Part shown: piece by piece, positions 1-64,000 of the stretch | How the letters are laid out: each line of letters starts with the position of its first letter | Numbering within the stretch: position 1 is the first letter of the stretch | Source of the DNA: Ceratodon purpureus | Lineage: Eukaryota > Streptophyta > Bryopsida > Pseudoditrichales > Ditrichaceae | Assembly: GCA_014871385.1 (NCBI GenBank) | Contig: CM026423.1 | Coordinates: 24,188,906 to 24,252,905 of the forward strand | DNA length: 64,000 nucleotides | Direction: 5' to 3' | Made by a program: the position numbers and the translations under genes | Notes under the pieces: generated by a model | Databases searched by the model: none | Told to the model about the DNA's origin: nothing | The model's input: the letters and a program-made list of their open reading frames with translations, nothing else

Positions 1-2846
1 ATGGTCAGACTAAGGTATCGCCAAACAAGAAGGACATTGTGCGGCACAGAGTAGGTCGCAGAGACTGGGCCGAGCCGCATCCAACACATTATCTCTGTGA
101 GACTCTGGTAAGTTGTAAGACTCCAAAAAATATTCATTTTTTTGGCAGAGCTGAATGCTTAGTCCTTGTGCTTTTGAGCTCCTGTTGTACAAAGAAGGTA
201 GTAAAAAAATGGAGAGTACTCGACATGAGTTGCCCTGTAACTACTGCACTGCGTTTTCTATCTAGTCTGTAGTCTTACATACATAATGTTGGAAAAAAAA
301 GTCCCTAGATAACCTCGGTCTATAGAGTAGCTGGGAGGTGTACTCTTTGTAAATTTAGCTTGTCATGTGGTCTCTCTTGAGCGAAATATCACTAGTACTT
401 ATCGTATTCATTGATTCCTCTAAAGGTCTTGTACTACTAACCACTAGGAATGAGAAGTACAGAAGTGGTTCTAAACGTGTTCCTAGTACTCTGTGATATC
501 AAGTCGATTGTCTCTTTGTACATAAAACTACTCAGTGTTGTATCAGTAGGAATTTAAAGTTATAGATGTACATTAGAAGTTCCTTCAATGTACTTATTGT
601 ATAAAGAATATACTAGAGCATGTACGTTGTTACCTTAATTTAGCATTCACAATTGGGACTAATCAGTTTCCATGTACAAGTTTGACCGTTTAGTACTTCG
701 AGTATTTTAGCGACCGACGGTAGTCCTAAAACCCTACCATATCCCCGAAGTTGGTTCTCCACAAAGTACTTATAGCAGTGTGAATTGTACACAATGGTCC
801 TGAATGTATGTGTCAATGCGTTTTTGTACTCAGTGGTAGTAGTTTGTTGCATTCAGTACAATTATGTACCATCTGTCCATATGGACTTAGGCCTGGGAGA
901 CCTTTTGTACCTGATGGATTCGCGTATGTGTTTTGCAGACCACATTCTTCTTACGATTCGAAGAAGTCCATCCAGAATGCAGTGTGCGGCAGAGAGCTTT
1001 TGAGAGGTTGAAGCCGTGGTGGGTGCGAAAACTAAAGGAGAGGAATACATGTTGTTGTATATATCATGTCGAGATGGACATGATGAAGGTTGGATTAAGC
1101 AACCTCAGAGAGAAGTCTCGAGGACTGCATGCGCAGATGATCTGTGTTTGTGACTGTCAAGTGTGCGCAGGCAATGTGGAGGGGAGTTGTCAAGCACATG
1201 AGAATGTTTTCAAGCGAATAACCTTGATGTGGGAGTCATGTGTGTGTCCAAAAGGGGAGTACGATGTGTGGCATAGACTTCAGTGCCTTATGGGCGACTG
1301 TCCTCATTGTGGTTTCCATCTCTTTCCTATCTGTCCTCTAGAGTTGTCTGCTTCTAACACGGCCCTTGTGAAATGGAAGTGCTTTGAGTACTACCAGGTG
1401 GGAGTGGATGCACAGACTGGAAAGGTGAAGAAACGGTTGCGGGAGGCTTTCAGAGAGACACCTGCCCACGAATTCCTTTCGTACATGGAGAAAACCGTGA
1501 CCACCTTCATCACCGACAACTTCAAAGCACGATGGCAAGATGAGCAGTGCCAATTGATGATGAAAAACGTGCCCGAGGGAGTTGTCATATCGCATATTGA
1601 CTATGCGGAGAACTATACATTTGCTATCCAAAACGAGGTCCAGAGCTTGTACTACTTCAGTACGAGTGTGACCATCTTGGTGCACATCACAATGTGGAAG
1701 GAAGGCGAGCAAACCATGAAACAAACTCATTTCTACATATCCGACGACAAGGCGCACGATTCAGCGTTTGTGCAACATTGTTTGCTGTTGCATTGGGATT
1801 GGCTAAGAGATTCGGGGTTGACTCCAGAGGAGCATTGGGTGTACAGTGACGGATGCAGTGCCCAATTTAAGTGTGCAACAGCTATGTATTTCGTTGCTCG
1901 GTACCCGGCGCTCACCGGTGGCTGCAAGATGCGTTGGAATTACTTTGAATCGGCTCATGGGAAGGGGGAATGGGATGGGGCAGGGGCTGTGGTGAAGAGG
2001 GCACTTGCTGCTGAACAAATTCAGAATCCCTTGAGGCCCTTACAAAATGCAGCTCAAGTTGTGGAGTTTTTGGAGGAGAGATATACAGAGCGTGTTCCCA
2101 GCTCATATGCATAAACCAGAATTGCTCCTCTATCCCGAGTATTCTGGTTGATTGGAGATACAGAATGTGATCATGCTGACAAGAGTGTGAAGTGTAACAC
2201 TTTGCCAGGCTCGAAGAGTCTCTACTCAATCATGGGATTTTCTATGACTGATCCTACCATGCTTAGAACTCGTGAGTTGTCTTGCTTCTGTAATCCCTGC
2301 ATAGATGGTGATTGGACTGAGTGTGAGAACTTGTCGCATGTGCAGGAGTGGCAGGTCCAAAGGCTCCGACCTTTCAGTGCAAGTGCCGTAGCTCGACAAA
2401 TTGAAGAAATTGACGAGGAAGCAAACTGGGTGTATGACGGCGTTTTAGAGGAGGTGGGAGACTTGGTGGACATTGGTGACAACTTCATGATTCCAGCGGA
2501 AGAAGACAACGAAGACGGGGTGGAGTTCTACATTCTCCAGTGTCAAGCCAAGAAGTTCGTTTTAACAAAACCCATGACTTGCCCATGGGGGGGCGTATTC
2601 AGGGCCGGAGACATTGTGATCAAGGCAAAATACTACAAGAAGTATGGTCGTGGAGAGAAGACATATGTACTGTATGACAGAGCAGTTGATGCCCACGTTG
2701 ATGCCCATCTGGTTAGAGCTTGCAAATTTCCGATGGTTCTTGCTCCACACAGGGTAAAGGGTACTCCTGTATACAAGATGTCAAGTGAAACACAAAGGAT
2801 ATGTGAAGATGCTTTGCGAGAGTGGTGGGCGTTCAATGCAGATTAA
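1..2846 (+). pseudogene. DDE-type transposase-like gene, 5' end off the window, one in-frame stop
   Basis: The visible exons are 1-107 and 939-2846. The first ends at a good donor (GTAAGT at 108) and the second follows TTTTGCAG at 931-938. Both junctions fall between codons, so the frame runs straight through. Conserved features in order are a CxCxxH-like segment (CCCIYHVE), Cys pairs (CDCQVC, CPHCG), then three acidic blocks that look like a DDE triad: DYAENY, YSDGCSAQFK and WNYFESAHGKGEWDGAG. A CFCNPC motif and a glycine-rich C-terminal domain follow. A TAA at 2112-2114 interrupts an otherwise open frame that carries on through SRVFWLIGD to a natural stop at 2844-2846. The DDE assignment is my inference from acidic-residue order; similar proteins with a HGKG...DG block occur widely in eukaryotes as repeats. 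The intron (108-938) holds no gene I can see. The TAA could be a nonsense mutation, or could lie in a small unrecognised intron. Confidence 0.6.
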
Positions 2847-3474
2847 GTACAAGTTGGTCCACTCTGTACTCTGATTTCACGATAGTTTCTCATTTGACGT
2901 TGGTTTTAGAAGGAGTGGTCCCGTGATGATACAAGTCAAACAAATGCTTGGGTATTTGTCTGACTGAAAGTGAGCTCTAGAGATGTCCCGCTATCCAAGT
3001 GCTCCCCCTTTTTTTTGCTTCAGTCATCTACTGTCTGGCATAGTAGTCTGTGATTAAGAGAACCTGCAATCCCTTTCTTTTATTTTATTCTTTCTAATCT
3101 TCTTTTTTAAATTTCATTTTATACCTTCTAATGTCACTCTCTTTTGAGTCCGTACCTTTTCTGTGTGCCTTTTCTTTTTTCATTTTGAGTCAGGCTGGAC
3201 GATCATAGTTCTACATTTTGCTGGATATTAGGAACTGTAGTTTTTTTCCTTTTTTTTTGGCCCTTTTACAGGGAGCACAAGATAGCGGTACCTCAAGAGC
3301 TCATATCTGAGGATAGCAGTGATATGCGGAATGTAGAAATTGGGAGCTATCAGACCTTGGTGAGAGGTTTGTTTCGCATTTGGGGTTGGTTTAAGAAGTA
3401 CTGGTTGGTGTTTCGACAAGTACTAAGAGTACTCAAACAATACCATCGAAAGTACTTATAGCAGTTTGAAATAC
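763..3474 (+). repeat. Direct repeat pair flanking the transposase exons
   Basis: The motif AAAGTACTTATAGCAGT occurs at about 763 (continuing GTGAA) and again at about 3450 (continuing TTGAA), in the same orientation, on either side of the transposase coding exons. The surrounding DNA is rich in AGTACT-type words. They could be subterminal sites of the element, or a simple duplication. Confidence 0.4.
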
Positions 3475-3640
3475 TAATTTGCTACCTCGAATTATTGCCT
3501 GAGTTTATAAACTCAATTTAAATTCTTCTCTGTTTTACTGGAGTGTGTAATGTTTGTTGTAGATGAATGCTACTTGCTTAAGTGCTCAACATTTTGCAGC
3601 TGGTCTATTTGTAAGTACAATAGATGTAGCACGACGTGGT
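2847..3640. other. Non-coding stretch after the transposase
   Basis: T-rich, with pyrimidine tracts at 3007-3020 and 3075-3185. It contains the second copy of the AAAGTACTTATAGCAGT repeat but no open frame with recognisable content. It probably holds the 3' untranslated and terminal part of the transposase-bearing element. Confidence 0.4.
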
Positions 3641-6600
3641 ATCCGTATTCCTCCGGAAGGCACTTATTTGACACTAAACACCCTCCAAAGTGAACCACTC
3701 CGTGTTCATTCCCACGAAGACCTATAGTTTTCTTCCTTTTAGATTTTAACGGAAATCACCACCGATGTCCGACCGTATTCCGTCTTACAACCGGTTGGCC
3801 GAATCCGGTAGTTTTTGCCTCGTTCCTATTTTCCGGCTTTTTAGACTAGTGGCCGGTTCCCACTGATCCGTCTATCCTTTCAAGTGGCTGGATTTTCCAC
3901 CGTCCCGTGACTTAAAGTGGCTGGACACCCCACTGTTCCTATCTACCACCCGAGAAGTGGAGTAATAATCCTTCCGTATGGCTAGGGACCGGTCCGGATA
4001 ATTACTCAGTGCCGGTTATGGATACGGAAATCATACTACAATGACATCACCTTACGGTTGCACGGTATTCTACTATACTATCTCCCTTCCGGATTGGTTC
4101 GCAGTAGGATATCCGGCTTTTATCCCATCTACAGGAAGCGACCGGTCCGTTTCCGGATCCCGGTGTACACACGGCTCTCCGTGTCCTTGAGACTACCAGC
4201 CCTGCTGCAATACGTCTCTCCTTCCCTACGGACTCCTTCCGGGACTGGAAACCGTCAACACTCGACGCTTGACACCTCCCCAGTCTCTCCGGGCGCTCTC
4301 CAGACCATCCTACTGTTCAACACTCCTCCGGAACACTACTGAAGACAATAGTACCACACACCATACGGCAACGGACCCGTCAGCAGCCGGTTGACACAAC
4401 AAATCCAAAAGTATATTCTCAATTGCAACAACAAAACGGCGTACAAAAACAAGGCCCCGGCCTTGGAAAAACGTCTAACTTAAATACTAAAACCTATCGG
4501 TTCCTAAAGCGACCAAGTGGCCCACCGAGATCCAGAAATTCCGGATCTTGGATCCGGGAATCCCGGACCGGTGGCCGCCTTCTATTCCTAGTTACTGCCG
4601 TTATCTATCCGGATTGGCAGCCGGGTGCACTGGAGCCCCATCGTTAGTCGCTGCCATTTTATCCGGTCCCTATCCTAAATTCTACTCCTTGTGCTTATCG
4701 AGCCGGGGACAATGCCGGGTTCCGTCCAACCGTTCCTTCTTCTGTACCCGCTTCAGTTTCTTCAACGAGGGGCCTTCTTCCGGAGCCTCAGATGCCGACG
4801 GTTCACTGGACTTCCGGGATCGTTCTGCTTGAATTGCCGGGGATGGAGATCGTGCCGCCACCGGAACTGCGCTGAGATCCACCTGGAGCGTTTCCGGAGA
4901 TCCCTGTACCGGCATAAAGCCTTCCGGTGGTGGTCTTTGGTCCGGTCCCAAAGGGATGTTTCCGGGGTTAACAGTCTCGACTCCATCCAAATTGGGTAGA
5001 GTGTGCAGACTGCTCAAGGTATCCGGGATAGGATCCTCCAGCGGGTGTCCTACCTCCTGTTGGGCTGACCGGATGGCCGACCGTATCGGAGAGGCTGGAG
5101 GTGGCACCGGCGCCGATTCCCTGGGTGGGGACGGTGGTCTGGGCTCCTCCCGATCTGCCGGTGGCTCTGATGACGGACCGGCCTCTGCGGAACCGAGGAT
5201 CTCCACTAGGTTCTTCATCTGCGTCCAAGTGTCCTTCATCACCTGCGTCCGGTCGTGCATGAACTTTATAATCTTCTTGACAGTCGGATCCGATTGACGG
5301 GTCAAGAAGGCTTGGTAAACGGCGCACTGATTGGCCACATCCACCGGAAGAGCTAAAGTGGCCTTGATCTCGGCGACCGACCGGATGGCCTCGACTGCCC
5401 GGTCACGGGCGTCACTATAATCTTTCCGGGCATCAAGCACCTCTTGCTCGAGCTTCTGATTCCTCTCCCGGTACTTCTCTAGCCGGTCCATGTGCTTGTT
5501 CTGGAGACTGGCCAAGTCCCGGTGCTTGCGAAGAATACTCAGGCAATCCTCCAACCGGTCCGTCTCCGTAATGGACATTACCTCCCTAGCCAACCGGCCC
5601 TCCGCCTGCATAGTCGACTGTAGGAACCGGGCATACGTCGACGCCTGCTCCGATAGGTTAACTAAGTCCTAGTACGGATCTCCGGTGTGCTTCGGTGGTC
5701 CGGTGGGCTGTTGGACCTCCGTGTTCAAGATTCGCTTGGCCGGTGTGGGAGTCCGAGGTGATCCGGATGGCTGTCCCTTCTCCGGGCTGGGACGGGGTCT
5801 CTTAGCCGGCGTGGGGGAGACCTCGATAACATCATCATCGTCGTCCTGATCGGACACTTCTTCGGGTTCAGCGAACTGCTGATAGCTTGTGATCTCATCG
5901 TACTCCCGGATCTCCTTAGGACTCAACAGCCCCTTGTGACGGTAGAGGTGAATGAAGAAAGACGGAAGGCAGGTGGCCTGCTTCTTGGTCTTCCGGAGAT
6001 TGGCTACCTGCCGGTCGACTATCGTCTTCATCATGACGCCCCAGTCTACCGTGAATTCACCAATCATAGCCCCAATGAAAACGGACGCCCACTTGATGGT
6101 TATCCGTTTGGGCTTTTCCGGATGGAAAATAGGGTTCATAAACCCTACGACTCTCCGGGCCTCCGGATTCGCGATGTCCTCCAGCTCCCATCGTTCTCTC
6201 GGATCTCCGGACCCCTTGAGATACCGGTATATGAACTCCCGGGTCTCCGGTGTCGAGACCTCTCCAGAGTTCTTGAAACCATACGTATCCCTCCAGAGTT
6301 GTGCAGTCCACTTATCCGGCTCTCCCCGGATGGTCCCTCGATTCTCGGGATTCTTGACGAGGATCTCCTGGGCCGGAAGGGCATGCTTCCAACCCCATGC
6401 CTTGTCCAGTAGGACCTCGCAACCCATAGATTCTAAGGCGGTCCGGAGGAGCTCCCTCTCCCTCTTGTCTGCCGGCATCAACGGCATTACCCGTTGTACC
6501 CTGAACAACTGTCCTTCCTCCGCCGGTTCCTTCCCCTTTCTACCCATTCTGCTAAGTCCTCCTCTCCGTCACTCCGGTAACACCTGCACGCACGATCCTC

Positions 6601-7092
6601 ACCACAATCTCTCGCCTAACGGAAACACTTCCGTCTCACCGTCTCTCTCCTACCGTCCAACCCTAACTGCGCCCTCCGCCTTAGAACGCAAGGACCCGGC
6701 GTGCCACAAAATGACAAAGAGAAAGGAGGAGCACGGCTGTTCTTCCTCCTTTTATACCTGCCCTCACGCCCACCCGTTCGTAGCTCATCATGACGGACGG
6801 TCGTAGCCCTTCATCATTGGACGGTCGCGACCGGCGGCGTTTTAATGGTTGCAGCCATTCTCCCCATGTGCGTTGTACCTTTTGGTGGTTATCCTTAAGT
6901 CTGCCGTGTCAGGGTTCTGTCATACGGACTGTACCCTCTCTCCTCCACAGCAGACGACCGGATCTCACCCGGCTGACCTTCCGGTCTCTTATTTATTCGG
7001 CCAACCGTCTTAACCGGTTGTTTCACTTATCGGCTTAGTACTTCCGTATTTCTAACATAAAATTTTTAAATTTTTATCATTTTCCTACCGGA
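3640..7092 (-). mobile_element. GC-rich gag-like retroelement, non-autonomous or truncated
   Basis: An abrupt block rich in CCGG and CGGT words lies between AT-richer flanks, with one long minus-strand coding region (4682-6547). No protease, reverse transcriptase, RNase H or integrase motif is visible, so it is either a large non-autonomous element or an internal fragment. Its right border (about 7090) falls exactly where the MULE1 coding frame stops being recognisable, which suggests it truncated MULE1. I could not find two matching long terminal repeats by eye, so the borders are approximate. Apart from the ORF, 3640-4680 and 6550-7090 contain no gene I recognise. Confidence 0.5.
4682..6547 (-). 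pseudogene. gag-like coiled-coil protein split by one TAG
   Basis: Two open segments, 6547-5669 (292 codons, ATG start MGRKGKEPAEEG) and 5668-4682, share a frame and are separated only by a TAG at 5671-5669. The first has a mixed alpha-type domain and then a very acidic patch (DQDDDDDVIEVSPTP) and basic KRPRPSP motifs. The second has a long charged coiled coil (RLEKYRERNQKLEQEVLDAR region), a proline-rich linker (PPSPPRESAPVPPPASP) and a basic KKLKRVQKKE tail. This layout resembles gag-like proteins of plant retroelements, but no CCHC zinc knuckle is present and I do not recognise the family. The acidic patch contains a SUMO-interaction-like DVIEVS core. The single stop may be decay, or a readthrough site as in some retroelements. 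Confidence 0.5.
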
Positions 7093-7093
7093 A

Positions 7094-8738
7094 TTAGTAT
7101 TCCGGTGTGTCAACCGTGGAAATCACTTTCCACAGTCTTAGGGAGACCGGCTTCTTCGGCGGAAGTTGAAAACCTGCTGGTTCGAGGGCAAGAATCTCAG
7201 TGAGTTTTAGGTTAGTACCTAGTTTCACTGGCCAGACCTCTGGAATGGAGGGGAATTCCTGGTCCTTTGAGTAGTGTGCTACCCACTTGCGCTTAGAGCC
7301 TTTCACGCAGCGCTCAATATCGTCGGAGCAGAAGAAGAACTCTGTCTTCTCCACTGTATTCCTGCGATAGTTAGTCCAAAGCCTAGTGTAGGTCGGGGCA
7401 GCTGTGCAATGGGGCCCCCTGACAATTCTCTCGGTGCACTTCTTTTTCGTTTCAGCTCTTTGGGCCCAGCAGCACTTCGCAGAAAGTTTGTGAAGTCTCG
7501 AAATGTGCCACTCCTTCACGTTGACCTTGGTTTCTTCAACCGCGTTGACATGGCGAATGCCGCCCTTGTTCACAGGTGAAGGTAAAGGGGAATCAACTTC
7601 CTGGGCAGGAGATTGGGTACCTTCTACCTCGGTGTCGTGTTCGGAGTCGTCTTCCACAATGACGGGCATCTGCATAAGGCGAGCCCTGACGGCACGTCTT
7701 GGGCCTCTTGGGCGCGAGAAGTTTGTGTTGTCCGGGCGATGAGACTCCTCGTCAGCTCCGATGGGGACGTCGGCTTTTCGCTTCTGTGAACCAAACACTT
7801 CCGCTCGAGACATGATAGGCTGACGGGTGCAGAACTCATCCGCTCCTGGCATATCGAGCATGGGGTCTTTGAGCAGTTTAGGATTTCCCCATTTCTTCGC
7901 GTTGCGTTCCGCCATCCGGAGCCTGAGTTCCTTCTTTGATGGTCCTGTTCCGCTGATGTCACCTTTGAGGAACTGGTAGTAGTTAACAACCTGTAGAAAA
8001 GCCCGAACGAAATCGTCCACGGTAGCAACGTACAGGTCGTTCCCGTTGTTTCCTGAAGCTTGGAGCCACTTGTTGTGAACTGTTTCGGCGAGGTTACAGG
8101 TCGGCATCTCTGTGAGTTCTTCTTTCGTGAATTTCTGCAGTTTTGACAGTAGGTGCCGTTAGATTCACCGATTAGAGTTTTGTAGGTTAGGGCTGGGAAA
8201 CAGGTATGAAAAATATCAAAACAGAGTGCAGAGATCATACCTCGGTCATGAATCCCCCCCACTGGCGGAAGCGGTGGTGCCAGAATGACAGCCACTGATC
8301 GAGTTTGATGAGCCCGCTCTCGCGAACGACCCCGGTGGATGCCCACCATGCTCGCAACGCGTGGTACAAAGTTTGCGCCTCTGCCATGCTGGTCGCATTC
8401 TTGTACTGAGTGCACATCTTCTTGTGCTGTTCCCAGAGTTCTTCGGGGAAGTGCTTCTGCGTATACGCCACCATATTCTGAGTCCAGTGGAACAAGCACG
8501 ACCTCTCCCGGTCCTCCATTGGGTCCTCTTTGTTGCCATTGCCGTAAAGGATTCGCACTGCATTCCAATTCGCCTGTGCGTTATCCACCATGAACCCCTT
8601 GAAGTTCGGCGCTGCAACGCCATTGATCTCCATGACCAGGTTCAGGTTTTTCCAGAAGACGAGCTAGGCCTCCGTGTCCTCGGACTGCATGTCGCAAGTG
8701 GCGATTGTCATCACGCGGCAGTAGGTGGCGTCGTACAC
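7094..8738 (-). pseudogene. MULE1 transposase, C-terminal half
   Basis: Minus-strand Mutator-like transposase. The segment begins in codons for VYDA, then TYCRVMTIA, then the MULE core: FKGFMVDNAQANWNAVR (acidic residue followed by a small helix), DRERSCLFHWTQ (Cys and His of the CxxH-type motif) and a WLSFWHHRFRQWGGFM block. A GT-AG intron between about 8237 and 8112 joins the core to the next exon, MPTCNLAETVHNKWLQ, which runs to a stop at 7094. A low-complexity linker and a Cys-rich block with CSDDIERCVKG follow. The SWIM zinc finger expected at the end of this family, and present in MULE2, is missing; the frame ends at the border of the gag-like element. The N-terminal half lies 31.7 kb away at 40433-42115 on the same strand, so this is one gene cut by an insertion. 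Confidence 0.8.
8726..8738. repeat. Target-site duplication, left copy
   Basis: The 13 bases TGGCGTCGTACAC are repeated exactly at 40433-40445. They encode part of VYDA in the interrupted MULE1 gene. Taking one copy and joining the two outer flanks gives an uninterrupted MULE coding frame through this point. Confidence 0.8.
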
Positions 8739-8865
8739 GGGCATTCTGGTGTGGCAGCGGCGAGCAGTGAGCAGTGAGCGGTGAGCAGCCAAAAAACGCA
8801 CCGGGGGTCAAAAGTGAGCAGACAAAAAACGCACCGGGGACCCTATGACCGTGGAAAAAATTACC
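8739..8865 (+). repeat. Left terminal inverted repeat
   Basis: The repeat starts TGTGGCAGCGGCGAGCAG at 8750 after 11 less-conserved bases and runs 90 bases with two mismatches to the right-end copy. It contains short internal direct repeats (GAGCAGT, GTGAGC) and two copies of CGCACCGGGG about 40 bases apart. A further homologous stretch, GACCCTATGACCGTGGAAA at about 8838-8857, also has a counterpart at the right end. TACCGCCGGGGTT follows immediately inside and echoes the 83-bp elements found further in. Confidence 0.85.
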
Positions 8866-9038
8866 GCCGGGGTTCCTATGAACCCATGAGAGAATGAAGT
8901 GGATGAATGAAATTCAGACACCAAGATTCCAGAATCCGCAAAATTTATATATTGAAAAAAAATTGTAAATATTAAAAATGATCCTTAGAATCACCGGGGG
9001 GGGGGGCTGTCACTATTCTCGGAATTGGAAGGCTTAGG

Positions 9039-9641
9039 CTACTCATTATCCTCTACCCAATCAAAATCTTCCTCTAAGAAAGCCGATGGTCCGGGAGCTC
9101 CATTGCCAAAATCAACAACGTTGTCCGTAGAAGTCCATGTTGATCTAAGTCTTGGAATGTAGTAATGAAACAACTCGGGTTCTAGACATGATATCCCGGA
9201 AGCACTCTCAACACGCCTGAGCGTGCGAACGTCGTCCTCGGTCCAGTCTATTTGGCCTCGATTTGATCGGATCACTCGACGAAGCTGCTGGACGTCAGAG
9301 AACATGTCCACCTCCTTACCAGGCCGTCGATCTTTGAACTTGTCGGTCACTCTCGAAACGAACTCCCTCAGCTCCCAATTATGCCATGGTAACCCGTCCT
9401 GCATGCAATGGAAGAAGAAGGGTAAGTGAGGTACACAATCTTGCAGAAAATGCAAACACCTAACTTAAACCGAAGGGAGTAAAGTAAATTCAAAGATATT
9501 CAAATCAACAGAAGAGGCAATGAATCGAACCCGGAGCATTTCTGAAGTTGGAGGCATCGAAGACTTGATCTCCTCTCGTAACGAGGTATGGCTAGTGGAC
9601 GAGGATTGAACATGCTGGGCAGAGGGGGGAGACTGATCCAT
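9039..9641 (-). CDS. Hypothetical acidic protein, two exons
   Basis: The proposed start is ATG at 9641 (MDQSPPSAQHVQ), a Ser/Thr-rich leader. The main exon follows a strong acceptor (CATTGCATGCAG at about 9396) and reads DGLPWHNWELREFVSRV to a stop at 9039-9041. The exact donor of exon 1 is uncertain. The mature part is mostly helical and charged, with DWTEDDVRTLRRVESASG and an acidic C-terminus FLEEDFDWVEDNE. I do not recognise a family. It is the outermost gene at the left end of the 31.7-kb element, about 200 bases inside the TIR, and is divergent from the gene at 10115 across a roughly 470-base shared upstream region. Confidence 0.45.
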
Positions 9642-10114
9642 GACCGCGGTGTTTGCAAGAGAATGAGAGGAAAGATGAATTGAAGCTTAGGTCTGCAATG
9701 TAATTCTGAAAACAAGCTAAGGGGCTGGGAGAGAGAAGGAGCAATGCGTTTGTATGAGGTTGCTCTAAGCAACTAATAAGAGGCTCAGCCGTCGGTGGAG
9801 GAAACCAATCATAAATATAAGCTCGTACGTGGAGGTTAATTAAAACGTTTTTGGCGGCCATGGCAAATTGCAATAAACTCGCACGTACAGATATATTGAA
9901 TGCCTTACCCTTCAACATCTTCGTCTCCCAAAACATGATGTCGGATCCGACAGTCAAAAACTGGACTACAATGTTATTGAGGTACTGCGCATTAATGTGC
10001 GAGTTTAGGGTTAACCTGTTTGGATTTGGAGGATGTGAACTCAAGTATGTCTCTCTTGTGTTATCACTTTTGTTTGCGCTTCGTTTTTAGCCTCCTTAGT
10101 TTGAGAATTGTAGA

Positions 10115-10738
10115 ATGGACTTCGCAGTGATCACCGACTTGTTCAGCCAGAGTTGGGTCACGCCCGAGTCAGCGATGGCTGAGCTCTTTCCAGACCTCAT
10201 GCCCGAGTTGCATCGAGAATACATTGAGAACTCGGACTGGTGCTATGACTACATGACGCTGCTTGAGAACCTGCGGCAAAGAGGTGATCGATGGGTGCTG
10301 CTGATTGATTCCATGCCAGCATGGTCGGCGTATGTGGTGGCTTTCAAGGAGTCGCGAGATGCAAGGAAGCGGAAAGACGAGTGGGGTACAGGTATGGTTC
10401 ATGCATACTGGACTGAGGCCCTCACCTTGTTTATGACAGACCGGGTTATCCCATTTGAGATTGACGAGAAACTTGTAGAAATGGAGCTCCGGGATCTTTC
10501 ATTGCAGCAGAAGGTACTTTTGCGTGACCACCTGCGAAATAGTTACACCATGGAGGTGATGGGCCCTCCTACGGGCTATAGCATTGGCCAGTCTTCCATC
10601 TCTGGACCAGGGTCTTCATCCAACGAGAGGAAAGTATTTCCTAAGTATTGGGCACCACGAGCACTGCGTTGCGGTCTTCTCTCGTGGCCTTTGCGAAGGA
10701 AGGTGCATCTCAACGCCGTGCTTGGAAAGCGATCATGA
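10115..10738 (+). CDS. Hypothetical protein, about 207 codons
   Basis: The open frame starts at ATG 10115 (MDFAVITDLFSQSWV) and runs to TGA at 10736-10738. Codon-like composition and absence of stops over 620 bases support a coding exon. It is rich in Trp, Glu and Arg, for example SDWCYDYMTLLENLRQRGDRW and KESRDARKRKDEWG. No signal peptide, membrane segment or known catalytic motif is visible. The final 60 or so residues are low-complexity and may be non-coding: a donor-like GAG|GTGATG at about 10555 could end the exon earlier. I do not recognise the family. It is divergent from the gene at 9039-9641. Confidence 0.45.
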   Translation: MDFAVITDLFSQSWVTPESAMAELFPDLMPELHREYIENSDWCYDYMTLLENLRQRGDRWVLLIDSMPAWSAYVVAFKESRDARKRKDEWGTGMVHAYWTEALTLFMTDRVIPFEIDEKLVEMELRDLSLQQKVLLRDHLRNSYTMEVMGPPTGYSIGQSSISGPGSSSNERKVFPKYWAPRALRCGLLSWPLRRKVHLNAVLGKRS

Positions 10739-10739
10739 A

Positions 10740-11950
10740 AACAAGGTTTGTGTATTCCCATCTTTCAATTCTTTTGCGGTAGCAACACTGATCATGTACC
10801 ATAGATATTGTCATGGTCGACGATGTTGGTAATTTAAAATGTCTAATTGATGTTTCAGTTGAGGCAGTAGTTTCAATTATCACTTAGTTTGATATATGCC
10901 AAGAATTTTATATGAATTGCGTATTCAGTGGTGGACAAATGGATTGTTGCATTTTAGGGATTTACGCCAAAGTCGAGTTGATTACATCAAGGTGACATCC
11001 GTCATCAACTTAAAGTTTAAAATAGGCATTTTGCAATGTAACATTTTATTAAATTTAGGCTGGTAGAACTAGAATGGGGAAATCGGATTTATGCTAAAAT
11101 TCTACTAATGCCGCTAGGCGCTCTTAAGTGGAGTACACTAATACGTATAAAGCTCTCATGTTGATTGAGGAACAATATTGGTTTAGGATATGGTTTACGA
11201 TCAGTTAAAGGGTGGAACTATACTTCAACAGTGGATAGCCTTCAGAAGGCATGTATGTACTGAACTGCATTGGTAGTAAAGAATTGCACTTGTGAATTAT
11301 GATTCATGAAAATGGCCCAGTGTTTCTCATCGTTCAGAAGGGATGCATCCAAACATATACTTTCATATACTGTAGTCTAGATGAATGTGAATCACACAAC
11401 TTTCAGAGTTTTGGTAGCAATCGGAAGATGACTTCCTACTTTAAAGTGGGGGTTACAATGGGTGAGCTAAATTGGGGGTCAGCAAATTAGATAATGAGCT
11501 CTAACCGTGTGCCGGATCCGATAGAGAAAAATTGCCTCACCATGATTTCTCCGACAGTGAGTAATAGTTGCCTCACAGCAGATAAAAATGTCCTTAGGAT
11601 ATTCATGAAGGTATTGATTCCTTCGCAATGACTGTAATTGTAATTCCCTTCGCTGAGTTCTATCAATTTCTTAGAGTTTTCTATTTTTCTATCATCGGAT
11701 TATATGTAACTCTTTTGATACTCTACTGTCAGTACATTGTAAAAGCACATGGCTGGTCTAGTTAATATTAATTGATACATGCATGAAATTGCGCAAAATC
11801 GAGACACATTATGTATGACCAGTATCTTATTTACAAAGTCGAAAGCATAAGAGTAGCCTAGATCCGTCTCTAATAACATAGAATAAGTAATGCTACTTTT
11901 CTCGTAGGTCCGAGTGGATATGTTTAACTACAAAATCAGAACCTTAGAGA
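10740..11950. other. AT-rich spacer without a recognised gene
   Basis: Only short frames are present, including a 63-codon one at 11299 with no recognisable content. The stretch probably contains the 3' region of the 10115 gene and the downstream region of the converging gene at 11955. Confidence 0.35.
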
Positions 11951-11954
11951 CCGT

Positions 11955-12395
11955 CTACTCATCATTATCACTGTCAGAGTCACTCAAGAGTATGAGAGAG
12001 AGCGCAGGGCCGTGAATTGCGGTAGTGCCATTCTTCACACTCTCAACGCTAATAGCGGAGCTACTATCCTCGGATTCGTCTCCATCTTCACTCGGGCAGC
12101 AAATAGTCCCTCCGCAATCCGCAGCGTGTTTCTCCATCCACCTCTGAACCCAAGGGGGAAATTCATCATCGAAGGTGTCCACTTCAAAGTAAAGTGACCT
12201 CCCATGTCCCTGTACGCACATTACCTTTAGCGTCTCTCCGCTGTCATTGATTCGGGCTGGGCTTACTCCATTTGAATCATGTGCCTTCTTGGGTTTGGGG
12301 TGGACATTATCGATAGGAGTGGCAAGGCGGGAGCAAGCACACCCTACCGGGCAAGACTTGCAAGGCATTGAAGAGGCTGAAGGAGAACTTGCCAT
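11955..12395 (-). CDS. Small Cys-rich acidic protein 1 (paralogue of 21155-21685)
   Basis: 146 residues from ATG 12395. The N-terminus has a metal-binding-like CKSCPVGCACS motif. The middle has the block VMCVQGHGRSLYFEV followed by PPWVQRWM, and the C-terminus is a hydrophobic strand running into acid, LSLILLSDSDSDNDE. The paralogue at 21155-21685 shares all three parts in the same order: CKTC...CTCS, VMCVQGHGRSICFEV...PEWVQKWM, and IPLVLLSDDDEDSDK. The C-terminal pattern is that of a SUMO-interaction motif. I do not know the family; a metal-binding nuclear adaptor is only a guess. Two related genes within one transposon argue that the protein serves the element. Confidence 0.55.
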   Translation of the reverse strand: MASSPSASSMPCKSCPVGCACSRLATPIDNVHPKPKKAHDSNGVSPARINDSGETLKVMCVQGHGRSLYFEVDTFDDEFPPWVQRWMEKHAADCGGTICCPSEDGDESEDSSSAISVESVKNGTTAIHGPALSLILLSDSDSDNDE

Positions 12396-13300
12396 CTACG
12401 AAAGAGAATAGACTTCTAGTTAGCCGAAAATCAAAGTACATCATAATCTTGATTAACATAATCCACTTTGTGCACGTCAAACAGACTAAATAATTGGAAA
12501 AGGAAAGATCCAATATTGTGAATTCTATAGAAGCTAAGTTATGATAAAGTGAAAATGGTATAAATTGTACCTTATTGTATTAAGCTGCTCTCGATAAACA
12601 AATGTTTGGGTCCTACAATGAACACCAAAATAGAAGAGTTAATTAATCAACTTCCGGCAGAGATTGTTAAAGCAAGCCGAAAAGCCATTGGGACATAAAG
12701 CATGCTCAGTTACTAGCCATAGCTTTATGGCAGCTTGTTAGCATGGGGTAAAAACCTAACTCATAAAGCACATTTCTAATCTATCTAGCTTAAACTTGTC
12801 AACAGTAAGCTTAACAAGAACAAACTGGAAAACAACAGTCTAATATACAACAAGCGTAGCATACTACAAGCTGAAGATGCAATCTATAAGTAAGATTATA
12901 CCCCGCATACGAGTCAGGTTGCTAGTCAAGATGCCTAATGATATTTCCACACAATATGCACAACACACCGGAAGCATAACAGAGAGAAGATGCAATCTAA
13001 AAGTAAGCATTAAACCCCGCATACGAGTCAGTTGCTAGTCAAGATGCCTAATGATATTTCCACACAATATGCACAACACACCGGAAGCATAACAGAGAGA
13101 ACAGAAGCATATAACAAGCAAACTAGAAAAGCAAGAATCAAGAGAGGCATACCAAGAAACACAAGATCAGCGGAAGGAAACAAGAAGATATTGAATGTAT
13201 CCATGGTTGTCATAATAGACCGACCGTCCGTTAGTCCGTTAGTCCGTCATGGTGACAAGACACACCCCCGTGTCCGTCACATACGGGAATTTACCGGTTG
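12396..13300. other. Upstream spacer with a 114-bp tandem duplication
   Basis: Region upstream of the Cys-rich gene, AT-rich to about 13220. From there GTCCGTTAGTCCGTTAGTCCGTC and ACACACCCCCGTGTCCGTCAC words begin, which lead into the GC-rich satellite. No coding frame is convincing. Confidence 0.4.
12873..13100. repeat. Tandem duplication, unit 114 bp
   Basis: The segment beginning GAAGATGCAATCTA at 12873 repeats at 12987 with only a few differences. The shared sequence includes GCATACGAGTCAG and ACACACCGGAAGCATAACAG. The near-identity suggests a recent duplication. Confidence 0.75.
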
Positions 13301-13329
13301 ACTCACGGTAAGGTTAAAACGAATTTACC

Positions 13330-13406
13330 TAGCGCTGACTTTTGCGCGCGATCGCGCTCGCGCACGTCCATTCACGCGCGCACATACAGGCAGGTGCGAA
13401 AAAAAT

Positions 13407-13452
<46 letters not shown>

Positions 13453-15065
13453 CGCACTCGCCCGTATGTTCGCGCCCGTCCGCACTCGGGCGCGCGCAGA
13501 CGGGCGCGAACGTATCAGCGACCGCGCACACAGAAACCAGCCAAAGTTCTGAAAAAAAAAAAATTTTTTTTTTTTTTTTTTTTTTTTTTCGAACTCGCCC
13601 GTATGTTCGCGCCCGTCCGCACTCGCGCGCGCACAGACGGGCGCGAACGTATCAGCGAACGCGCACACAGAAACCAGCCAAAGTTCTGAACAAAAAAAAA
13701 AAAAAAAATTTCGCACTCGCCCGTATGTTCGCGCCCGTCCGCACTCGCGCGCGCGCAGACGGGCGCGAGCGTATCAGCAAATGCGCACTCAGAAACCAGC
13801 CAGAGCTCTGAAAAAAAAAAAAAAAAAAAATTTTTTTTTTTTTTTTTTTGCACTCGCCTGTATGTTTGCGCCCGTCCGCACTCGCGCGCGCGCAGACGGG
13901 CGCGAACGTATCAGCGAACGCGCACTCAGAAACCAGCCAAAGTTCTGGGTAAATAAAAATTTATTTTTTTATTTTTTTTTATTTTTTTTCGCACTAGCCC
14001 GTATGTTCGCGCCCGTCCGCACTCGCGCGCGCGCAGACGGGCGCGAACGTATCAGCGAACGCGCACTCAGAAACCAGCCAAAGTTCTGGGTAAATAAAAA
14101 TTTATTTTTTTATTTTTTTTTATTTTTTTTCGCACTAGCCCGTATGTTCGCGCCCGTCCGCACTCGCGCGCGCGCAGACGGGCGCGAACGTATCACCGAA
14201 CGCGCACTCAGAAACCAGCCAAAGTTCTGAAAATATATTTATTTATTTATTTATATTTTCGCACTCGCCCGTATGCTCGCGCCCGTCCGCACTCGCCCGT
14301 CCGCACTCGCCCGATGGCGAGCGCCGGACTTCCACCAAGTTGTTGTTCATTTCATTTTGGTGCTACTCCCACCATTGAGTGCGAGCATTCGGGCGCGCGA
14401 GCAATCGCGCGCGCGCCGACGGGCGCGAGCGTATCAGCGAACGCGCACACAGAAACCAGCCTAAGTTCTGAAAAAAAAGAATTTTTTTTTTTTTTTCCTT
14501 TTTTTTCGCACTCGCCCGTATGTTCGCGCCCGTCCGCACTCGCGCGCGCGCAGACGGGCGCGAGTGTATCAGCGAAGAAACCAGCCAAAGTTCTAGGAAA
14601 TTTTTTTTTTTATTTTTTTTTTTTATTTATTTTTTTTTTATTTTTTTTTTGCACTCGCCCGTATGTTCGCGCCCGTCCGCACTCGCGCGCACGCAGACGG
14701 GCGCGAACGTATCAGCGAACGCGGACAAAGAAACCAACCAAAGTTCTGGGTAAAAATTTTTTTTTTTTTTTTTTTTTTTTTCGCACTCGCCCGTATGTTT
14801 GCGCCCGTCCGCACTCGCGCGCGCGCAGACGGGCACGAACGTATCAGCGAACGCACACATAGAAACCAGCTTAAGTTCTGAATTTTTTTTTTTTTTTTCG
14901 CACTCGCCCGTATGCTCGCGCCTGTCCGCACTCGCCCGTCCGCATTCGCCCGTCTGCACTCGCCCGATGGCGTGCGCCGGACTTCCACCAAGTTCTTGAT
15001 CATTTCATTTTAGTGCTACTTCCTCCTTTACACTCGCCGGTATGCTCGCGCCCGAGTATTGGCGC
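13330..15065. repeat. Satellite of palindromic GC units joined by T or A tracts
   Basis: About eleven units of roughly 115-190 bases. Each has a homopolymer T (sometimes A then T) tract of 15-50 bases, then CGCACTCGCCCGTATG, then an inverted repeat GTTCGCGCCCGTC...GACGGGCGCGAAC around an alternating CG core, then GTATCAGCGAACGCGCAC and AGAAACCAGCCAAAGTTCTG. The palindrome arms are about 13 bases and nearly perfect in most units. Long apparent reading frames through the array arise from the repeat and are not genes. Confidence 0.85.
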
Positions 15066-15289
15066 CCGTCCGTACTCAATTGCTCAGTACGCGATGTGAT
15101 GGAGATCGATGAGTGATGAGAATATTTTTGTAATATGATATTAGAATTAAAGTAGTAGCAAAAGGCATAGATAATTAGATTAGTAGAAGATTTTGGAGTT
15201 AGTTTAATTTTGTTTAAACTAGAACATTTTGTGTACATTTCCACTATCTTCGCGTTGATTAAATCATAATCTATTGAAACGTCAATTCA

Positions 15290-16330
15290 TTGTTGACTAT
15301 GTCGTTCATCACACTTGATGGCTTTTTATCCATGACTTTTTTTTTATATTTCTCCCATTCTATCCCTTTATTTGTTGATTTTTCTATTCTTCTTCCATTC
15401 TATCTTCTCGTTTTCCTTTTCTTCTATATCCAGTGGATGATGTATTTATTTATTTTATTAGCCTTCCATTGGTCTTACATTCTATCTTTTATTTTTATAT
15501 ATTAAAATTTCCAATTGTCTTCCATTCTATCATCTCATCCCTTTAACTTCATTATAATTCCATTCTATCTTCTTCTTTTCCTTTTCTTCCATTCTTAGCC
15601 TATCATGTATTTATTTATTTATTTATTCTTCCATTGGTTTCACATTCTATCTTTTATTTTTATGTATTAAAATTTCCAATTGTCTTCCATTCTATCATCT
15701 CGTCCCTTTTAACTTCATTATAATTCCATTCTATCTTCTTGTTTTCCTTTTCTTCCATTTCTAGTGGATGATGTATTTATTTATTTATTTATTCTTCGAT
15801 TAGTCGCCCATGCCATCTTTTATTTTTATTTATTTTTCCAATTGTCTTCTATTCTATCATCTTGTTCTTTTTAAGTTCATTATTATTCCGTTTTATCTTC
15901 TTATTTTCTTTTTCTTCCATTTCTAGTGGATGATGTATTTATTTATTTATTTATTTATTCTTCGATTAGTCGCCCATGCCATCTTTTATTTTTATTTATT
16001 TTTCCAATTGTCTTCTATTCTATCATCTTGTTATTTTTAACTTCATTATTATTCCATTCTATCTTCTTGTTTTCTTTTTCTTCCATTCTTAGTCTATCAT
16101 GTATTTATTTATTTGTTTATTCTTCCATTAGTCACACATTCCATCTTTTATTTTTATTTATTTTTCTAATTGTCTTGTATTCTATCATCTTGTTATTTTG
16201 AAGTTCATTACTATTCCATTCTATCTTCTTGTTTTCTTTTTCTTCCATTCTTAGTCTATCATGTATTTATTTTATCATTCCAAGTCTATGATGTATTTTT
16301 TTTCCTATATTTGTTATGTAAACTTATTAT
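15290..16330. repeat. AT-rich tandem repeat, unit about 165 bp
   Basis: Successive copies of TTCTAGTGGATGATG or TTAGTCTATCATG followed by TATTTATTTATTTATT recur near 15425, 15595, 15761, 15922, 16088 and 16250, giving a period of 162-168 bases. Each unit also contains a CCATTCTATCTTCTTGTTTT-type pyrimidine segment. About six units; no gene. Confidence 0.75.
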
Positions 16331-16690
16331 ATGAACCAATTGAATGAAACATGATAAATAAATTTAAGAATAACATGAAATATAAGTTATTTACATATTT
16401 AATTAATGAATGCAATCATGAACAAAATATAAAACTATATTTAACAAGAATAACTTTAATAGTACAAAAATTAGGATTCAAATCATACAAGAACATATCT
16501 ACATGAGTTTTGGGAGTTCGGTTTCATTTCATTTTTGTGCTAGTTTTTTCTACGCACACCGACACGCACGTACCCAACCTCCACCAAGAAGTTGTTCATT
16601 TCATTTTGGTGCTTTATTTTTTCCTATGTACATGCCTACATGTACATGCCCAAAGGATGAACTATCACCAAAATGAAATGAACAATTTCT
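16330..16690. other. AT-rich spacer with inverted CATTTCATTTT copies
   Basis: AT-rich to about 16505. TTGTTCATTTCATTTTGGTG at about 16591 is followed by its exact inverse complement at about 16668, giving a foldback of 20-base arms. Related copies of the same word, next to CTTCCACCAAGTT, occur at about 14330 and 14985 at the ends of the GC-rich satellite. Confidence 0.5.
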
Positions 16691-16757
16691 TTGTGAAAAT
16701 CTCGCGCCTGAATGCTCGCGCCCGTAGGCACGCGCACGAGCACTCTGGCGCGCGCAC

Positions 16758-16816
<59 letters not shown>

Positions 16817-17110
16817 TTTTCTGCGCGCGCCCGAGTGCTCGCGCGCGTGCCTACGGGCGCGAGCATTCAGGCGCGAGCATGTGGGCGCGTGCACCAAAAA
16901 ACCATTTTATTTATTTATTTATTTATTTATTTTTAATTTGTTTGCGCGCGCGCGCGTGCCTACGGGCGCGAGCATTCAGGCGCGAGCACCAAAAAACCAA
17001 AAACAAAAAAATAAAAAATAAAAAATATATATATATATATTTTATTTTTTTTTACGCGCGCGCCCGCGTGCTCGCGCGTGTGCCTACGGGCGCGAGCAAA
17101 CGCGACGACG
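16690..17110. repeat. Foldback GC-rich repeat with A/T tracts
   Basis: About 50-base inverted arms (from CTGAATGCTCGCGCCCGTAG at about 16708 to the complementary end CTACGGGCGCGAGCATTCAG at about 16868) surround a run of about 54 A and 8 T. Two more partial copies of the right arm follow before 17110, separated by TTTA and TA runs. The composition and the GCTCGCGCCCGT word relate it to the 13.3-15 kb satellite. Confidence 0.75.
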
Positions 17111-19245
17111 GTGCCACCCATGGTAAACAGTAGTAAACTGTGAGGACAGTAATTTTGCTCGCGCGGGGGAGCCTGTCCGATAAGCGTCCGTCCGATAACC
17201 GTCCGTCACGTCCGTCACGTGACTACACGACAATTTTATGGCCCGTCCGTCTATTATGACAACCCTGAATGTATCTAACTTATATAGGGGCTGGACGCGG
17301 TGCATGGCAAGCGGCGGCGCAATTTCAAAGGAGGCGGCGCAAAATTAGGCTTTGAACCCTAATCAAGCCGCAGATAAACAAGTGTGGAGGTCTACCCTGG
17401 CGGTTATAATTGCGGATTTGGGGCGTCTAAGAATCTAGAGACGGTGGGTAGGTCAAGGTGGCTAAAGCATTTGCGGGCCCAAGGTCTAAGGGTTGGGTTG
17501 AAATTGCGCGGTCCTACGAATTGGGCGGCAATCCAGGCGCGTGACAGAGGTCGGTGGTTTGGGAGTGAGGCTCAAACCATCTGTCCGATCCGACAGATGG
17601 TATAGGGCATCTCCATTCTTTGCCGGGGTTGATGGATGTCCGCCGTGGTTGAGGTCCAAGGATGTCTGTAGTGGCTGATAACCGGCTAGGGATATCTAGT
17701 GGATGTCAGGGTTCGGGGGCTGTGAAGATACTTAGGGGTTCGGTGTATCTACCGTGAATAGAATTAGGATTATTTTGTTTAGAGAGTCTGTTGAACTTTG
17801 CAAATTAAAAGAAAAATTAGAGGTATATATAAAGAACATAATTTTAAGACATCACTAATGTAATACCATATGGACCATAATCGTATACTTTTTTTGTAAT
17901 GGAAATGGAATCATATTATTTACTGCTCAATATTGTTTTATCAAAATTAAATCGATTGTTAAAACAATGGTTAAAAGAGAAGGTATTACGTTTAACACAT
18001 CACAGAAAATAACATAAATTAAATATTTATATATACACGCATAATACTAACTTACTACTTTAGAAAGATATGTACTGATATATACTAGAAACGCCACACA
18101 AAGGTTCATTTAAACAAGATATTTACATTAAGGAATTTTGAAATCTCAAGATTTAACTACGTAAGAAACGAAGACGCTGAAGAGGCGTGTGGGTGAACCC
18201 CGGCGGTTATACTAATGAGCCCAAAACTTCAGAAAAATCCGTCAGATGGATTCTGAGCTTTGCGAGAGCTGCCGGGGTGGGGGCTGGGTGCTGCTCGGAA
18301 GGTGCTTTTGAACGGTCTGAAACTTGTGAACGTTAGTTGACTTATGAACGGGGTCCTGCGATAGGAGACATTTGATCGGGGTCATACAGGTGACTAACTA
18401 TTTACAGAACGTTCTCGTTAAATTATAGAACAAATATCCGAAGTGATACTTTTACAATATTCAGTACAAGGTAATAGATTTCATAATAAGTTTAAACCAT
18501 AAATAGCAAAAGGAATTTGTGAACTCATTGTGGAAAGAACGTTAATACAATATAAAGTAGAAAATTAAAAATGAATAATTAAATAAAAAAAAACAGTCAA
18601 TAAAAATTTAAGAAAAATGAAAGTTCTGATAAATATATTAGGAATAGAGGTATTAGGGTTGTGTATGCTATAAGCCATCACTATGAGCACACCTGAAAAA
18701 GATTTTTTTAATCTTCCAAAATTACTAAGAGGATTCATATCTATAAGGCTAGTTAGAATATTCATATTTTCCATCTATTAGTAATATTATTTAATCTGAA
18801 TTACAGAATCAAATGAATTAAAATGACATGAAATGCATAATGTCTTTTTATATGAAGAGAATTGTGGAATAGATGTATTATTACAGGTTTAAACCAGAAA
18901 AAACTAAAATGAATTTGTAAATTCAATGTAGATAGATTGTAAGTAATATATGAAGTAAAAAAAAAAGAAATACAAAAATAAAAATAAAAAAGAAATAATT
19001 TATTAGAGTAATTATCGCAAGGAAAATATAATAGACAGAGTGGTATTAGGGTTAAGCATGGCGTACGCCACCACCATGTGCACACTTTATATGACTTACT
19101 CTACCTTCCATGATTAATTACAGTATTCATATTTTCAAACGCTGACTAATAGAGTTTTGAGTACAATCATAAAATAAGAGGTATCAAAATCATTTAAAAT
19201 GGAAAACAAATAATACTTTTAGTAATAATGCCTCTATTTTTTAAA
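17110..19245. other. Spacer, mostly AT-rich, without a recognised gene
   Basis: GC-richer to about 17750, then very AT-rich. A possible 73-codon frame at 17384 has no recognisable content. The stretch includes pieces of the 83-bp CCCCGGCGG element (parts near 17392 and 17579, and a complete copy at 18196). 17580-17601 is a small palindrome, CCATCTGTC...GACAGATGG. Confidence 0.35.
18196..18278 (+). repeat. 83-bp dispersed element, copy 1
   Basis: It begins AACCCCGGCGGTTAT, has a central ATCCGTCAGATGGATTC and ends GCCGGGGT. The same three-part layout and length recur at 22876-22958 and 25110-25196. The outer ACCCCGG and CCGGGGT words are inverted to each other. Confidence 0.55.
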
Positions 19246-19248
19246 ATT

Positions 19249-20376
19249 TTAAAGTTCCAAGTGCTCCTGTTTTGGACGCTTTTGTGGTTGATCTTCATTG
19301 TCAGGGTCTCTTGTCCGCTTCCGTATTGGAACCCAGTCGTATCGTTTTTCCCAAATTGATCCCGTTTGTCCACATCCAACTCGATCCAGCCAAATTCCTT
19401 CATTATCTGCTTTCCATGCGCAATCTATACAGTCGATAGGCATTGAAACGTGGTTCACTAGAGGAGGTTTCCATATTTTGACATCTCTACGATATGCCAT
19501 ACTCCCCAGGTCTTTAAATTTGCATATCCAAGGCGAACTGAGTAAACGCTCGTCGGTGCGTGGATTTAAGGATATGTAAAAAAATCGTTCGGAAATGTGT
19601 GCTTGAAGTCGTCCTGGAATAATCACAGTATTCATTGGGGCATCCATAACTCCAAATGTAAGCAGTAATTCATCATCGAGATCATTGAAAATAGACACTC
19701 TATACTCCTTCAGAAATTCGTGGTGGTCCTCGTCCTCCTTCCATTGCTTAAAAAGCTTGTACTGATGTCTACCGCTAAAAGGATGGAACTGAGAAACATA
19801 CAGACCATCTCGTTCAATATTCCATCGACACAAATATGTATCAGGGCTGGGACCTTGTTCACAGATTGGACAGTTGTCATCGTTGAAATTTGCATCTTCG
19901 TGCCGCATAAGACGAGCATGTGGATGCTCCCAGATGCACATGTAATTAATCTCATATTTTTTGGCACAGTTCCATTCGCGGATTTCGTATTCAAAATCGC
20001 AAAACAAATTATCTTCAAAATCGAGAAGACCGCGGCCAACTTCGACAGATGCATGAGCTTTGATTTGATCAAAGACGACATTTTGCTTTATTGGCACACC
20101 ACGATCATATTGCTTTTCGAAGCAATCTAGCCATACCTTCTTGTGCATATTATTTGTAATTTCAACTGGTGACAATACATTCTGTATAATTTCCTCATCA
20201 AATGATTGTACTTGTCGGAAAGTTGTCAAAATTAAGTAATACAACAGTGAAAAAATGCGTTTAAGTCTATGATATTCCATGCTATAAAATAAATGTGAAA
20301 TTTGATCGAATTCTAATTGAAGATTAGGAGCTTTTGAATAAAGACTACAGAGCTTTAATTTTTGATATATTGACAA
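19249..20376 (-). CDS. Hypothetical protein of the element, main exon
   Basis: A 375-codon open frame on the minus strand in AT-rich DNA. Upstream, 20567-20425 also looks coding on the same strand (ASVRGQQLDIGNVCDKYW...GITVTEK, then a GTATCG donor), so the gene probably has at least one more 5' exon and the listed start is not the true one. The N-terminal part is helical and hydrophobic (KRIFSLLYYLILTTFRQVQ). The middle has possible zinc ligands (CIWEHPHARLMRHE...CPICEQG...YLC). The C-terminus carries basic KKRPKQE-like nuclear signals. I recognise no family. It lies inside the 31.7-kb element, and its DNA is more AT-rich than gene A. Confidence 0.5.
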   Translation of the reverse strand: MSIYQKLKLCSLYSKAPNLQLEFDQISHLFYSMEYHRLKRIFSLLYYLILTTFRQVQSFDEEIIQNVLSPVEITNNMHKKVWLDCFEKQYDRGVPIKQNVVFDQIKAHASVEVGRGLLDFEDNLFCDFEYEIREWNCAKKYEINYMCIWEHPHARLMRHEDANFNDDNCPICEQGPSPDTYLCRWNIERDGLYVSQFHPFSGRHQYKLFKQWKEDEDHHEFLKEYRVSIFNDLDDELLLTFGVMDAPMNTVIIPGRLQAHISERFFYISLNPRTDERLLSSPWICKFKDLGSMAYRRDVKIWKPPLVNHVSMPIDCIDCAWKADNEGIWLDRVGCGQTGSIWEKRYDWVPIRKRTRDPDNEDQPQKRPKQEHLEL

Positions 20377-21150
20377 AACTTGTTGTGCATTGTGCCCATC
20401 CTTTCATATCACTCTCGATACCTTTTCAGTAACAGTTATACCCTTTGAATATAGAGAACGGTTTAACATAGCAGTTATTTTATTCAAAGATATCCAGTAC
20501 TTATCACATACATTTCCAATATCCAATTGCTGGCCACGAACACTTGCAGTTAATGCTCGTATTTAAAAACTTATAATATTAATTCATGCGACTGTACTTA
20601 TGAAATCCGAGGAATAAGAATGATAAGAGAAGTATTACTTGAATAGTTTGGAATGAAGGTGTGGCAGCGGTGAACAGTATTAAAAAAATGATTTAAATTT
20701 CCGAATTAAGACTCTTGCTGTTGAAGAATTTATATAAAGTTGAAACTATAAAAAGTGAAATAGATTCATAAACAACATGTGGAAAGTGCGTAAATAGTAA
20801 ATTCGAATGAGGAAATTTCAATGAAACTGTTAAACAGTAAGAGTCATGTTATAAAAAAAAAACTAATAAAAATTGTTATAAAAAGAAATCGTTTGGTTGC
20901 GGACACTTTTCGTCCGCTTTTGCCGTTAGGGGTTAAGGATAAATGCATGATGCTGATTGAAGGAAAATATTGATTGTCAGTCAAAGATAATTGTGCTTGT
21001 TTCAAAAGTATGCAAATATATTATACAACCCGATATCTTGTTTTTACAAAAATCCACTGTTTGAAGGGATCGACTGGTTATACAGAAGCATCATCCTAGA
21101 GAGCCGAGAATATGGTTTGCCGCATAGAACACCTACAGCTACAGAAGCAC
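20377..21150. other. Upstream exon candidate and AT-rich spacer
   Basis: 20425-20567 is a candidate exon of the 19249 gene on the minus strand. At 20659-20677 a TIR-like word sits in left-end orientation. The rest is AT-rich with no gene I can support. Confidence 0.35.
20650..20680 (+). repeat. Solitary TIR-end-like sequence
   Basis: GGTGTGGCAGCGGTGAACAG matches the left terminus (GGTGTGGCAGCGGCGAGCAG) with two differences over 20 bases, in left-end orientation. The match is not continued inward, so this is a short relic or a chance match at best. Confidence 0.4.
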
Positions 21151-21154
21151 AAAT

Positions 21155-21685
21155 CTACTTATCCGAATCTTCGTCATCGTCGCTTAAGAGTACGAGGGGG
21201 ATCTCAGGACTATCTACCTCGTCGTAAACACACTCTGCCGCGTACTCAAGACAATCAGAGTCCTCGTCCTCAGATACATAGCCACTCGGGTAGTAGTCAC
21301 GCCCGTCGCCGCCACCTGCAACGTCATCCATCCACTTCTGGACCCACTCGGGGAGACCATCCTCAGAACTTTTCACTTCAAAACAAATTGAGCGCCCGTG
21401 ACCTTGCACACACATCACGTGCATAGTGTCTCTGGTTGCAGGGAGAGAGTCGCCGCACTGGTCAACGCGCTCCTCGGATGGCATCGGAAACAAACTCCTC
21501 GGGACCGGGATCTTGAGCGCAAGTGGACTTGATAAGCTGGGACAGGTGCAAGCACCGGGAAAAGGGCATGTCTTGCAGACCTCCGCAGAGCTTGGGAAAG
21601 GGATTGGAGTTGCGGAGCAGGTGCATGCAGTCCCATCTAAGCACGTCTTGCAAGGCTCCTCGGCGGTGGGAGGGGAGTGTGTCAT
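21155..21685 (-). CDS. Small Cys-rich acidic protein 2 (paralogue of 11955-12395)
   Basis: 176 residues from ATG 21685 (MTHSPPTAEEPCKTC), chosen because it aligns with the start of the paralogue. It has two metal-binding-like motifs, CKTCLDGTACTCS and CKTCPFPGACTC, where the paralogue has one. The shared core VMCVQGHGRSICFEV...PEWVQKWM follows, and the protein ends in a hydrophobic strand plus acidic tail, IPLVLLSDDDEDSDK, typical of a SUMO-interaction motif. A frame upstream to 21745 is open but not conserved. Function unknown. It differs enough from its paralogue to be an old duplication kept open by selection, although I cannot test that here. Confidence 0.55.
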   Translation of the reverse strand: MTHSPPTAEEPCKTCLDGTACTCSATPIPFPSSAEVCKTCPFPGACTCPSLSSPLALKIPVPRSLFPMPSEERVDQCGDSLPATRDTMHVMCVQGHGRSICFEVKSSEDGLPEWVQKWMDDVAGGGDGRDYYPSGYVSEDEDSDCLEYAAECVYDEVDSPEIPLVLLSDDDEDSDK

Positions 21686-21949
21686 CTGATAAGAGCAATT
21701 GACATATCTTTCTGAAGTTAATATGTTAGCATAACTAAAGAACATCGATAGAATGAATCCTAAGCAATGCCAAGAATATGAAAATATGAAATAGGTGAAT
21801 GAGTGTTATATGATAACACTATTTACCTTCACTGATCGAACGGTAATGATGATGCAACGCTACAAGTTTGAAAAACGCCTGAATCACCACTGTCAGCCAC
21901 CACGTTAGGCACGTTAGCACTATGAGAGAAAAAGTTGCAACAATCACAT

Positions 21950-22580
21950 TTCACAGACTAAAGAAACCTTCTATCCCCTCCTATCCCCTTTCGGCCCACC
22001 CTCACCCCTCACCCACCTCCCCTCTATTAACTCTCTCTTATTTCGGCCCACCCTCTCCCCTCACCCACCTCTCCTCTATCAACTCTAACCCCATTCGGCC
22101 CGCCCTCACCCCTCACCCAGCTCCCCTCTATCAACTCTCTCATCTTTCGGCCCGCCCTCTCCCCTCACCCACCTCTCCTCTATCAACTCTAACCCCATTC
22201 GGCCCGCCCTCAACCCTCACCCAGCTCCCCTCTCATTCTTCACCTCCTCTATCAACTCTCACCCCATTCGGCCCGCCCTCAACTCTTACACCATTCGGCC
22301 CGCCCTCACCCCTCACCCACCTCTCCTCTCATTCTTCATCCCCTCTATCCACTCTCACCCCATTCGGCCCGCCCTCAACTCTTACACCATTCGGCCCGCC
22401 CTCACCCCTCACCCACCTCTCCTCTCATTCTATATCCCCTCTATCCACTCTCACCCCATTCGGCCCGCCCTCAACTCTTACACCATTTGGCCCGCCCTCA
22501 CCCCTCACCCACCTCTCCTCTCATTCTATATCCCCTCTATCCACTCTCACCCCATTCGGCCCGCCCTCACAAACCCAATG
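21950..22580. repeat. Pyrimidine-rich minisatellite (CATTCGGCCCGCCCTCA units)
   Basis: Repeated CATTCGGCCCGCCCTCACC, CCTCACCCACCTC and CTCTATCAACTCTCACCCC words alternate in higher-order units; the last three are about 115 bases each. A 219-codon frame across it (PFGPPSPLTHLSSH repeats) is a by-product of the array. Confidence 0.75.
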
Positions 22581-23079
22581 AAGGATCTTAGGAACGCATC
22601 TCTTGAGATCAAAGAGAAGGTAAAGAAACGCACCTTAGGAGTTCGAAGAGAAGATGAAGATCAGTGGAAACATATGATTCTTAAATAGGTTGCTTGACCG
22701 CCAAAAATGGCGGCGCTGGCGGCGGCTAGGTCAGCGGATAGAACGCGGTGACGGCGCGGGACGGCGACTAGGTCAGCGAATAAAACGCGGCGACGGATAT
22801 CGCGACGGCGGCGGATTTCCAGGTCAGGGCAAGCGACATGGCTACCATGGCACCGGTAGCTCGGTTGGCGGTGCCAACCCCGGCGGTATTGGCAATGGGC
22901 CATCGACTCTTGAATAATCCGACAGATGGATTTCAGCAGAGGCCAAGGCCACCGGGGTCTCCAGTGAGGGTCTCAAGAGAGGGTATCGGGTGAGGGTCTC
23001 AGGTGAGGGTGAGGGTCTCGGGTTCGGGTTCAAGTTCGGGTTTGGTTGAGGGTTTGGATGAAGGTAAGGGTGGCGGTGC

Positions 23080-23080
<1 letters not shown>
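22581..23080. other. Spacer with 83-bp element and GAGGGT-like flank
   Basis: 22690-22840 is rich in GCGGCGACGG-type words with three GACTAGGTCAGCGGATA-like repeats. The 83-bp element copy 2 lies at 22876-22958. From 22960 degenerate GAGGGT units lead into the pure hexamer array. No gene. Confidence 0.4.
22876..22958 (+). repeat. 83-bp dispersed element, copy 2
   Basis: AACCCCGGCGGTATT at the left, AATCCGACAGATGGATTTC centrally and CACCGGGGT at the right. The length and spacing equal those of copy 1. Confidence 0.55.
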
Positions 23081-23580
<500 letters not shown>

Positions 23581-23739
23581 GGATCAGGGTGAGGATCAGG
23601 GTCAGGTCTGAAATGGAGGTAATAATAAGGTTGATTACGGGTTTGGCGGAGGTTTAAAGCGCGAGTGCTTTCGGGTATCATGCTGACATTAGAAGTTAGT
23701 TATTGAAAAGTACGTAATTGCCAAGCAATCTATGTTAGG

Positions 23740-24222
23740 ATGTCGACGGCCTTGTCACGACGATCTAAGCTCCGTCATGTTGAACTTATTCGACGTTTTA
23801 AGCAGCAGATCGCCAAAGCCTCTTTGTACCTAGCTTCAGTTGATTTCTCAGCAGATGGGTCGGTTCTAATGCCCTTCCGAAAATATGCCTGCGATTGTGA
23901 GGACATAAGGGTTGACCAGGAGGTCCGAAGACTTGAGTCAATTCTTGTGGAGCACGAGCGCACCGAGCTTCGAATGGAGATGGCAGGTCTTACGAAGACA
24001 GTAGACATCTCAAATGGCCCAGAAGAGTATATGAGTATGATGGACGAGGTCTTTGACATTCTAATTTTGCCTGGTTGTGTTCTCCCACGAGATTTATTTC
24101 AGGTTGTTACTGAGCTCAGGCTCATCCCTGATGAAGAAGTATGTAAGTGTCGCGAATCAGAGGCCATCCAGAAGGAGTATTTTGACATTAATCTCGGTGC
24201 TTGGGTAGTGCAATTGTTGTAA
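23740..24222 (+). CDS. Hypothetical protein, 160 residues
   Basis: The ATG at 23740 (MSTALSRRSKLRHVEL) opens a single-exon frame with a basic helical N-terminus, then CDCEDIRVDQEVRRLESILVEHERTELRMEM, a likely coiled coil. It ends ...LGAWVVQLL and TAA at 24220-24222. No known catalytic motif. I recognise no family. It lies between the hexamer array and gene A, on the opposite strand from gene A. Confidence 0.5.
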   Translation: MSTALSRRSKLRHVELIRRFKQQIAKASLYLASVDFSADGSVLMPFRKYACDCEDIRVDQEVRRLESILVEHERTELRMEMAGLTKTVDISNGPEEYMSMMDEVFDILILPGCVLPRDLFQVVTELRLIPDEEVCKCRESEAIQKEYFDINLGAWVVQLL

Positions 24223-25618
24223 TGTATTGGGTGTTCTCAGCAGTAGAATTAGCACAATGTGTTCAGCACATTGGAGGCGATGTACAATAAGTCCTCTGTT
24301 GATAGACTATGTACATGGAGTTTGGAATGAAGTACAAGTAAACATGCGTACAATGGAATTTCATCTATTTATATGATACCCATTCTCTGAGTTATCAGAT
24401 TCTTGCATATGAGTTATACGGGTAAATTTGCACTACGGTGCATCCTGTTTATTAAAGTAGTTAAGTATGTCCTTGCATCGAAGAATATTTGAATATAAGA
24501 CCGATTAAAGCAAACAATAAGCAGCTAATACCAAGACTTGAAACATGAAACAAGACTTGAAACATTATAACATGAATCATATATTATAGGCATCAAAAAA
24601 TGAACGATATAAATGGTAAAAAGATGAAAGAACATTAAAATGATGAGAGAGAAATTCATTTGACGATTAAGCAATTAATAGAATGAATGTATGAAAGAAT
24701 GATAAAGGTAAGTCAGAGAAAAAAGATATTCAAAAACGACTGAATAAAACAGAAGGAGAATGGTCAAATGCAGGAATTATTGAATAGAAGAAAAATGCAT
24801 ATTAGAAGGACGGCAAGGTTGAATCAGAAATATAAACCATCATTGATTCAATGATTAGAAGGTTCAATTCATGAATTCAATAGTTTTGAAATATATAATC
24901 AAATGGATTTTGTTTATGTAAGGCTACCTTTGATAATTAATGAAGAAAATATATAGAAGTGAAACGAATAAAAGAATGAGAGATTGATTGGATGAGCAGC
25001 AAAATAATGTTAGATCAATTGCTATAGAAACCACGTGCCGAACCGCGCAGGAAAAACCAAGTGCCAAACCAAGCACTAGATAGGGCAGGCAACGAAGGTA
25101 GGGTGATCGACCCCGGCGGTTCTTTGAGCAAGCCGAGAGCAACTGACGGATCCGACACATGATTTCTGAGCTCCATGGAAAAACCACCGGGGTCGGTGGT
25201 AGGTGTAGCCCGGTTATAGGATAACGACTTGCGGTTATGGGCGTAGATTCGACTTGTTACAGTCGATTGAAAATGCAAGAGAGAGATAACTTACTATTGA
25301 AGATAGTAGAAACAGATTACCATAACAATATGATATAGTGTCCCAAAAATTAATAACAAAAACGGAATATTAGCATATAAACAAATAAGATTGAGTCAGC
25401 TATTTCATTACTGGCATCAATTTGGAACAAAAAAAGACGGTTTAATAATGGAGTATCTAATTATTGCAATGTGGGACAGAGTTCATTCAAAACAGTAACT
25501 ATTAAGTATATTAATAAAATAGGCCGTATTGTTGAAATGAAAAACTGTATAATTGAAAATCCGTAGTACATAAGGAATAACTCGAAATCCAAAAATTCAT
25601 TTACATGTAAAACTACGA
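24223..25618. other. AT-rich spacer between the 23740 gene and gene A
   Basis: Converging 3' regions of two genes. AT-rich with many ATGAATGAAT-like words, no convincing frame. 25110-25196 is copy 3 of the 83-bp element. Confidence 0.35.
25110..25196 (+). repeat. 83-bp dispersed element, copy 3
   Basis: GACCCCGGCGGTTCT at the left, ACTGACGGATCCGACACATG in the centre and CCACCGGGGTC at the right. More diverged in the centre than copies 1 and 2. Confidence 0.5.
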
Positions 25619-28600
25619 TCACTCCGGATCAACTAAAATGCTATGAGAAACAACTTCGGCTTCAATATCCACAAAGTTTATGACTCGACCATTGTATTTT
25701 CTACGCGTAAATTTCTTCAATGTGGGAGACTCCACATTAGCTTGAAATTGAGCCCCTAGCTCGGCATACTCTGGAAGCCGTTGCATATCAGGTGATAGTG
25801 CAATCTTCTTGATGCACTCGTTAATTATCCCCCCGGAACGCGGACTTAGCGGTCTGCAACCTCAACCGTATCAAAAAACAGATTCATTTTTAACAAAAAA
25901 CCATGTCATTTCAAAATGTCACATTTAGAAAATGTTCATTGAAATACTCACTTACTCGTCGTCGCTTTCCTCAGTCATTATGGCGATGAATTTGTTCACC
26001 GGCTTAGGGGTGGCCAGCACTTCTTTTTCGATCATCGGCTTCATCGGTACATGAGATGAATCCGCCTTCGGAAGAGGCAGTGGCGGCAGAGCCAACTTCT
26101 TAAGGACTTCTGTATACAGCTCGGGATCATCCTCAAGCGCAACTATGTTCCGTCCTGACTGCCGGCATGCTTTGATTGATGCACCTGATACAATTGAGTG
26201 CCTCTTTGTTAGATTTTAGTAGTTTCAAATTCCAAAAAAAAGGCCTTGTTCAAAGTTACCTCGCATGTGCAAAAACGACGAGACTTACCCGTTCCGGCGC
26301 CGATATCGACGACGACGTCACCAGGGTCGGTGGTGGCTCTGATTAAGCTCTCGGTGAACAGCACGTCTTTCTCCCTCGCTCCTCGCCATGGCACCTCCTT
26401 GCGCATCGTCTGTTGCTCCAGCGTAACCCAATTTAGGATGACATCACGGTCAACGATGTCGATGCTCTTTTTCTTGTAATCCTCGGGTGTCGGTCTGAAG
26501 TCAAAGCTGTTATTCGAGGATAATGTAAGAAGTTGCACCTTAAAGAAGCATGTTGTCATGCCGCTTATTTTCGCGGAGCGAAGAAGCAATCTATTGATGC
26601 CTGTCCACGACCTCTCAGACTTCAATTCAACCACTTGATGAAAATCACGAATCTCGTCCTCAATTTCGCCATTGTCATCCGGATGGATAATGATCACACA
26701 CCCCTGGTCTTGGAGAACGAGTTTAACAAAGCCAAAGACGGCTGCAAGGTAATTGTCGCCTCTACTGTTCCAATCTGGAATCTCGTCCTCATCGGATATA
26801 CCAGGGACCGGTAGACCCTCCGGAATATCAATGATAATGAGATCTGCCAATCCACCCCCCCGAACACTCTTCCCGTCCTTCATCCGGACCCGTTGAGGGG
26901 TGACGCTCCGAATCCACTGGACCATATCGTTGAAAGCCTTTGGCATGCTTTTCAACCTCATTCTAGGATTTGCCTTCTGCCACTCAGTTATTGATTCATT
27001 CAGAATCAACTCATGAACAGGGCATCTTGCTTGACGTGCGCTGACGTCTGGCTTCTCAGCATGTCCAACCCTTGGAGAGGATGTCCCATTCTCCGCACCA
27101 TACGGCTCAACAGTCGCTGGGTCCGACTTCTTCCCCCTGCTCCTCTTCTTCACTGGTTCCTGGTGGGACTCCTTCGATGCCGACTTCGCTCCCCTCTTCC
27201 GTTTCTTTGTGTTCGCATCCCCGGCACCAGTGGATGTCGAAACACCTTGTGTATCCTGTTCTGGCTCTGCATCATGAGCAGGAAGTGCTTCATCTGAAAT
27301 ATCATGGGTGTCGTCTTCCCCATCTTTCCTCTTGGTAAACATCTCCCTTATAGCCTTCTCCTCAGCAGTTACAAATGACTTTGGGCACTCGATATACCAG
27401 CAGCACTCAATCAGATGGTTCAAATTGAACATCTTCCGCTGGTTGGTTGTGAAGATGAACTCGGAATTCGATGTCTCCGTCCAGCTGAACCACGGAGGTG
27501 GTATACTCTTTACTACACCAGCTGGGATGAGCTCCCGCTTAAAGTACTGATACAGACATCGCTTCCAAGCCATGTCGGTCCCTGGTTGGGAATTGAATGG
27601 TTGCGACTTCGAATACACATTAGCTCCAGTGAAGAACGACAAGTATGCCTTCTCCCATAGAAGCACACGCCACTTCTCGATGTACTCGGCCATAGGAGTG
27701 CGCTTGGAGTTAATGTCTTCCTCTGCATCGGAACTAGTTGCCAACCAGTTGAGGCACTCTTTCTCGACTTCGTCTTCCAACTGATACAAAACAATCAACT
27801 TAAGAGTGAGACACAAATAACTAAAGAGGACGCCATCGGCTATAACCTCGAATCAGTGTAACAACCCAGAGTTCTAGAGATAATGAAATACACTTACGTT
27901 TGCCCAAAATGCAGCTTTTGTAATCCAGGGGTTGAGCACTTCAATTGAGCAAGGTGCTGGTGGAAACTTCAATGTTTTCCTTGAACTCGCCGACCCGTTC
28001 CACCACCTCAGCCATTTCGCTTTTGTTTTGGCCGACACCTCAGATGTTGCAATTGCTTGGAGCTTGTCGATGGTCATCTCAACCTTGGTTTGGTGCCGAT
28101 CATAATGTCTTTTGATCTGAAAATCAACAGCATCCCAAGTAATCAGACTAGTGAAGATTAGAATCCGAGAGACATCATTGCATCGAATATCAAATTTCCT
28201 CATAACAGAGCATTGACTATCTATGTAAAATCATCATTTTCTTTCATAGAAAGTGTGTTAGATCACCGCTAAAGGGTCCAACAGCTGATCTGTCATACGA
28301 ATGCAACACAGTACCATGTAAAGAATACGATATAGATTTCATCTATCGGATGAGACGGATGATTTATCAATGCCAAGTTTCCGAGGTACCTTGGGGTATT
28401 CGACACATAAAAATCATGTCTTGGATTTCAGAGAATATTTCTTGAGTCATATAGTCCACAATACCTAGGTAGGTGAACACAAAATAATTCTCTGTCGGAT
28501 TTTAGAGATGATTTTTGATCGCCAACTTGACAAGGTACCTTGCGGAAGTCGACACATCAATATCGTCTGTCGGATTTTTGAGATTATTTCATGTCTCTAA

Positions 28601-31600
28601 GTTTCCAAGGTATCTAGGTAGATTGACACAAATAAACCATCTGTCATAGGTTTCAGATTGTTTACGATATCTAATCTCCTGACGTACCTTGAGGAATTGG
28701 CCACATTGAATTCAACTGTCTAATTTCAGAGATTATTTCTACTGTCTTACTTCCCACAGTACCAAGGTAATTTGACACAATCAAAACCATCTGTCGGATG
28801 TCAGAGCTAATCTAAATTCTCCAACTTGACAGAGTACCCTACGGTAATCGACACATTAAAATCATCTGACGCATTTTAGAGATTATTTCTTCGGACAAAC
28901 ATTCCAGAGTACCCAGGTAAATGGAAACAATAAAATCATCTGTCGGATTTCTAGACTGGTTTGCTATCACCAACTTGACAAGGTACCTTGAGATGATTGA
29001 CACTCGAAAATCATCTGTCGGATTCCAGAGATAATTTCTTGCGACAAGTTTCCCAGAGTACCTAGGTAAATGGACACAGAAAAACCATCTGTCGGATTCT
29101 AAAGATGATTTCTCGACTCAAACATTCCAGGGTACTTAGGTATTTTTCGCATTTTGAGGCACATTTTCCTTAAAATTATTAAAAAAACACATCATAGAGC
29201 AAATAATTGATCCAAATCATCAAAATGTATGTAAAATCTCTGTGGTACCTTGCTACCATGAGTGTTATAAATCGATCTGTCGGATTTTTTAGAAAATTTC
29301 CGCGAGCTCATTGGGCACATCCCCTCGGACTTTGAACGTCCGAAATTTTTCATAAAAATCCGACAGATCATTTTCGCGAGCTCAATGGGCACATCCCCTC
29401 GGAAATTGAACATCCAAGATTTCTCATAAAAATCCGACTGATCATTTCTACAAACTTAATGGGCACATCCCCTCGGAATTTGAACGTCCGAAATTTCTCA
29501 TAAAAATCCGACAGATCATTTTTGCGAGCTCAATGGGCACATCCCCTCGGAAACTGAACATCCAAAATTTCTCACGAAAATCCGACAGATCATTTCTACG
29601 AACTTAATGGGCACATCCCCTCGGAAATTGAACGTCCGAAATTTCTAATATAAATCCGACAGATCATTTTTAAGGAGCTCAATGGGCACATCCCCTCGGA
29701 AATTGAACATCCAAAATTTCTCATAAAAATCCGACAGATCATTTCTACGAACTTAATGGGCACATCCCCTCGGAAATTGAACGTCCAAAATTTCTCATAT
29801 AAATCCGACAGATCATTTCTAAGGAGCTCAATGGGCACATCGCCATGGAAATTATACATCCTAAATTTCTAATAAAAATTTGACAGACCATTTCTATGAA
29901 CTTAATAGGCACATCCCCTCGGAATATGAACGTCCGAAATTTCTCATAAAAATCCGACAGATCATTTCTGCGAGCTCAATGGGCACATCCCCTCGGAAAT
30001 TTAACATCCAAAATTTCTCATAAAAATCCGACAGTTCATTTCTACGAACTTAATGGGCACATCCCCTTGGAAATTATACATCCAAAATCTCGCATAAAAA
30101 CCCGACAGATCATTTCTACGAACTTAATGGGCACATCCCCTCGGAATCCGAACGTCCAAAGATTTAAAGAATAATCCGACAGACCATTTTTGAGATTAAT
30201 TTCCACTCATCACCTCGAATTTTAACGTCCTATATTCAAAGAATAACCCAATTGATCAACTCCAAAGTATTTACCTCGTTCTGAAATCCCTTGCCATGGA
30301 CTGGATTCGCAACAGCTTGCTCTCTGTTGAACTTTGTTTGCAGCCTATCCTTGGCTTCCTTCACGGCCTTGTCCACAGCTGCCCTCATCTCGTGCCCTGA
30401 ATCATCACCAGGGTGCTCGTTGATCCAAATTTGAGAAGCCTCCTCTGCGACTTGGGCCAATGTTGCCTGTTTCAGTCCACGTGCCATTAACATCTCGGGA
30501 CTTGAATCATCCAATTACGAATTGACAGCACTGATTTCTTATAACACTTACGCTGTGTAAAAACGTCACAAATACTTCTTGAGGCATCGAGTGCCAGGAC
30601 TTCTTAGTTGAACTCTTCGTGCGCGCCAGAAGATCCGGCGTTAGAATTCCACTCCTTTCCAGCTCCTCCACAGACATTTGCCCGTACGTCTGAATCTTGT
30701 GTAGAGTGTGCGGCAGCCTTTCTTTGACGTAAGCATCCTCATTGGCCCTGTGTCAAATACAACACACACTTTTTTAAAATCAAAGATTCTAAATTTCTAT
30801 GTCATTATATCCAATATCAACATCCGGAGAAAAGATAATACTCTTGCACAGTTTAAGACTCACTTGTTGATGGCATGCATTGCTGTCACTAGAGCTTCAC
30901 GGCTTCCCTTCACATCGAGCAGAATGCAGTCCGGCCTTCCGTTTGCTTTAGCCCATTCAAGATCATCTGGGTATTCCACTTCGATGAACTCCCGCCATGC
31001 CCTTGTGCGGTGGTTACCATCAAAGACATAAAACATCTTTCCTGTAAGATCTTTTGTCTCCCTGTGCTGCCTGATCTCATCCTCGAACGCAGCGTTCAAC
31101 ACCTTCCAAGCATTACACCATCCTGACTTCATCTCCTCGGTGACACTTGCGACGTCCCCCATGTGCGATGTATCTGCAACATAAAATGCCCCAGACCCGG
31201 GTCTTATGCCGTTGAAGAACTCAGCTTGCAACTTCTGTACATCACTCTGCATTGCTGGACGCACGAAATCACATGGGATTAACCGGCATAAGGGAATTTT
31301 GATCATTGAATATTGGTGAGGTCTGCGGCGCATTTTGAGTAATGCAGCGTATGGGTCCGGTTTCAACTCCTCCCTGAATTGACGGAATGCTTGCCGAACA
31401 TTCACAGGCTTTCGAGGAGGTTCAATCTCTTCCACCTGCCCACCAAGGCTCAACAGAGTATTAGCGCCGGCTTCGCCATCACCAACTTGGGTCTGATCCT
31501 CGGTCTGATCGTCATCCTCCTTGCTGTCCTTGTCCTTGCTGGGTTCTTGCTGAAACCAGTCCTCCTCCGGCTGCTCACGCGAGCCATCCTCCTGCTGCTC

Positions 31601-33182
31601 ACGCGAGCCGTCCTCCTGCTGCTCACGCGAGCCCTCCTCCTGCTGCTCGCTCGAGAACCCCGCCTTGCCCACTTCATCATCTCCTTCGAGCAAGGAGCCC
31701 ATAAAGTTTACTTTTGGAGGGGCCCTGCCATTACGGATGGGAGGTTGCGAACTACCCATATCCTCGTCCATGAAGGAACCTCTCGGAATATCGTCTATCA
31801 CGCTCTTCACTGCCTCTGAAGCCGCGTCTACCATATCGTGGGAAGTGCTCATCGCGCCCTGCAAGGTAGAGGCACGTTACATGCAAGTCAATAGAAGGCC
31901 GCATTTCAGAGCACAACAAATACACCCAAATGCGAAGCATAACATCATAAACCCTAGAAAGTCACAAAAACCCTAAGCAACACTTACAGATGTAATGCGT
32001 ATTATACGGCAATCCGTCACTAGTTGTAGTGCACTCCCAATGATTAAAGCCTTGAAAAAATGCCGCTCTTGACACCCACAAACCCTTCTCGGCCACAATA
32101 ATTTAGACCTCGTACTATCCACCTAAACCTTGCAACGGCAACCCAAATGGAGATGTGCTCTGAAGCCGCCCCTCTCAGACCCTCTCAAAACCTTTACTTA
32201 CACCATTTCAGCATACCCTCAACCTACCAAAGAACCTCATTCCAAACCCCCTCCATGCATCTATGACCTCCAACACCACAACCCTCAGCAGACTGAAGAG
32301 CCAGGCTCCCCGTCTGTCAATTTATGCGTGCTCACTCCCTTGCCTCGAGTGGCTTCTAAGTCACACTTCTTGCTCACTCCCTTGCCACGATTAGCTTCTA
32401 AGCCACACTTCCTGCTCGCGGCGGCCCCCACTCTACCCTAACCGCGACAACCATCACTTTCTACAGCTAACTACAATGATGACCGCACCAACTTCCTACG
32501 CAAAGATAAGTATGACAATGACTGTGATGCATGCCAAGAACCTTCAAACTTTTAAAACCCTCATAAGCCATTAGTACACATCGCGGCCGGCTTCAACCCG
32601 GTTGGGTGATGACTACAACCACTCCCTCCTCTACGCCCAACGTACCATGAAAATTCCGACGGCAAACTATTAAACCATAAAACATTTATCATGACGATCA
32701 CACCACTCACTATTCTGATGCCGCAAACCAGTCCTACGAGTACTTGATCCCGACCTGGCACTGGCTAGCGAAAATCTCGCTGATCAATCATTATGCTACA
32801 GCTGCGTCTAGAACGTACCAAGACATCGTGCTGGCAAGCTTACATCAGAATGTCGCGGCTGAAGAATGGAACTGGCGTGTAGATCGCTGAACACCCTCCT
32901 TGAGACGGCCACCGTCATTTGCCCGTCGACGAAGTGATTGCTACTAACTTTCGTGGCCGATCCTCCAGTGTTGACGCTCGGACACCCTTCAGTCTTGGAT
33001 CTCGAGTCCCTGAGAATCGAGCTTACTGAACGAACAACCTTGCTTTGACTCTTGCTCTGACTCTGATACTTCCTGTCCGTCAAGCTCAACCCCGTCTTAC
33101 TCTTTCTGCGCTTCTTCCCTGATCTCTCCTGGGTTTCTTCACTGGGGGAGCCTAACCCCCCACTCCGATGTGACTTGGGCAT
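25619..33182 (-). CDS. Gene A: ParB-like domain fused to a DNA methyltransferase-like domain
   Basis: Exons on the minus strand (my splicing): 33182-33027, 31858-30864, 30747-30552, about 30493-30275, 28116-27898, 27780-26289, 26184-25956 and 25853-25619. All junctions are GT-AG and in phase, and I see no internal stop. Exon 1 (MPKSHRSGG, basic, nuclear-signal-like) is the least certain; translation could instead start at ATG 31852. Exon 2 has Glu/Gln/Ser repeats and then a ParB/sulfiredoxin-like core, IPLCRLIP...FDGNHRTRAWREF. A middle domain (WLRWWNGSASS, NPWITKAAFWAN, YFKRELIPAG) is shared with gene B. The C-terminal domain is methyltransferase-like in permuted order: a motif-IV-like LADLIIIDIPEGLP, then VPWRGAREK, then a SAM-site-like VVVDIGAGTG continuing ASIKACRQSGRNIVALEDD. 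DIPE stands where DPPY or SPPY is expected. Inferred role: DNA binding and modification for the transposon. Confidence 0.75.
28290..29150. repeat. Degenerate tandem repeat in a gene A intron, ATCTGTCGGATT-containing
   Basis: Units of roughly 90 bases containing ATCATCTGTCGGATTT, AGATTATTTCT, TTCCAGAGTACCTAGGTA and TTGACAAGGTACCTTG-type segments, alternating between two variants. They lie in the intron between exons 30275 and 28116 of gene A, next to the 74-bp satellite. Confidence 0.65.
29295..30200. repeat. Satellite of 74-75-bp units in a gene A intron
   Basis: The word GGGCACATCCCCTCGG recurs near 29312, 29387, 29461, 29535, 29609, 29684, 29758, 29833, 29907, 29981, 30055 and 30129, giving twelve units of 74-75 bases. 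Most of the array alternates between GAGCTCAATGGGC and GAACTTAATGGGC versions, so the higher-order unit is a dimer of about 149 bases. Each unit also has AAATCCGACAGATCATTT, the reverse complement of the word in the neighbouring array. Confidence 0.85.
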
Positions 33183-33624
33183 CTGTGACGGTGAACGTAA
33201 AACTTACTTCAAAGACAAAACCGGCTCATACTCTTATCAGATCCTTGATGCATTGAGAGAGAAATGAACCTCAACCGTGCTATGTTGAAAATGACTAAGG
33301 CCAATGTGTGATGCACTTAGGCTAAATGTCCCCCACCGAGCTCTGAGTTCGCCTATTAATTGAGGTTCCATAGGGCGTCATAGGCTTTGCCATGACGGTT
33401 TCTTCTCATAGACGATTTATTTTTGAATCTGTCAGTCATTAATGCTGATTGTGTGCCCAAAATAAAAGCTGTTCAACTATATTCTGGGACATGATACTGG
33501 TCTTGAACCACGCTGCAATGGTGAACTATCACGTACTTGGTTACAAAACTCTTAAACCACCCAATGCAACAGCCTTCCTGCTTCACTTCGGCTCTTCCAC
33601 TCTGTGCACATCATACCCGTAGAC
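33028..33624. promoter_or_regulatory. Divergent intergenic region, gene A / MULE2
   Basis: About 440 bases separate the proposed ATG codons of gene A (33182, minus) and MULE2 (33625, plus). The same head-to-head arrangement separates MULE1 and gene B, so a shared bidirectional promoter is likely. No clear TATA box could be fixed by eye. Confidence 0.4.
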
Positions 33625-36600
33625 ATGGCTCGTATACGTGCTGAAGGTCACGATGTTCCATTCTGTGTCCCATGTAATTCGGAGGGTGTAGGGTCGATTA
33701 CCGCTAGCTTGTTGAGCGTGAGATACAACCTTGTTCTTGAGTCCGTCCATCTCGAGGAAGAAATTGTCAACGACGACGGCGAATTGATTCAAACTGTATA
33801 TCAGATGCCGATTAGAGCTAAGGATGGTAGGGAGTGGCTTCTTGAGGCCAGAAGATATGTCGTGAGGGGACTCACTGCGGATCGTAGGGCTGCATCCACT
33901 GAGATATTAACACCGGGCCGATCCATGACATCGACTGTCGATGTTGGAACCGAGCCAAATCCTCCTGTGAAACAACCCGTAGCTTGACAACGCATTCATG
34001 TCCTAAGTGAGTCAGATATGGATGATTTCGTTACGCCGTCCCAAGCCCAGCCTAGTTCTTCGCAGAAACCAGTATCGGGTAGCTTCAGTGTCATCCCCGG
34101 CCTTATGCGTCTTTTTTCCAAACCCGGAGCGAGGAATGCTTTGTCGAGGTTGGACTTTAGAGCACTTCAGAGGGATCGGGTGCCATTTCTACCGACCGAG
34201 TTTAACGGGGACGTGCTCTTCGAGCTTCCACCAATCCCTGATCGCGGCACAGCGAGCGCAAAGTCGATGGCAGGGATGGATAAGAAGTACGACGCACATC
34301 CATGGTGCAAGACCATGACGACCAACATCACAAACGACCAAGGACTGACTTTCAGATATTCTGTATGTGCAGGTCATCTGAAATGCCAGAACGAGAAGTG
34401 CGACTTCTTGCTTCGAGGAGACAAACGCAAGATGGAGGTGAACGAGTCTGAGTGGGACGGTGTCACGCTTACCCCGTTTGTCGTTGGTTGTGATCCTCCT
34501 CCGAAGTCCACACTTGTATGCAAAATCTGCAGATATCCCCCGGAATGCATCGCCACGTGCCCTGCAAGGATGTACTACGTGCTCGGGAATCCTGCGATGT
34601 CACGTGCGTGTATCCATATCGGTACACATAACCACCCTGTTGGATACGTTGAGTGCAGGGACACCAAGCAGAAGGTTCTCGACCTACTCGAGTTGCATAT
34701 GCAGAACACTCCGTACGCCAAGACATCGGCCCTAGCTCTAGAGGCGAGTAAGGATTTTCTGAGTGAGTACCTCCTAACTGCACCGGGGGAGAAGCGGACC
34801 ATTCTTTCGGACGAAGAGTTGGATGAGGTGTTCAAGAAGTATTATACACTCAGCAAGCCCGGGCTTAAGAACGCCGTGACGACCTTCAGGGGGATCGGTA
34901 ACCTGGGCATTATCGACGGCATCGCTGCCTTGCGGGGCTGCAGCAAGTGGGAGTTTATTCACGACATACATTTCCCGGTCAGGGTTCCGAAGGGGACAAG
35001 GTTTTTATCTTTAAGATGTCCGAGAAAGGTCCCGGGTCGGGAGTGGACCTTGTAAAGCGAATGCAACCTGGAGGGGATCTCCAGGATTCCTGGATTATGT
35101 TTGATCACGTCAAGCGCACAAAGGGTTGGACAACCATGGCATGTCATGTCTATGACTCTCAGTATTGCCGGGTCATGACTATCGCCATTTGTGATATGCA
35201 GTCAGAAGACGTGAAGGCCCAGACCGTGATGTGGCAGTTCCTGAACGGAATTATGGCAAAACATGGCTATCACGAAGTCAACTTCAAGGGCTTCATGGCG
35301 GACAGCGCCCAGGCCAACTGGAACTGTGTGCGGAAGATCTATGGAAGTGGCGACGCGACGGTTCCAATGCCAGACCGTGAGCGTACGTGCCAGTTTCATT
35401 GGGCAACCTCACTTAGGAAGCACACTGAGGCTCACATCATCGGATCAGATTTACAGAGGCAGCATTACGTGCTTTGCAAGCAGTATCATGATGCAAAGAA
35501 CATGGAAGAAGCCGACATTCGTTTCCACGCGATCCGAGCATGGTGGACCTCCTCAGGCGCTACTACTGCCTCCGGTCTTCGTGACCTCGAACTTTGGCTC
35601 GTATTTTGGCACTTTAGATATCGGCAGTGGGGAGGCTTCATGCAATTGGTGAGTACAACATCTCTTTTTTTATCCAGTCACTTAATACACTTATTTGACG
35701 TAGAATTGCTTGAATCAGCAATTTCTTTGATTGCAGGACCTTACAGACGCCGAGAAGGACGAGATGCCCTCTTGCAACCTCTCGGAGACTGTGCACAATA
35801 TATGGCTTCAGATGTCGGGCAATCGTGGCGACAACATCTACTTTGCCACGGTGGACGATTATGTCAGGGGCTTCATGCAATGCACTAACTATAGCGCCTA
35901 CCTGCGAGGTGAGACCCCGGGTAAGGGACCTTGCAAAGCCGAACTCCGTTTACGGCGAGCTCAAAATCAGGGATTCCCAAGCGCCTTGCCGATGCCACTG
36001 AACACTTCCATGACGCTCCACAATTGCTCTCCCGTGAGCCACATCGCGAAGGCGAGGAGCTCTTTGGGTCCACGAAACGGAAGCTAAATCAACCGATCGG
36101 ATCCGAATATGACTCCCACAGGCCGGACAAGGTAAATTTTTCTCAACCTCGTCTGAGCACTAGGAATACTCGAGCACGCAAGGAGCCTGATCCTGAACCA
36201 GAGGATTCACCTCCACAAAGGGTCCAAGCGGCACCCCCATCGCCAGTCTCAAGCCCGGACGAGAACAGGAGTCGTCATCACGTAACCGCTGTGGAGGAGA
36301 CGGATGTGGACGAGAGTATGTGGCACCTTGTCAGGCTTCCAAAGGGATCGGCGAAGGCGTGTTTTGCTCAACAGGCGAGGACGAATAAGAAGTGCACGGC
36401 GAGGCTCATACGGGGAAAGAAGGCTACAATTGTGCCATGCTACTGGGGCATCTTCACCGACGTCAGGAAGGATCAGCAAAAATGGATGCAGTTCTGCTTC
36501 TGTAACGACGACATCCAGAGATGCGTCATGGGTACTAAGCGGAACTGGGTCTCCAGCATGCCCCCCTCCCCCGCTTATCTGGCCTGTCAAGCGTGGCTCT

Positions 36601-37248
36601 CGCCTTTCAAAGAGGGAGATACTTGACCTCGAGGCAGCCGGTTTCAGACTCCCTCAACGCCAAGAATTACCCGCATCACCAAGTTTTTCACGACGGTGCA
36701 TCTCTCCCACAGCGGCCGCGGTTTGACCTCTCGCAGTGGAGTGTACCCCCAGCTCCAGGAATATATCCCACGGTGCGAGGAGGATTCAAGATTCGGCGTT
36801 GTAACCGGGTGCCACGAACAGAGCACGAGAACAACTGGGCCTCATCTACTCTACTCACCATTCGAATCCATCAGTCACACTCATACCTAACCCAGGTTTC
36901 GGGTGCATCATCAGCGTTGTCTCTGAGACCGTATCGGAGTCTAATGTCTACAAAATAACAATTGGGCCGGAGCCCGCCTGCACCTGCCCCAACTTCAAGG
37001 AAATGTCCAGCAAGTCGCTGGGAAAACGACCTCCCTGGGTGCCTTGCAAGCATCTCTATTACATCTTCAATGCTATATGCAACCTTGATATTCACCAGGA
37101 CTCCTACATCCATGCTCCAGCCTCAGCTTTAACGAGGTCAAGGCTATTTTTCAGAGTGGCCTTCTTTCGCTTATCAATGTCTAGGTTTGCTTCTGATGTG
37201 TCTTTTTCCCCTACCTTCATCCTAGGGCGCTCGGTACGAACTCGGTGA
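33625..37248 (+). pseudogene. MULE2: Mutator-like transposase with SWIM finger, broken
   Basis: The ATG at 33625 begins an N-terminal domain shared with MULE1 (ending AASTEILTPGRS). The frame has a TGA at 33985-33987, continues open through a hydrophobic-acidic HVLSESDMDD patch, a Cys/His-rich FLYWCH-like region (CQNEKCDF, CKICRYPPECIATCPA, HIGTHNHPV) and DGIAALRG, then loses one base near 34990-35000. It resumes as KVFIFKMSEKGPGSG, VYDSQYCRVMTIAICDMQSED, the MULE core FKGFMADSAQANWN, DRERTCQFHW and FWHFRYRQWGGFM. A GT-AG intron (about 35648-35735) follows, then CNLSETVHNIWLQ. A SWIM zinc finger, CTCPNF...CKHLYYIF, lies near 36990-37070. The transposase is recognisable over its full length but cannot be translated whole from this copy. 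Confidence 0.75.
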
Positions 37249-38301
37249 CATTTTTATTCCTATTACGTCACAGATTAAAGCGGTGGCAAAACTGCTCGTA
37301 TTCATGTCGGATATTCAGATCATGTGTTGGCATGGGCATCGTTTAGTATACGGTTCAATCCAGACGTTTTTGTATATTTGTATTTATTTCTATAAATATT
37401 CAAAGTTTTCCCACAAATTGATCTACTTTATGCGCCAACGATTGTAAAATTTCTTATTATCAATGGTACCCATCACAGCGAAGACATAGAATGCACATGC
37501 TCTCACTTCTCTGCTATCTAACTGTTGCATCCATCCAAACGCCGTCGCAATTCTTCATCCCCAATAACGTTGTCGTCATGGCATAATGAAGAATTCTGAT
37601 ATTGGGCCGGGTCCCCCTCATCACGGCCCCTTCCAAACCCGGCTGACAGGTTTTTTTGAGTCCACTTCGTTCCCCTCCCGCGGCACGGTACCTTGCCTCA
37701 GGTCCGTCCCCGAAATCATCTGACGGATCCGGCACTACGTTCTGGTCCGAACCAAAACCACGGGTGGCGCCCTTCCAGCACTTCAGAGAACTACCCTACG
37801 GGTAACAAAATGACATCTCAGTAATTTAAGTCCGGTAAAATTCATGTTGATCTCCCGGATGACACATATTGCAGGGATCCTACTGCCGGATTTTTTGGCA
37901 GGTATATATCCCGTTATATAATCATCCCGTTTGCTCCATTAAGAGAGATATATGTATTGTATGCTAAATGATGATTAGATAATGTTTTGGAGGTCATCGA
38001 AAGCACGCTTTCCTCATAACCAGAGTTCAAAAAATCTTGGTTAACTCACTTTGAATCCTGCCAGAATGCCGCCAGAATTCGTGAGAGTACGATACACCTC
38101 AACGATAAAGCTGTATTCAATTCCAATGTTTCTTCCTGATTCCGGCCTCTGTGATTGCTTGTGGGATGATCTCTATATATGAGGTTAGTGGAGATCGCAT
38201 AATTCATTCTCAGCTGAAGCCTCAGCAATGGACCTCGCGATGAAACCAATCTATTTTAGCCTAGGCCGTAAATCGCGAATTATGTTAGACACCAGCTCCT
38301 G
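37249..38301. other. Spacer after MULE2
   Basis: AT-rich to about 37480, then a GC-richer part (37590-37760) that includes ATCATCTGACGGATCCGGC, the same word found in the 83-bp elements. Short frames only, none recognisable. Confidence 0.35.
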
Positions 38302-38893
38302 ATGGATCCGCAGATCGGGGATATTGTATTTCGCAAACCCTCCGCCCAGGCCAAGATTGGAGTTCTCACTCTACAGTGCGCTGAGGATTGGTCTCAGAAT
38401 TTTAAGACGTGGCTTTTGAAGGTGTTTACCTGCAGTGTGGTCTTTGATGATCAATTTCTCCATTCCGTTGACGCTCCAAGATGATGAGGTGCATCATGCT
38501 TTTTGTCTGGGTACCTGGCCAAGGCTTTCAGGAAGCACCTTCCGGAGGAATCATGACACCTCATATTCCTCCGAGTGAGTCCACAACCTCTCATCGACTG
38601 AGTCAGGTGAGGTTCTTCCCGGACGGCAACAGCGTGACGTTGTGTTTTGCGCAGCCCTCCCCACCCGACCCAGTCACGTTTCTGAGAGTCGATTTCTGGC
38701 GGGACACGTACCGCCAGGAAGCGTATTCGGGGCTGTAGGTTTTAACGTTGTTGACAACCCTTCCACGCAGTGCCCTACGCTGCGCATGATTTCTCTATGG
38801 AAACGAAATGGCGAAAGATGGATTTGTGATAGTTCTGTGATAGGTCCAAGTCTGCAGTCTGTATCGGAGGTGGCGAAGGAAGTTCCCGTTTGA
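38302..38893 (+). CDS. Possible small gene, frames uncertain
   Basis: The ATG at 38302 opens a 60-codon frame (MDPQIGDIVFRKPSAQAKIG) that stops at 38484. Overlapping frames at 38481-38738 and 38642-38893 look coding-like (FFPDGNSVTLCFAQPSPPDPVTFLRV). A real product would need splicing or frame changes, for example at GTGAGTCC near 38574. I recognise no family. It may be a decayed cargo gene. Confidence 0.25.
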
Positions 38894-39720
38894 CATCTAT
38901 GTTGACAGCATCGTGATATAGTCGTTGTTTTGTAACAGGGTATAGTCGTTGTACTGCTTTTAACTTGCTCCCTTAATACATATGTATCACTTTGATATCA
39001 GTCTACCTTTGCCAAGCTTACATTTGCACATTGTTTGAACCACTACACTTTAATTCTTGAACCAAATTAACAGCAGACTGTGCATCATCAAGCCCCGTTT
39101 CACAAACCAAGTGTCTGTGTATGTTGAGTTCTTTGTCACTAAACTGTCCCACAAACTATTTTCATTTCCTATCTCACTATAATCCAGGTACCACCGGCTC
39201 AGATGATGTAGTAGTCCGGCCGTCGGAGTCCCATGACACTCGGTCGTCCTTCCCTTCACCCTACTATTAGTACCGCACCCTACCATTCTCCTGTATGTGG
39301 CTGACGGATTCTTCAGTAAGTTTAGTCTTGCCAACAATATCGAGGGTGCCCACCGTTCAGGACTAACATTGGAATTGTAGAATTACGTCACGGTAACTTA
39401 TGGTTTCATAATTAATATAAAAGTTCATAACGCCGGCCGCCCTTTGCACTACGTCCTTGTTACGGATCTTAATTGTACCCAGAATGGAGGTGAAACATCA
39501 CATTAGATCGAGTAAAATTGAAATGCCAAATTGAAATATTTTTCGCCCCCCATGTCATTCTTTATTGTACCCAGATTGGTTAAGATACATGATAACGACA
39601 TTTAGATTCCTAGGCTCGGACGATGCTACGGCTGCAACCACTAATGCAGTTTACACTTAAATATTTTGTTAGCCTTACTACTGCTCAACGGCAATACTAT
39701 CTTCTCCATCAACAGAAAAG
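38894..39720. other. Spacer, no recognised gene
   Basis: Moderately AT-rich; short frames only (for example 39050-39337 minus) without recognisable content. Confidence 0.35.
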
Positions 39721-39721
39721 T

Positions 39722-40250
39722 CTAGCCTCTCCCATCCTTGGTGTTCTTCAGATTGATTGCAGTATCAGTCGCCGATATGGTTGGCGTTGTTGGTCTCTCT
39801 AAATGCTTGGGCAATTGCGATACGTACATCTTTCCGTCCCCAACGGCACCAGCATATGGATTGGCCGCGCATCTCAACGTCCTTGTCACGATCGGTCTCA
39901 TCATCTTTGGCTTCCAACGGACTTGCGATCCTTGGAATGTTCCTCAAACCGCGAAGCTGAGAATATGGGCCTGCTCTTGGAGGAATCAAGTTCTCCATGT
40001 TTTCCGCTTTGTCGATCACAGCCACTTCCCTTCCAGACTGAATCGAATAGTCACCTAGGTTTGAGAGGATATCAATTACTTCGCACTCTTCCGCACTCGG
40101 AACCCAAACTTCACAGTCCTCTTTCACCATCCCCATGCCGCTAATCACTTGCGCACATCTGAGGTACCTCAACATTCTATGGTCGCCCAAGAGCGTCTGT
40201 CGGATTTTACAGTCTTTCCGCTGCCAATATTCGGGGGCGGTACCTCGCAA
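39722..40250 (-). CDS. Hypothetical protein at the right end of the element
   Basis: Minus-strand frame 40250-39765 with YWQRKDCKIRQTLLGDHRML at the N-terminus and an acidic, charged middle (EECEVIDILSNLGDY, DDETDRDKDVEM). Overlapping frame 39904-39722 (ATDTAINLKNTKDG) may be a further exon. The start lies only about 80 bases inside the TIR-homologous block, so the 5' part may be missing or use the TIR as promoter. No known family. Confidence 0.35.
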
Positions 40251-40280
40251 TTTCCACGGTTATTGCCACACATGCTCGAC

Positions 40281-40432
40281 AAATTTCCACGGCCATGGGT
40301 CCCCGTGCGTTTTTTGCACACGAAAATATTGGCCCCGGTGCGGTTTTTGTCTGCTCACTTTTGACCCCCGGTGCGATTTTTGGCTGCTCACCGCTCACTG
40401 CTCACTGCTCGCCGCTGCCACAGTAGCATCGC
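40281..40432 (-). repeat. Right terminal inverted repeat
   Basis: Reading inward on the minus strand, TGTGGCAGCGGCGAGCAG starts at 40422, and 90 bases to 40333 match the left end with two mismatches. After a 28-base extra segment, AACGCACGGGGACCC and CCGTGGAAATTT resume the similarity to about 40281. Confidence 0.85.
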
Positions 40433-40445
40433 TGGCGTCGTACAC
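40433..40445. repeat. Target-site duplication, right copy
   Basis: TGGCGTCGTACAC, identical to 8726-8738. It runs directly into ATGGCACGCCAT, which encodes the MULE1 residues upstream of VYDA on the minus strand. Confidence 0.8.
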
Positions 40446-42115
40446 ATGGCACGCCATCGTCCACCAGTCTTTGATGCGTTTCACATGGTCAAACATGATC
40501 CAGGCGTTCTCCAAATCTCCACCAGCTTGCATTCGGCTGACCAAGTCGACACCACTTCCCGGCCCGACCTCCGACATCTTGAAGACGAAGACTTTGTCAC
40601 GCATAGCTCTCTAAACAGGAAACCTATTCTCCTGGACATACGCCCAGAGACTGTTTCCACGGAGCTTGGTGATACCGTCCATGATTCTGTACCTTCTGAT
40701 TTTTTTGAAGGTGGCCACTTTGTTGCGGATGTTTGGTGACGCCATGTCTTTGCATCGATCCAGAATAGGAACCAGCTCCTCCATCGTCAGCTTCCTCGGT
40801 GGTGCATCCTCGGGCTGTAGCAGATAGCTCCCGATGAGGAGTTTGCTCGCCTCCAGGACAACGGCGCTCTTTGTTGCTTTGTTGTTCATCTCTACCTGCT
40901 CTTCTATTAAGCTACTAATCTCTGCTTTAGAGTCTCTGTAGTCTCCAACTTTCACTGGATGATCATGTGTTCCTATGTGAATACAAGCTCTAGTCTGATT
41001 TGCTTTGCCCACAACGTAATAAATCTTAGCCTCGCATGTAGCTACACATGATGGAGGTTCTTTACATACCTTGCACACTAGCGTGGAATCAGATGGAGGC
41101 GGCTCATCCATGAGAAAAGCTTGGAGGGTACATCCTTCAAACTCAGTCTCATTAACCTTAAAGATCTTGGGAACACGCTTCAGGAAGTCACACTCCTTGT
41201 TACTGCAGCACAGCCATCCGACGCAGGTGGAACTTTGAAAAGAGAGTCCGAAGTCGTTTTTGATGTTTGTTGTGATGGTCTTGGTCCACAAGTGTCCGTC
41301 GTATCGTTTGTCCATTCCCTGCATTGACTTGGCGGCGAGCTTAGAGGATCCTGCAGCAGCTGGGGGCAGCTCAAAAAGAACCGGACCATCAAACTTCGCA
41401 TGCAAGTACTCTACTATCTCGTGTCTAATAGTGGAATAGTCTATGTTCTTCAAAATGTTTTTGACCCTCGGGCCTTTGCAAGCTGTTGAAGGAGCGGAAC
41501 AATGCTAACTGTGACCTGGGACAATGGAAGAGACACATTGGAAGGAGGAGCATCAGCGTGGATCTTAGGCACCAACTTGACGGGACTGTCTTCGTCATCA
41601 GAGGAGAGAGATATGACGGATGGAGGAGGAGGTTTCTCTACATCTGAAGTCTCGGTACCAGGCTCGACTTTGACCTTGACATCACGAGGTAAGGGAGTCT
41701 GAATTGTGCAAGTAGAAGAGCGACGGGGGGTGAGGATCTCTGTGGATGCAGCCATCAGAGAATCAGTAAGACCATAGACTCTACAGGAGCCAGGGAAAAG
41801 TCTCCACTGCAACATATTGTTCTCATCTCTCATTAGAAGTTGCCCGAGGGTGTGGGTAACTTGGGCAGTAACGTCATCGAAAATCTCCTCCTCTATACTG
41901 ATGGTATCCTTACGGAAATGGAATCTGAGACTCAAGCGAAGAGAGGAAACTGTAGCTAGACCATCGTCATCTACGCGAAAGCTAAGAGGGATTCCCATGC
42001 CTTGGGCATACAGACAAACCATCCCCATGTTCGCAGGCAACTCAAGGAAGAAGGTAGAAGAGTGAGTGTACTGGCGAAGCAATATTGCGAGAGCAAAGTG
42101 AGAGGAATGATGCAT
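40433..42115 (-). pseudogene. MULE1 transposase, N-terminal half
   Basis: Minus-strand continuation of the transposase whose C-terminal half is at 7094-8738. The frame 42115-41450 (possible true start at ATG 42028) ends in a hydrophobic-acidic patch PSVISLSSDDEDSP. A shift near 41465 leads to frame 41453-40611, with Cys/His motifs CCSNKECDF, CKVCKEPPSCVATCEA and HIGTHDHPV and then DGITKLRG. A TAG at 40613-40611 interrupts, and the frame resumes as MRDKVFVFKMSEVGPGSG up to MACHVYDA, where the 31.7-kb element begins. It parallels MULE2 residue by residue. It is divergent from gene B (start 42653). Confidence 0.8.
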
Positions 42116-42652
42116 CGCTGTTGATCATTATATTCGGGTTGGAATGTCCATGTGGACGACTAGTTAATGATTCATTCTGTTACGTAACAAATGTATGATT
42201 TAAGAGGGACGGCGCTAACTAATTAGAATGCAATTTTTTGCTGGCCGAAGTATATCAGGTAAGATATTTATAACTCTACTTTAATAATTTGAATCATGGC
42301 ACTGATTCTATTTGTTATGATGTATTATAAGATTAGAATGAGCCGTCTTTTAAATTCTACATTTAAAACAATGAATATAAAAAGAAGCATGCATTGAAGT
42401 GCTTGATACAAATCTTTTATTTTTAGTGTGCTTGGATTTCTTCTATATATTTAAAGGTTGATATTTTGAACTTTACTTTACAATAGAATTGTTATTGATA
42501 CTCTTAATATGAAGAGGGTATAAAATGTGTCTGTTGTTAAGATGCTATATCAACTTAGGGTTGTATTAAAATAGTTGTACGTTATAGGTATTTAAGCGGG
42601 GAGGAAGTTCTCCAGGGAGCCTTTTTGTGAGAGAGTCCGTCATTTGGTAAGA
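42116..42652. promoter_or_regulatory. Divergent intergenic region, MULE1 / gene B
   Basis: About 540 AT-rich bases between the MULE1 start (42115 or 42028, minus) and the gene B start (42653, plus). It is equivalent in position to 33183-33624 between gene A and MULE2. No gene inside. Confidence 0.4.
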
Positions 42653-43659
42653 CACATGAAGCAGAGTGGAGGGCCATCTCCCTCCACTTATGTCACTCCT
42701 AAACCTAGAAGAAAACGAGGTGGTACAGATTTTACGGATAGAAGAGCGAGGAAGAGGAGAGAGTCACGTAAGAAGGTAGAATTTAAACGTGACCATTTGA
42801 GTGCTCCCGTGAAAAGGAGAGGAGCAGGTTTGCCTGTAGCTTTATAGTTCTGTAGCATTTGTAAATTCATTCTAGATACTATTGTGGAGGGGGAGGAAGA
42901 GTTTTTAGATAATACCGTCGTCCAGAATCACGAGCAGGAACAGGAGGTACTCTTAAGTGGAGTTGATCTTGAGGCCATGACGGAAGAATTAGTTTTTAAT
43001 TGTAGTCAAAAAGTAGAGTCACCGCAGCCGTCTATCAGATTCTATGACTCTTTGACAGGGGAGCCGGATTCTCAATTAAGCCCACGTCTCAACTCCGATG
43101 AGGTAATTATTATTATACCATCTTGACTGCTGTGGATCCGTTTTATTAATTTAGTATTATAAAGAGACGATTCTTTACTTAACAAAATTTTACTTGTATT
43201 ATGCAACAAGCAGAAGAGTCTACATTAACTCACTCAGGTTCCTCAGAATTCACACATCTAAATTTGGAATGTATTTGTAGAGTAACCGAAGGATAAGAGA
43301 AGACGATGATGCAAGTGGAGACCCAGTTGGTCATGAGGGTAGCGAACTGGACCATATGCGTTTGATTGCAAGGCGAGCGAGGTGCGATATTTTCAGAGCA
43401 AGGGAAGGAGGCAAGACAATGTCTGCAGCACTCGAGGAGATGAGAGGAAAGGAAGAAGAGCAAATTGGCGCAGAGGTTGTGGGGCAGGCTCCAGTCGATA
43501 TGGCCACGGACGAGCAAGGAGGTGGAGAGGAACAGCCCGAGCTGGCTGGGGATGCGAGTGAGGACCAGGAGAGAACGGACAGGGATTTTGGAGAGGAAGA
43601 TCCCGAGGATGGAGACCAGGTACGAGGCCATGAGCTTGTGAGGAGGTAGAGAGATTCCC

Positions 43660-46600
43660 ACGTGTTTGAATGATGAGGATATTGAATGGGTTTACTCGAA
43701 AGTACGGATTTGGAGAAATGATTTGTACTTTGTGATAATCATAGTCTGATGTGGGTTGTGTGTCAGTATTGGATTGTGTGGGCTTTCGGTTGTGGGCTGC
43801 GGGGTTTTTGTGGGGTTGGGGGATTCGGGTTCGTTGGTGATGGGGGATGCTGATTTATTGAGAATGCGGGTTGTTTGCGGGTTGGTTTGGGTTTTTGGGT
43901 TCGTTATTTTCTACTGGGTTGTGGGTCGTCGTTCATGGATTGTGGGTTCTGGAAAGTGACTGATGCTGCTTGCGAACTTGCGAGCTCTTTGGGAATTGCG
44001 TGGGTGGGATACCCTGGATAGCAGCCTGGTCGAAGGCGGCGCCTTCAGCGATCTCTCTATAGCTGCCCGGCTCGATTCAGGCGTTTACGGACGTTTAGGA
44101 ATAGTCCTAGTCTTAGTCCAGTTTATAGTAGTCCTAGTCCCGTGGGTACGAGATGATCATGTTGGCCTTCACCTTGTATGGCAAGATCTCGATGAGTTCT
44201 AGCATGGGTTGTGTTTCTTGGTTCTGCTGTGGTCGTTGTGTCTTTTAGGTATTGGGTTGTTGGTGGGGATGGTGCTTGAGTCTGGTCGGAACTGGCTAGG
44301 ATTCGAAAGATGAAGGGCAGTAGAAGTTGTCGCTGATAACCTCAGCCTAGTAGCATCAGAGAGTCACAATTGCAACACTTGATATGAGCTTGGATCATAT
44401 GATCGGAACTGTCGAGTATAACAACTATTGAGCGTGATCGGGTGCTGCTTATTTTGTACAGAATAATATTGTGATCCCCCTTGTAAATATTGGGTGCCGC
44501 GGTGGTGGCATTCCCCCAGGCCTACTGTCGTCAACGACAGTAGGCTGGGAGGAGAGGAAAGCTTGCGGAGCAATGTCCTCATTTTCTCACGTTAAAGTAA
44601 ATGTTTTGAGATTGTATCTCCTTCGCTAGCGTTGTTGTGATATAGGTTTCTGCAACTAATCTCTGGCATTTTGATTGAGTTCTCTTTAGGAGTTTTGAGA
44701 TCAAGATAAGCTGAGTTGCAGCGTGATTGCATGATGTTGAGAATTTAAGGATTGTGAGAATTTAAGGGTTCTTGGGAGCAATGTATTGAGTCATTGCTCA
44801 ATTATACTCGGAATGTGTTGGTGCGAACATAAGGAATGTGTTGGTGCAATACTTAGCATTTTGATTCAGCCGTGGACTAAGTGTTACTGTGAACAGTCAC
44901 ATTCTTGGAAGTCGTAAAGTTATGAGCAACTATGTTATTTCTGGTCGGGACCTGAGTTTGGAGGTTTTGAACTGATGTTTGGGAGATCCGTCTTGCTCGG
45001 TATTCCAGCTGAATGATTGAGGATCAGTCACAGCTATTGTGGGTGTGTGATTTTTTTATTTTAATTTTAAGTTTCTATACCCTTAAGCCTACTGTCGTCA
45101 ACGACAGTAGGCTGGGAGGAGAGTCTAGCTTGCGGGGCGAGGATGCTAGGAGAGTTGGGTGGAGGTCGACCACGGTTGATTTATACTAGCTGAATTTGAG
45201 GGAGCCGAATAAACGTGCACGATGTCGACGAACTTGTGAGTTGGGGTTGGGGAGTCGATGATAGGTTGAATTCTGCTCTAGACAATTGTGTTGTTCAGAT
45301 GCACCTTGAATATGTGTCGATCCTGCAAGCGGGTTGTCTGCATGTTGATCTGCATGTTGATCATGCATGATTTCACATTGGTTTCGGTATTCACGCAATT
45401 AGCATCATGTTAGGTTCCTTTTAGATTGAGATATATGAGCTCGATTACCGAAGTATCATTGATAGTTGGAGTGGAAGCTTCCAATTTAAGGAACAACTTC
45501 GGTTTTCAATACTTGTGTGCCTCCGAGATGGAAGCCTGTGTGGCGCTCTATTTTATTGATACGTTATTCACCAAAATTCACATTCAATTTGATGCCTCAA
45601 ATATGGACAGTAAGCAGTTTTAATTATGCATATAAATCTTTGCTTGCAGCAGAAAAGTATCTGAAATAAACGATCATTGAAGTTTAAGGTAGTTTCGGTT
45701 TAAGTCTAGGTTCAGGTTTAAGTCGTAGGCTCTGGGTTGAAGTCGTTGGTTTAAGTCGTAGGTTTACGTACTGGGCTCAAGTTTGCTTGATGGCACCGTG
45801 TCTATTTGTTTTTGGTTGTTTAGTAAGATGGCACCATGTGCTTATAATTATGAATATGAAAAAATATGAACCGTGAATATGAAAAAATAATGTGGTTATG
45901 AAATGTCACTGCATTGTTCGAATGTGATCTTAGAGTTTTGAAAGATGGAAGGCTGTGTGGTGGTGGCATGGTGCTTGGGATTTGTAAGCTTGTATTTTTT
46001 TTTTTAAATTTGTTTATTTGCCTGGGCCCAAGCCTACTGTCGTCAAGGACAGTAGGCTGGGAGCTGCATGCAGCTTACGGGGCAAAGTGAGGTAAGATCA
46101 GCATTTTGATCCCTTTCGTGAGTATTGGGTTCCGTTCCGGTGATATTGTGTAGACCTGTGTGCTCTTTCTTGGGGATCTGGGCCTTGGTTTTGGGGATTC
46201 CGGTTCTGCTGCTGCTGCTTAAGGTTCGGAAGCTTGCATTTTTTTTAAACTTTTTAATTTGCCGCAGCCCCAAGCCTACTGTCGTCAACGACAGTAGGCG
46301 GGGAGCTGCATGAAGCTTATGGGGCAAAGTGAAGGTAATCACCAATCCGCATTCCTTGGAGAAAGAATGGTTGCTTGATTAATTTTCTCCAGGTTAATGT
46401 GTGCTTTTTTTTTCAATTTTTTTAATTTCCATACCCCCAAGCCTACTGTCGGCAACGACAGTAGGCTGGGAGGAGAGACTAGCAAGCGGGGCGAGGATGT
46501 TGGGAGAGTTGGGTGGGGGTCGTCTTGGCACCCATCCTTACTTGAGTGCGCACTCCTTGGAGAAAAAATGGTTCCCTTGCTTCTTGCTTGTTGCTTGATT

Positions 46601-48180
46601 AATTGTTTCATTTTTAATGTGTGCTTTTTTTTTTTAAGTTTTATTAATTTGCCGCGGGCCCAAGCCTACTGTTGTCATCGACAGTAGGCTTGGACCTGCA
46701 AGCAGCATGTGGGGCAAAGAGAGGTGAGCGATAAACGACAAGCCTAGCAATCCCATAATGCACACTCTTAATGTCGTTTAATGATCCTTGGTCATAGGCA
46801 ATTCCTAGTTAAGAACAAACAGAGTGAACAAGGTAATTGTGGTGGAGTTAGAATGAACATCTATAATCCAGCATGAACATGTATGGAATTTGTCGTACAC
46901 GACCCCTGTGGGTATCTTGATGCTGAAGTCGTGATTTAGGCAATATATAGTACTATGCGAGCATTTAAAGTCCCGTCTGAGTTGTCGATATATGTAGTTG
47001 AATCATGAGCTAAGCATCTTAATTGATTGCTTAGCTTGCTCATTGCACGGGTTTTTTAACCAGCTCCTAATATTACAATGTAACCAAACTTCATATTGAG
47101 CATTTGCTTGCGAGTGAGTAGGGAAAATATGAAATTGTTAGTTCACAAAGTGGAGCATTATGCACTAATCGAATAGGCAATGGAAGGGTTTGGGGCGTAG
47201 ACCTCACATCTGAGCAGGGCTTGGTCTCGTTCGATCCTCATCAATTCTGAGGCACATTACTTCGATATCTCATGCGTTGACGAATTTGTCCTCCAAGTTA
47301 TCCGTTATGGAAGAACCTGAATGAGGAGGGTTGTGGTTACACCGCCTTTCCTTCAGTCCAGTGATGTAGTGATTAAAGATTTTATTGAAGCAGTTTGCAC
47401 AGTCCTGTCTGTTTCTCCCGTTACCTTAGATATGTATCAGAATCAAGAATCACCTTGTTTGATGGATTTGATTCTTACAAAGGATGTTAGAAATTAAGTT
47501 TCAAATATTCCTACTCAGAAGAAATTGTTGACTTGATTCCACTATGCCAATTGTCTAAAGGGATTGCTAGGCTTGTCTTTTAATGATCCTTGGTTTAAAA
47601 ATTTAATTTTTTCTTAAATTCAGCTTACTTCAAGCGGAGCCTTGTGATGGTTTGCTTCGATTTTAATTTGATTGGTTTAAGTTAAACTTCAGTCTTCTTG
47701 ATTTCTGTTCAAGCTGAAGTGGTTCACTACGATGAGGTTGTTGCGGGTACTCTCAAGTCCTAAGTCACCAAGGTCTTTGCCTTTCCTGGATTGTAGATTG
47801 CTGTGCACTGGTAGGAATTATGATCAATCATACTACCGATTGTGCTATTTTCTTAAATTTTTTTTAAATTGCCTCGGCCCCATGCCTACTGTCGCCAACG
47901 ACAGTAGGCATGGAGCTGCCACATGCTTCCGGGGCTGAGGCTCACCTCTCAGGGGTGGGCCGATGATGCCATTTGTTTTTATGAATAAAAAATAAAACCG
48001 TTTGCTGTGTGGGAGGCTCGCTCCTCCGGGGGCCTTGTGATGGTTCGTTTTGTTCTTAATTTAATTGGAATAATTGAAATTTAAGTCTCGGTTGCATGAC
48101 TGGTTTGGATTGCTTTTAATTTAATTGGTATAATTGATACTTAAGACTTGATGGTTTCTGTTTATTCTAATACTCATTAC
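43660..48180. other. Long gene B intron or unresolved region
   Basis: No exon of gene B could be placed between the donor after 43620 and the acceptor at 48196. Short frames at 43756, 43963 and 47732 lack recognisable content. The stretch holds seven copies of a hairpin repeat and is otherwise AT-rich. Confidence 0.4.
44518..47914 (+). repeat. Seven dispersed perfect hairpins, GCCTACTGTCG / CGACAGTAGGC
   Basis: Copies lie near 44518, 45085, 46029, 46271, 46439, 46660 and 47881, all in the same orientation. Each has an 11-base stem GCCTACTGTCG, a 4-base loop (TCAA in most) and the exact complement CGACAGTAGGC; changes in one arm are few. Most copies are preceded by a T/A-rich tract ending in GCCGCGGCCCCA-like sequence and followed by GGGAG and a GCTTGCGGGGC- or GCTTACGGGGC-type word, so the repeated unit is about 80-100 bases. 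Confidence 0.85.
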
Positions 48181-51100
48181 TTTGTTTATGAATTAGGAAT
48201 CCAATGAAGATAACTTGGGGAGCAAACGTCAAGACCCGACGCTAGCAGAGACCGAGGTATTTTATTAATTTGACAATGACCATGAATTTCACAGATTTAT
48301 ATAGTTCAGTTTGGCCTTTACTATTCATTGTTTAGTACTCTTATAAGAGTTGAATTTAACCCTCACTTCATTTCTTCTACTCTAGGTATCATCCGATGCT
48401 CCTGAGATGTCCGCCACTTCCCCCATTTCTGTGATCAATGTTTCCGATCTTTCGGATTCATTTGATCTACACTATTGTACATGTGATGTAGCAAACCCTG
48501 TAGGTGTGGAAAGTGGACCTTTCGAGGTCCACTCTCCACAGTACATGCCTACCTCTCCAGTGTACATGCCTACATCCCCGGTGTATGAGCCTACCTGGCC
48601 GGGCTACATGCCCACGTCTCCTCCACAGGGCTCACCACCTATGTCTCCGCCCTCTCCTTCCTTGCCTATTAGAGTGAGGAGGCCAGCCCATGTGGTCTTT
48701 GCCCTTCCGGCAATTCTGCCCTGCCCGGTTCAGCAAACCAGGCGGTTTTGGAGGAGGCGCCGTCACTGGAACTGTAGACAGTCTAAGGAGTACTATAGTC
48801 GAGCATCACGTAGATAGTTCCAGCAAGCTCAGATGATAATTTGGTTGTTACAAAAGAGTTCACAGTATAAAATTATAATGTTATTTTCTTTTATATACTT
48901 CTCTTCTTTGTATGACTTTCGTTGACTGCAATTCTACTGTGAATTTGCACATCTATTAGCAGGTTACTCAAACACAGGATGTGTTGGTCAAACCATCTTG
49001 TCCGATAAACTTGAAGAGTGCTAAAGAAGGGGAATTGCAACATCGCACACAACACAAGGTCGACTCGATAGCCGTCATCAACAACCTCAGGATCAAGCCA
49101 TCGCAGAAGTCCCGAATGTTGGTGCCCCTATGCAGGATGATCCCAATGGCCAAGGTTAGACCAGTGGGCGAAATGGGGGTACAGCATTTGGAGCGGGAGT
49201 TTGTTAAGGGATATAGAGATGGGGACCGCGTCATGTACATCTCTATGTACAACAACGAAGAGCAGACAAGAGATGTTACGGATGAGCTCATGGCCCGTTG
49301 GAGCCCATTATGGAGGGACGCGAATGATGCTTTTGAATATGAGATTCAAGGTGACGAGGAGTGGTCGCAATTCTCGGGCAAGATGTTTTTTGTCTGGGAA
49401 GGTAACCATCGCCTCTCAGCATGGCTTCGTCATATCAACAAGCAGCATGATGACGACCCGTCATGGCACATATCTGTGCACTGCATAGTACTAGACCTCC
49501 GCGGCCATGTTGGCAATCTTCTTCACGCAATGCATGACATCAACTGGTATGTACTTGTGCTTTTTTCCTTACTGCTTCATTCATACTCCTATATAATCTC
49601 TATTATTCATCTTACGTATTTGTTTTACTTCCAGGTCGACTGAGAATGACCACGTCAAGAGTAATCTCCCTGCAAAACTCTTTTGAATCCGCTCATTCGG
49701 AATGATGAAGCTCGATGAATTCAAAGACCTCCTCAGTCCTGAAGAATTCGATGCATGCTTGAAGAACAAGCCCCCTAATCCCTCGTGGTTTCCCTTGACA
49801 ACTAAAGTTTTCATCGCATTTTTGTACCGAGTAAGTTCTACTTCCCCTCTCTATTTGCTTATTATTACTCAATACTCATGGAATTCCCTAAGGCTTAATT
49901 ATCTTTCTACAGTGAGAAATCGCTGTGGCCTCCGATGAAGCAGCCAGGGCCTACCGCAACAAGACACCCGAGGATGAGCAGTCAGCAAGTGCGGTTTGGG
50001 ATGTCATGAATGAGGCATCTGATAGAATGGTCGAAGCCATCAAGAAGAAGGACTTTACCAAGTACTTGGCTATTGCAAATCCAAAGAACGGTGACGACTT
50101 CCTAAATGAGGTGACTCCCTCATCATTGTTCAATTCATTGTTTCGTATGACTTCAATAATTTCCGTATTAATACTTTTTAAAACTTCGGTGCTTCTTGCA
50201 GATCAATCGCCATTACAGTGACAACAATAAACCTAAGATGTCACTCGATAAGCTTCAGAAGATTGTTCTAGTGGCCGTTGAGGCCAAATACAAGGCTCGT
50301 TGGTTACGGTGGTGGAACTCATCCCCGAGTTCTTGAATGTCTTACAGATTTCTGCCAGCTGAATTCAAGGACACCAACTTCGACCCATGGTTGAACAAAG
50401 CTTCATTCTGGGCTGGGGTAATTTTCAATTCCTTGTTCCTTTATTATCTCACTGATTTCTTCTTCGTCGCTACTGATATGAATTCTGTATTACAGTTGGA
50501 GGAAGCCGTCATCCACGAAGTCGAGGATATATTCAAGGCGGAGAACCTCGATATCAATTGGAAGGCATTTCCTGATGTCCAGTAGCCGAGCGATTTTGTC
50601 GAGAGTTCACGTATTCTGTTGTGGGACAAGGCCTTCCCTACGTTCATTGGAAAAAAGGCTGAGAAGCCCTTCGACAAGAAGTCCAACTTCGCTAAATTCC
50701 CTGGAACCGCTCAAGTTGTCAAGTGGGTTACTTACCGGTACGTTACCTAACTTAATCGCATTTCCATTTCATAATTTTCATTCTACTTGTTTCTTATACT
50801 AACCTTCTAAATGTCATTGCTTAGGTACTTCAAGCGAGAGCTTCTACTGAAGGGGGCCATCACGGTCCAGCAGCTCCCCAAGTACTTCAGCGCTTGGACG
50901 ATGAGGACCTCAGACCAGTGTATCCATTCTCCACAGCAGTCGAGAAGGTACAAAGGTTTTCACTTGGATGCTGGATGCTGGTATCTTGATTGTATTGGTG
51001 GTTTCACTATTGACTCGGAGGTGGACGTCAAGATGCTACACGATGGGGGTGAGGTGGTGGTCGAAGACTCCGTGGATGGTGCAGAGGATCATGAAGGACA

Positions 51101-53212
51101 AGAGGATCAATCTTCTGCTCCTCCACCGAAGAGAGGGAGAGGAAGGCGATTGAAATCTCTGCGTTCTCAGTCAGAGGCATCACAGCAAACTGGTGCGGCG
51201 TCTTCCGCGCCAAAGCAGAAGGAACCAGAGCCCTCTCCAGGTAATGTGGTTACGAAGCCTTCTTCAACTTCTTTGCCGGCTCCATCCTCGAGCAGTGCTT
51301 CCGAAATCACCAGAGGTCTCCTCGAGCAGAGGAAAACCAAGAAATTTCCGCAGACTACCTCTTCCGCTGGAACTCCAAATTCCTCTCAGGTTTATGTCAT
51401 CAACTCCTCTGTGGATTCGGTTCTGCTTCGACACAAGCAGCTCTCTGCCGTGGGTGGCGATCACGAATGGAACAAGGCTCTAGACATCCTTCGAATGGTA
51501 TGATCCGTTTCTTAGTGCTTTCCCTTCAATATGTACAATGCTAGAAACCTTTTAATTTCTAACTCTGATTTCTTGTTTACTCAAGTTTGGAGCAGGCCGC
51601 GAGAACCGACTTCCTAATAGATGCATAGAGCAGAATCACTTGGGATTCGACTTGATCATTGCCGACATTCCTGAGAATCTTCCGGTCCCTACGATATCCA
51701 ATCCCCCCTACGTCACTCCATCTTGGAACAAACGTGGTAAGGAGTATTTGGAGGAACTCTTCGAATTTGCAAGACATTTCTTGCAGTATGATGGTGCACT
51801 CTGCACCATCCACAACAACGACCAAGGTCTGGCTTCGAAGATTTCCGAAGTGGCTACTGTTGATGGCTTCGTGCAGCATCGAGACTGGTGGGGCTTCAAT
51901 GCACTAGGCTTGGCTCACCCTACGATGCCCGGCTCCTTGGTATGTACATCATAATCATTCCTTGTCTTTGCATTCTACTAAGTTTTCCTATTAATTACAC
52001 TCACATATTTTTGTGTCTTGCAGTCTCTTCGATTCTGGGTGCGCGTCTTCATTCGTGGTGGTCAGCCCCCATCCAAGTTCTCTTTTCAAATGAAGAAATC
52101 CGATGTCGTATACAACGACCTCCACATTACCGAGAGTGATGCCATTCTCAACTTCACCGATGTGGAATCGCAGCACATGAATGGGGAGGTGCCATGGAGA
52201 GGCCTAAGGGAGAAAGCCCTTGAGATGATGCAGGGCATAATTGAGGAGATGACCAAGTCCAGTGACATAGTCTTTGAGTGGATGGCAGGATCATGTAATC
52301 CTTCATTAACAGTTTCTGCATTTCCAATCCTCTGATTTTCTCCACTCGGACTGACTTCTTTCTTGTGCTACGGGTTTTCAGGTGCCTCCCTCAAGGCTTG
52401 CCAGAGTATTGGTCGTCATATTATAGCTTGTGAGGAGGATGAAGCCATATTCAACGCCCTTCTCAAGCCGTATATGGCTACGTCATCCGCCATGGGCCCC
52501 CCAAAACATCCTCGACCGGCAGTAGTTGAAGATGCACCTCCAAAGAGAGCAAGACGAGATAAGTACTGTAAGTTCTTCTTTATTTCTCTTCGCTTGTTTT
52601 CTTTGCTTCTTTACTGATTCCATCTTCACCCACTTATACTTTTCACTCCTGATTTTCTCTTGCAGAGCAGTTGCGGCAACACCGCCACGTAGGCCAAGGC
52701 CCGTGTCCATTCCATCGTGGCGTCTTCATTCCAGTCCGATTCAGCCTTATATACTTCCGGATTATGCAGAGGGCTTAGCACAAGCGCTGCAATCTGGAGC
52801 TCTTACATATGTTCCTAGTCGGCCAACTACTTTTGATCCCAGGGCCCTTGTATTCGTCGATGACGAGGCTGTAGAAGGAGATTCAGATTCATCGGGTTCT
52901 GAGAGTGAAAGTAGCGATTGTAGCATGTTGTGAGTTTCAAGAAGGCTTCGGTCTATCGTTGTTTTCATTTGATTTGATTTGATTTAATTGGAATTGATTG
53001 CATTACCCTTTGTCTACTCTTCTGTAAACACCCTAAACTTGTTATGATTCTCATTTGCAGTTCGTATCCGTGTATGTAAAGGATGAAATGTCACAATTGT
53101 AATGCTCAAATGTAACATGAACAATGGAATGTTACAACTGAAATGCTCAAAATATATCGAATGTTGTAATTACTGTCTTAATCATTCAAAATCTCACATT
53201 TCCATAGTCATG

Positions 53213-53776
53213 TTACCTATTCTTGGGAGAGATCCAGATACCATCTCTCGGAGAAATTTTCTCTCCTTCCGGCACATCCAAGACCTGATTCCCAATTGCA
53301 AATAGCAATGACCTCAACTGATCTAACTCAACGCACCCAAGTTCTCCAAGGGACGCTGTCTCCAACCTCTCGTTGTTAATTGGATTTGCAAGTGTCCAAG
53401 AACTCCTAAAAACACTCCAGTTGATGTTGAACCGATTAACTTCGTATTCGTCCTTCGGACTCCAATGGCGACCCTCGTACGAAAAGTAATCCCACCTCGC
53501 TAGCTGAAGGCATGCGTATTCAGGACTGCTGTCAATCTCACGCTTCCAACTCTTCGACACAGCACGAGCGTTCTCGACGTCTTCAAACGTGATAACAGTC
53601 GGAGGAGTCCAACCCTGCGTTGCACTACTACCTATATGATCCCAGGGGTTAGGCCCATCCGCCATCCGCTTAAGCAAATCCTGTAAAATCGTTTCACAGG
53701 CAACGACCTCAAATGAATCGCCCATACCTTCAAACAACTCCCTAGCAAGTACAAGCTTAAGCTCTACATAAATCAT
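53213..53776 (-). CDS. Hypothetical protein, 187 residues
   Basis: Single minus-strand frame from ATG 53776 (MIYVELKLVLARELFEG) to a stop at 53213. It contains FEDVENARAVSKSWKREID, which recalls the end of F-box domains (a valine, then SKSW), and a Trp-rich part NINWSVFRSSW. The F-box resemblance is weak and I do not assign it. It lies between gene B and the diverged TIR copy at 54225, so it may be a cargo gene of the older element, in the position that the 39722 gene has in the younger one. Confidence 0.5.
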   Translation of the reverse strand: MIYVELKLVLARELFEGMGDSFEVVACETILQDLLKRMADGPNPWDHIGSSATQGWTPPTVITFEDVENARAVSKSWKREIDSSPEYACLQLARWDYFSYEGRHWSPKDEYEVNRFNINWSVFRSSWTLANPINNERLETASLGELGCVELDQLRSLLFAIGNQVLDVPEGEKISPRDGIWISPKNR

Positions 53777-54224
53777 TGAGCTAATACAACTTCAAGGACG
53801 TCTACTAAGGTTTATATAGATTGTTGCTTGACACTTAAACTAGGACTGGTCTTATCTAAAGACGGAGATTCTTCGACGAAGACAAGCAGTCTCACTTGGT
53901 GTACATCTTGGTTTCAGCTACTCCATTATTGTACACAAACTCTGAAATATTCCACAAACTTTTGAGACCATTTCTTTTTGCTGGTTTCGAGTTTTCTTAT
54001 TCCTAGAATTATCTACATTATCTAAAAACATCATGCTGGAATACTCGTATCTTGATCCAATAAGGGACCAAATCTAAAGGATTGTATGCATGACGTCATC
54101 ATGACATCAGCCCTAATTTGTATCTCAGAAAACAAACGTAAGAAATTCTTACCAGAGATAACCCTGAATTCCACGGTAATATATTCTTTTCCTAAAAAAG
54201 GTAACAAACTCATGGCTTATTTTA

Positions 54225-54350
54225 GTAATTTTCCACGGTTATAGGGTCTACTTTGCTTTTGAAAATTTGGCTAATTGTCATTTCTGTGCTCTCCATTCTG
54301 TGCTCACCATTCTGTGCTCTCCGCTCTCCGCTCTACACTCTCCACTCACA
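54225..54350 (-). repeat. Diverged third copy of the terminal inverted repeat
   Basis: GTAATTTTCCACGGTTATAGGGTC (54225-54248) matches the subterminal block of the 31.7-kb element, taken as its inverse complement. It is followed, as there, by a stretch of short CTC-type direct repeats (CTGTGCTCACCATT, CTCTCCGCTCTCCGC). The orientation is that of a right end. It would close the older element that carries gene B and MULE1. Confidence 0.55.
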
Positions 54351-54429
54351 TACGATCTTTCCCCTTTATGTAGTAGGCTCTACATCACACTTATTGTAAA
54401 AACGTGAGCAATATTCCTCTCTAGAAAGA

Positions 54430-55230
54430 TTAGCACAATGGCAGGGATCCTTCCATCATGTTAGAGTAGAACAAATAGACATACGTAAGGCATCTAATGA
54501 AGAATATTATGTCTACTTTGGGAGACCATAAAAGTTACAAGGAATAGATCGTGCCTTGTGGAAATGGGCTTGTGGCACTCCCTTCATGATGTATAGCTCA
54601 AGGAGAGGTAGACAATTGCTAACAAATAGATCCTCCTTTAGCAAACCAGTCCAAGAAAAGTGGAAAGGAGATGATCAAGTCAGATTCACCCCCAATTGGA
54701 AAGAAGTATCAAAGGGTGAAAGATCCAAGAAGGAGGCTGCCTTTATGTGGTCCATTTGGCACCAAGCAGTGGCAACAAATTCATAGAGAGGTAAATTCAA
54801 TCCTCCTATAGATCAATCTTGCATGATTTGTCCTAACACGCCAATGGAAACCTACACCCACTGTTTTAATGACTGTCAAAATGCAAAAGAGGTATGGAAC
54901 TACTGCTTCCATCTCATGCATATTTTGCAGAGAGGCAAAAACAACTAATCATCCCTACAAAAGTTGTCTTTGGGACAATGTGTGCTTAGTGAAACTGTTA
55001 GATATAGGAAACATGGTCTATAACTGTTAGAGAGTTACGGGGATAATTCTCTGGTGTATATGGAGAAGTAGGAATAGTAAAATCTTTGACAATGAGTATT
55101 GGCCTACTCAACAGATCAGACAATTCATCAGGGACTCTCTTTTTGACTTTGGGCGTATAGCTTGGAAGAAGACCGTCAAAGCCATTTCTAGGACAGAAGC
55201 GAAGAGATTATCCAAGACTTATTGAAAGCT
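54430..55230 (+). pseudogene. LINE relic, reverse-transcriptase zinc-binding region
   Basis: Reading across stops and shifts, the plus strand encodes KKEAAFMWSIWHQAVATNS, then FNPPIDQSCMIC and ETYTHCFNDCQNAKEVWNYC, the Cys/His pattern of the zinc-binding domain that follows reverse transcriptase in plant LINEs. A later part reads DSLFDFGRIAWKK, also usual at the end of these proteins. No reverse transcriptase remains. It was probably inserted next to, or transposed onto, the end of the older element. Confidence 0.6.
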
Positions 55231-56305
55231 TTTGACTCCAAGTGCTTAATTAAAAACATTTTGGGATGTAGGACAAATCTTACTATTAGATGGATACTCA
55301 TCTCGCCAGGTAGAGTTATCACTAGTTTTCTCTCTCTCAAGTTCTCTCTCTCAAGTTCTAGTTACTTTCTGCCCCGGATGAAAATCCGATGAGGGTTGTA
55401 CTTTTCTTTCTGCAATGAAGTTCGTTCATTTGCCCCAAAAAAAGTTAAAAATAATAAAAATAAAAATAATAGTTTGAAGACTAGCTTGACTAACTTGAGG
55501 TTCTTTTTGTGGTACTTCCTCTTATTCACTGCTGTGGTGAAACCATTCTTCAAATGCAACTAAAAGCAACTACCCTGAAACCTCTTTACTCTTACCACCT
55601 TCCTAACAGACACCATTTAGCAAAGCCTCAGCAGCTTTGTCAACAGAAGACCTGTGTGCCAAAGCATCGCTTGCAACACCCGAACAGCTTTATAGATCCC
55701 ACCTTGTACAACCCTAGACGGGAAATCAATAAAACTTCTTGTGTACTGCCTCAACTAGTAACTAATTACACTTAAAATGTACACCAATCACACACTAATC
55801 ACACACTAATCACACACTAATCACGCTGCAATGTCCAATCAACCATGCATGCACAGATAGCAAGCAACAATCGCTACACTTCACAGGTGCTCTCATTTTG
55901 CCATTACATGTGTTTTTGAAGAGTCCTGAACTTGAATGAAGCTACAACAACGCAATGACAATGCTGAATGACATCATACAACTCATCTTTGATCATTGCG
56001 GCATTAACCTAGAAATCAAACACACATTAGGCGATATCAATCGTACCAGATGAGAACACTAGATATCGTATGCACCTGACAGTAATCAATGAGTTGTGCC
56101 GCCGTACTTTAACTTGATTCAATACACCTTGATTACATTGGGAGTTGCAGAAACTATATTCTTCCGTCAATAAATCAACTGCATCTTTGTTCCGCACCTA
56201 AGATGCTACACTTATTCGTGAAGGTCTGAACAACCCGACTGCATCTTCGAGGTTGCACTTCAAATCATCTGTTCCGAAGAAGATCCTGCTAAACGAATTA
56301 GAGAC
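55231..56305. other. Spacer with a short tandem repeat
   Basis: No recognised gene. TCACACACTAA is repeated about four times at 55787-55826. Contains the 3' flank of the small membrane-protein gene on the minus strand. Confidence 0.4.
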
Positions 56306-56309
56306 TGCA

Positions 56310-56504
56310 CTAATTTGTAGCAGCTTTCGTTTCATCCAATTCTTGCAGTAAATCTCGTCTCATCTTCGTTGCTTGTCTGTCTAATTTGATCTGCTCAATC
56401 TTGCTTTCTTGGCGTTCAGCCATCCAACGAAAGACGTGATCACCACTCGTGATCACGGCATATGTCACAGCCACCATCGCGGCAAAAGTGTATGTCCTTA
56501 CCAT
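56310..56504 (-). CDS. Small single-span membrane protein, 64 residues
   Basis: The start ATG at 56504 is in the plant consensus AACAATGG. The protein begins MVRTYTFAAMVAVTYAVITSG, one hydrophobic span, then a charged helix with ERQESKIEQIKLDRQATK and a Glu/Lys-rich end, likely a short coiled coil. A 5' untranslated exon probably lies upstream (minus strand, about 57260-57165, donor GTAAG) and joins an acceptor near 56553 (CTAGCGCAG). The AAACCCTAGG motif at about 57220 in that exon region is a telobox-like element common near plant housekeeping-gene starts. The function is unknown to me. It is probably a host gene rather than transposon cargo. Confidence 0.6.
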   Translation of the reverse strand: MVRTYTFAAMVAVTYAVITSGDHVFRWMAERQESKIEQIKLDRQATKMRRDLLQELDETKAATN

Positions 56505-56554
56505 TGTTAGTGACTTCGTTCGTTTCTGTTTCCTTCAAGAAGAGGTGCCGTACC

Positions 56555-57420
56555 TGCGCTAGATTCAACAACCCAATCATCATTTACATGATCACGAAGG
56601 ACTGGTCTCATAACATAAATGTGGAACTTCATAACGGAAAACTAAACTAAATTTGTGGCAGTTGACGACAGAGAAATCATTCAGTAATGGCATGCGTTGC
56701 ACAAAAATCCTCCCAACTTCAACTGTCAAAATAAGCACGCAGTAAGATATATTTCTCATAACGCTTGGAGGAAAGATCAGCAGCAACAACAACCTAGCAA
56801 ATTGCAACCCATGAAAAGGCCAGGTTAACAATATAATTGAGGCTGCCGAGAAGTAGGAAAGCGTTAAAAGTTAAAACGACAAATTCACTTCCAACCTGCC
56901 CTCATGAAAAACACCCAAGCATTGCATATTCAGAAGACCACACATGTTTTAGAATACTTTATGCAATGTAAGGCAATGCTTAGGATTCCAATGACGAATT
57001 TGCATCTCAAAGAGACGCTCTAATAAAAAATGACTGTTGAATTCGACCGAGGAAGAATAATTCATAGCGCTAGTAAACTGGCCAGATAAAGGAAACCGTG
57101 CAGGAGGAACGAAATGAGGAGAAACTCAAACAGGAATGAGAGAGAGGAAAGGAACCTTACGGTGCTCCGGCGCAGCAGGCCCGCCCCAACGCTTGCCCAA
57201 GCTCTAGATGGCAAACGAAACCCTAGGAATCGAGAGGGCAATAAAAGCCTCGAGTCAAGGTGTCTGGAGGTGCAAGACAAAGTTCCCCACCCTAGTTCTC
57301 CTGGAGTACCCCTCCTTCTCTGTTCGTTCTCGATGAGCCGATGAGCGTTCCCGATTCCATGAGCCTGAGTGCCAGCAGTGCCATATGCGCATGCAACAAT
57401 GATCTGTTGCAAACGACCAA
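56555..57420 (-). promoter_or_regulatory. Intron, 5' leader and telobox of the small membrane-protein gene
   Basis: On the minus strand, AAACCCTAGG on the complementary strand at about 57220 and a GTAAG donor at about 57165 mark a likely non-coding first exon. The 116-codon frame at 57062-57412 overlaps this leader and has no recognisable content, so I treat it as non-coding. Confidence 0.35.
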
Positions 57421-57524
57421 GGCCGGCTGCTGTAACTTAAGTTAGTTCGTTTCTTCCCACTTGCGTAAGTTACGTTTGCAAGGGTCGTTTACCTTCGTCA
57501 CATTGACCAAGGCATGGGGTCTCT

Positions 57525-57862
57525 CTAAGGTAGCGGCACCCACTCCCGTAGGTGTCCCCACTGCCGTGCACTACAGCGGCACCCCATCCCGTTTTACTTT
57601 GAGTAGGCACACCAATCCGGTAGCGTGTAATGTGTGTCATGTGCTCACAGGAGTGGCACCACTTTGACACGGTTAGGGGTGCCTCACCACTTTCCTGTTT
57701 GAGCGATCAGATTGTACTCAAATCCTTTGATATTCATGAATTTTTTCTCACGATCCTATTTGTTTTGTATTCGCCTTCTTTCCTATCTGGTTGCAAATTG
57801 TTTCCTTATTCTACAACTGTGCAATTTCCTTATACCCACGGGAGTGGGTGCCGCTACCTTAT
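57525..57862. mobile_element. MITE with 22-bp perfect TIRs and TA duplication
   Basis: AGGTAGCGGCACCCACTCCC at 57527 is repeated inverted at the right end, finishing GGGAGTGGGTGCCGCTACCT at about 57860, flanked by TA on both sides. A size near 335 bases with a TA target fits a Tc1/mariner-type (Stowaway-like) MITE. It lies just upstream of the small membrane-protein gene. Confidence 0.7.
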
Positions 57863-58397
57863 AACTCCCCAACTAGCAGTGCACCTTTGCGCGCCGTCCA
57901 CCTCGGCATACAGACTCGTGGATGAATTTCTTTCTGATGGACCATCAGCAACCCCCCTTCCCCCCTCCATTGCCTCCCTCGACTCACTCATTGAGTTAAT
58001 CCGAGTGTCCGGGTATATAAGGCGGGGACAGACTCTGCACCATTTGGAATCCTATTCCTATGAGGTTTCTCCACCTCTCTCGGAGCTCTCAAGGAATCAG
58101 AGCAGTAGTTCAAGATATTTGACTCCGAAGTTAAAAAGGAGAGGTAACCTCGGGAGTGAGTAGGGGACTATCGGTTTAATTGTTTTTTTAGCATGCAAAA
58201 TTTAGCCAAAAGGCGAAATGAAAACAGTGATTGATTACACCTGGCTTCAAAGTCCTGAAATCACTAATTGGTCAAAGCCAGAAATTACCCAACATGTACC
58301 TTGGGTGGAGCCATCATTCCCCCAATAAGTTGACCTTCTCGCCCATTCTTAAGGCGTCTAGTTACACAATACTACATAATGCCCGAAATTGGTAGGG
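57863..58397 (+). promoter_or_regulatory. TATA-box region and short frame
   Basis: GGGTATATAAGGCGGGGAC at about 58011-58029 is a strong TATA-like core in plus orientation, inside an otherwise open stretch (57870-58163). It may be a promoter of a solitary long terminal repeat or of an unseen transcript. No downstream gene is recognised. Confidence 0.3.

Positions 58398-58440
<43 letters not shown>
58398..58440 (+). repeat. Poly-A run of about 43 bases
   Basis: Uninterrupted A tract. It could be the 3' tail of a retroposed sequence or a microsatellite. Confidence 0.6.
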
Positions 58441-58441
<1 letters not shown>

Positions 58442-59290
58442 AATGATTGCTAAAGGTTTTCTCCCTAAAAAAATTAATGAAGCCAAAAATTTGCTCCCAA
58501 TGTATTCTTTGTGGCCACTCTAGCATCAAACCAAAAATCCTAGGATTTACATTGATCGACTTCCTTCTATCTTCATTTCCACACCCGCTTCCTATGTCGC
58601 TTCTCCGTTGCTCCATGGAACTCCTTGACCTTGCTTTATTCGTCATCTCTCTTGTTTTCATTATGGTTGGCTGAAAAAATTGCTAGCCGTTTTGTACGAA
58701 GAGAAGGCACGACACTCTCCACAACACATGAAGCTTCTTGAAGCAAGTACCCTACTTGCAAATGCATGCTCTAAATGAAACTCAACAAAGTATATCACCA
58801 CAAAATGAATCCTTCAAGTGATTATCATCCACCTCCCAAAAGCCCCCTCCAGCAACAATCAACACACAAAACATATCAACTCTAAAACCAATACATTCCA
58901 ATCTACGAAAAAATCTCACAACAACAACACACCAAACAGGATCACATGAACACTACACAACACAAGATACACTCACCTACAAAAACCACCTCCATATTAA
59001 TATATATACACAAGGTTGTCAAAATTGACGTCCTGAAGTGTCTAGTGTCCACAAAATGTCTGAAAGACTCGGCCGGATGTTGATGTCTCGTTGCCGCGAC
59101 CGAAGGCTTTGACTTATCATAAAAAAGGGTTTTTGCGGCCCTAAGTAAATCCCTTGGAGGGTGGAAAAGTGAAGTAGCGATGGCGTGATATGCCGTCGAT
59201 GGATTGCAAGAACTTCGTTTTTGAATTAATTGCAAGATTCTAGGAGGATATGAGCCTTTGAACTTTAGAAAGCTGCTAAGTAAGATATTT
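58441..59290. other. Spacer, no recognised gene
   Basis: AT-rich with short frames only (58447-58674 plus, 58942-59235 minus), none recognisable. Confidence 0.35.
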
Positions 59291-61740
59291 TAAGGAAGAA
59301 CCAGAGAAATTCAAAATTGAGATGGCAAAGTAGATGATGCTTGCTCTAAGCACGACGGAGTGGATTGCGGAGACTAAGAAGAGAGGATATACCAAGTTCT
59401 TGGAGGATCGAGATCACGATTCATTATGGAATGCCAAGCTTATTTTAGCAAAATATCAAAACCAACATCGTGAAGGTGACCAAGCATTCCAGGAGGTTTA
59501 GTTGAAGGCTAATTTGTTTGTAACGATCATGAGCCATATGCCAAGAATAGCAACCTCCGTTGGTCGATTGGCTGGTGGAATTCTATTGAAAGAAGATGTG
59601 AGGAGAATTTCCATTTTGCATATTTGATTGTCATTCCTTTGACATTAAGGATTATTGTTGGTTGAGTGGACCAAAATCGACACTTAGTGACGTCCATAAC
59701 TGTGAACCCGCGACTTTTACATGCGCAGCCACGTCACTTGCCACTAGAATGCGCAAAGTTTAGGATTTGAATCTGTGTGGAGCATGTTGGAGGCTTAGGC
59801 CGTTGATTTGAGCGGGGCTATGATCTACGGCTGGGATGGTCCAAGGTTTCTAGATCATCTCTCTCAGCCACGCTTCGTAGAAAGGGATGAGATTCTTTAG
59901 CATTGTTGCAATGAGTTATGGATCAGAGCACAAGATTTAGAGGGCTTAGTGTGTACGTTTTGTGGTCATTGCAAGGGTGGAAGGAGTCATGACTTCTAGG
60001 GTGGCGACTGATGTTGACTTTTTGGATGAGGGTAGCAACGAAATGTGTGAGTTGAAGCCATTGAAACCCAAGGTTGTGCTTCATTTGTAGATCCCATCTT
60101 AGTGGTGCAACCAAAGCTTATTTTTGATTAGATAATCCCTCCAAATTGTACGCAGTTTGAAGATGCGTATGGTTGACCAACAAGGACCTAATTCCAAGAA
60201 GCGTAAATTTGAGGTGCACATTGACGAGGCTCATGTTGGGGGATTGCTTGGTCCGTGCATGTTAATGGAAGTGGATACCAGTACAATAGATTTGAGGCTG
60301 AGTGGTTGATTTGAGAGAGTGAGGAGAATATGATTTGTCACGAGAGGACCGTGCTTTTGAACACAATGCTTATCAACAAAGCCGAGGCGCGTGGTATCAT
60401 ATACGAGAGAGTGAAGGGAAAACGAGTGAACTGGTGTGCTTATGTAGAGTGGACGTCTCACAATGAGATCATGAGGATGGATAATAGGGAGGACGCACAA
60501 GTCACCCATGCGACGCCAATTGTATGAATTTCATAAGACGGATTCAAGGAGGATCACGTGAACTGCTCTAGTGACCGAAGACTGTCTGCAAATTTTGACG
60601 AGGTGATAGAGACAATGCCTAATAGCAGCAACCATTGAGTTTGTACAAATCTGCTCACAAATTAGTTTGTCATGGAATGGCAGGAATACGTTTCCGGATT
60701 GTAGAGAGGTTTGCCTGAGTCGAAGGAGGTGGTGTGCGCTCTCGAGAAGAGGAAAGAACTGGCGGAAATGATGAAGGTCCGAGTGGATAGTTATGTCAAT
60801 TTAAATTTGATGATGGTGAAGACTCCTGAAGATTGTTTAAGGGAGTTTTTAGCTATGGTAGAGTAGTTCAAGAGAACAAGCATCTCCAAGCCTTCAAAGG
60901 AAGATCCGATGCAGCGGGACGTAATCAAGCACTATTCTACAAATATGGAGGAGATAGCAGGGTAAATTAGGTTACAGAAGAAGGTGATTGGATCATTGAG
61001 GATGACGAAGGTGAACGGGCCAAGAGCAAGTGACCGCTCATTGATTCTTGAAGAGTACGACACGTCCATTGAGTTATAGGAGAATGTTGTGAGAAAGATG
61101 AGTGTTTGGAAAATGCACAAGGAAGTACTGCAAGAATAGCTACGCCAACTGCAATTAGAGTTTTAGTGCGTGGGTTACTTTCCGGCCCCTCTTCCAGTTG
61201 TTACCTTAGTTCAAGCCGACTCGGGATCAACTCCTATTTCTAGAATTGATATGGGTGAATATCTTTATTGTTTGAAGGATTTTAAACCAGCTTGGGTTGC
61301 AAGATTGCATATTGTAAGCATGGCTATCACTCATAGTGGGCTTGGTCTCATTTCAGCTAGTCTTCTAGATTTTTTTTGAAGAGTTGTGGCATGAAGATTG
61401 GTGGATAATGTTTGGGATTCCTAACCTTAACAATCCGGCTACACTTAAGGCAACACCATGGATCAAAGACAAAGGTGAAGGCAACGATTGTGTATCCAAA
61501 GGTATATTGCACAACGTTGTTGTGAATTGATCCATTACATATCCATAAAGTCCTTTGTGGTAATCAAACTCTGGCTTAAAATGCAAAGGTTTCAATCAAT
61601 AGCTATAGGGAGTTATGGGGACCTAACAATTTTGGACAAAATGTGTCATAACCTACCGCACATTTACAATGCTTGTTCCAAAGTTGTCCACAGGATCAAG
61701 GTAACAATCATTATATTTCAACTAATGTCCCTTATACATC
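59291..61740 (+). pseudogene. Decayed retroelement-like protein-coding region
   Basis: The plus strand shows fragments in shifting frames with many stops: LALSTTEWIAETKKRGYTKFLEDRDHDSLWNAK followed by LILAKYQNQHREGDQAFQEV (59330-59500), MSHMPRIATSVGRLAGGILL, CTFCGHCKGG (a possible zinc motif) and PKPSKEDPMQRDVIKHYSTN. Near 61170-61480 there is ADSGSTPISRIDMGEYLYCL and GLGLISASLLDFFEELWHEDWW. The long helical N-terminal part recalls gag-like proteins, but I cannot name the family, and no reverse transcriptase is present. Clearly inactive. Confidence 0.4.
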
Positions 61741-62113
61741 AATAGAATTCACTGAGTGTCAACAGTGAGTTCCAAATTTATCCTAACTTACCTCTAAATA
61801 ACATGAACATAAACAAGAATCCACCATTGTGTATGTTGTTACCACAATAAGTCCTCATTTCTTCGTAGAGTTCAATGCAGTTCCTTCATTTGTTTTAGAT
61901 AGGATCTCAAAACTTCTCTGAACTTGGTCTCAGTTCCATTGCAGCTGCAAGGGTGAATTTATTATTGTACTCCACTCAACTCTAAATCCAGATCCTACAA
62001 GAGCAAGGATTGTCAGTCCATCAGCTCGAAGCATAAAAACGACTACCGAAGGAAATCCCCGACTACCCTCAAAGAGTCTCTCATCCCCCATACTAGAAGA
62101 TTTTCACAATGGG
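61741..62113. other. Spacer, no recognised gene
   Basis: AT-rich, short frames only. It may include upstream exons of the 62114 frame. Confidence 0.3.
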
Positions 62114-62371
62114 TTGGGAGGATTGCGAGAAGACGAGATGATTCCGGGAAAACAAAGTATAGCACACGCAATAAGGAAGAAGGGCGCTGTGAAAAAGAAC
62201 TTGGCTCCCTCCACATTTAAAGTAGTAGAGGAACCAAAATACAATGTTGGAGTCAAATTCAAGGACGGTGAAGATAGAGTCACATCCAATTCCAAGCGAA
62301 GCAAGACAACTGCAGATAATCAAGAAGATGATGACGACGTCGAGACTCCAGCAAAGAAAAAATTGAGATGA
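62114..62371 (+). CDS. Possible basic nuclear protein fragment
   Basis: The ATG-started frame of 85 codons contains KKGAVKKNLAPSTFKVVEEP, an acidic NQEDDDDVETPAKKK stretch and a Lys/Arg end. The composition is typical of a nuclear, chromatin-associated tail. The frame may be the end of a longer spliced gene; a KSNLATKP-like extension follows the stop in another frame. No domain recognised. Confidence 0.3.
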   Translation: MGGLREDEMIPGKQSIAHAIRKKGAVKKNLAPSTFKVVEEPKYNVGVKFKDGEDRVTSNSKRSKTTADNQEDDDDVETPAKKKLR

Positions 62372-63428
62372 TCCGAGAAATCTAACCTTGCAACAAAGCC
62401 ACCGACATGCAAGAGTAAAGGAGCTTCAGAGAATGCGAGATCAACTACACAGAAGACAAAGGGTCCACTGAGCGGGCTTTGAAGCTCCCGGTCAACCTTC
62501 ATGTGTCACAAACAAAATTAAAGCAATCTGCTCCAAAAAAAAAACGACTGTGACCATTGTAGGTGCTTGTATTTGTATATATACCATAATTTCTTATCAG
62601 ACCGTTGCCTCCTTTTAGTGCAAACAGACTTGATTACACTCTTGGATGTTTGATTTTGCATTTCTATAAATGATTGCATGGTCTAGTAGAAGAAGAAGAA
62701 CCTAGTACTCCCATAGATTTTCCTTTAATCCTTAAGTGTACAAGCAGCCCTGAGGTTCGTTGAAACGCCTAAGTCCCAGATGTCCATATGTAGAAAACCA
62801 AATGAAATTCATCCATGACTAATTTGAAAATGAATGAAATCCATCTACAACTACTATACTATAATGTGGCACATATTATTTAAGTTGCAGTTTTTAGAAC
62901 ACTTTAAAGCGCAAAGCCGTAAAATTTCGATATACACTATTGGAAAATGTATTTTCTATCCATTTTCTTTTTATGTAAGAAATGGGAAACATGCCATCTA
63001 CATCTTTGTTGTTCATTGCTATCATTTATATTTTTTCTCTAAATTTCATACTACTTAAATAAGTTTAACAATACTTTTTACAATAAGAACACAAGAAAAA
63101 TATAATATGTTGTCAAATGTGAGGAATTGATTAAAATTTACCAACTATGTGGATGCTTAAGGCATTAGAGGGATATTATGAACTTGATGCATGAAAAAAT
63201 AACTTTAGATTGAGAATTTAAGATTCTATTAATATAGTTCAGTCTAAGATTGCAATGACCAATATTCCTCTTTAAAATTTGTAACTAAAAATCCAAAATT
63301 ATTTTTTAAAGAATCAAAGTCTATTGTTATTCAATTATGAATAAGACATTAACAATAGAGTTATTTGTAAAGGCATCCGGTATTTGACTTAGATACCATG
63401 AGTTTTGCTTAAATGTATTATTTTTTTT
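62372..63428. other. AT-rich spacer, no recognised gene
   Basis: Short frames only (for example 62834-63058), strongly AT-rich after 62830. Nothing recognisable. Confidence 0.35.
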
Positions 63429-63640
63429 ACTTCAAATAGTCGGGAGACATGGAAGAACCTAGAGGTCTCACTATATTCGGTGTGTAAGGGCTTGGTGGTC
63501 TTAAAACTCAAGGAAAACTAGTTTTCAAGGATGGAATGACGGCAAAACTAGTTTTCCTTGAATTTAGAGACCACCAAGCTCTTACGCACCAAGTATAGTG
63601 AGACCACTAAGTTCTTCCATGTCTCCCAACTATTCAAAGT
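63429..63640. repeat. Long imperfect foldback, arms about 95 bp
   Basis: The left arm (ACTTCAAATAGTCGGGAGAC... to about 63525) and the right arm (about 63545 to ...GTCTCCCAACTATTCAAAGT at 63640) are inverted with a few mismatches, around a loop of about 20 bases. The stem would include TGGAAGAAC, GGTCTCACTATA and AAGGAAAACTAGTTTT. It could be a foldback MITE, or a source of small RNA. Confidence 0.75.
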
Positions 63641-64000
63641 AATAAAAATATATATATTAACACAAAACTCATGGTATCTTTTTAAAACACAAGGTGACTT
63701 TAAGGATAACTCTAATATATGGATGAAATTTGATGTGATACGTTGAAATGTGATGCTCTAAGTATATTTATTATAAGAGATTTTTTGATTGCTTAACTTT
63801 ATGAGTTGATTATGTGAAGAATTAATGGAAGATTAACAATTGAAAATTGAAAATTATATATTAAGAATGGAAGATTAAAAATTAAAAATGATGATTAAGC
63901 TAAATTGAAGGATTGTGCCTCACAAATTGGAAGCTTAAAATTAGAAATTTGAGATTAAAAATCATAAATTAAGGAATAAAAACTAAATTGGAAGAGTAAT
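63641..64000. other. AT-rich end of window
   Basis: Repeated AATTGAAAATTGAAAATTA- and GATTAAAAATTAAAAATGA-like words; no gene. Confidence 0.4.

Follow-up and report, generated by a model that had tools for sequence, protein, structure and literature searches.

A ParB-like/methyltransferase-type gene paired with the transposase of a probable Mutator-like transposon in the moss Ceratodon purpureus, and CGACAG arrays as its candidate recognition sites

The window analyzed here, a stretch of 64,000 nucleotides from Ceratodon purpureus (contig CM026423.1, positions 24,188,906 to 24,252,905), contains a complete transposon, element A, inserted in a second family, element B. Element A occupies 8738..40433 (31,696 bp, including a nested 4.06-kb insertion) and is bounded by terminal inverted repeats (TIRs) and an 11-bp target-site duplication (TSD), GGCGTCGTACA, found at both 8727..8737 and 40434..40444. 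The left TIR (8738..8843, plus strand) and the right TIR (40330..40433, minus strand) are approximately 100 bp long, with 90-bp cores (8750-8839 and 40333-40422) that are 97.8% identical. A second complete copy, C3, of approximately 27.4 kb, has the same ends as the window copy and a separate 11-bp TSD, GATGGAGGAGG; the TSD is thus 11 bp in both complete copies examined. The nested element (13202..17265), with a 10-bp TSD of its own (TGAATGTATC), is not found in C3. Element A itself sits in the transposase gene of element B, MULE1, the reading frame of which closes across the empty site.

Element A carries a transposase gene, MULE2, and a divergent accessory gene, gene A. The accessory gene is on the minus strand and was previously outlined as diverging from MULE2, which is retained here, but its body was found to run from 31852 to 25622 in seven exons, preceded by a probable first exon at 33027..33182 (an open reading frame, or ORF, in which a GT donor follows 33027). 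The seven exons comprise a ParB-like exon with the motifs IPLCR, VRP, and GNHR (30864..31852), two exons delimited by splice sites (30552..30747 and 30275..30493), an exon at 27898..28116, the exon encoding the bulk of a methyltransferase domain, including a motif IV that reads DIPE (26289..27780), an exon with the rest of the motif I region of that domain (25956..26184), and the last exon (25622..25853). The spliced gene is free of stops in the window and encodes 1192 residues. MULE2, on the plus strand, consists of exon 1 (33625..35648) and exon 2 (35737..37182), the latter containing a SWIM-like CxC...CxH motif; both are broken in the window, where codon 121 is a stop and indels shift the frame. 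The frame jump was considered as a family trait and rejected, being private to the window copy and absent from the 15 other copies aligned there. Of the 15 other copies, 10 retain exon 1 intact, with a 675-residue frame, and copy L017 has an intact 482-residue frame in exon 2.

Further ORFs lie between the same ends. Those at 9039..9404 (minus strand, 121 residues), 10115..10738 (plus, 207 residues), 19249..20280 (minus, 343 residues), and 23740..24222 (plus, 160 residues) have no assigned function, and two others are located at 11955..12395 (minus, 146 residues, with a Cys-rich N-terminus) and 21155..21745 (minus, 196 residues), these two being alike by eye. A two-gene element was therefore rejected. 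Of the two-gene transposon core proposed in the preliminary description, what stands is that the transposase and the DNA-modifying-type protein travel together within a TIR-bounded unit; that unit, however, is approximately 27 kb long and holds several more ORFs.

Element B is decayed. The N-terminal part of MULE1 (40434..42115, minus strand) is halted at 40433 by element A and continues from 8737 to 7151 on the same strand (7151..8737); this continuation matches residues 527-695 of the homologue P0030 at 95% identity and also covers residues 2-309 of exon 2, and the frame joined across element A matches P0030. The last approximately 170 residues of MULE1, including the SWIM part, were not found in element B, nor were the ends of the element when sought. 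Gene B, on the plus strand, has a probable first exon (42653..42816) that is short and basic, analogous to that of gene A. Approximately 6 kb past this exon, the exons homologous to gene A extend over 48960-52500, namely the ParB-like exon (48960..49547) and the remaining exons, including the methyltransferase domain (49630..52500), in which stops are present.

The two head-to-head pairs, gene A/MULE2 and MULE1/gene B, had been described as mutually paralogous, and tblastx confirmed this for both genes. MULE2 and MULE1 share 41% identity over 199 residues and 73% over 63 residues, and gene A and gene B share 38% over 143 residues (31381-30953 versus 49038-49466) as well as similarity in later exons, with an exon in gene B homologous to that at 30275..30493 and with 50% identity between 27898..28116 and 50229-50420. 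The flanking TIRs anticipated earlier are present around the gene A/MULE2 pair. In 15 fetched copies of element A, long alignments at 94-98% identity span both genes, so the pairing goes beyond chance; a chance neighborhood of gene A and the transposase was rejected, as the copies move as one unit. The ParB-like exon and transposase sequence both occur in 14 of these copies, the fifteenth, L011, having lost the region 30258-32445.

It is further supported that the same divergent pair recurs in element B as a second, diverged family. The pair was seen at three of four further element B-type loci, the fourth being occupied by a motif array, so that the contrary case of gene A homologues lying mostly alone was not seen in this small sample of four loci. 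The other contrary case, disagreement in divergence between the pair members, was encountered at L115 among the three paired loci, where the ParB-like exon is 96% identical and the transposase just 70-72% identical in DNA; modules can therefore be exchanged. First-look candidates for the two element B genes numbered 777 and 817, and among the 777, the ParB-like exon of gene B gave 40 scored matches (one being the window) at 92-100% identity.

Mutator-like elements (MULEs) are characterized by a TSD of 8-11 bp, long TIRs, and a C-terminal SWIM zinc finger. Element A shares the TSD size and the long TIRs. The transposase exon search gave 161 homologues, 120 of which were listed and 17 of the listed ones aligned (alignment A1, 18 members). 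None of the 18 members matched the Pfam MULE models at E<=1, and trimmed segments gave no match to them at E<=10. SWIM (PF04434) matched the trimmed transposase at a sub-threshold level (E=0.045; 13.7 bits versus a cut-off of 19.6), with the CxC...CxH motif present, and did not match when the whole exon was searched. The earlier designation as a Mutator transposase thus draws on the TSDs, the TIRs, and a weak SWIM match, but not on the Pfam MULE models.

The C-terminus of the gene A protein matches the N6/N4 amino-methyltransferase family PF01555 on the spliced domain (E=1e-7; 32.6 bits versus a cut-off of 26.7), and gene B is among the PF01555 matches listed. A PDB search with the methyltransferase domain retrieved DpnA (E=2.4e-6) and CcrM (E=0.0011). 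The catalytic motif IV of amino-methyltransferases is (D/N/S)PP(Y/F/W). In both gene A and gene B, this motif reads DIPE rather than DPPY; the alignment with DpnA places DIPE opposite DPPY, with a negative score, and the PF01555 alignment of gene A begins past motif IV. The protein thus belongs to the methyltransferase family by profile, with an altered motif IV, and may either methylate DNA or be a catalytically altered binder.

The ParB label refers to motifs only. ParB proteins are marked by a box I and a GxxR box II. The ParB-like exon search gave 151 homologues, 120 of them listed and 33 of the listed ones aligned (alignment A3, 35 members); in A3, GNH is invariant, the following R near-invariant, and IPLCR...VRP near-invariant. 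None of the 35 members matched Pfam ParBc at E<=1, hhalign of A3 against ParB (84 sequences, cut to 37) gave a probability of 0.10% against 0.06% for the reversed control, and no ParB chain was matched in the PDB by the domain. Among PHROG matches, 'ParB-like partition protein' was the commonest (8 of 35 members; best E=0.056). The full-length gene A query returned no homologues, whereas exon queries did, and no prokaryotic or viral homologue was confirmed in searches of viral and genome contigs, which reach mainly close relatives.

Gene A and the transposase are under purifying selection between young element A copies. Pooled over non-independent pairs, pN/pS was 0.21 for the ParB-like exon, 0.20 and 0.23 for transposase exons 1 and 2, and 0.32 for the methyltransferase exon (five sequences, one with a stop); it was 0.06 for the exon at 30552..30747. 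The ParB-like exon is intact in 9 of the 15 fetched copies and in the window.

Both accessory genes contain arrays of the hexamer CGACAG, in different introns in element A and element B of the window. In the 2.16-kb intron of gene A, two tandem arrays of a 74-75-bp repeat (28384..30189; TRF) bear ATCCGACAGAT half-sites in opposite orientations. The exact ATCCGACAGAT occurs 14 times in the window versus 0.02 expected, with 12 of these within that intron, and CGACAG occurs there 17 times versus 0.47 expected. Gene B has seven hairpin units of the form GCCTACTGTCG-N4-CGACAGTAGGC scattered through its 5′ intron region (44516..47920, plus strand), with 13 CGACAG in the intron versus 1.48 expected; four pairs covary in the outer stem of this hairpin. 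Among eight other regions, seven were under expectation and one had 2 versus 1.54. The arrays of the two elements share the six-base core alone, and chance would give two unrelated repeat units of such length a 6-mer in common. No Rfam match was found at E<=1 across 28000-48500, and no CGACAG occurs in the TIR sequences of element A.

Palindromes resembling CTGTCG-N4-CGACAG also lie elsewhere, with one mismatch at 9938..9953 and 17581..17596 and with two mismatches at 25143..25158 and 40197..40212, the last being 221 bp from the right end of element A. Off the arrays, element A has two such 6-4-6 palindromes at one mismatch versus 0.035 expected, the motif having been chosen before the test. 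Half-sites on one strand vary in number among near-identical copies (for example, 5 in L009, 10 in L010, and 14 in L017), with some other element A stretches cutting the array. At the further B-type loci, the hexamer is far above chance solely in L117 (39 versus 1.5), where a 211-bp array has 42 copies bearing the palindrome, some units altering both arms together (CTATCGGCAGCGATAG). The counts were 6 versus 3.7 in L115, 3 versus 3.8 in L116, and 4 versus 3.8 in L118, with six (spaced by 208-211 bp), two, and three palindromes within two mismatches, respectively.

VANDAL21 of Arabidopsis is a Mutator-superfamily element, and to our knowledge, VANC has no methyltransferase domain. As described in the available text of PMC5735166, VANDAL21 has motif arrays in the introns of VANC21 and VANB21 and upstream of VANA21. 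Element A resembles this system, by description, in having an accessory gene, arrays of a short motif outside coding sequence and also within accessory-gene introns, and an array length that differs between copies; the motif is YAGTATTAY there and the CGACAG palindrome here, and anti-silencing has been demonstrated for VANC (PMC5735166) and would be presumed for gene A. A closer partner in domain composition is reported in the available text of PMC12477816: Ectocarpus Sola1-1_Ec32 carries a ParB-like/N4-N6 methyltransferase gene opposite the Sola1 transposase, transposons of green and red algae with such genes are mentioned as well, and the algal proteins are proposed to mark their own element as self. 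The likeness, drawn from the published description, extends to protein size (approximately 1100 residues there, 1192 here), a ParB-like N-terminus with an N6/N4 amino-methyltransferase domain, a position on the other strand from the transposase, and the giant size of the DNA transposon (21.5 kb in Ectocarpus, approximately 27 kb here). Unlike it, element A has a moss host, a Mutator-like transposon with an 11-bp TSD, a DIPE motif IV, a ParB-like domain unrecognised by Pfam, and motif arrays in introns, such arrays not being mentioned for the algal system in that text. The preliminary statement that no Mutator family with such a partner had been described is hence narrowed: the partner type is known in algal transposons, and our literature search found no report of it in Mutator-type or land-plant elements. 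Retrotransposons with captured C5 DNA methyltransferases in dinoflagellates and charophytes (available text of PMC5890265) likewise encode a methyltransferase-type gene, but of the C5-cytosine type and in retrotransposons, whereas element A is a DNA transposon with an N6/N4-type domain. What is new here is that the ParB-like/methyltransferase partner occurs in a land plant (moss) and in a Mutator-like element, and that it has a candidate recognition site.

Taken as a whole, the explanation that we consider somewhat probable is that element A is autonomous and young, a DNA transposon of approximately 27 kb that moves by cut-and-paste and has Mutator-like ends, and that its accessory protein would bind the CGACAG arrays and mark or shield its copies in a VANC-like manner. 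The two conserved genes, for the transposase (approximately 1157 residues, with a SWIM-like C-terminus) and for the accessory protein with its ParB-like N-terminal and amino-methyltransferase domains, diverge from a common intergenic region. The accessory protein may bind the arrays in its family's copies, and the marking would most likely act against silencing by the host and maintain the activity of the transposase promoter, as VANC does on VANDAL arrays. The more specific proposal of moss self-recognition, in which the protein reads the intron arrays and marks or de-silences every copy in its family, which would be a second VANC-like device of independent origin or a first land-plant transposon-borne N4/N6 marking system, is put forward tentatively. 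With the lack of a hexamer excess in L116 and L118, confidence in the array-binding readings is lower and that in a rival higher, namely that the arrays are unrelated tandem repeats sharing a hexamer by chance, with no protein partner. Tandem repeats readily arise in introns, and six shared bases are weak, making this a substantial minority possibility; against it stand the finding that the accessory gene holds arrays in both families, within different introns, the 6-4-6 geometry, the L117 units changed in both arms, and the covarying outer-stem pairs.

The other alternatives concern the role of the protein. Active methylation of N4-cytosine or N6-adenine by the protein, marking its own element as self, is suggested by the PF01555 match and by the equal proposal for the algal proteins (available text of PMC12477816), yet is rendered doubtful by the DIPE motif IV in both families and by the PF01555 alignment starting after it. 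A part in the transposition machinery, with the protein binding arrays and ends to assemble or license a transpososome, or methylating the element to time excision, would accord with the divergence of gene A from the transposase and their co-conservation at similar constraint, and with palindromes off the intron arrays, including that at 40197; the location of the arrays in introns rather than in the CGACAG-free TIRs makes it unlikely. MULEs often carry cargo, and the module exchange in L115 could be read as gene A being a captured, Pack-MULE-like passenger with no role in the element life cycle, but this is highly improbable, as two deeply diverged families have the pair, selection between young copies is purifying, and both element B genes gave several hundred first-look candidates.

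If the favored explanation is true, plants would own a second solution to the problem that VANC solves, a transposon protein recognizing its own DNA via motif arrays, and ParB/amino-methyltransferase proteins of prokaryotic type, noted to date in transposons of algae, would extend to a land plant. The concrete candidate binding site would make binding, methylation, and anti-silencing directly testable. Element A also represents a well-bounded young family of approximately 27-kb DNA transposons in which the main exons of both genes are intact in some copies.

As a side observation, the transposase homologue P0038 and the ParB homologue P0164 share a contig size of 674,632 bp, the sole such match among the listed contigs of >20 kb (47 and 23), which is a weak indication that the two are linked.

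The divergent arrangement of a transposase gene and an accessory gene with a ParB-like N-terminal exon and a methyltransferase-like C-terminal domain, which the preliminary description had taken to be a conserved pair present twice, is real and stronger than claimed, with pair A lying in one transposon and three of four further loci of the B type also being paired. Gene A (minus strand) and its transposase MULE2 (plus strand) both lie between the ends of element A (8738-40433), and the pair is thus part of one transposon. Self-comparison of the window showed a 90-bp inverted repeat at 8750-8839 and 40333-40422 (97.8% identity), and the outer ends are flanked by an 11-bp target-site duplication, GGCGTCGTACA (8727-8737 and 40434-40444). 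A second copy on the same contig, C3 (stretches L024 and L025), has both ends as in the window copy, carries its own 11-bp duplication, GATGGAGGAGG, and spans about 27.4 kb by its coordinates; the extra length of the window copy is due to a 4.06-kb element with a 10-bp duplication nested within it (13202-17265). The duplication size and long terminal inverted repeats of element A are compatible with Mutator. The transposase, with 161 homologues, gave no match to the Pfam MULE models, and its C-terminal CxC...CxH resembles SWIM below the cut-off (E=0.045).

Element A landed in the element B transposase gene, MULE1. This gene (minus strand), the divergent partner of gene B (plus strand), is interrupted at 40433 and resumes in the same orientation at 8737-7151. 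When the flanks are joined and a single duplication copy is kept, the reading frame is restored and the match to a transposase homologue (P0030) runs across the join, demonstrating the insertion. MULE1 contains stops and is decayed, and its SWIM end was sought left of 7151 and not found.

The searched assembly, in which the window occupies C3:24188906-24252905, comprises 362.5 Mb in 151 contigs. With the 601 bp between gene A and MULE2 as query, the best 40 scored matches of 106 first-look candidates were the window and 39 others at 98-99%, of which 15 were fetched and aligned with the window over long stretches at 94-98% identity. The ParB-like exon and transposase sequence were both present in 14 of these 15 copies (L011 lacks 30258-32445). 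Transposase exon 1 (675 aa) was intact in 10 of 15, being truncated in L013 and L021 and carrying indels or stops in L009, L011, and L020, and the ParB-like exon was free of stops and indels in nine of 15 and in the window. Pooled over pairs of sequences, which are non-independent, pN/pS was 0.20 and 0.23 for transposase exons 1 and 2 (10 and 12 sequences), and in gene A it was 0.21 across 12 sequences of the ParB-like exon, 0.06 across 15 of the exon after it, 0.48 across 4 of the short exon 4, and 0.32 across 5 of the methyltransferase exon, one of which has a stop (L111 was left out, as this stretch did not reach the exon). The pS of 0.014-0.032 among copies indicates that they are young.

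Spliced at canonical sites, gene A encodes 1192 aa in seven exons; the exon 2-3 junction requires an unusual acceptor, the AG of which is kept in 15 of 15 aligned sequences (14 copies and the window). Single exons gave no Pfam match, and the spliced C-terminal domain matched N6_N4_Mtase (PF01555) above the cut-off (E=1e-7), that of gene B also being among the PF01555 matches listed. PDB matches include DpnA, CcrM, MboIIA, and RsrI as well as dimethyladenosine transferases. In both genes, motif IV is DIPE; DpnA has DPPY at that place. The N-terminal exon has 151 homologues, and across 35 aligned sequences GNHR and IPLCR...VRP are near-invariant and reminiscent of ParB boxes I and II. None of the 35 matched the ParBc model, a profile-profile test against 37 ParB sequences gave 0.10% (reversed control, 0.06%), and a weak PHROG 'ParB-like' match recurred in eight of 35; the domain is therefore described as ParB-like by motif only. 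At 31563-31655, in the part of gene A that encodes the variable N-terminus, a 24-bp tandem repeat gives rise to an acidic REQQEDGS-type peptide repeat.

Both elements carry arrays of a CGACAG motif. The window has 14 copies of the 11-mer ATCCGACAGAT (0.02 expected), always in element A, and 12 of them are placed in or between the two tandem arrays of the 2.16-kb gene A intron. Element B has seven hairpin units, GCCTACTGTCG-N4-CGACAGTAGGC, scattered across the gene B 5' intron region. Since the array intron of gene A corresponds to a short one in gene B (about 86 bp), the A and B arrays arose in different introns, and the 6-mer common to them is, by itself, weak evidence. In tests made post hoc, the motif having been chosen first, CGACAG was counted 17 times against 0.47 expected in the gene A intron and 13 times against 1.48 in the gene B intron, with seven of eight other regions below expectation and one at 2 against 1.54; likewise post hoc, element A outside the arrays held two palindromes with up to one mismatch (0.035 expected; 0/200 shuffles) and four with up to two (0.6 expected; four reached in 1/200 shuffles). 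Two of the window's 15 two-mismatch sites, at 57034 and 57561, lie beyond the described parts.

With the ParB-like exon of gene B as query, the best 40 scored matches (one being the window) of 777 first-look candidates were at 92-100%. In the four next-best places, sampled with 9.9 kb upstream of each, a divergent MULE1-like transposase was found about 3-4.5 kb from the ParB-like exon at three (L115, L116, and L118). At the fourth, L117, 42.3 copies of a 211-bp repeat with the same palindrome lie upstream of the exon and fill the stretch from 980 to its end (980-9901), so that a transposase farther out would not be visible; in some units, both palindrome arms have changed together. CGACAG was counted 39 times at L117 (1.5 expected), 6 at L115 (3.7 expected; six palindromes with up to two mismatches, spaced 208-211 bp), 3 at L116 (3.8 expected; two palindromes), and 4 at L118 (3.8 expected; three palindromes), and the arrays are thus an inconstant feature of B-type loci. 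L115, a mosaic, combines a ParB-like exon 96% identical to gene B with transposase DNA 70-72% identical to MULE1. The 110.5-Mb contig C6, 30% of the genome, holds 26 of the best 40 B-type ParB exon matches and three of the best 40 A-type matches; among the best 40 of 817 places found with the MULE1 N-terminal exon, its share is 14, near its genome share.

A probable function for the accessory protein and arrays can be inferred: the divergent genes would be expressed together from one intergenic region, and the accessory protein would recognize the arrays on element copies and mark or protect the copies bearing them. VANC21 is the closest functional model: it removes methylation and binds to a 9-bp motif that forms arrays in noncoding VANDAL21 DNA, introns of VANC21 and VANB21 among them (PMC5735166). 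The same article describes array size as varying between VANDAL21 copies, as it does in element A, and repeated peptide motifs in variable regions of VANC proteins, comparable to the acidic repeat of gene A (PMC5735166). In anatomy, Sola1-1_Ec32 of Ectocarpus comes closest: this 21.5-kb element is reported to have, opposite its transposase, a gene for a ParB-like/N4-N6 methyltransferase of 1104 aa. This kind of system has therefore already been described in algae (PMC12477816). In open-licence full texts, represented mostly by titles and the starts of abstracts, neither a Mutator-like or land-plant example of this class nor intron motif arrays were found, and the host element and candidate recognition site are new as far as searched.

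Further observations concern the content of element A. The nested element (13202-17265) has short inverted ends (GGTTGTCATAATAGAC...) and many GC-rich or T-rich tandem repeats, and sequence like that of its right end (17100-17268) recurs at many places in the genome (93-99%). Two open reading frames without a Pfam match (11955-12395 and 21155-21745) look like paralogues by eye, sharing a Cys-rich start, a VMCVQGHGRS motif, and an acidic end. A long (GGGTGA)n satellite, seen in the sequence, occupies 22985-23610.
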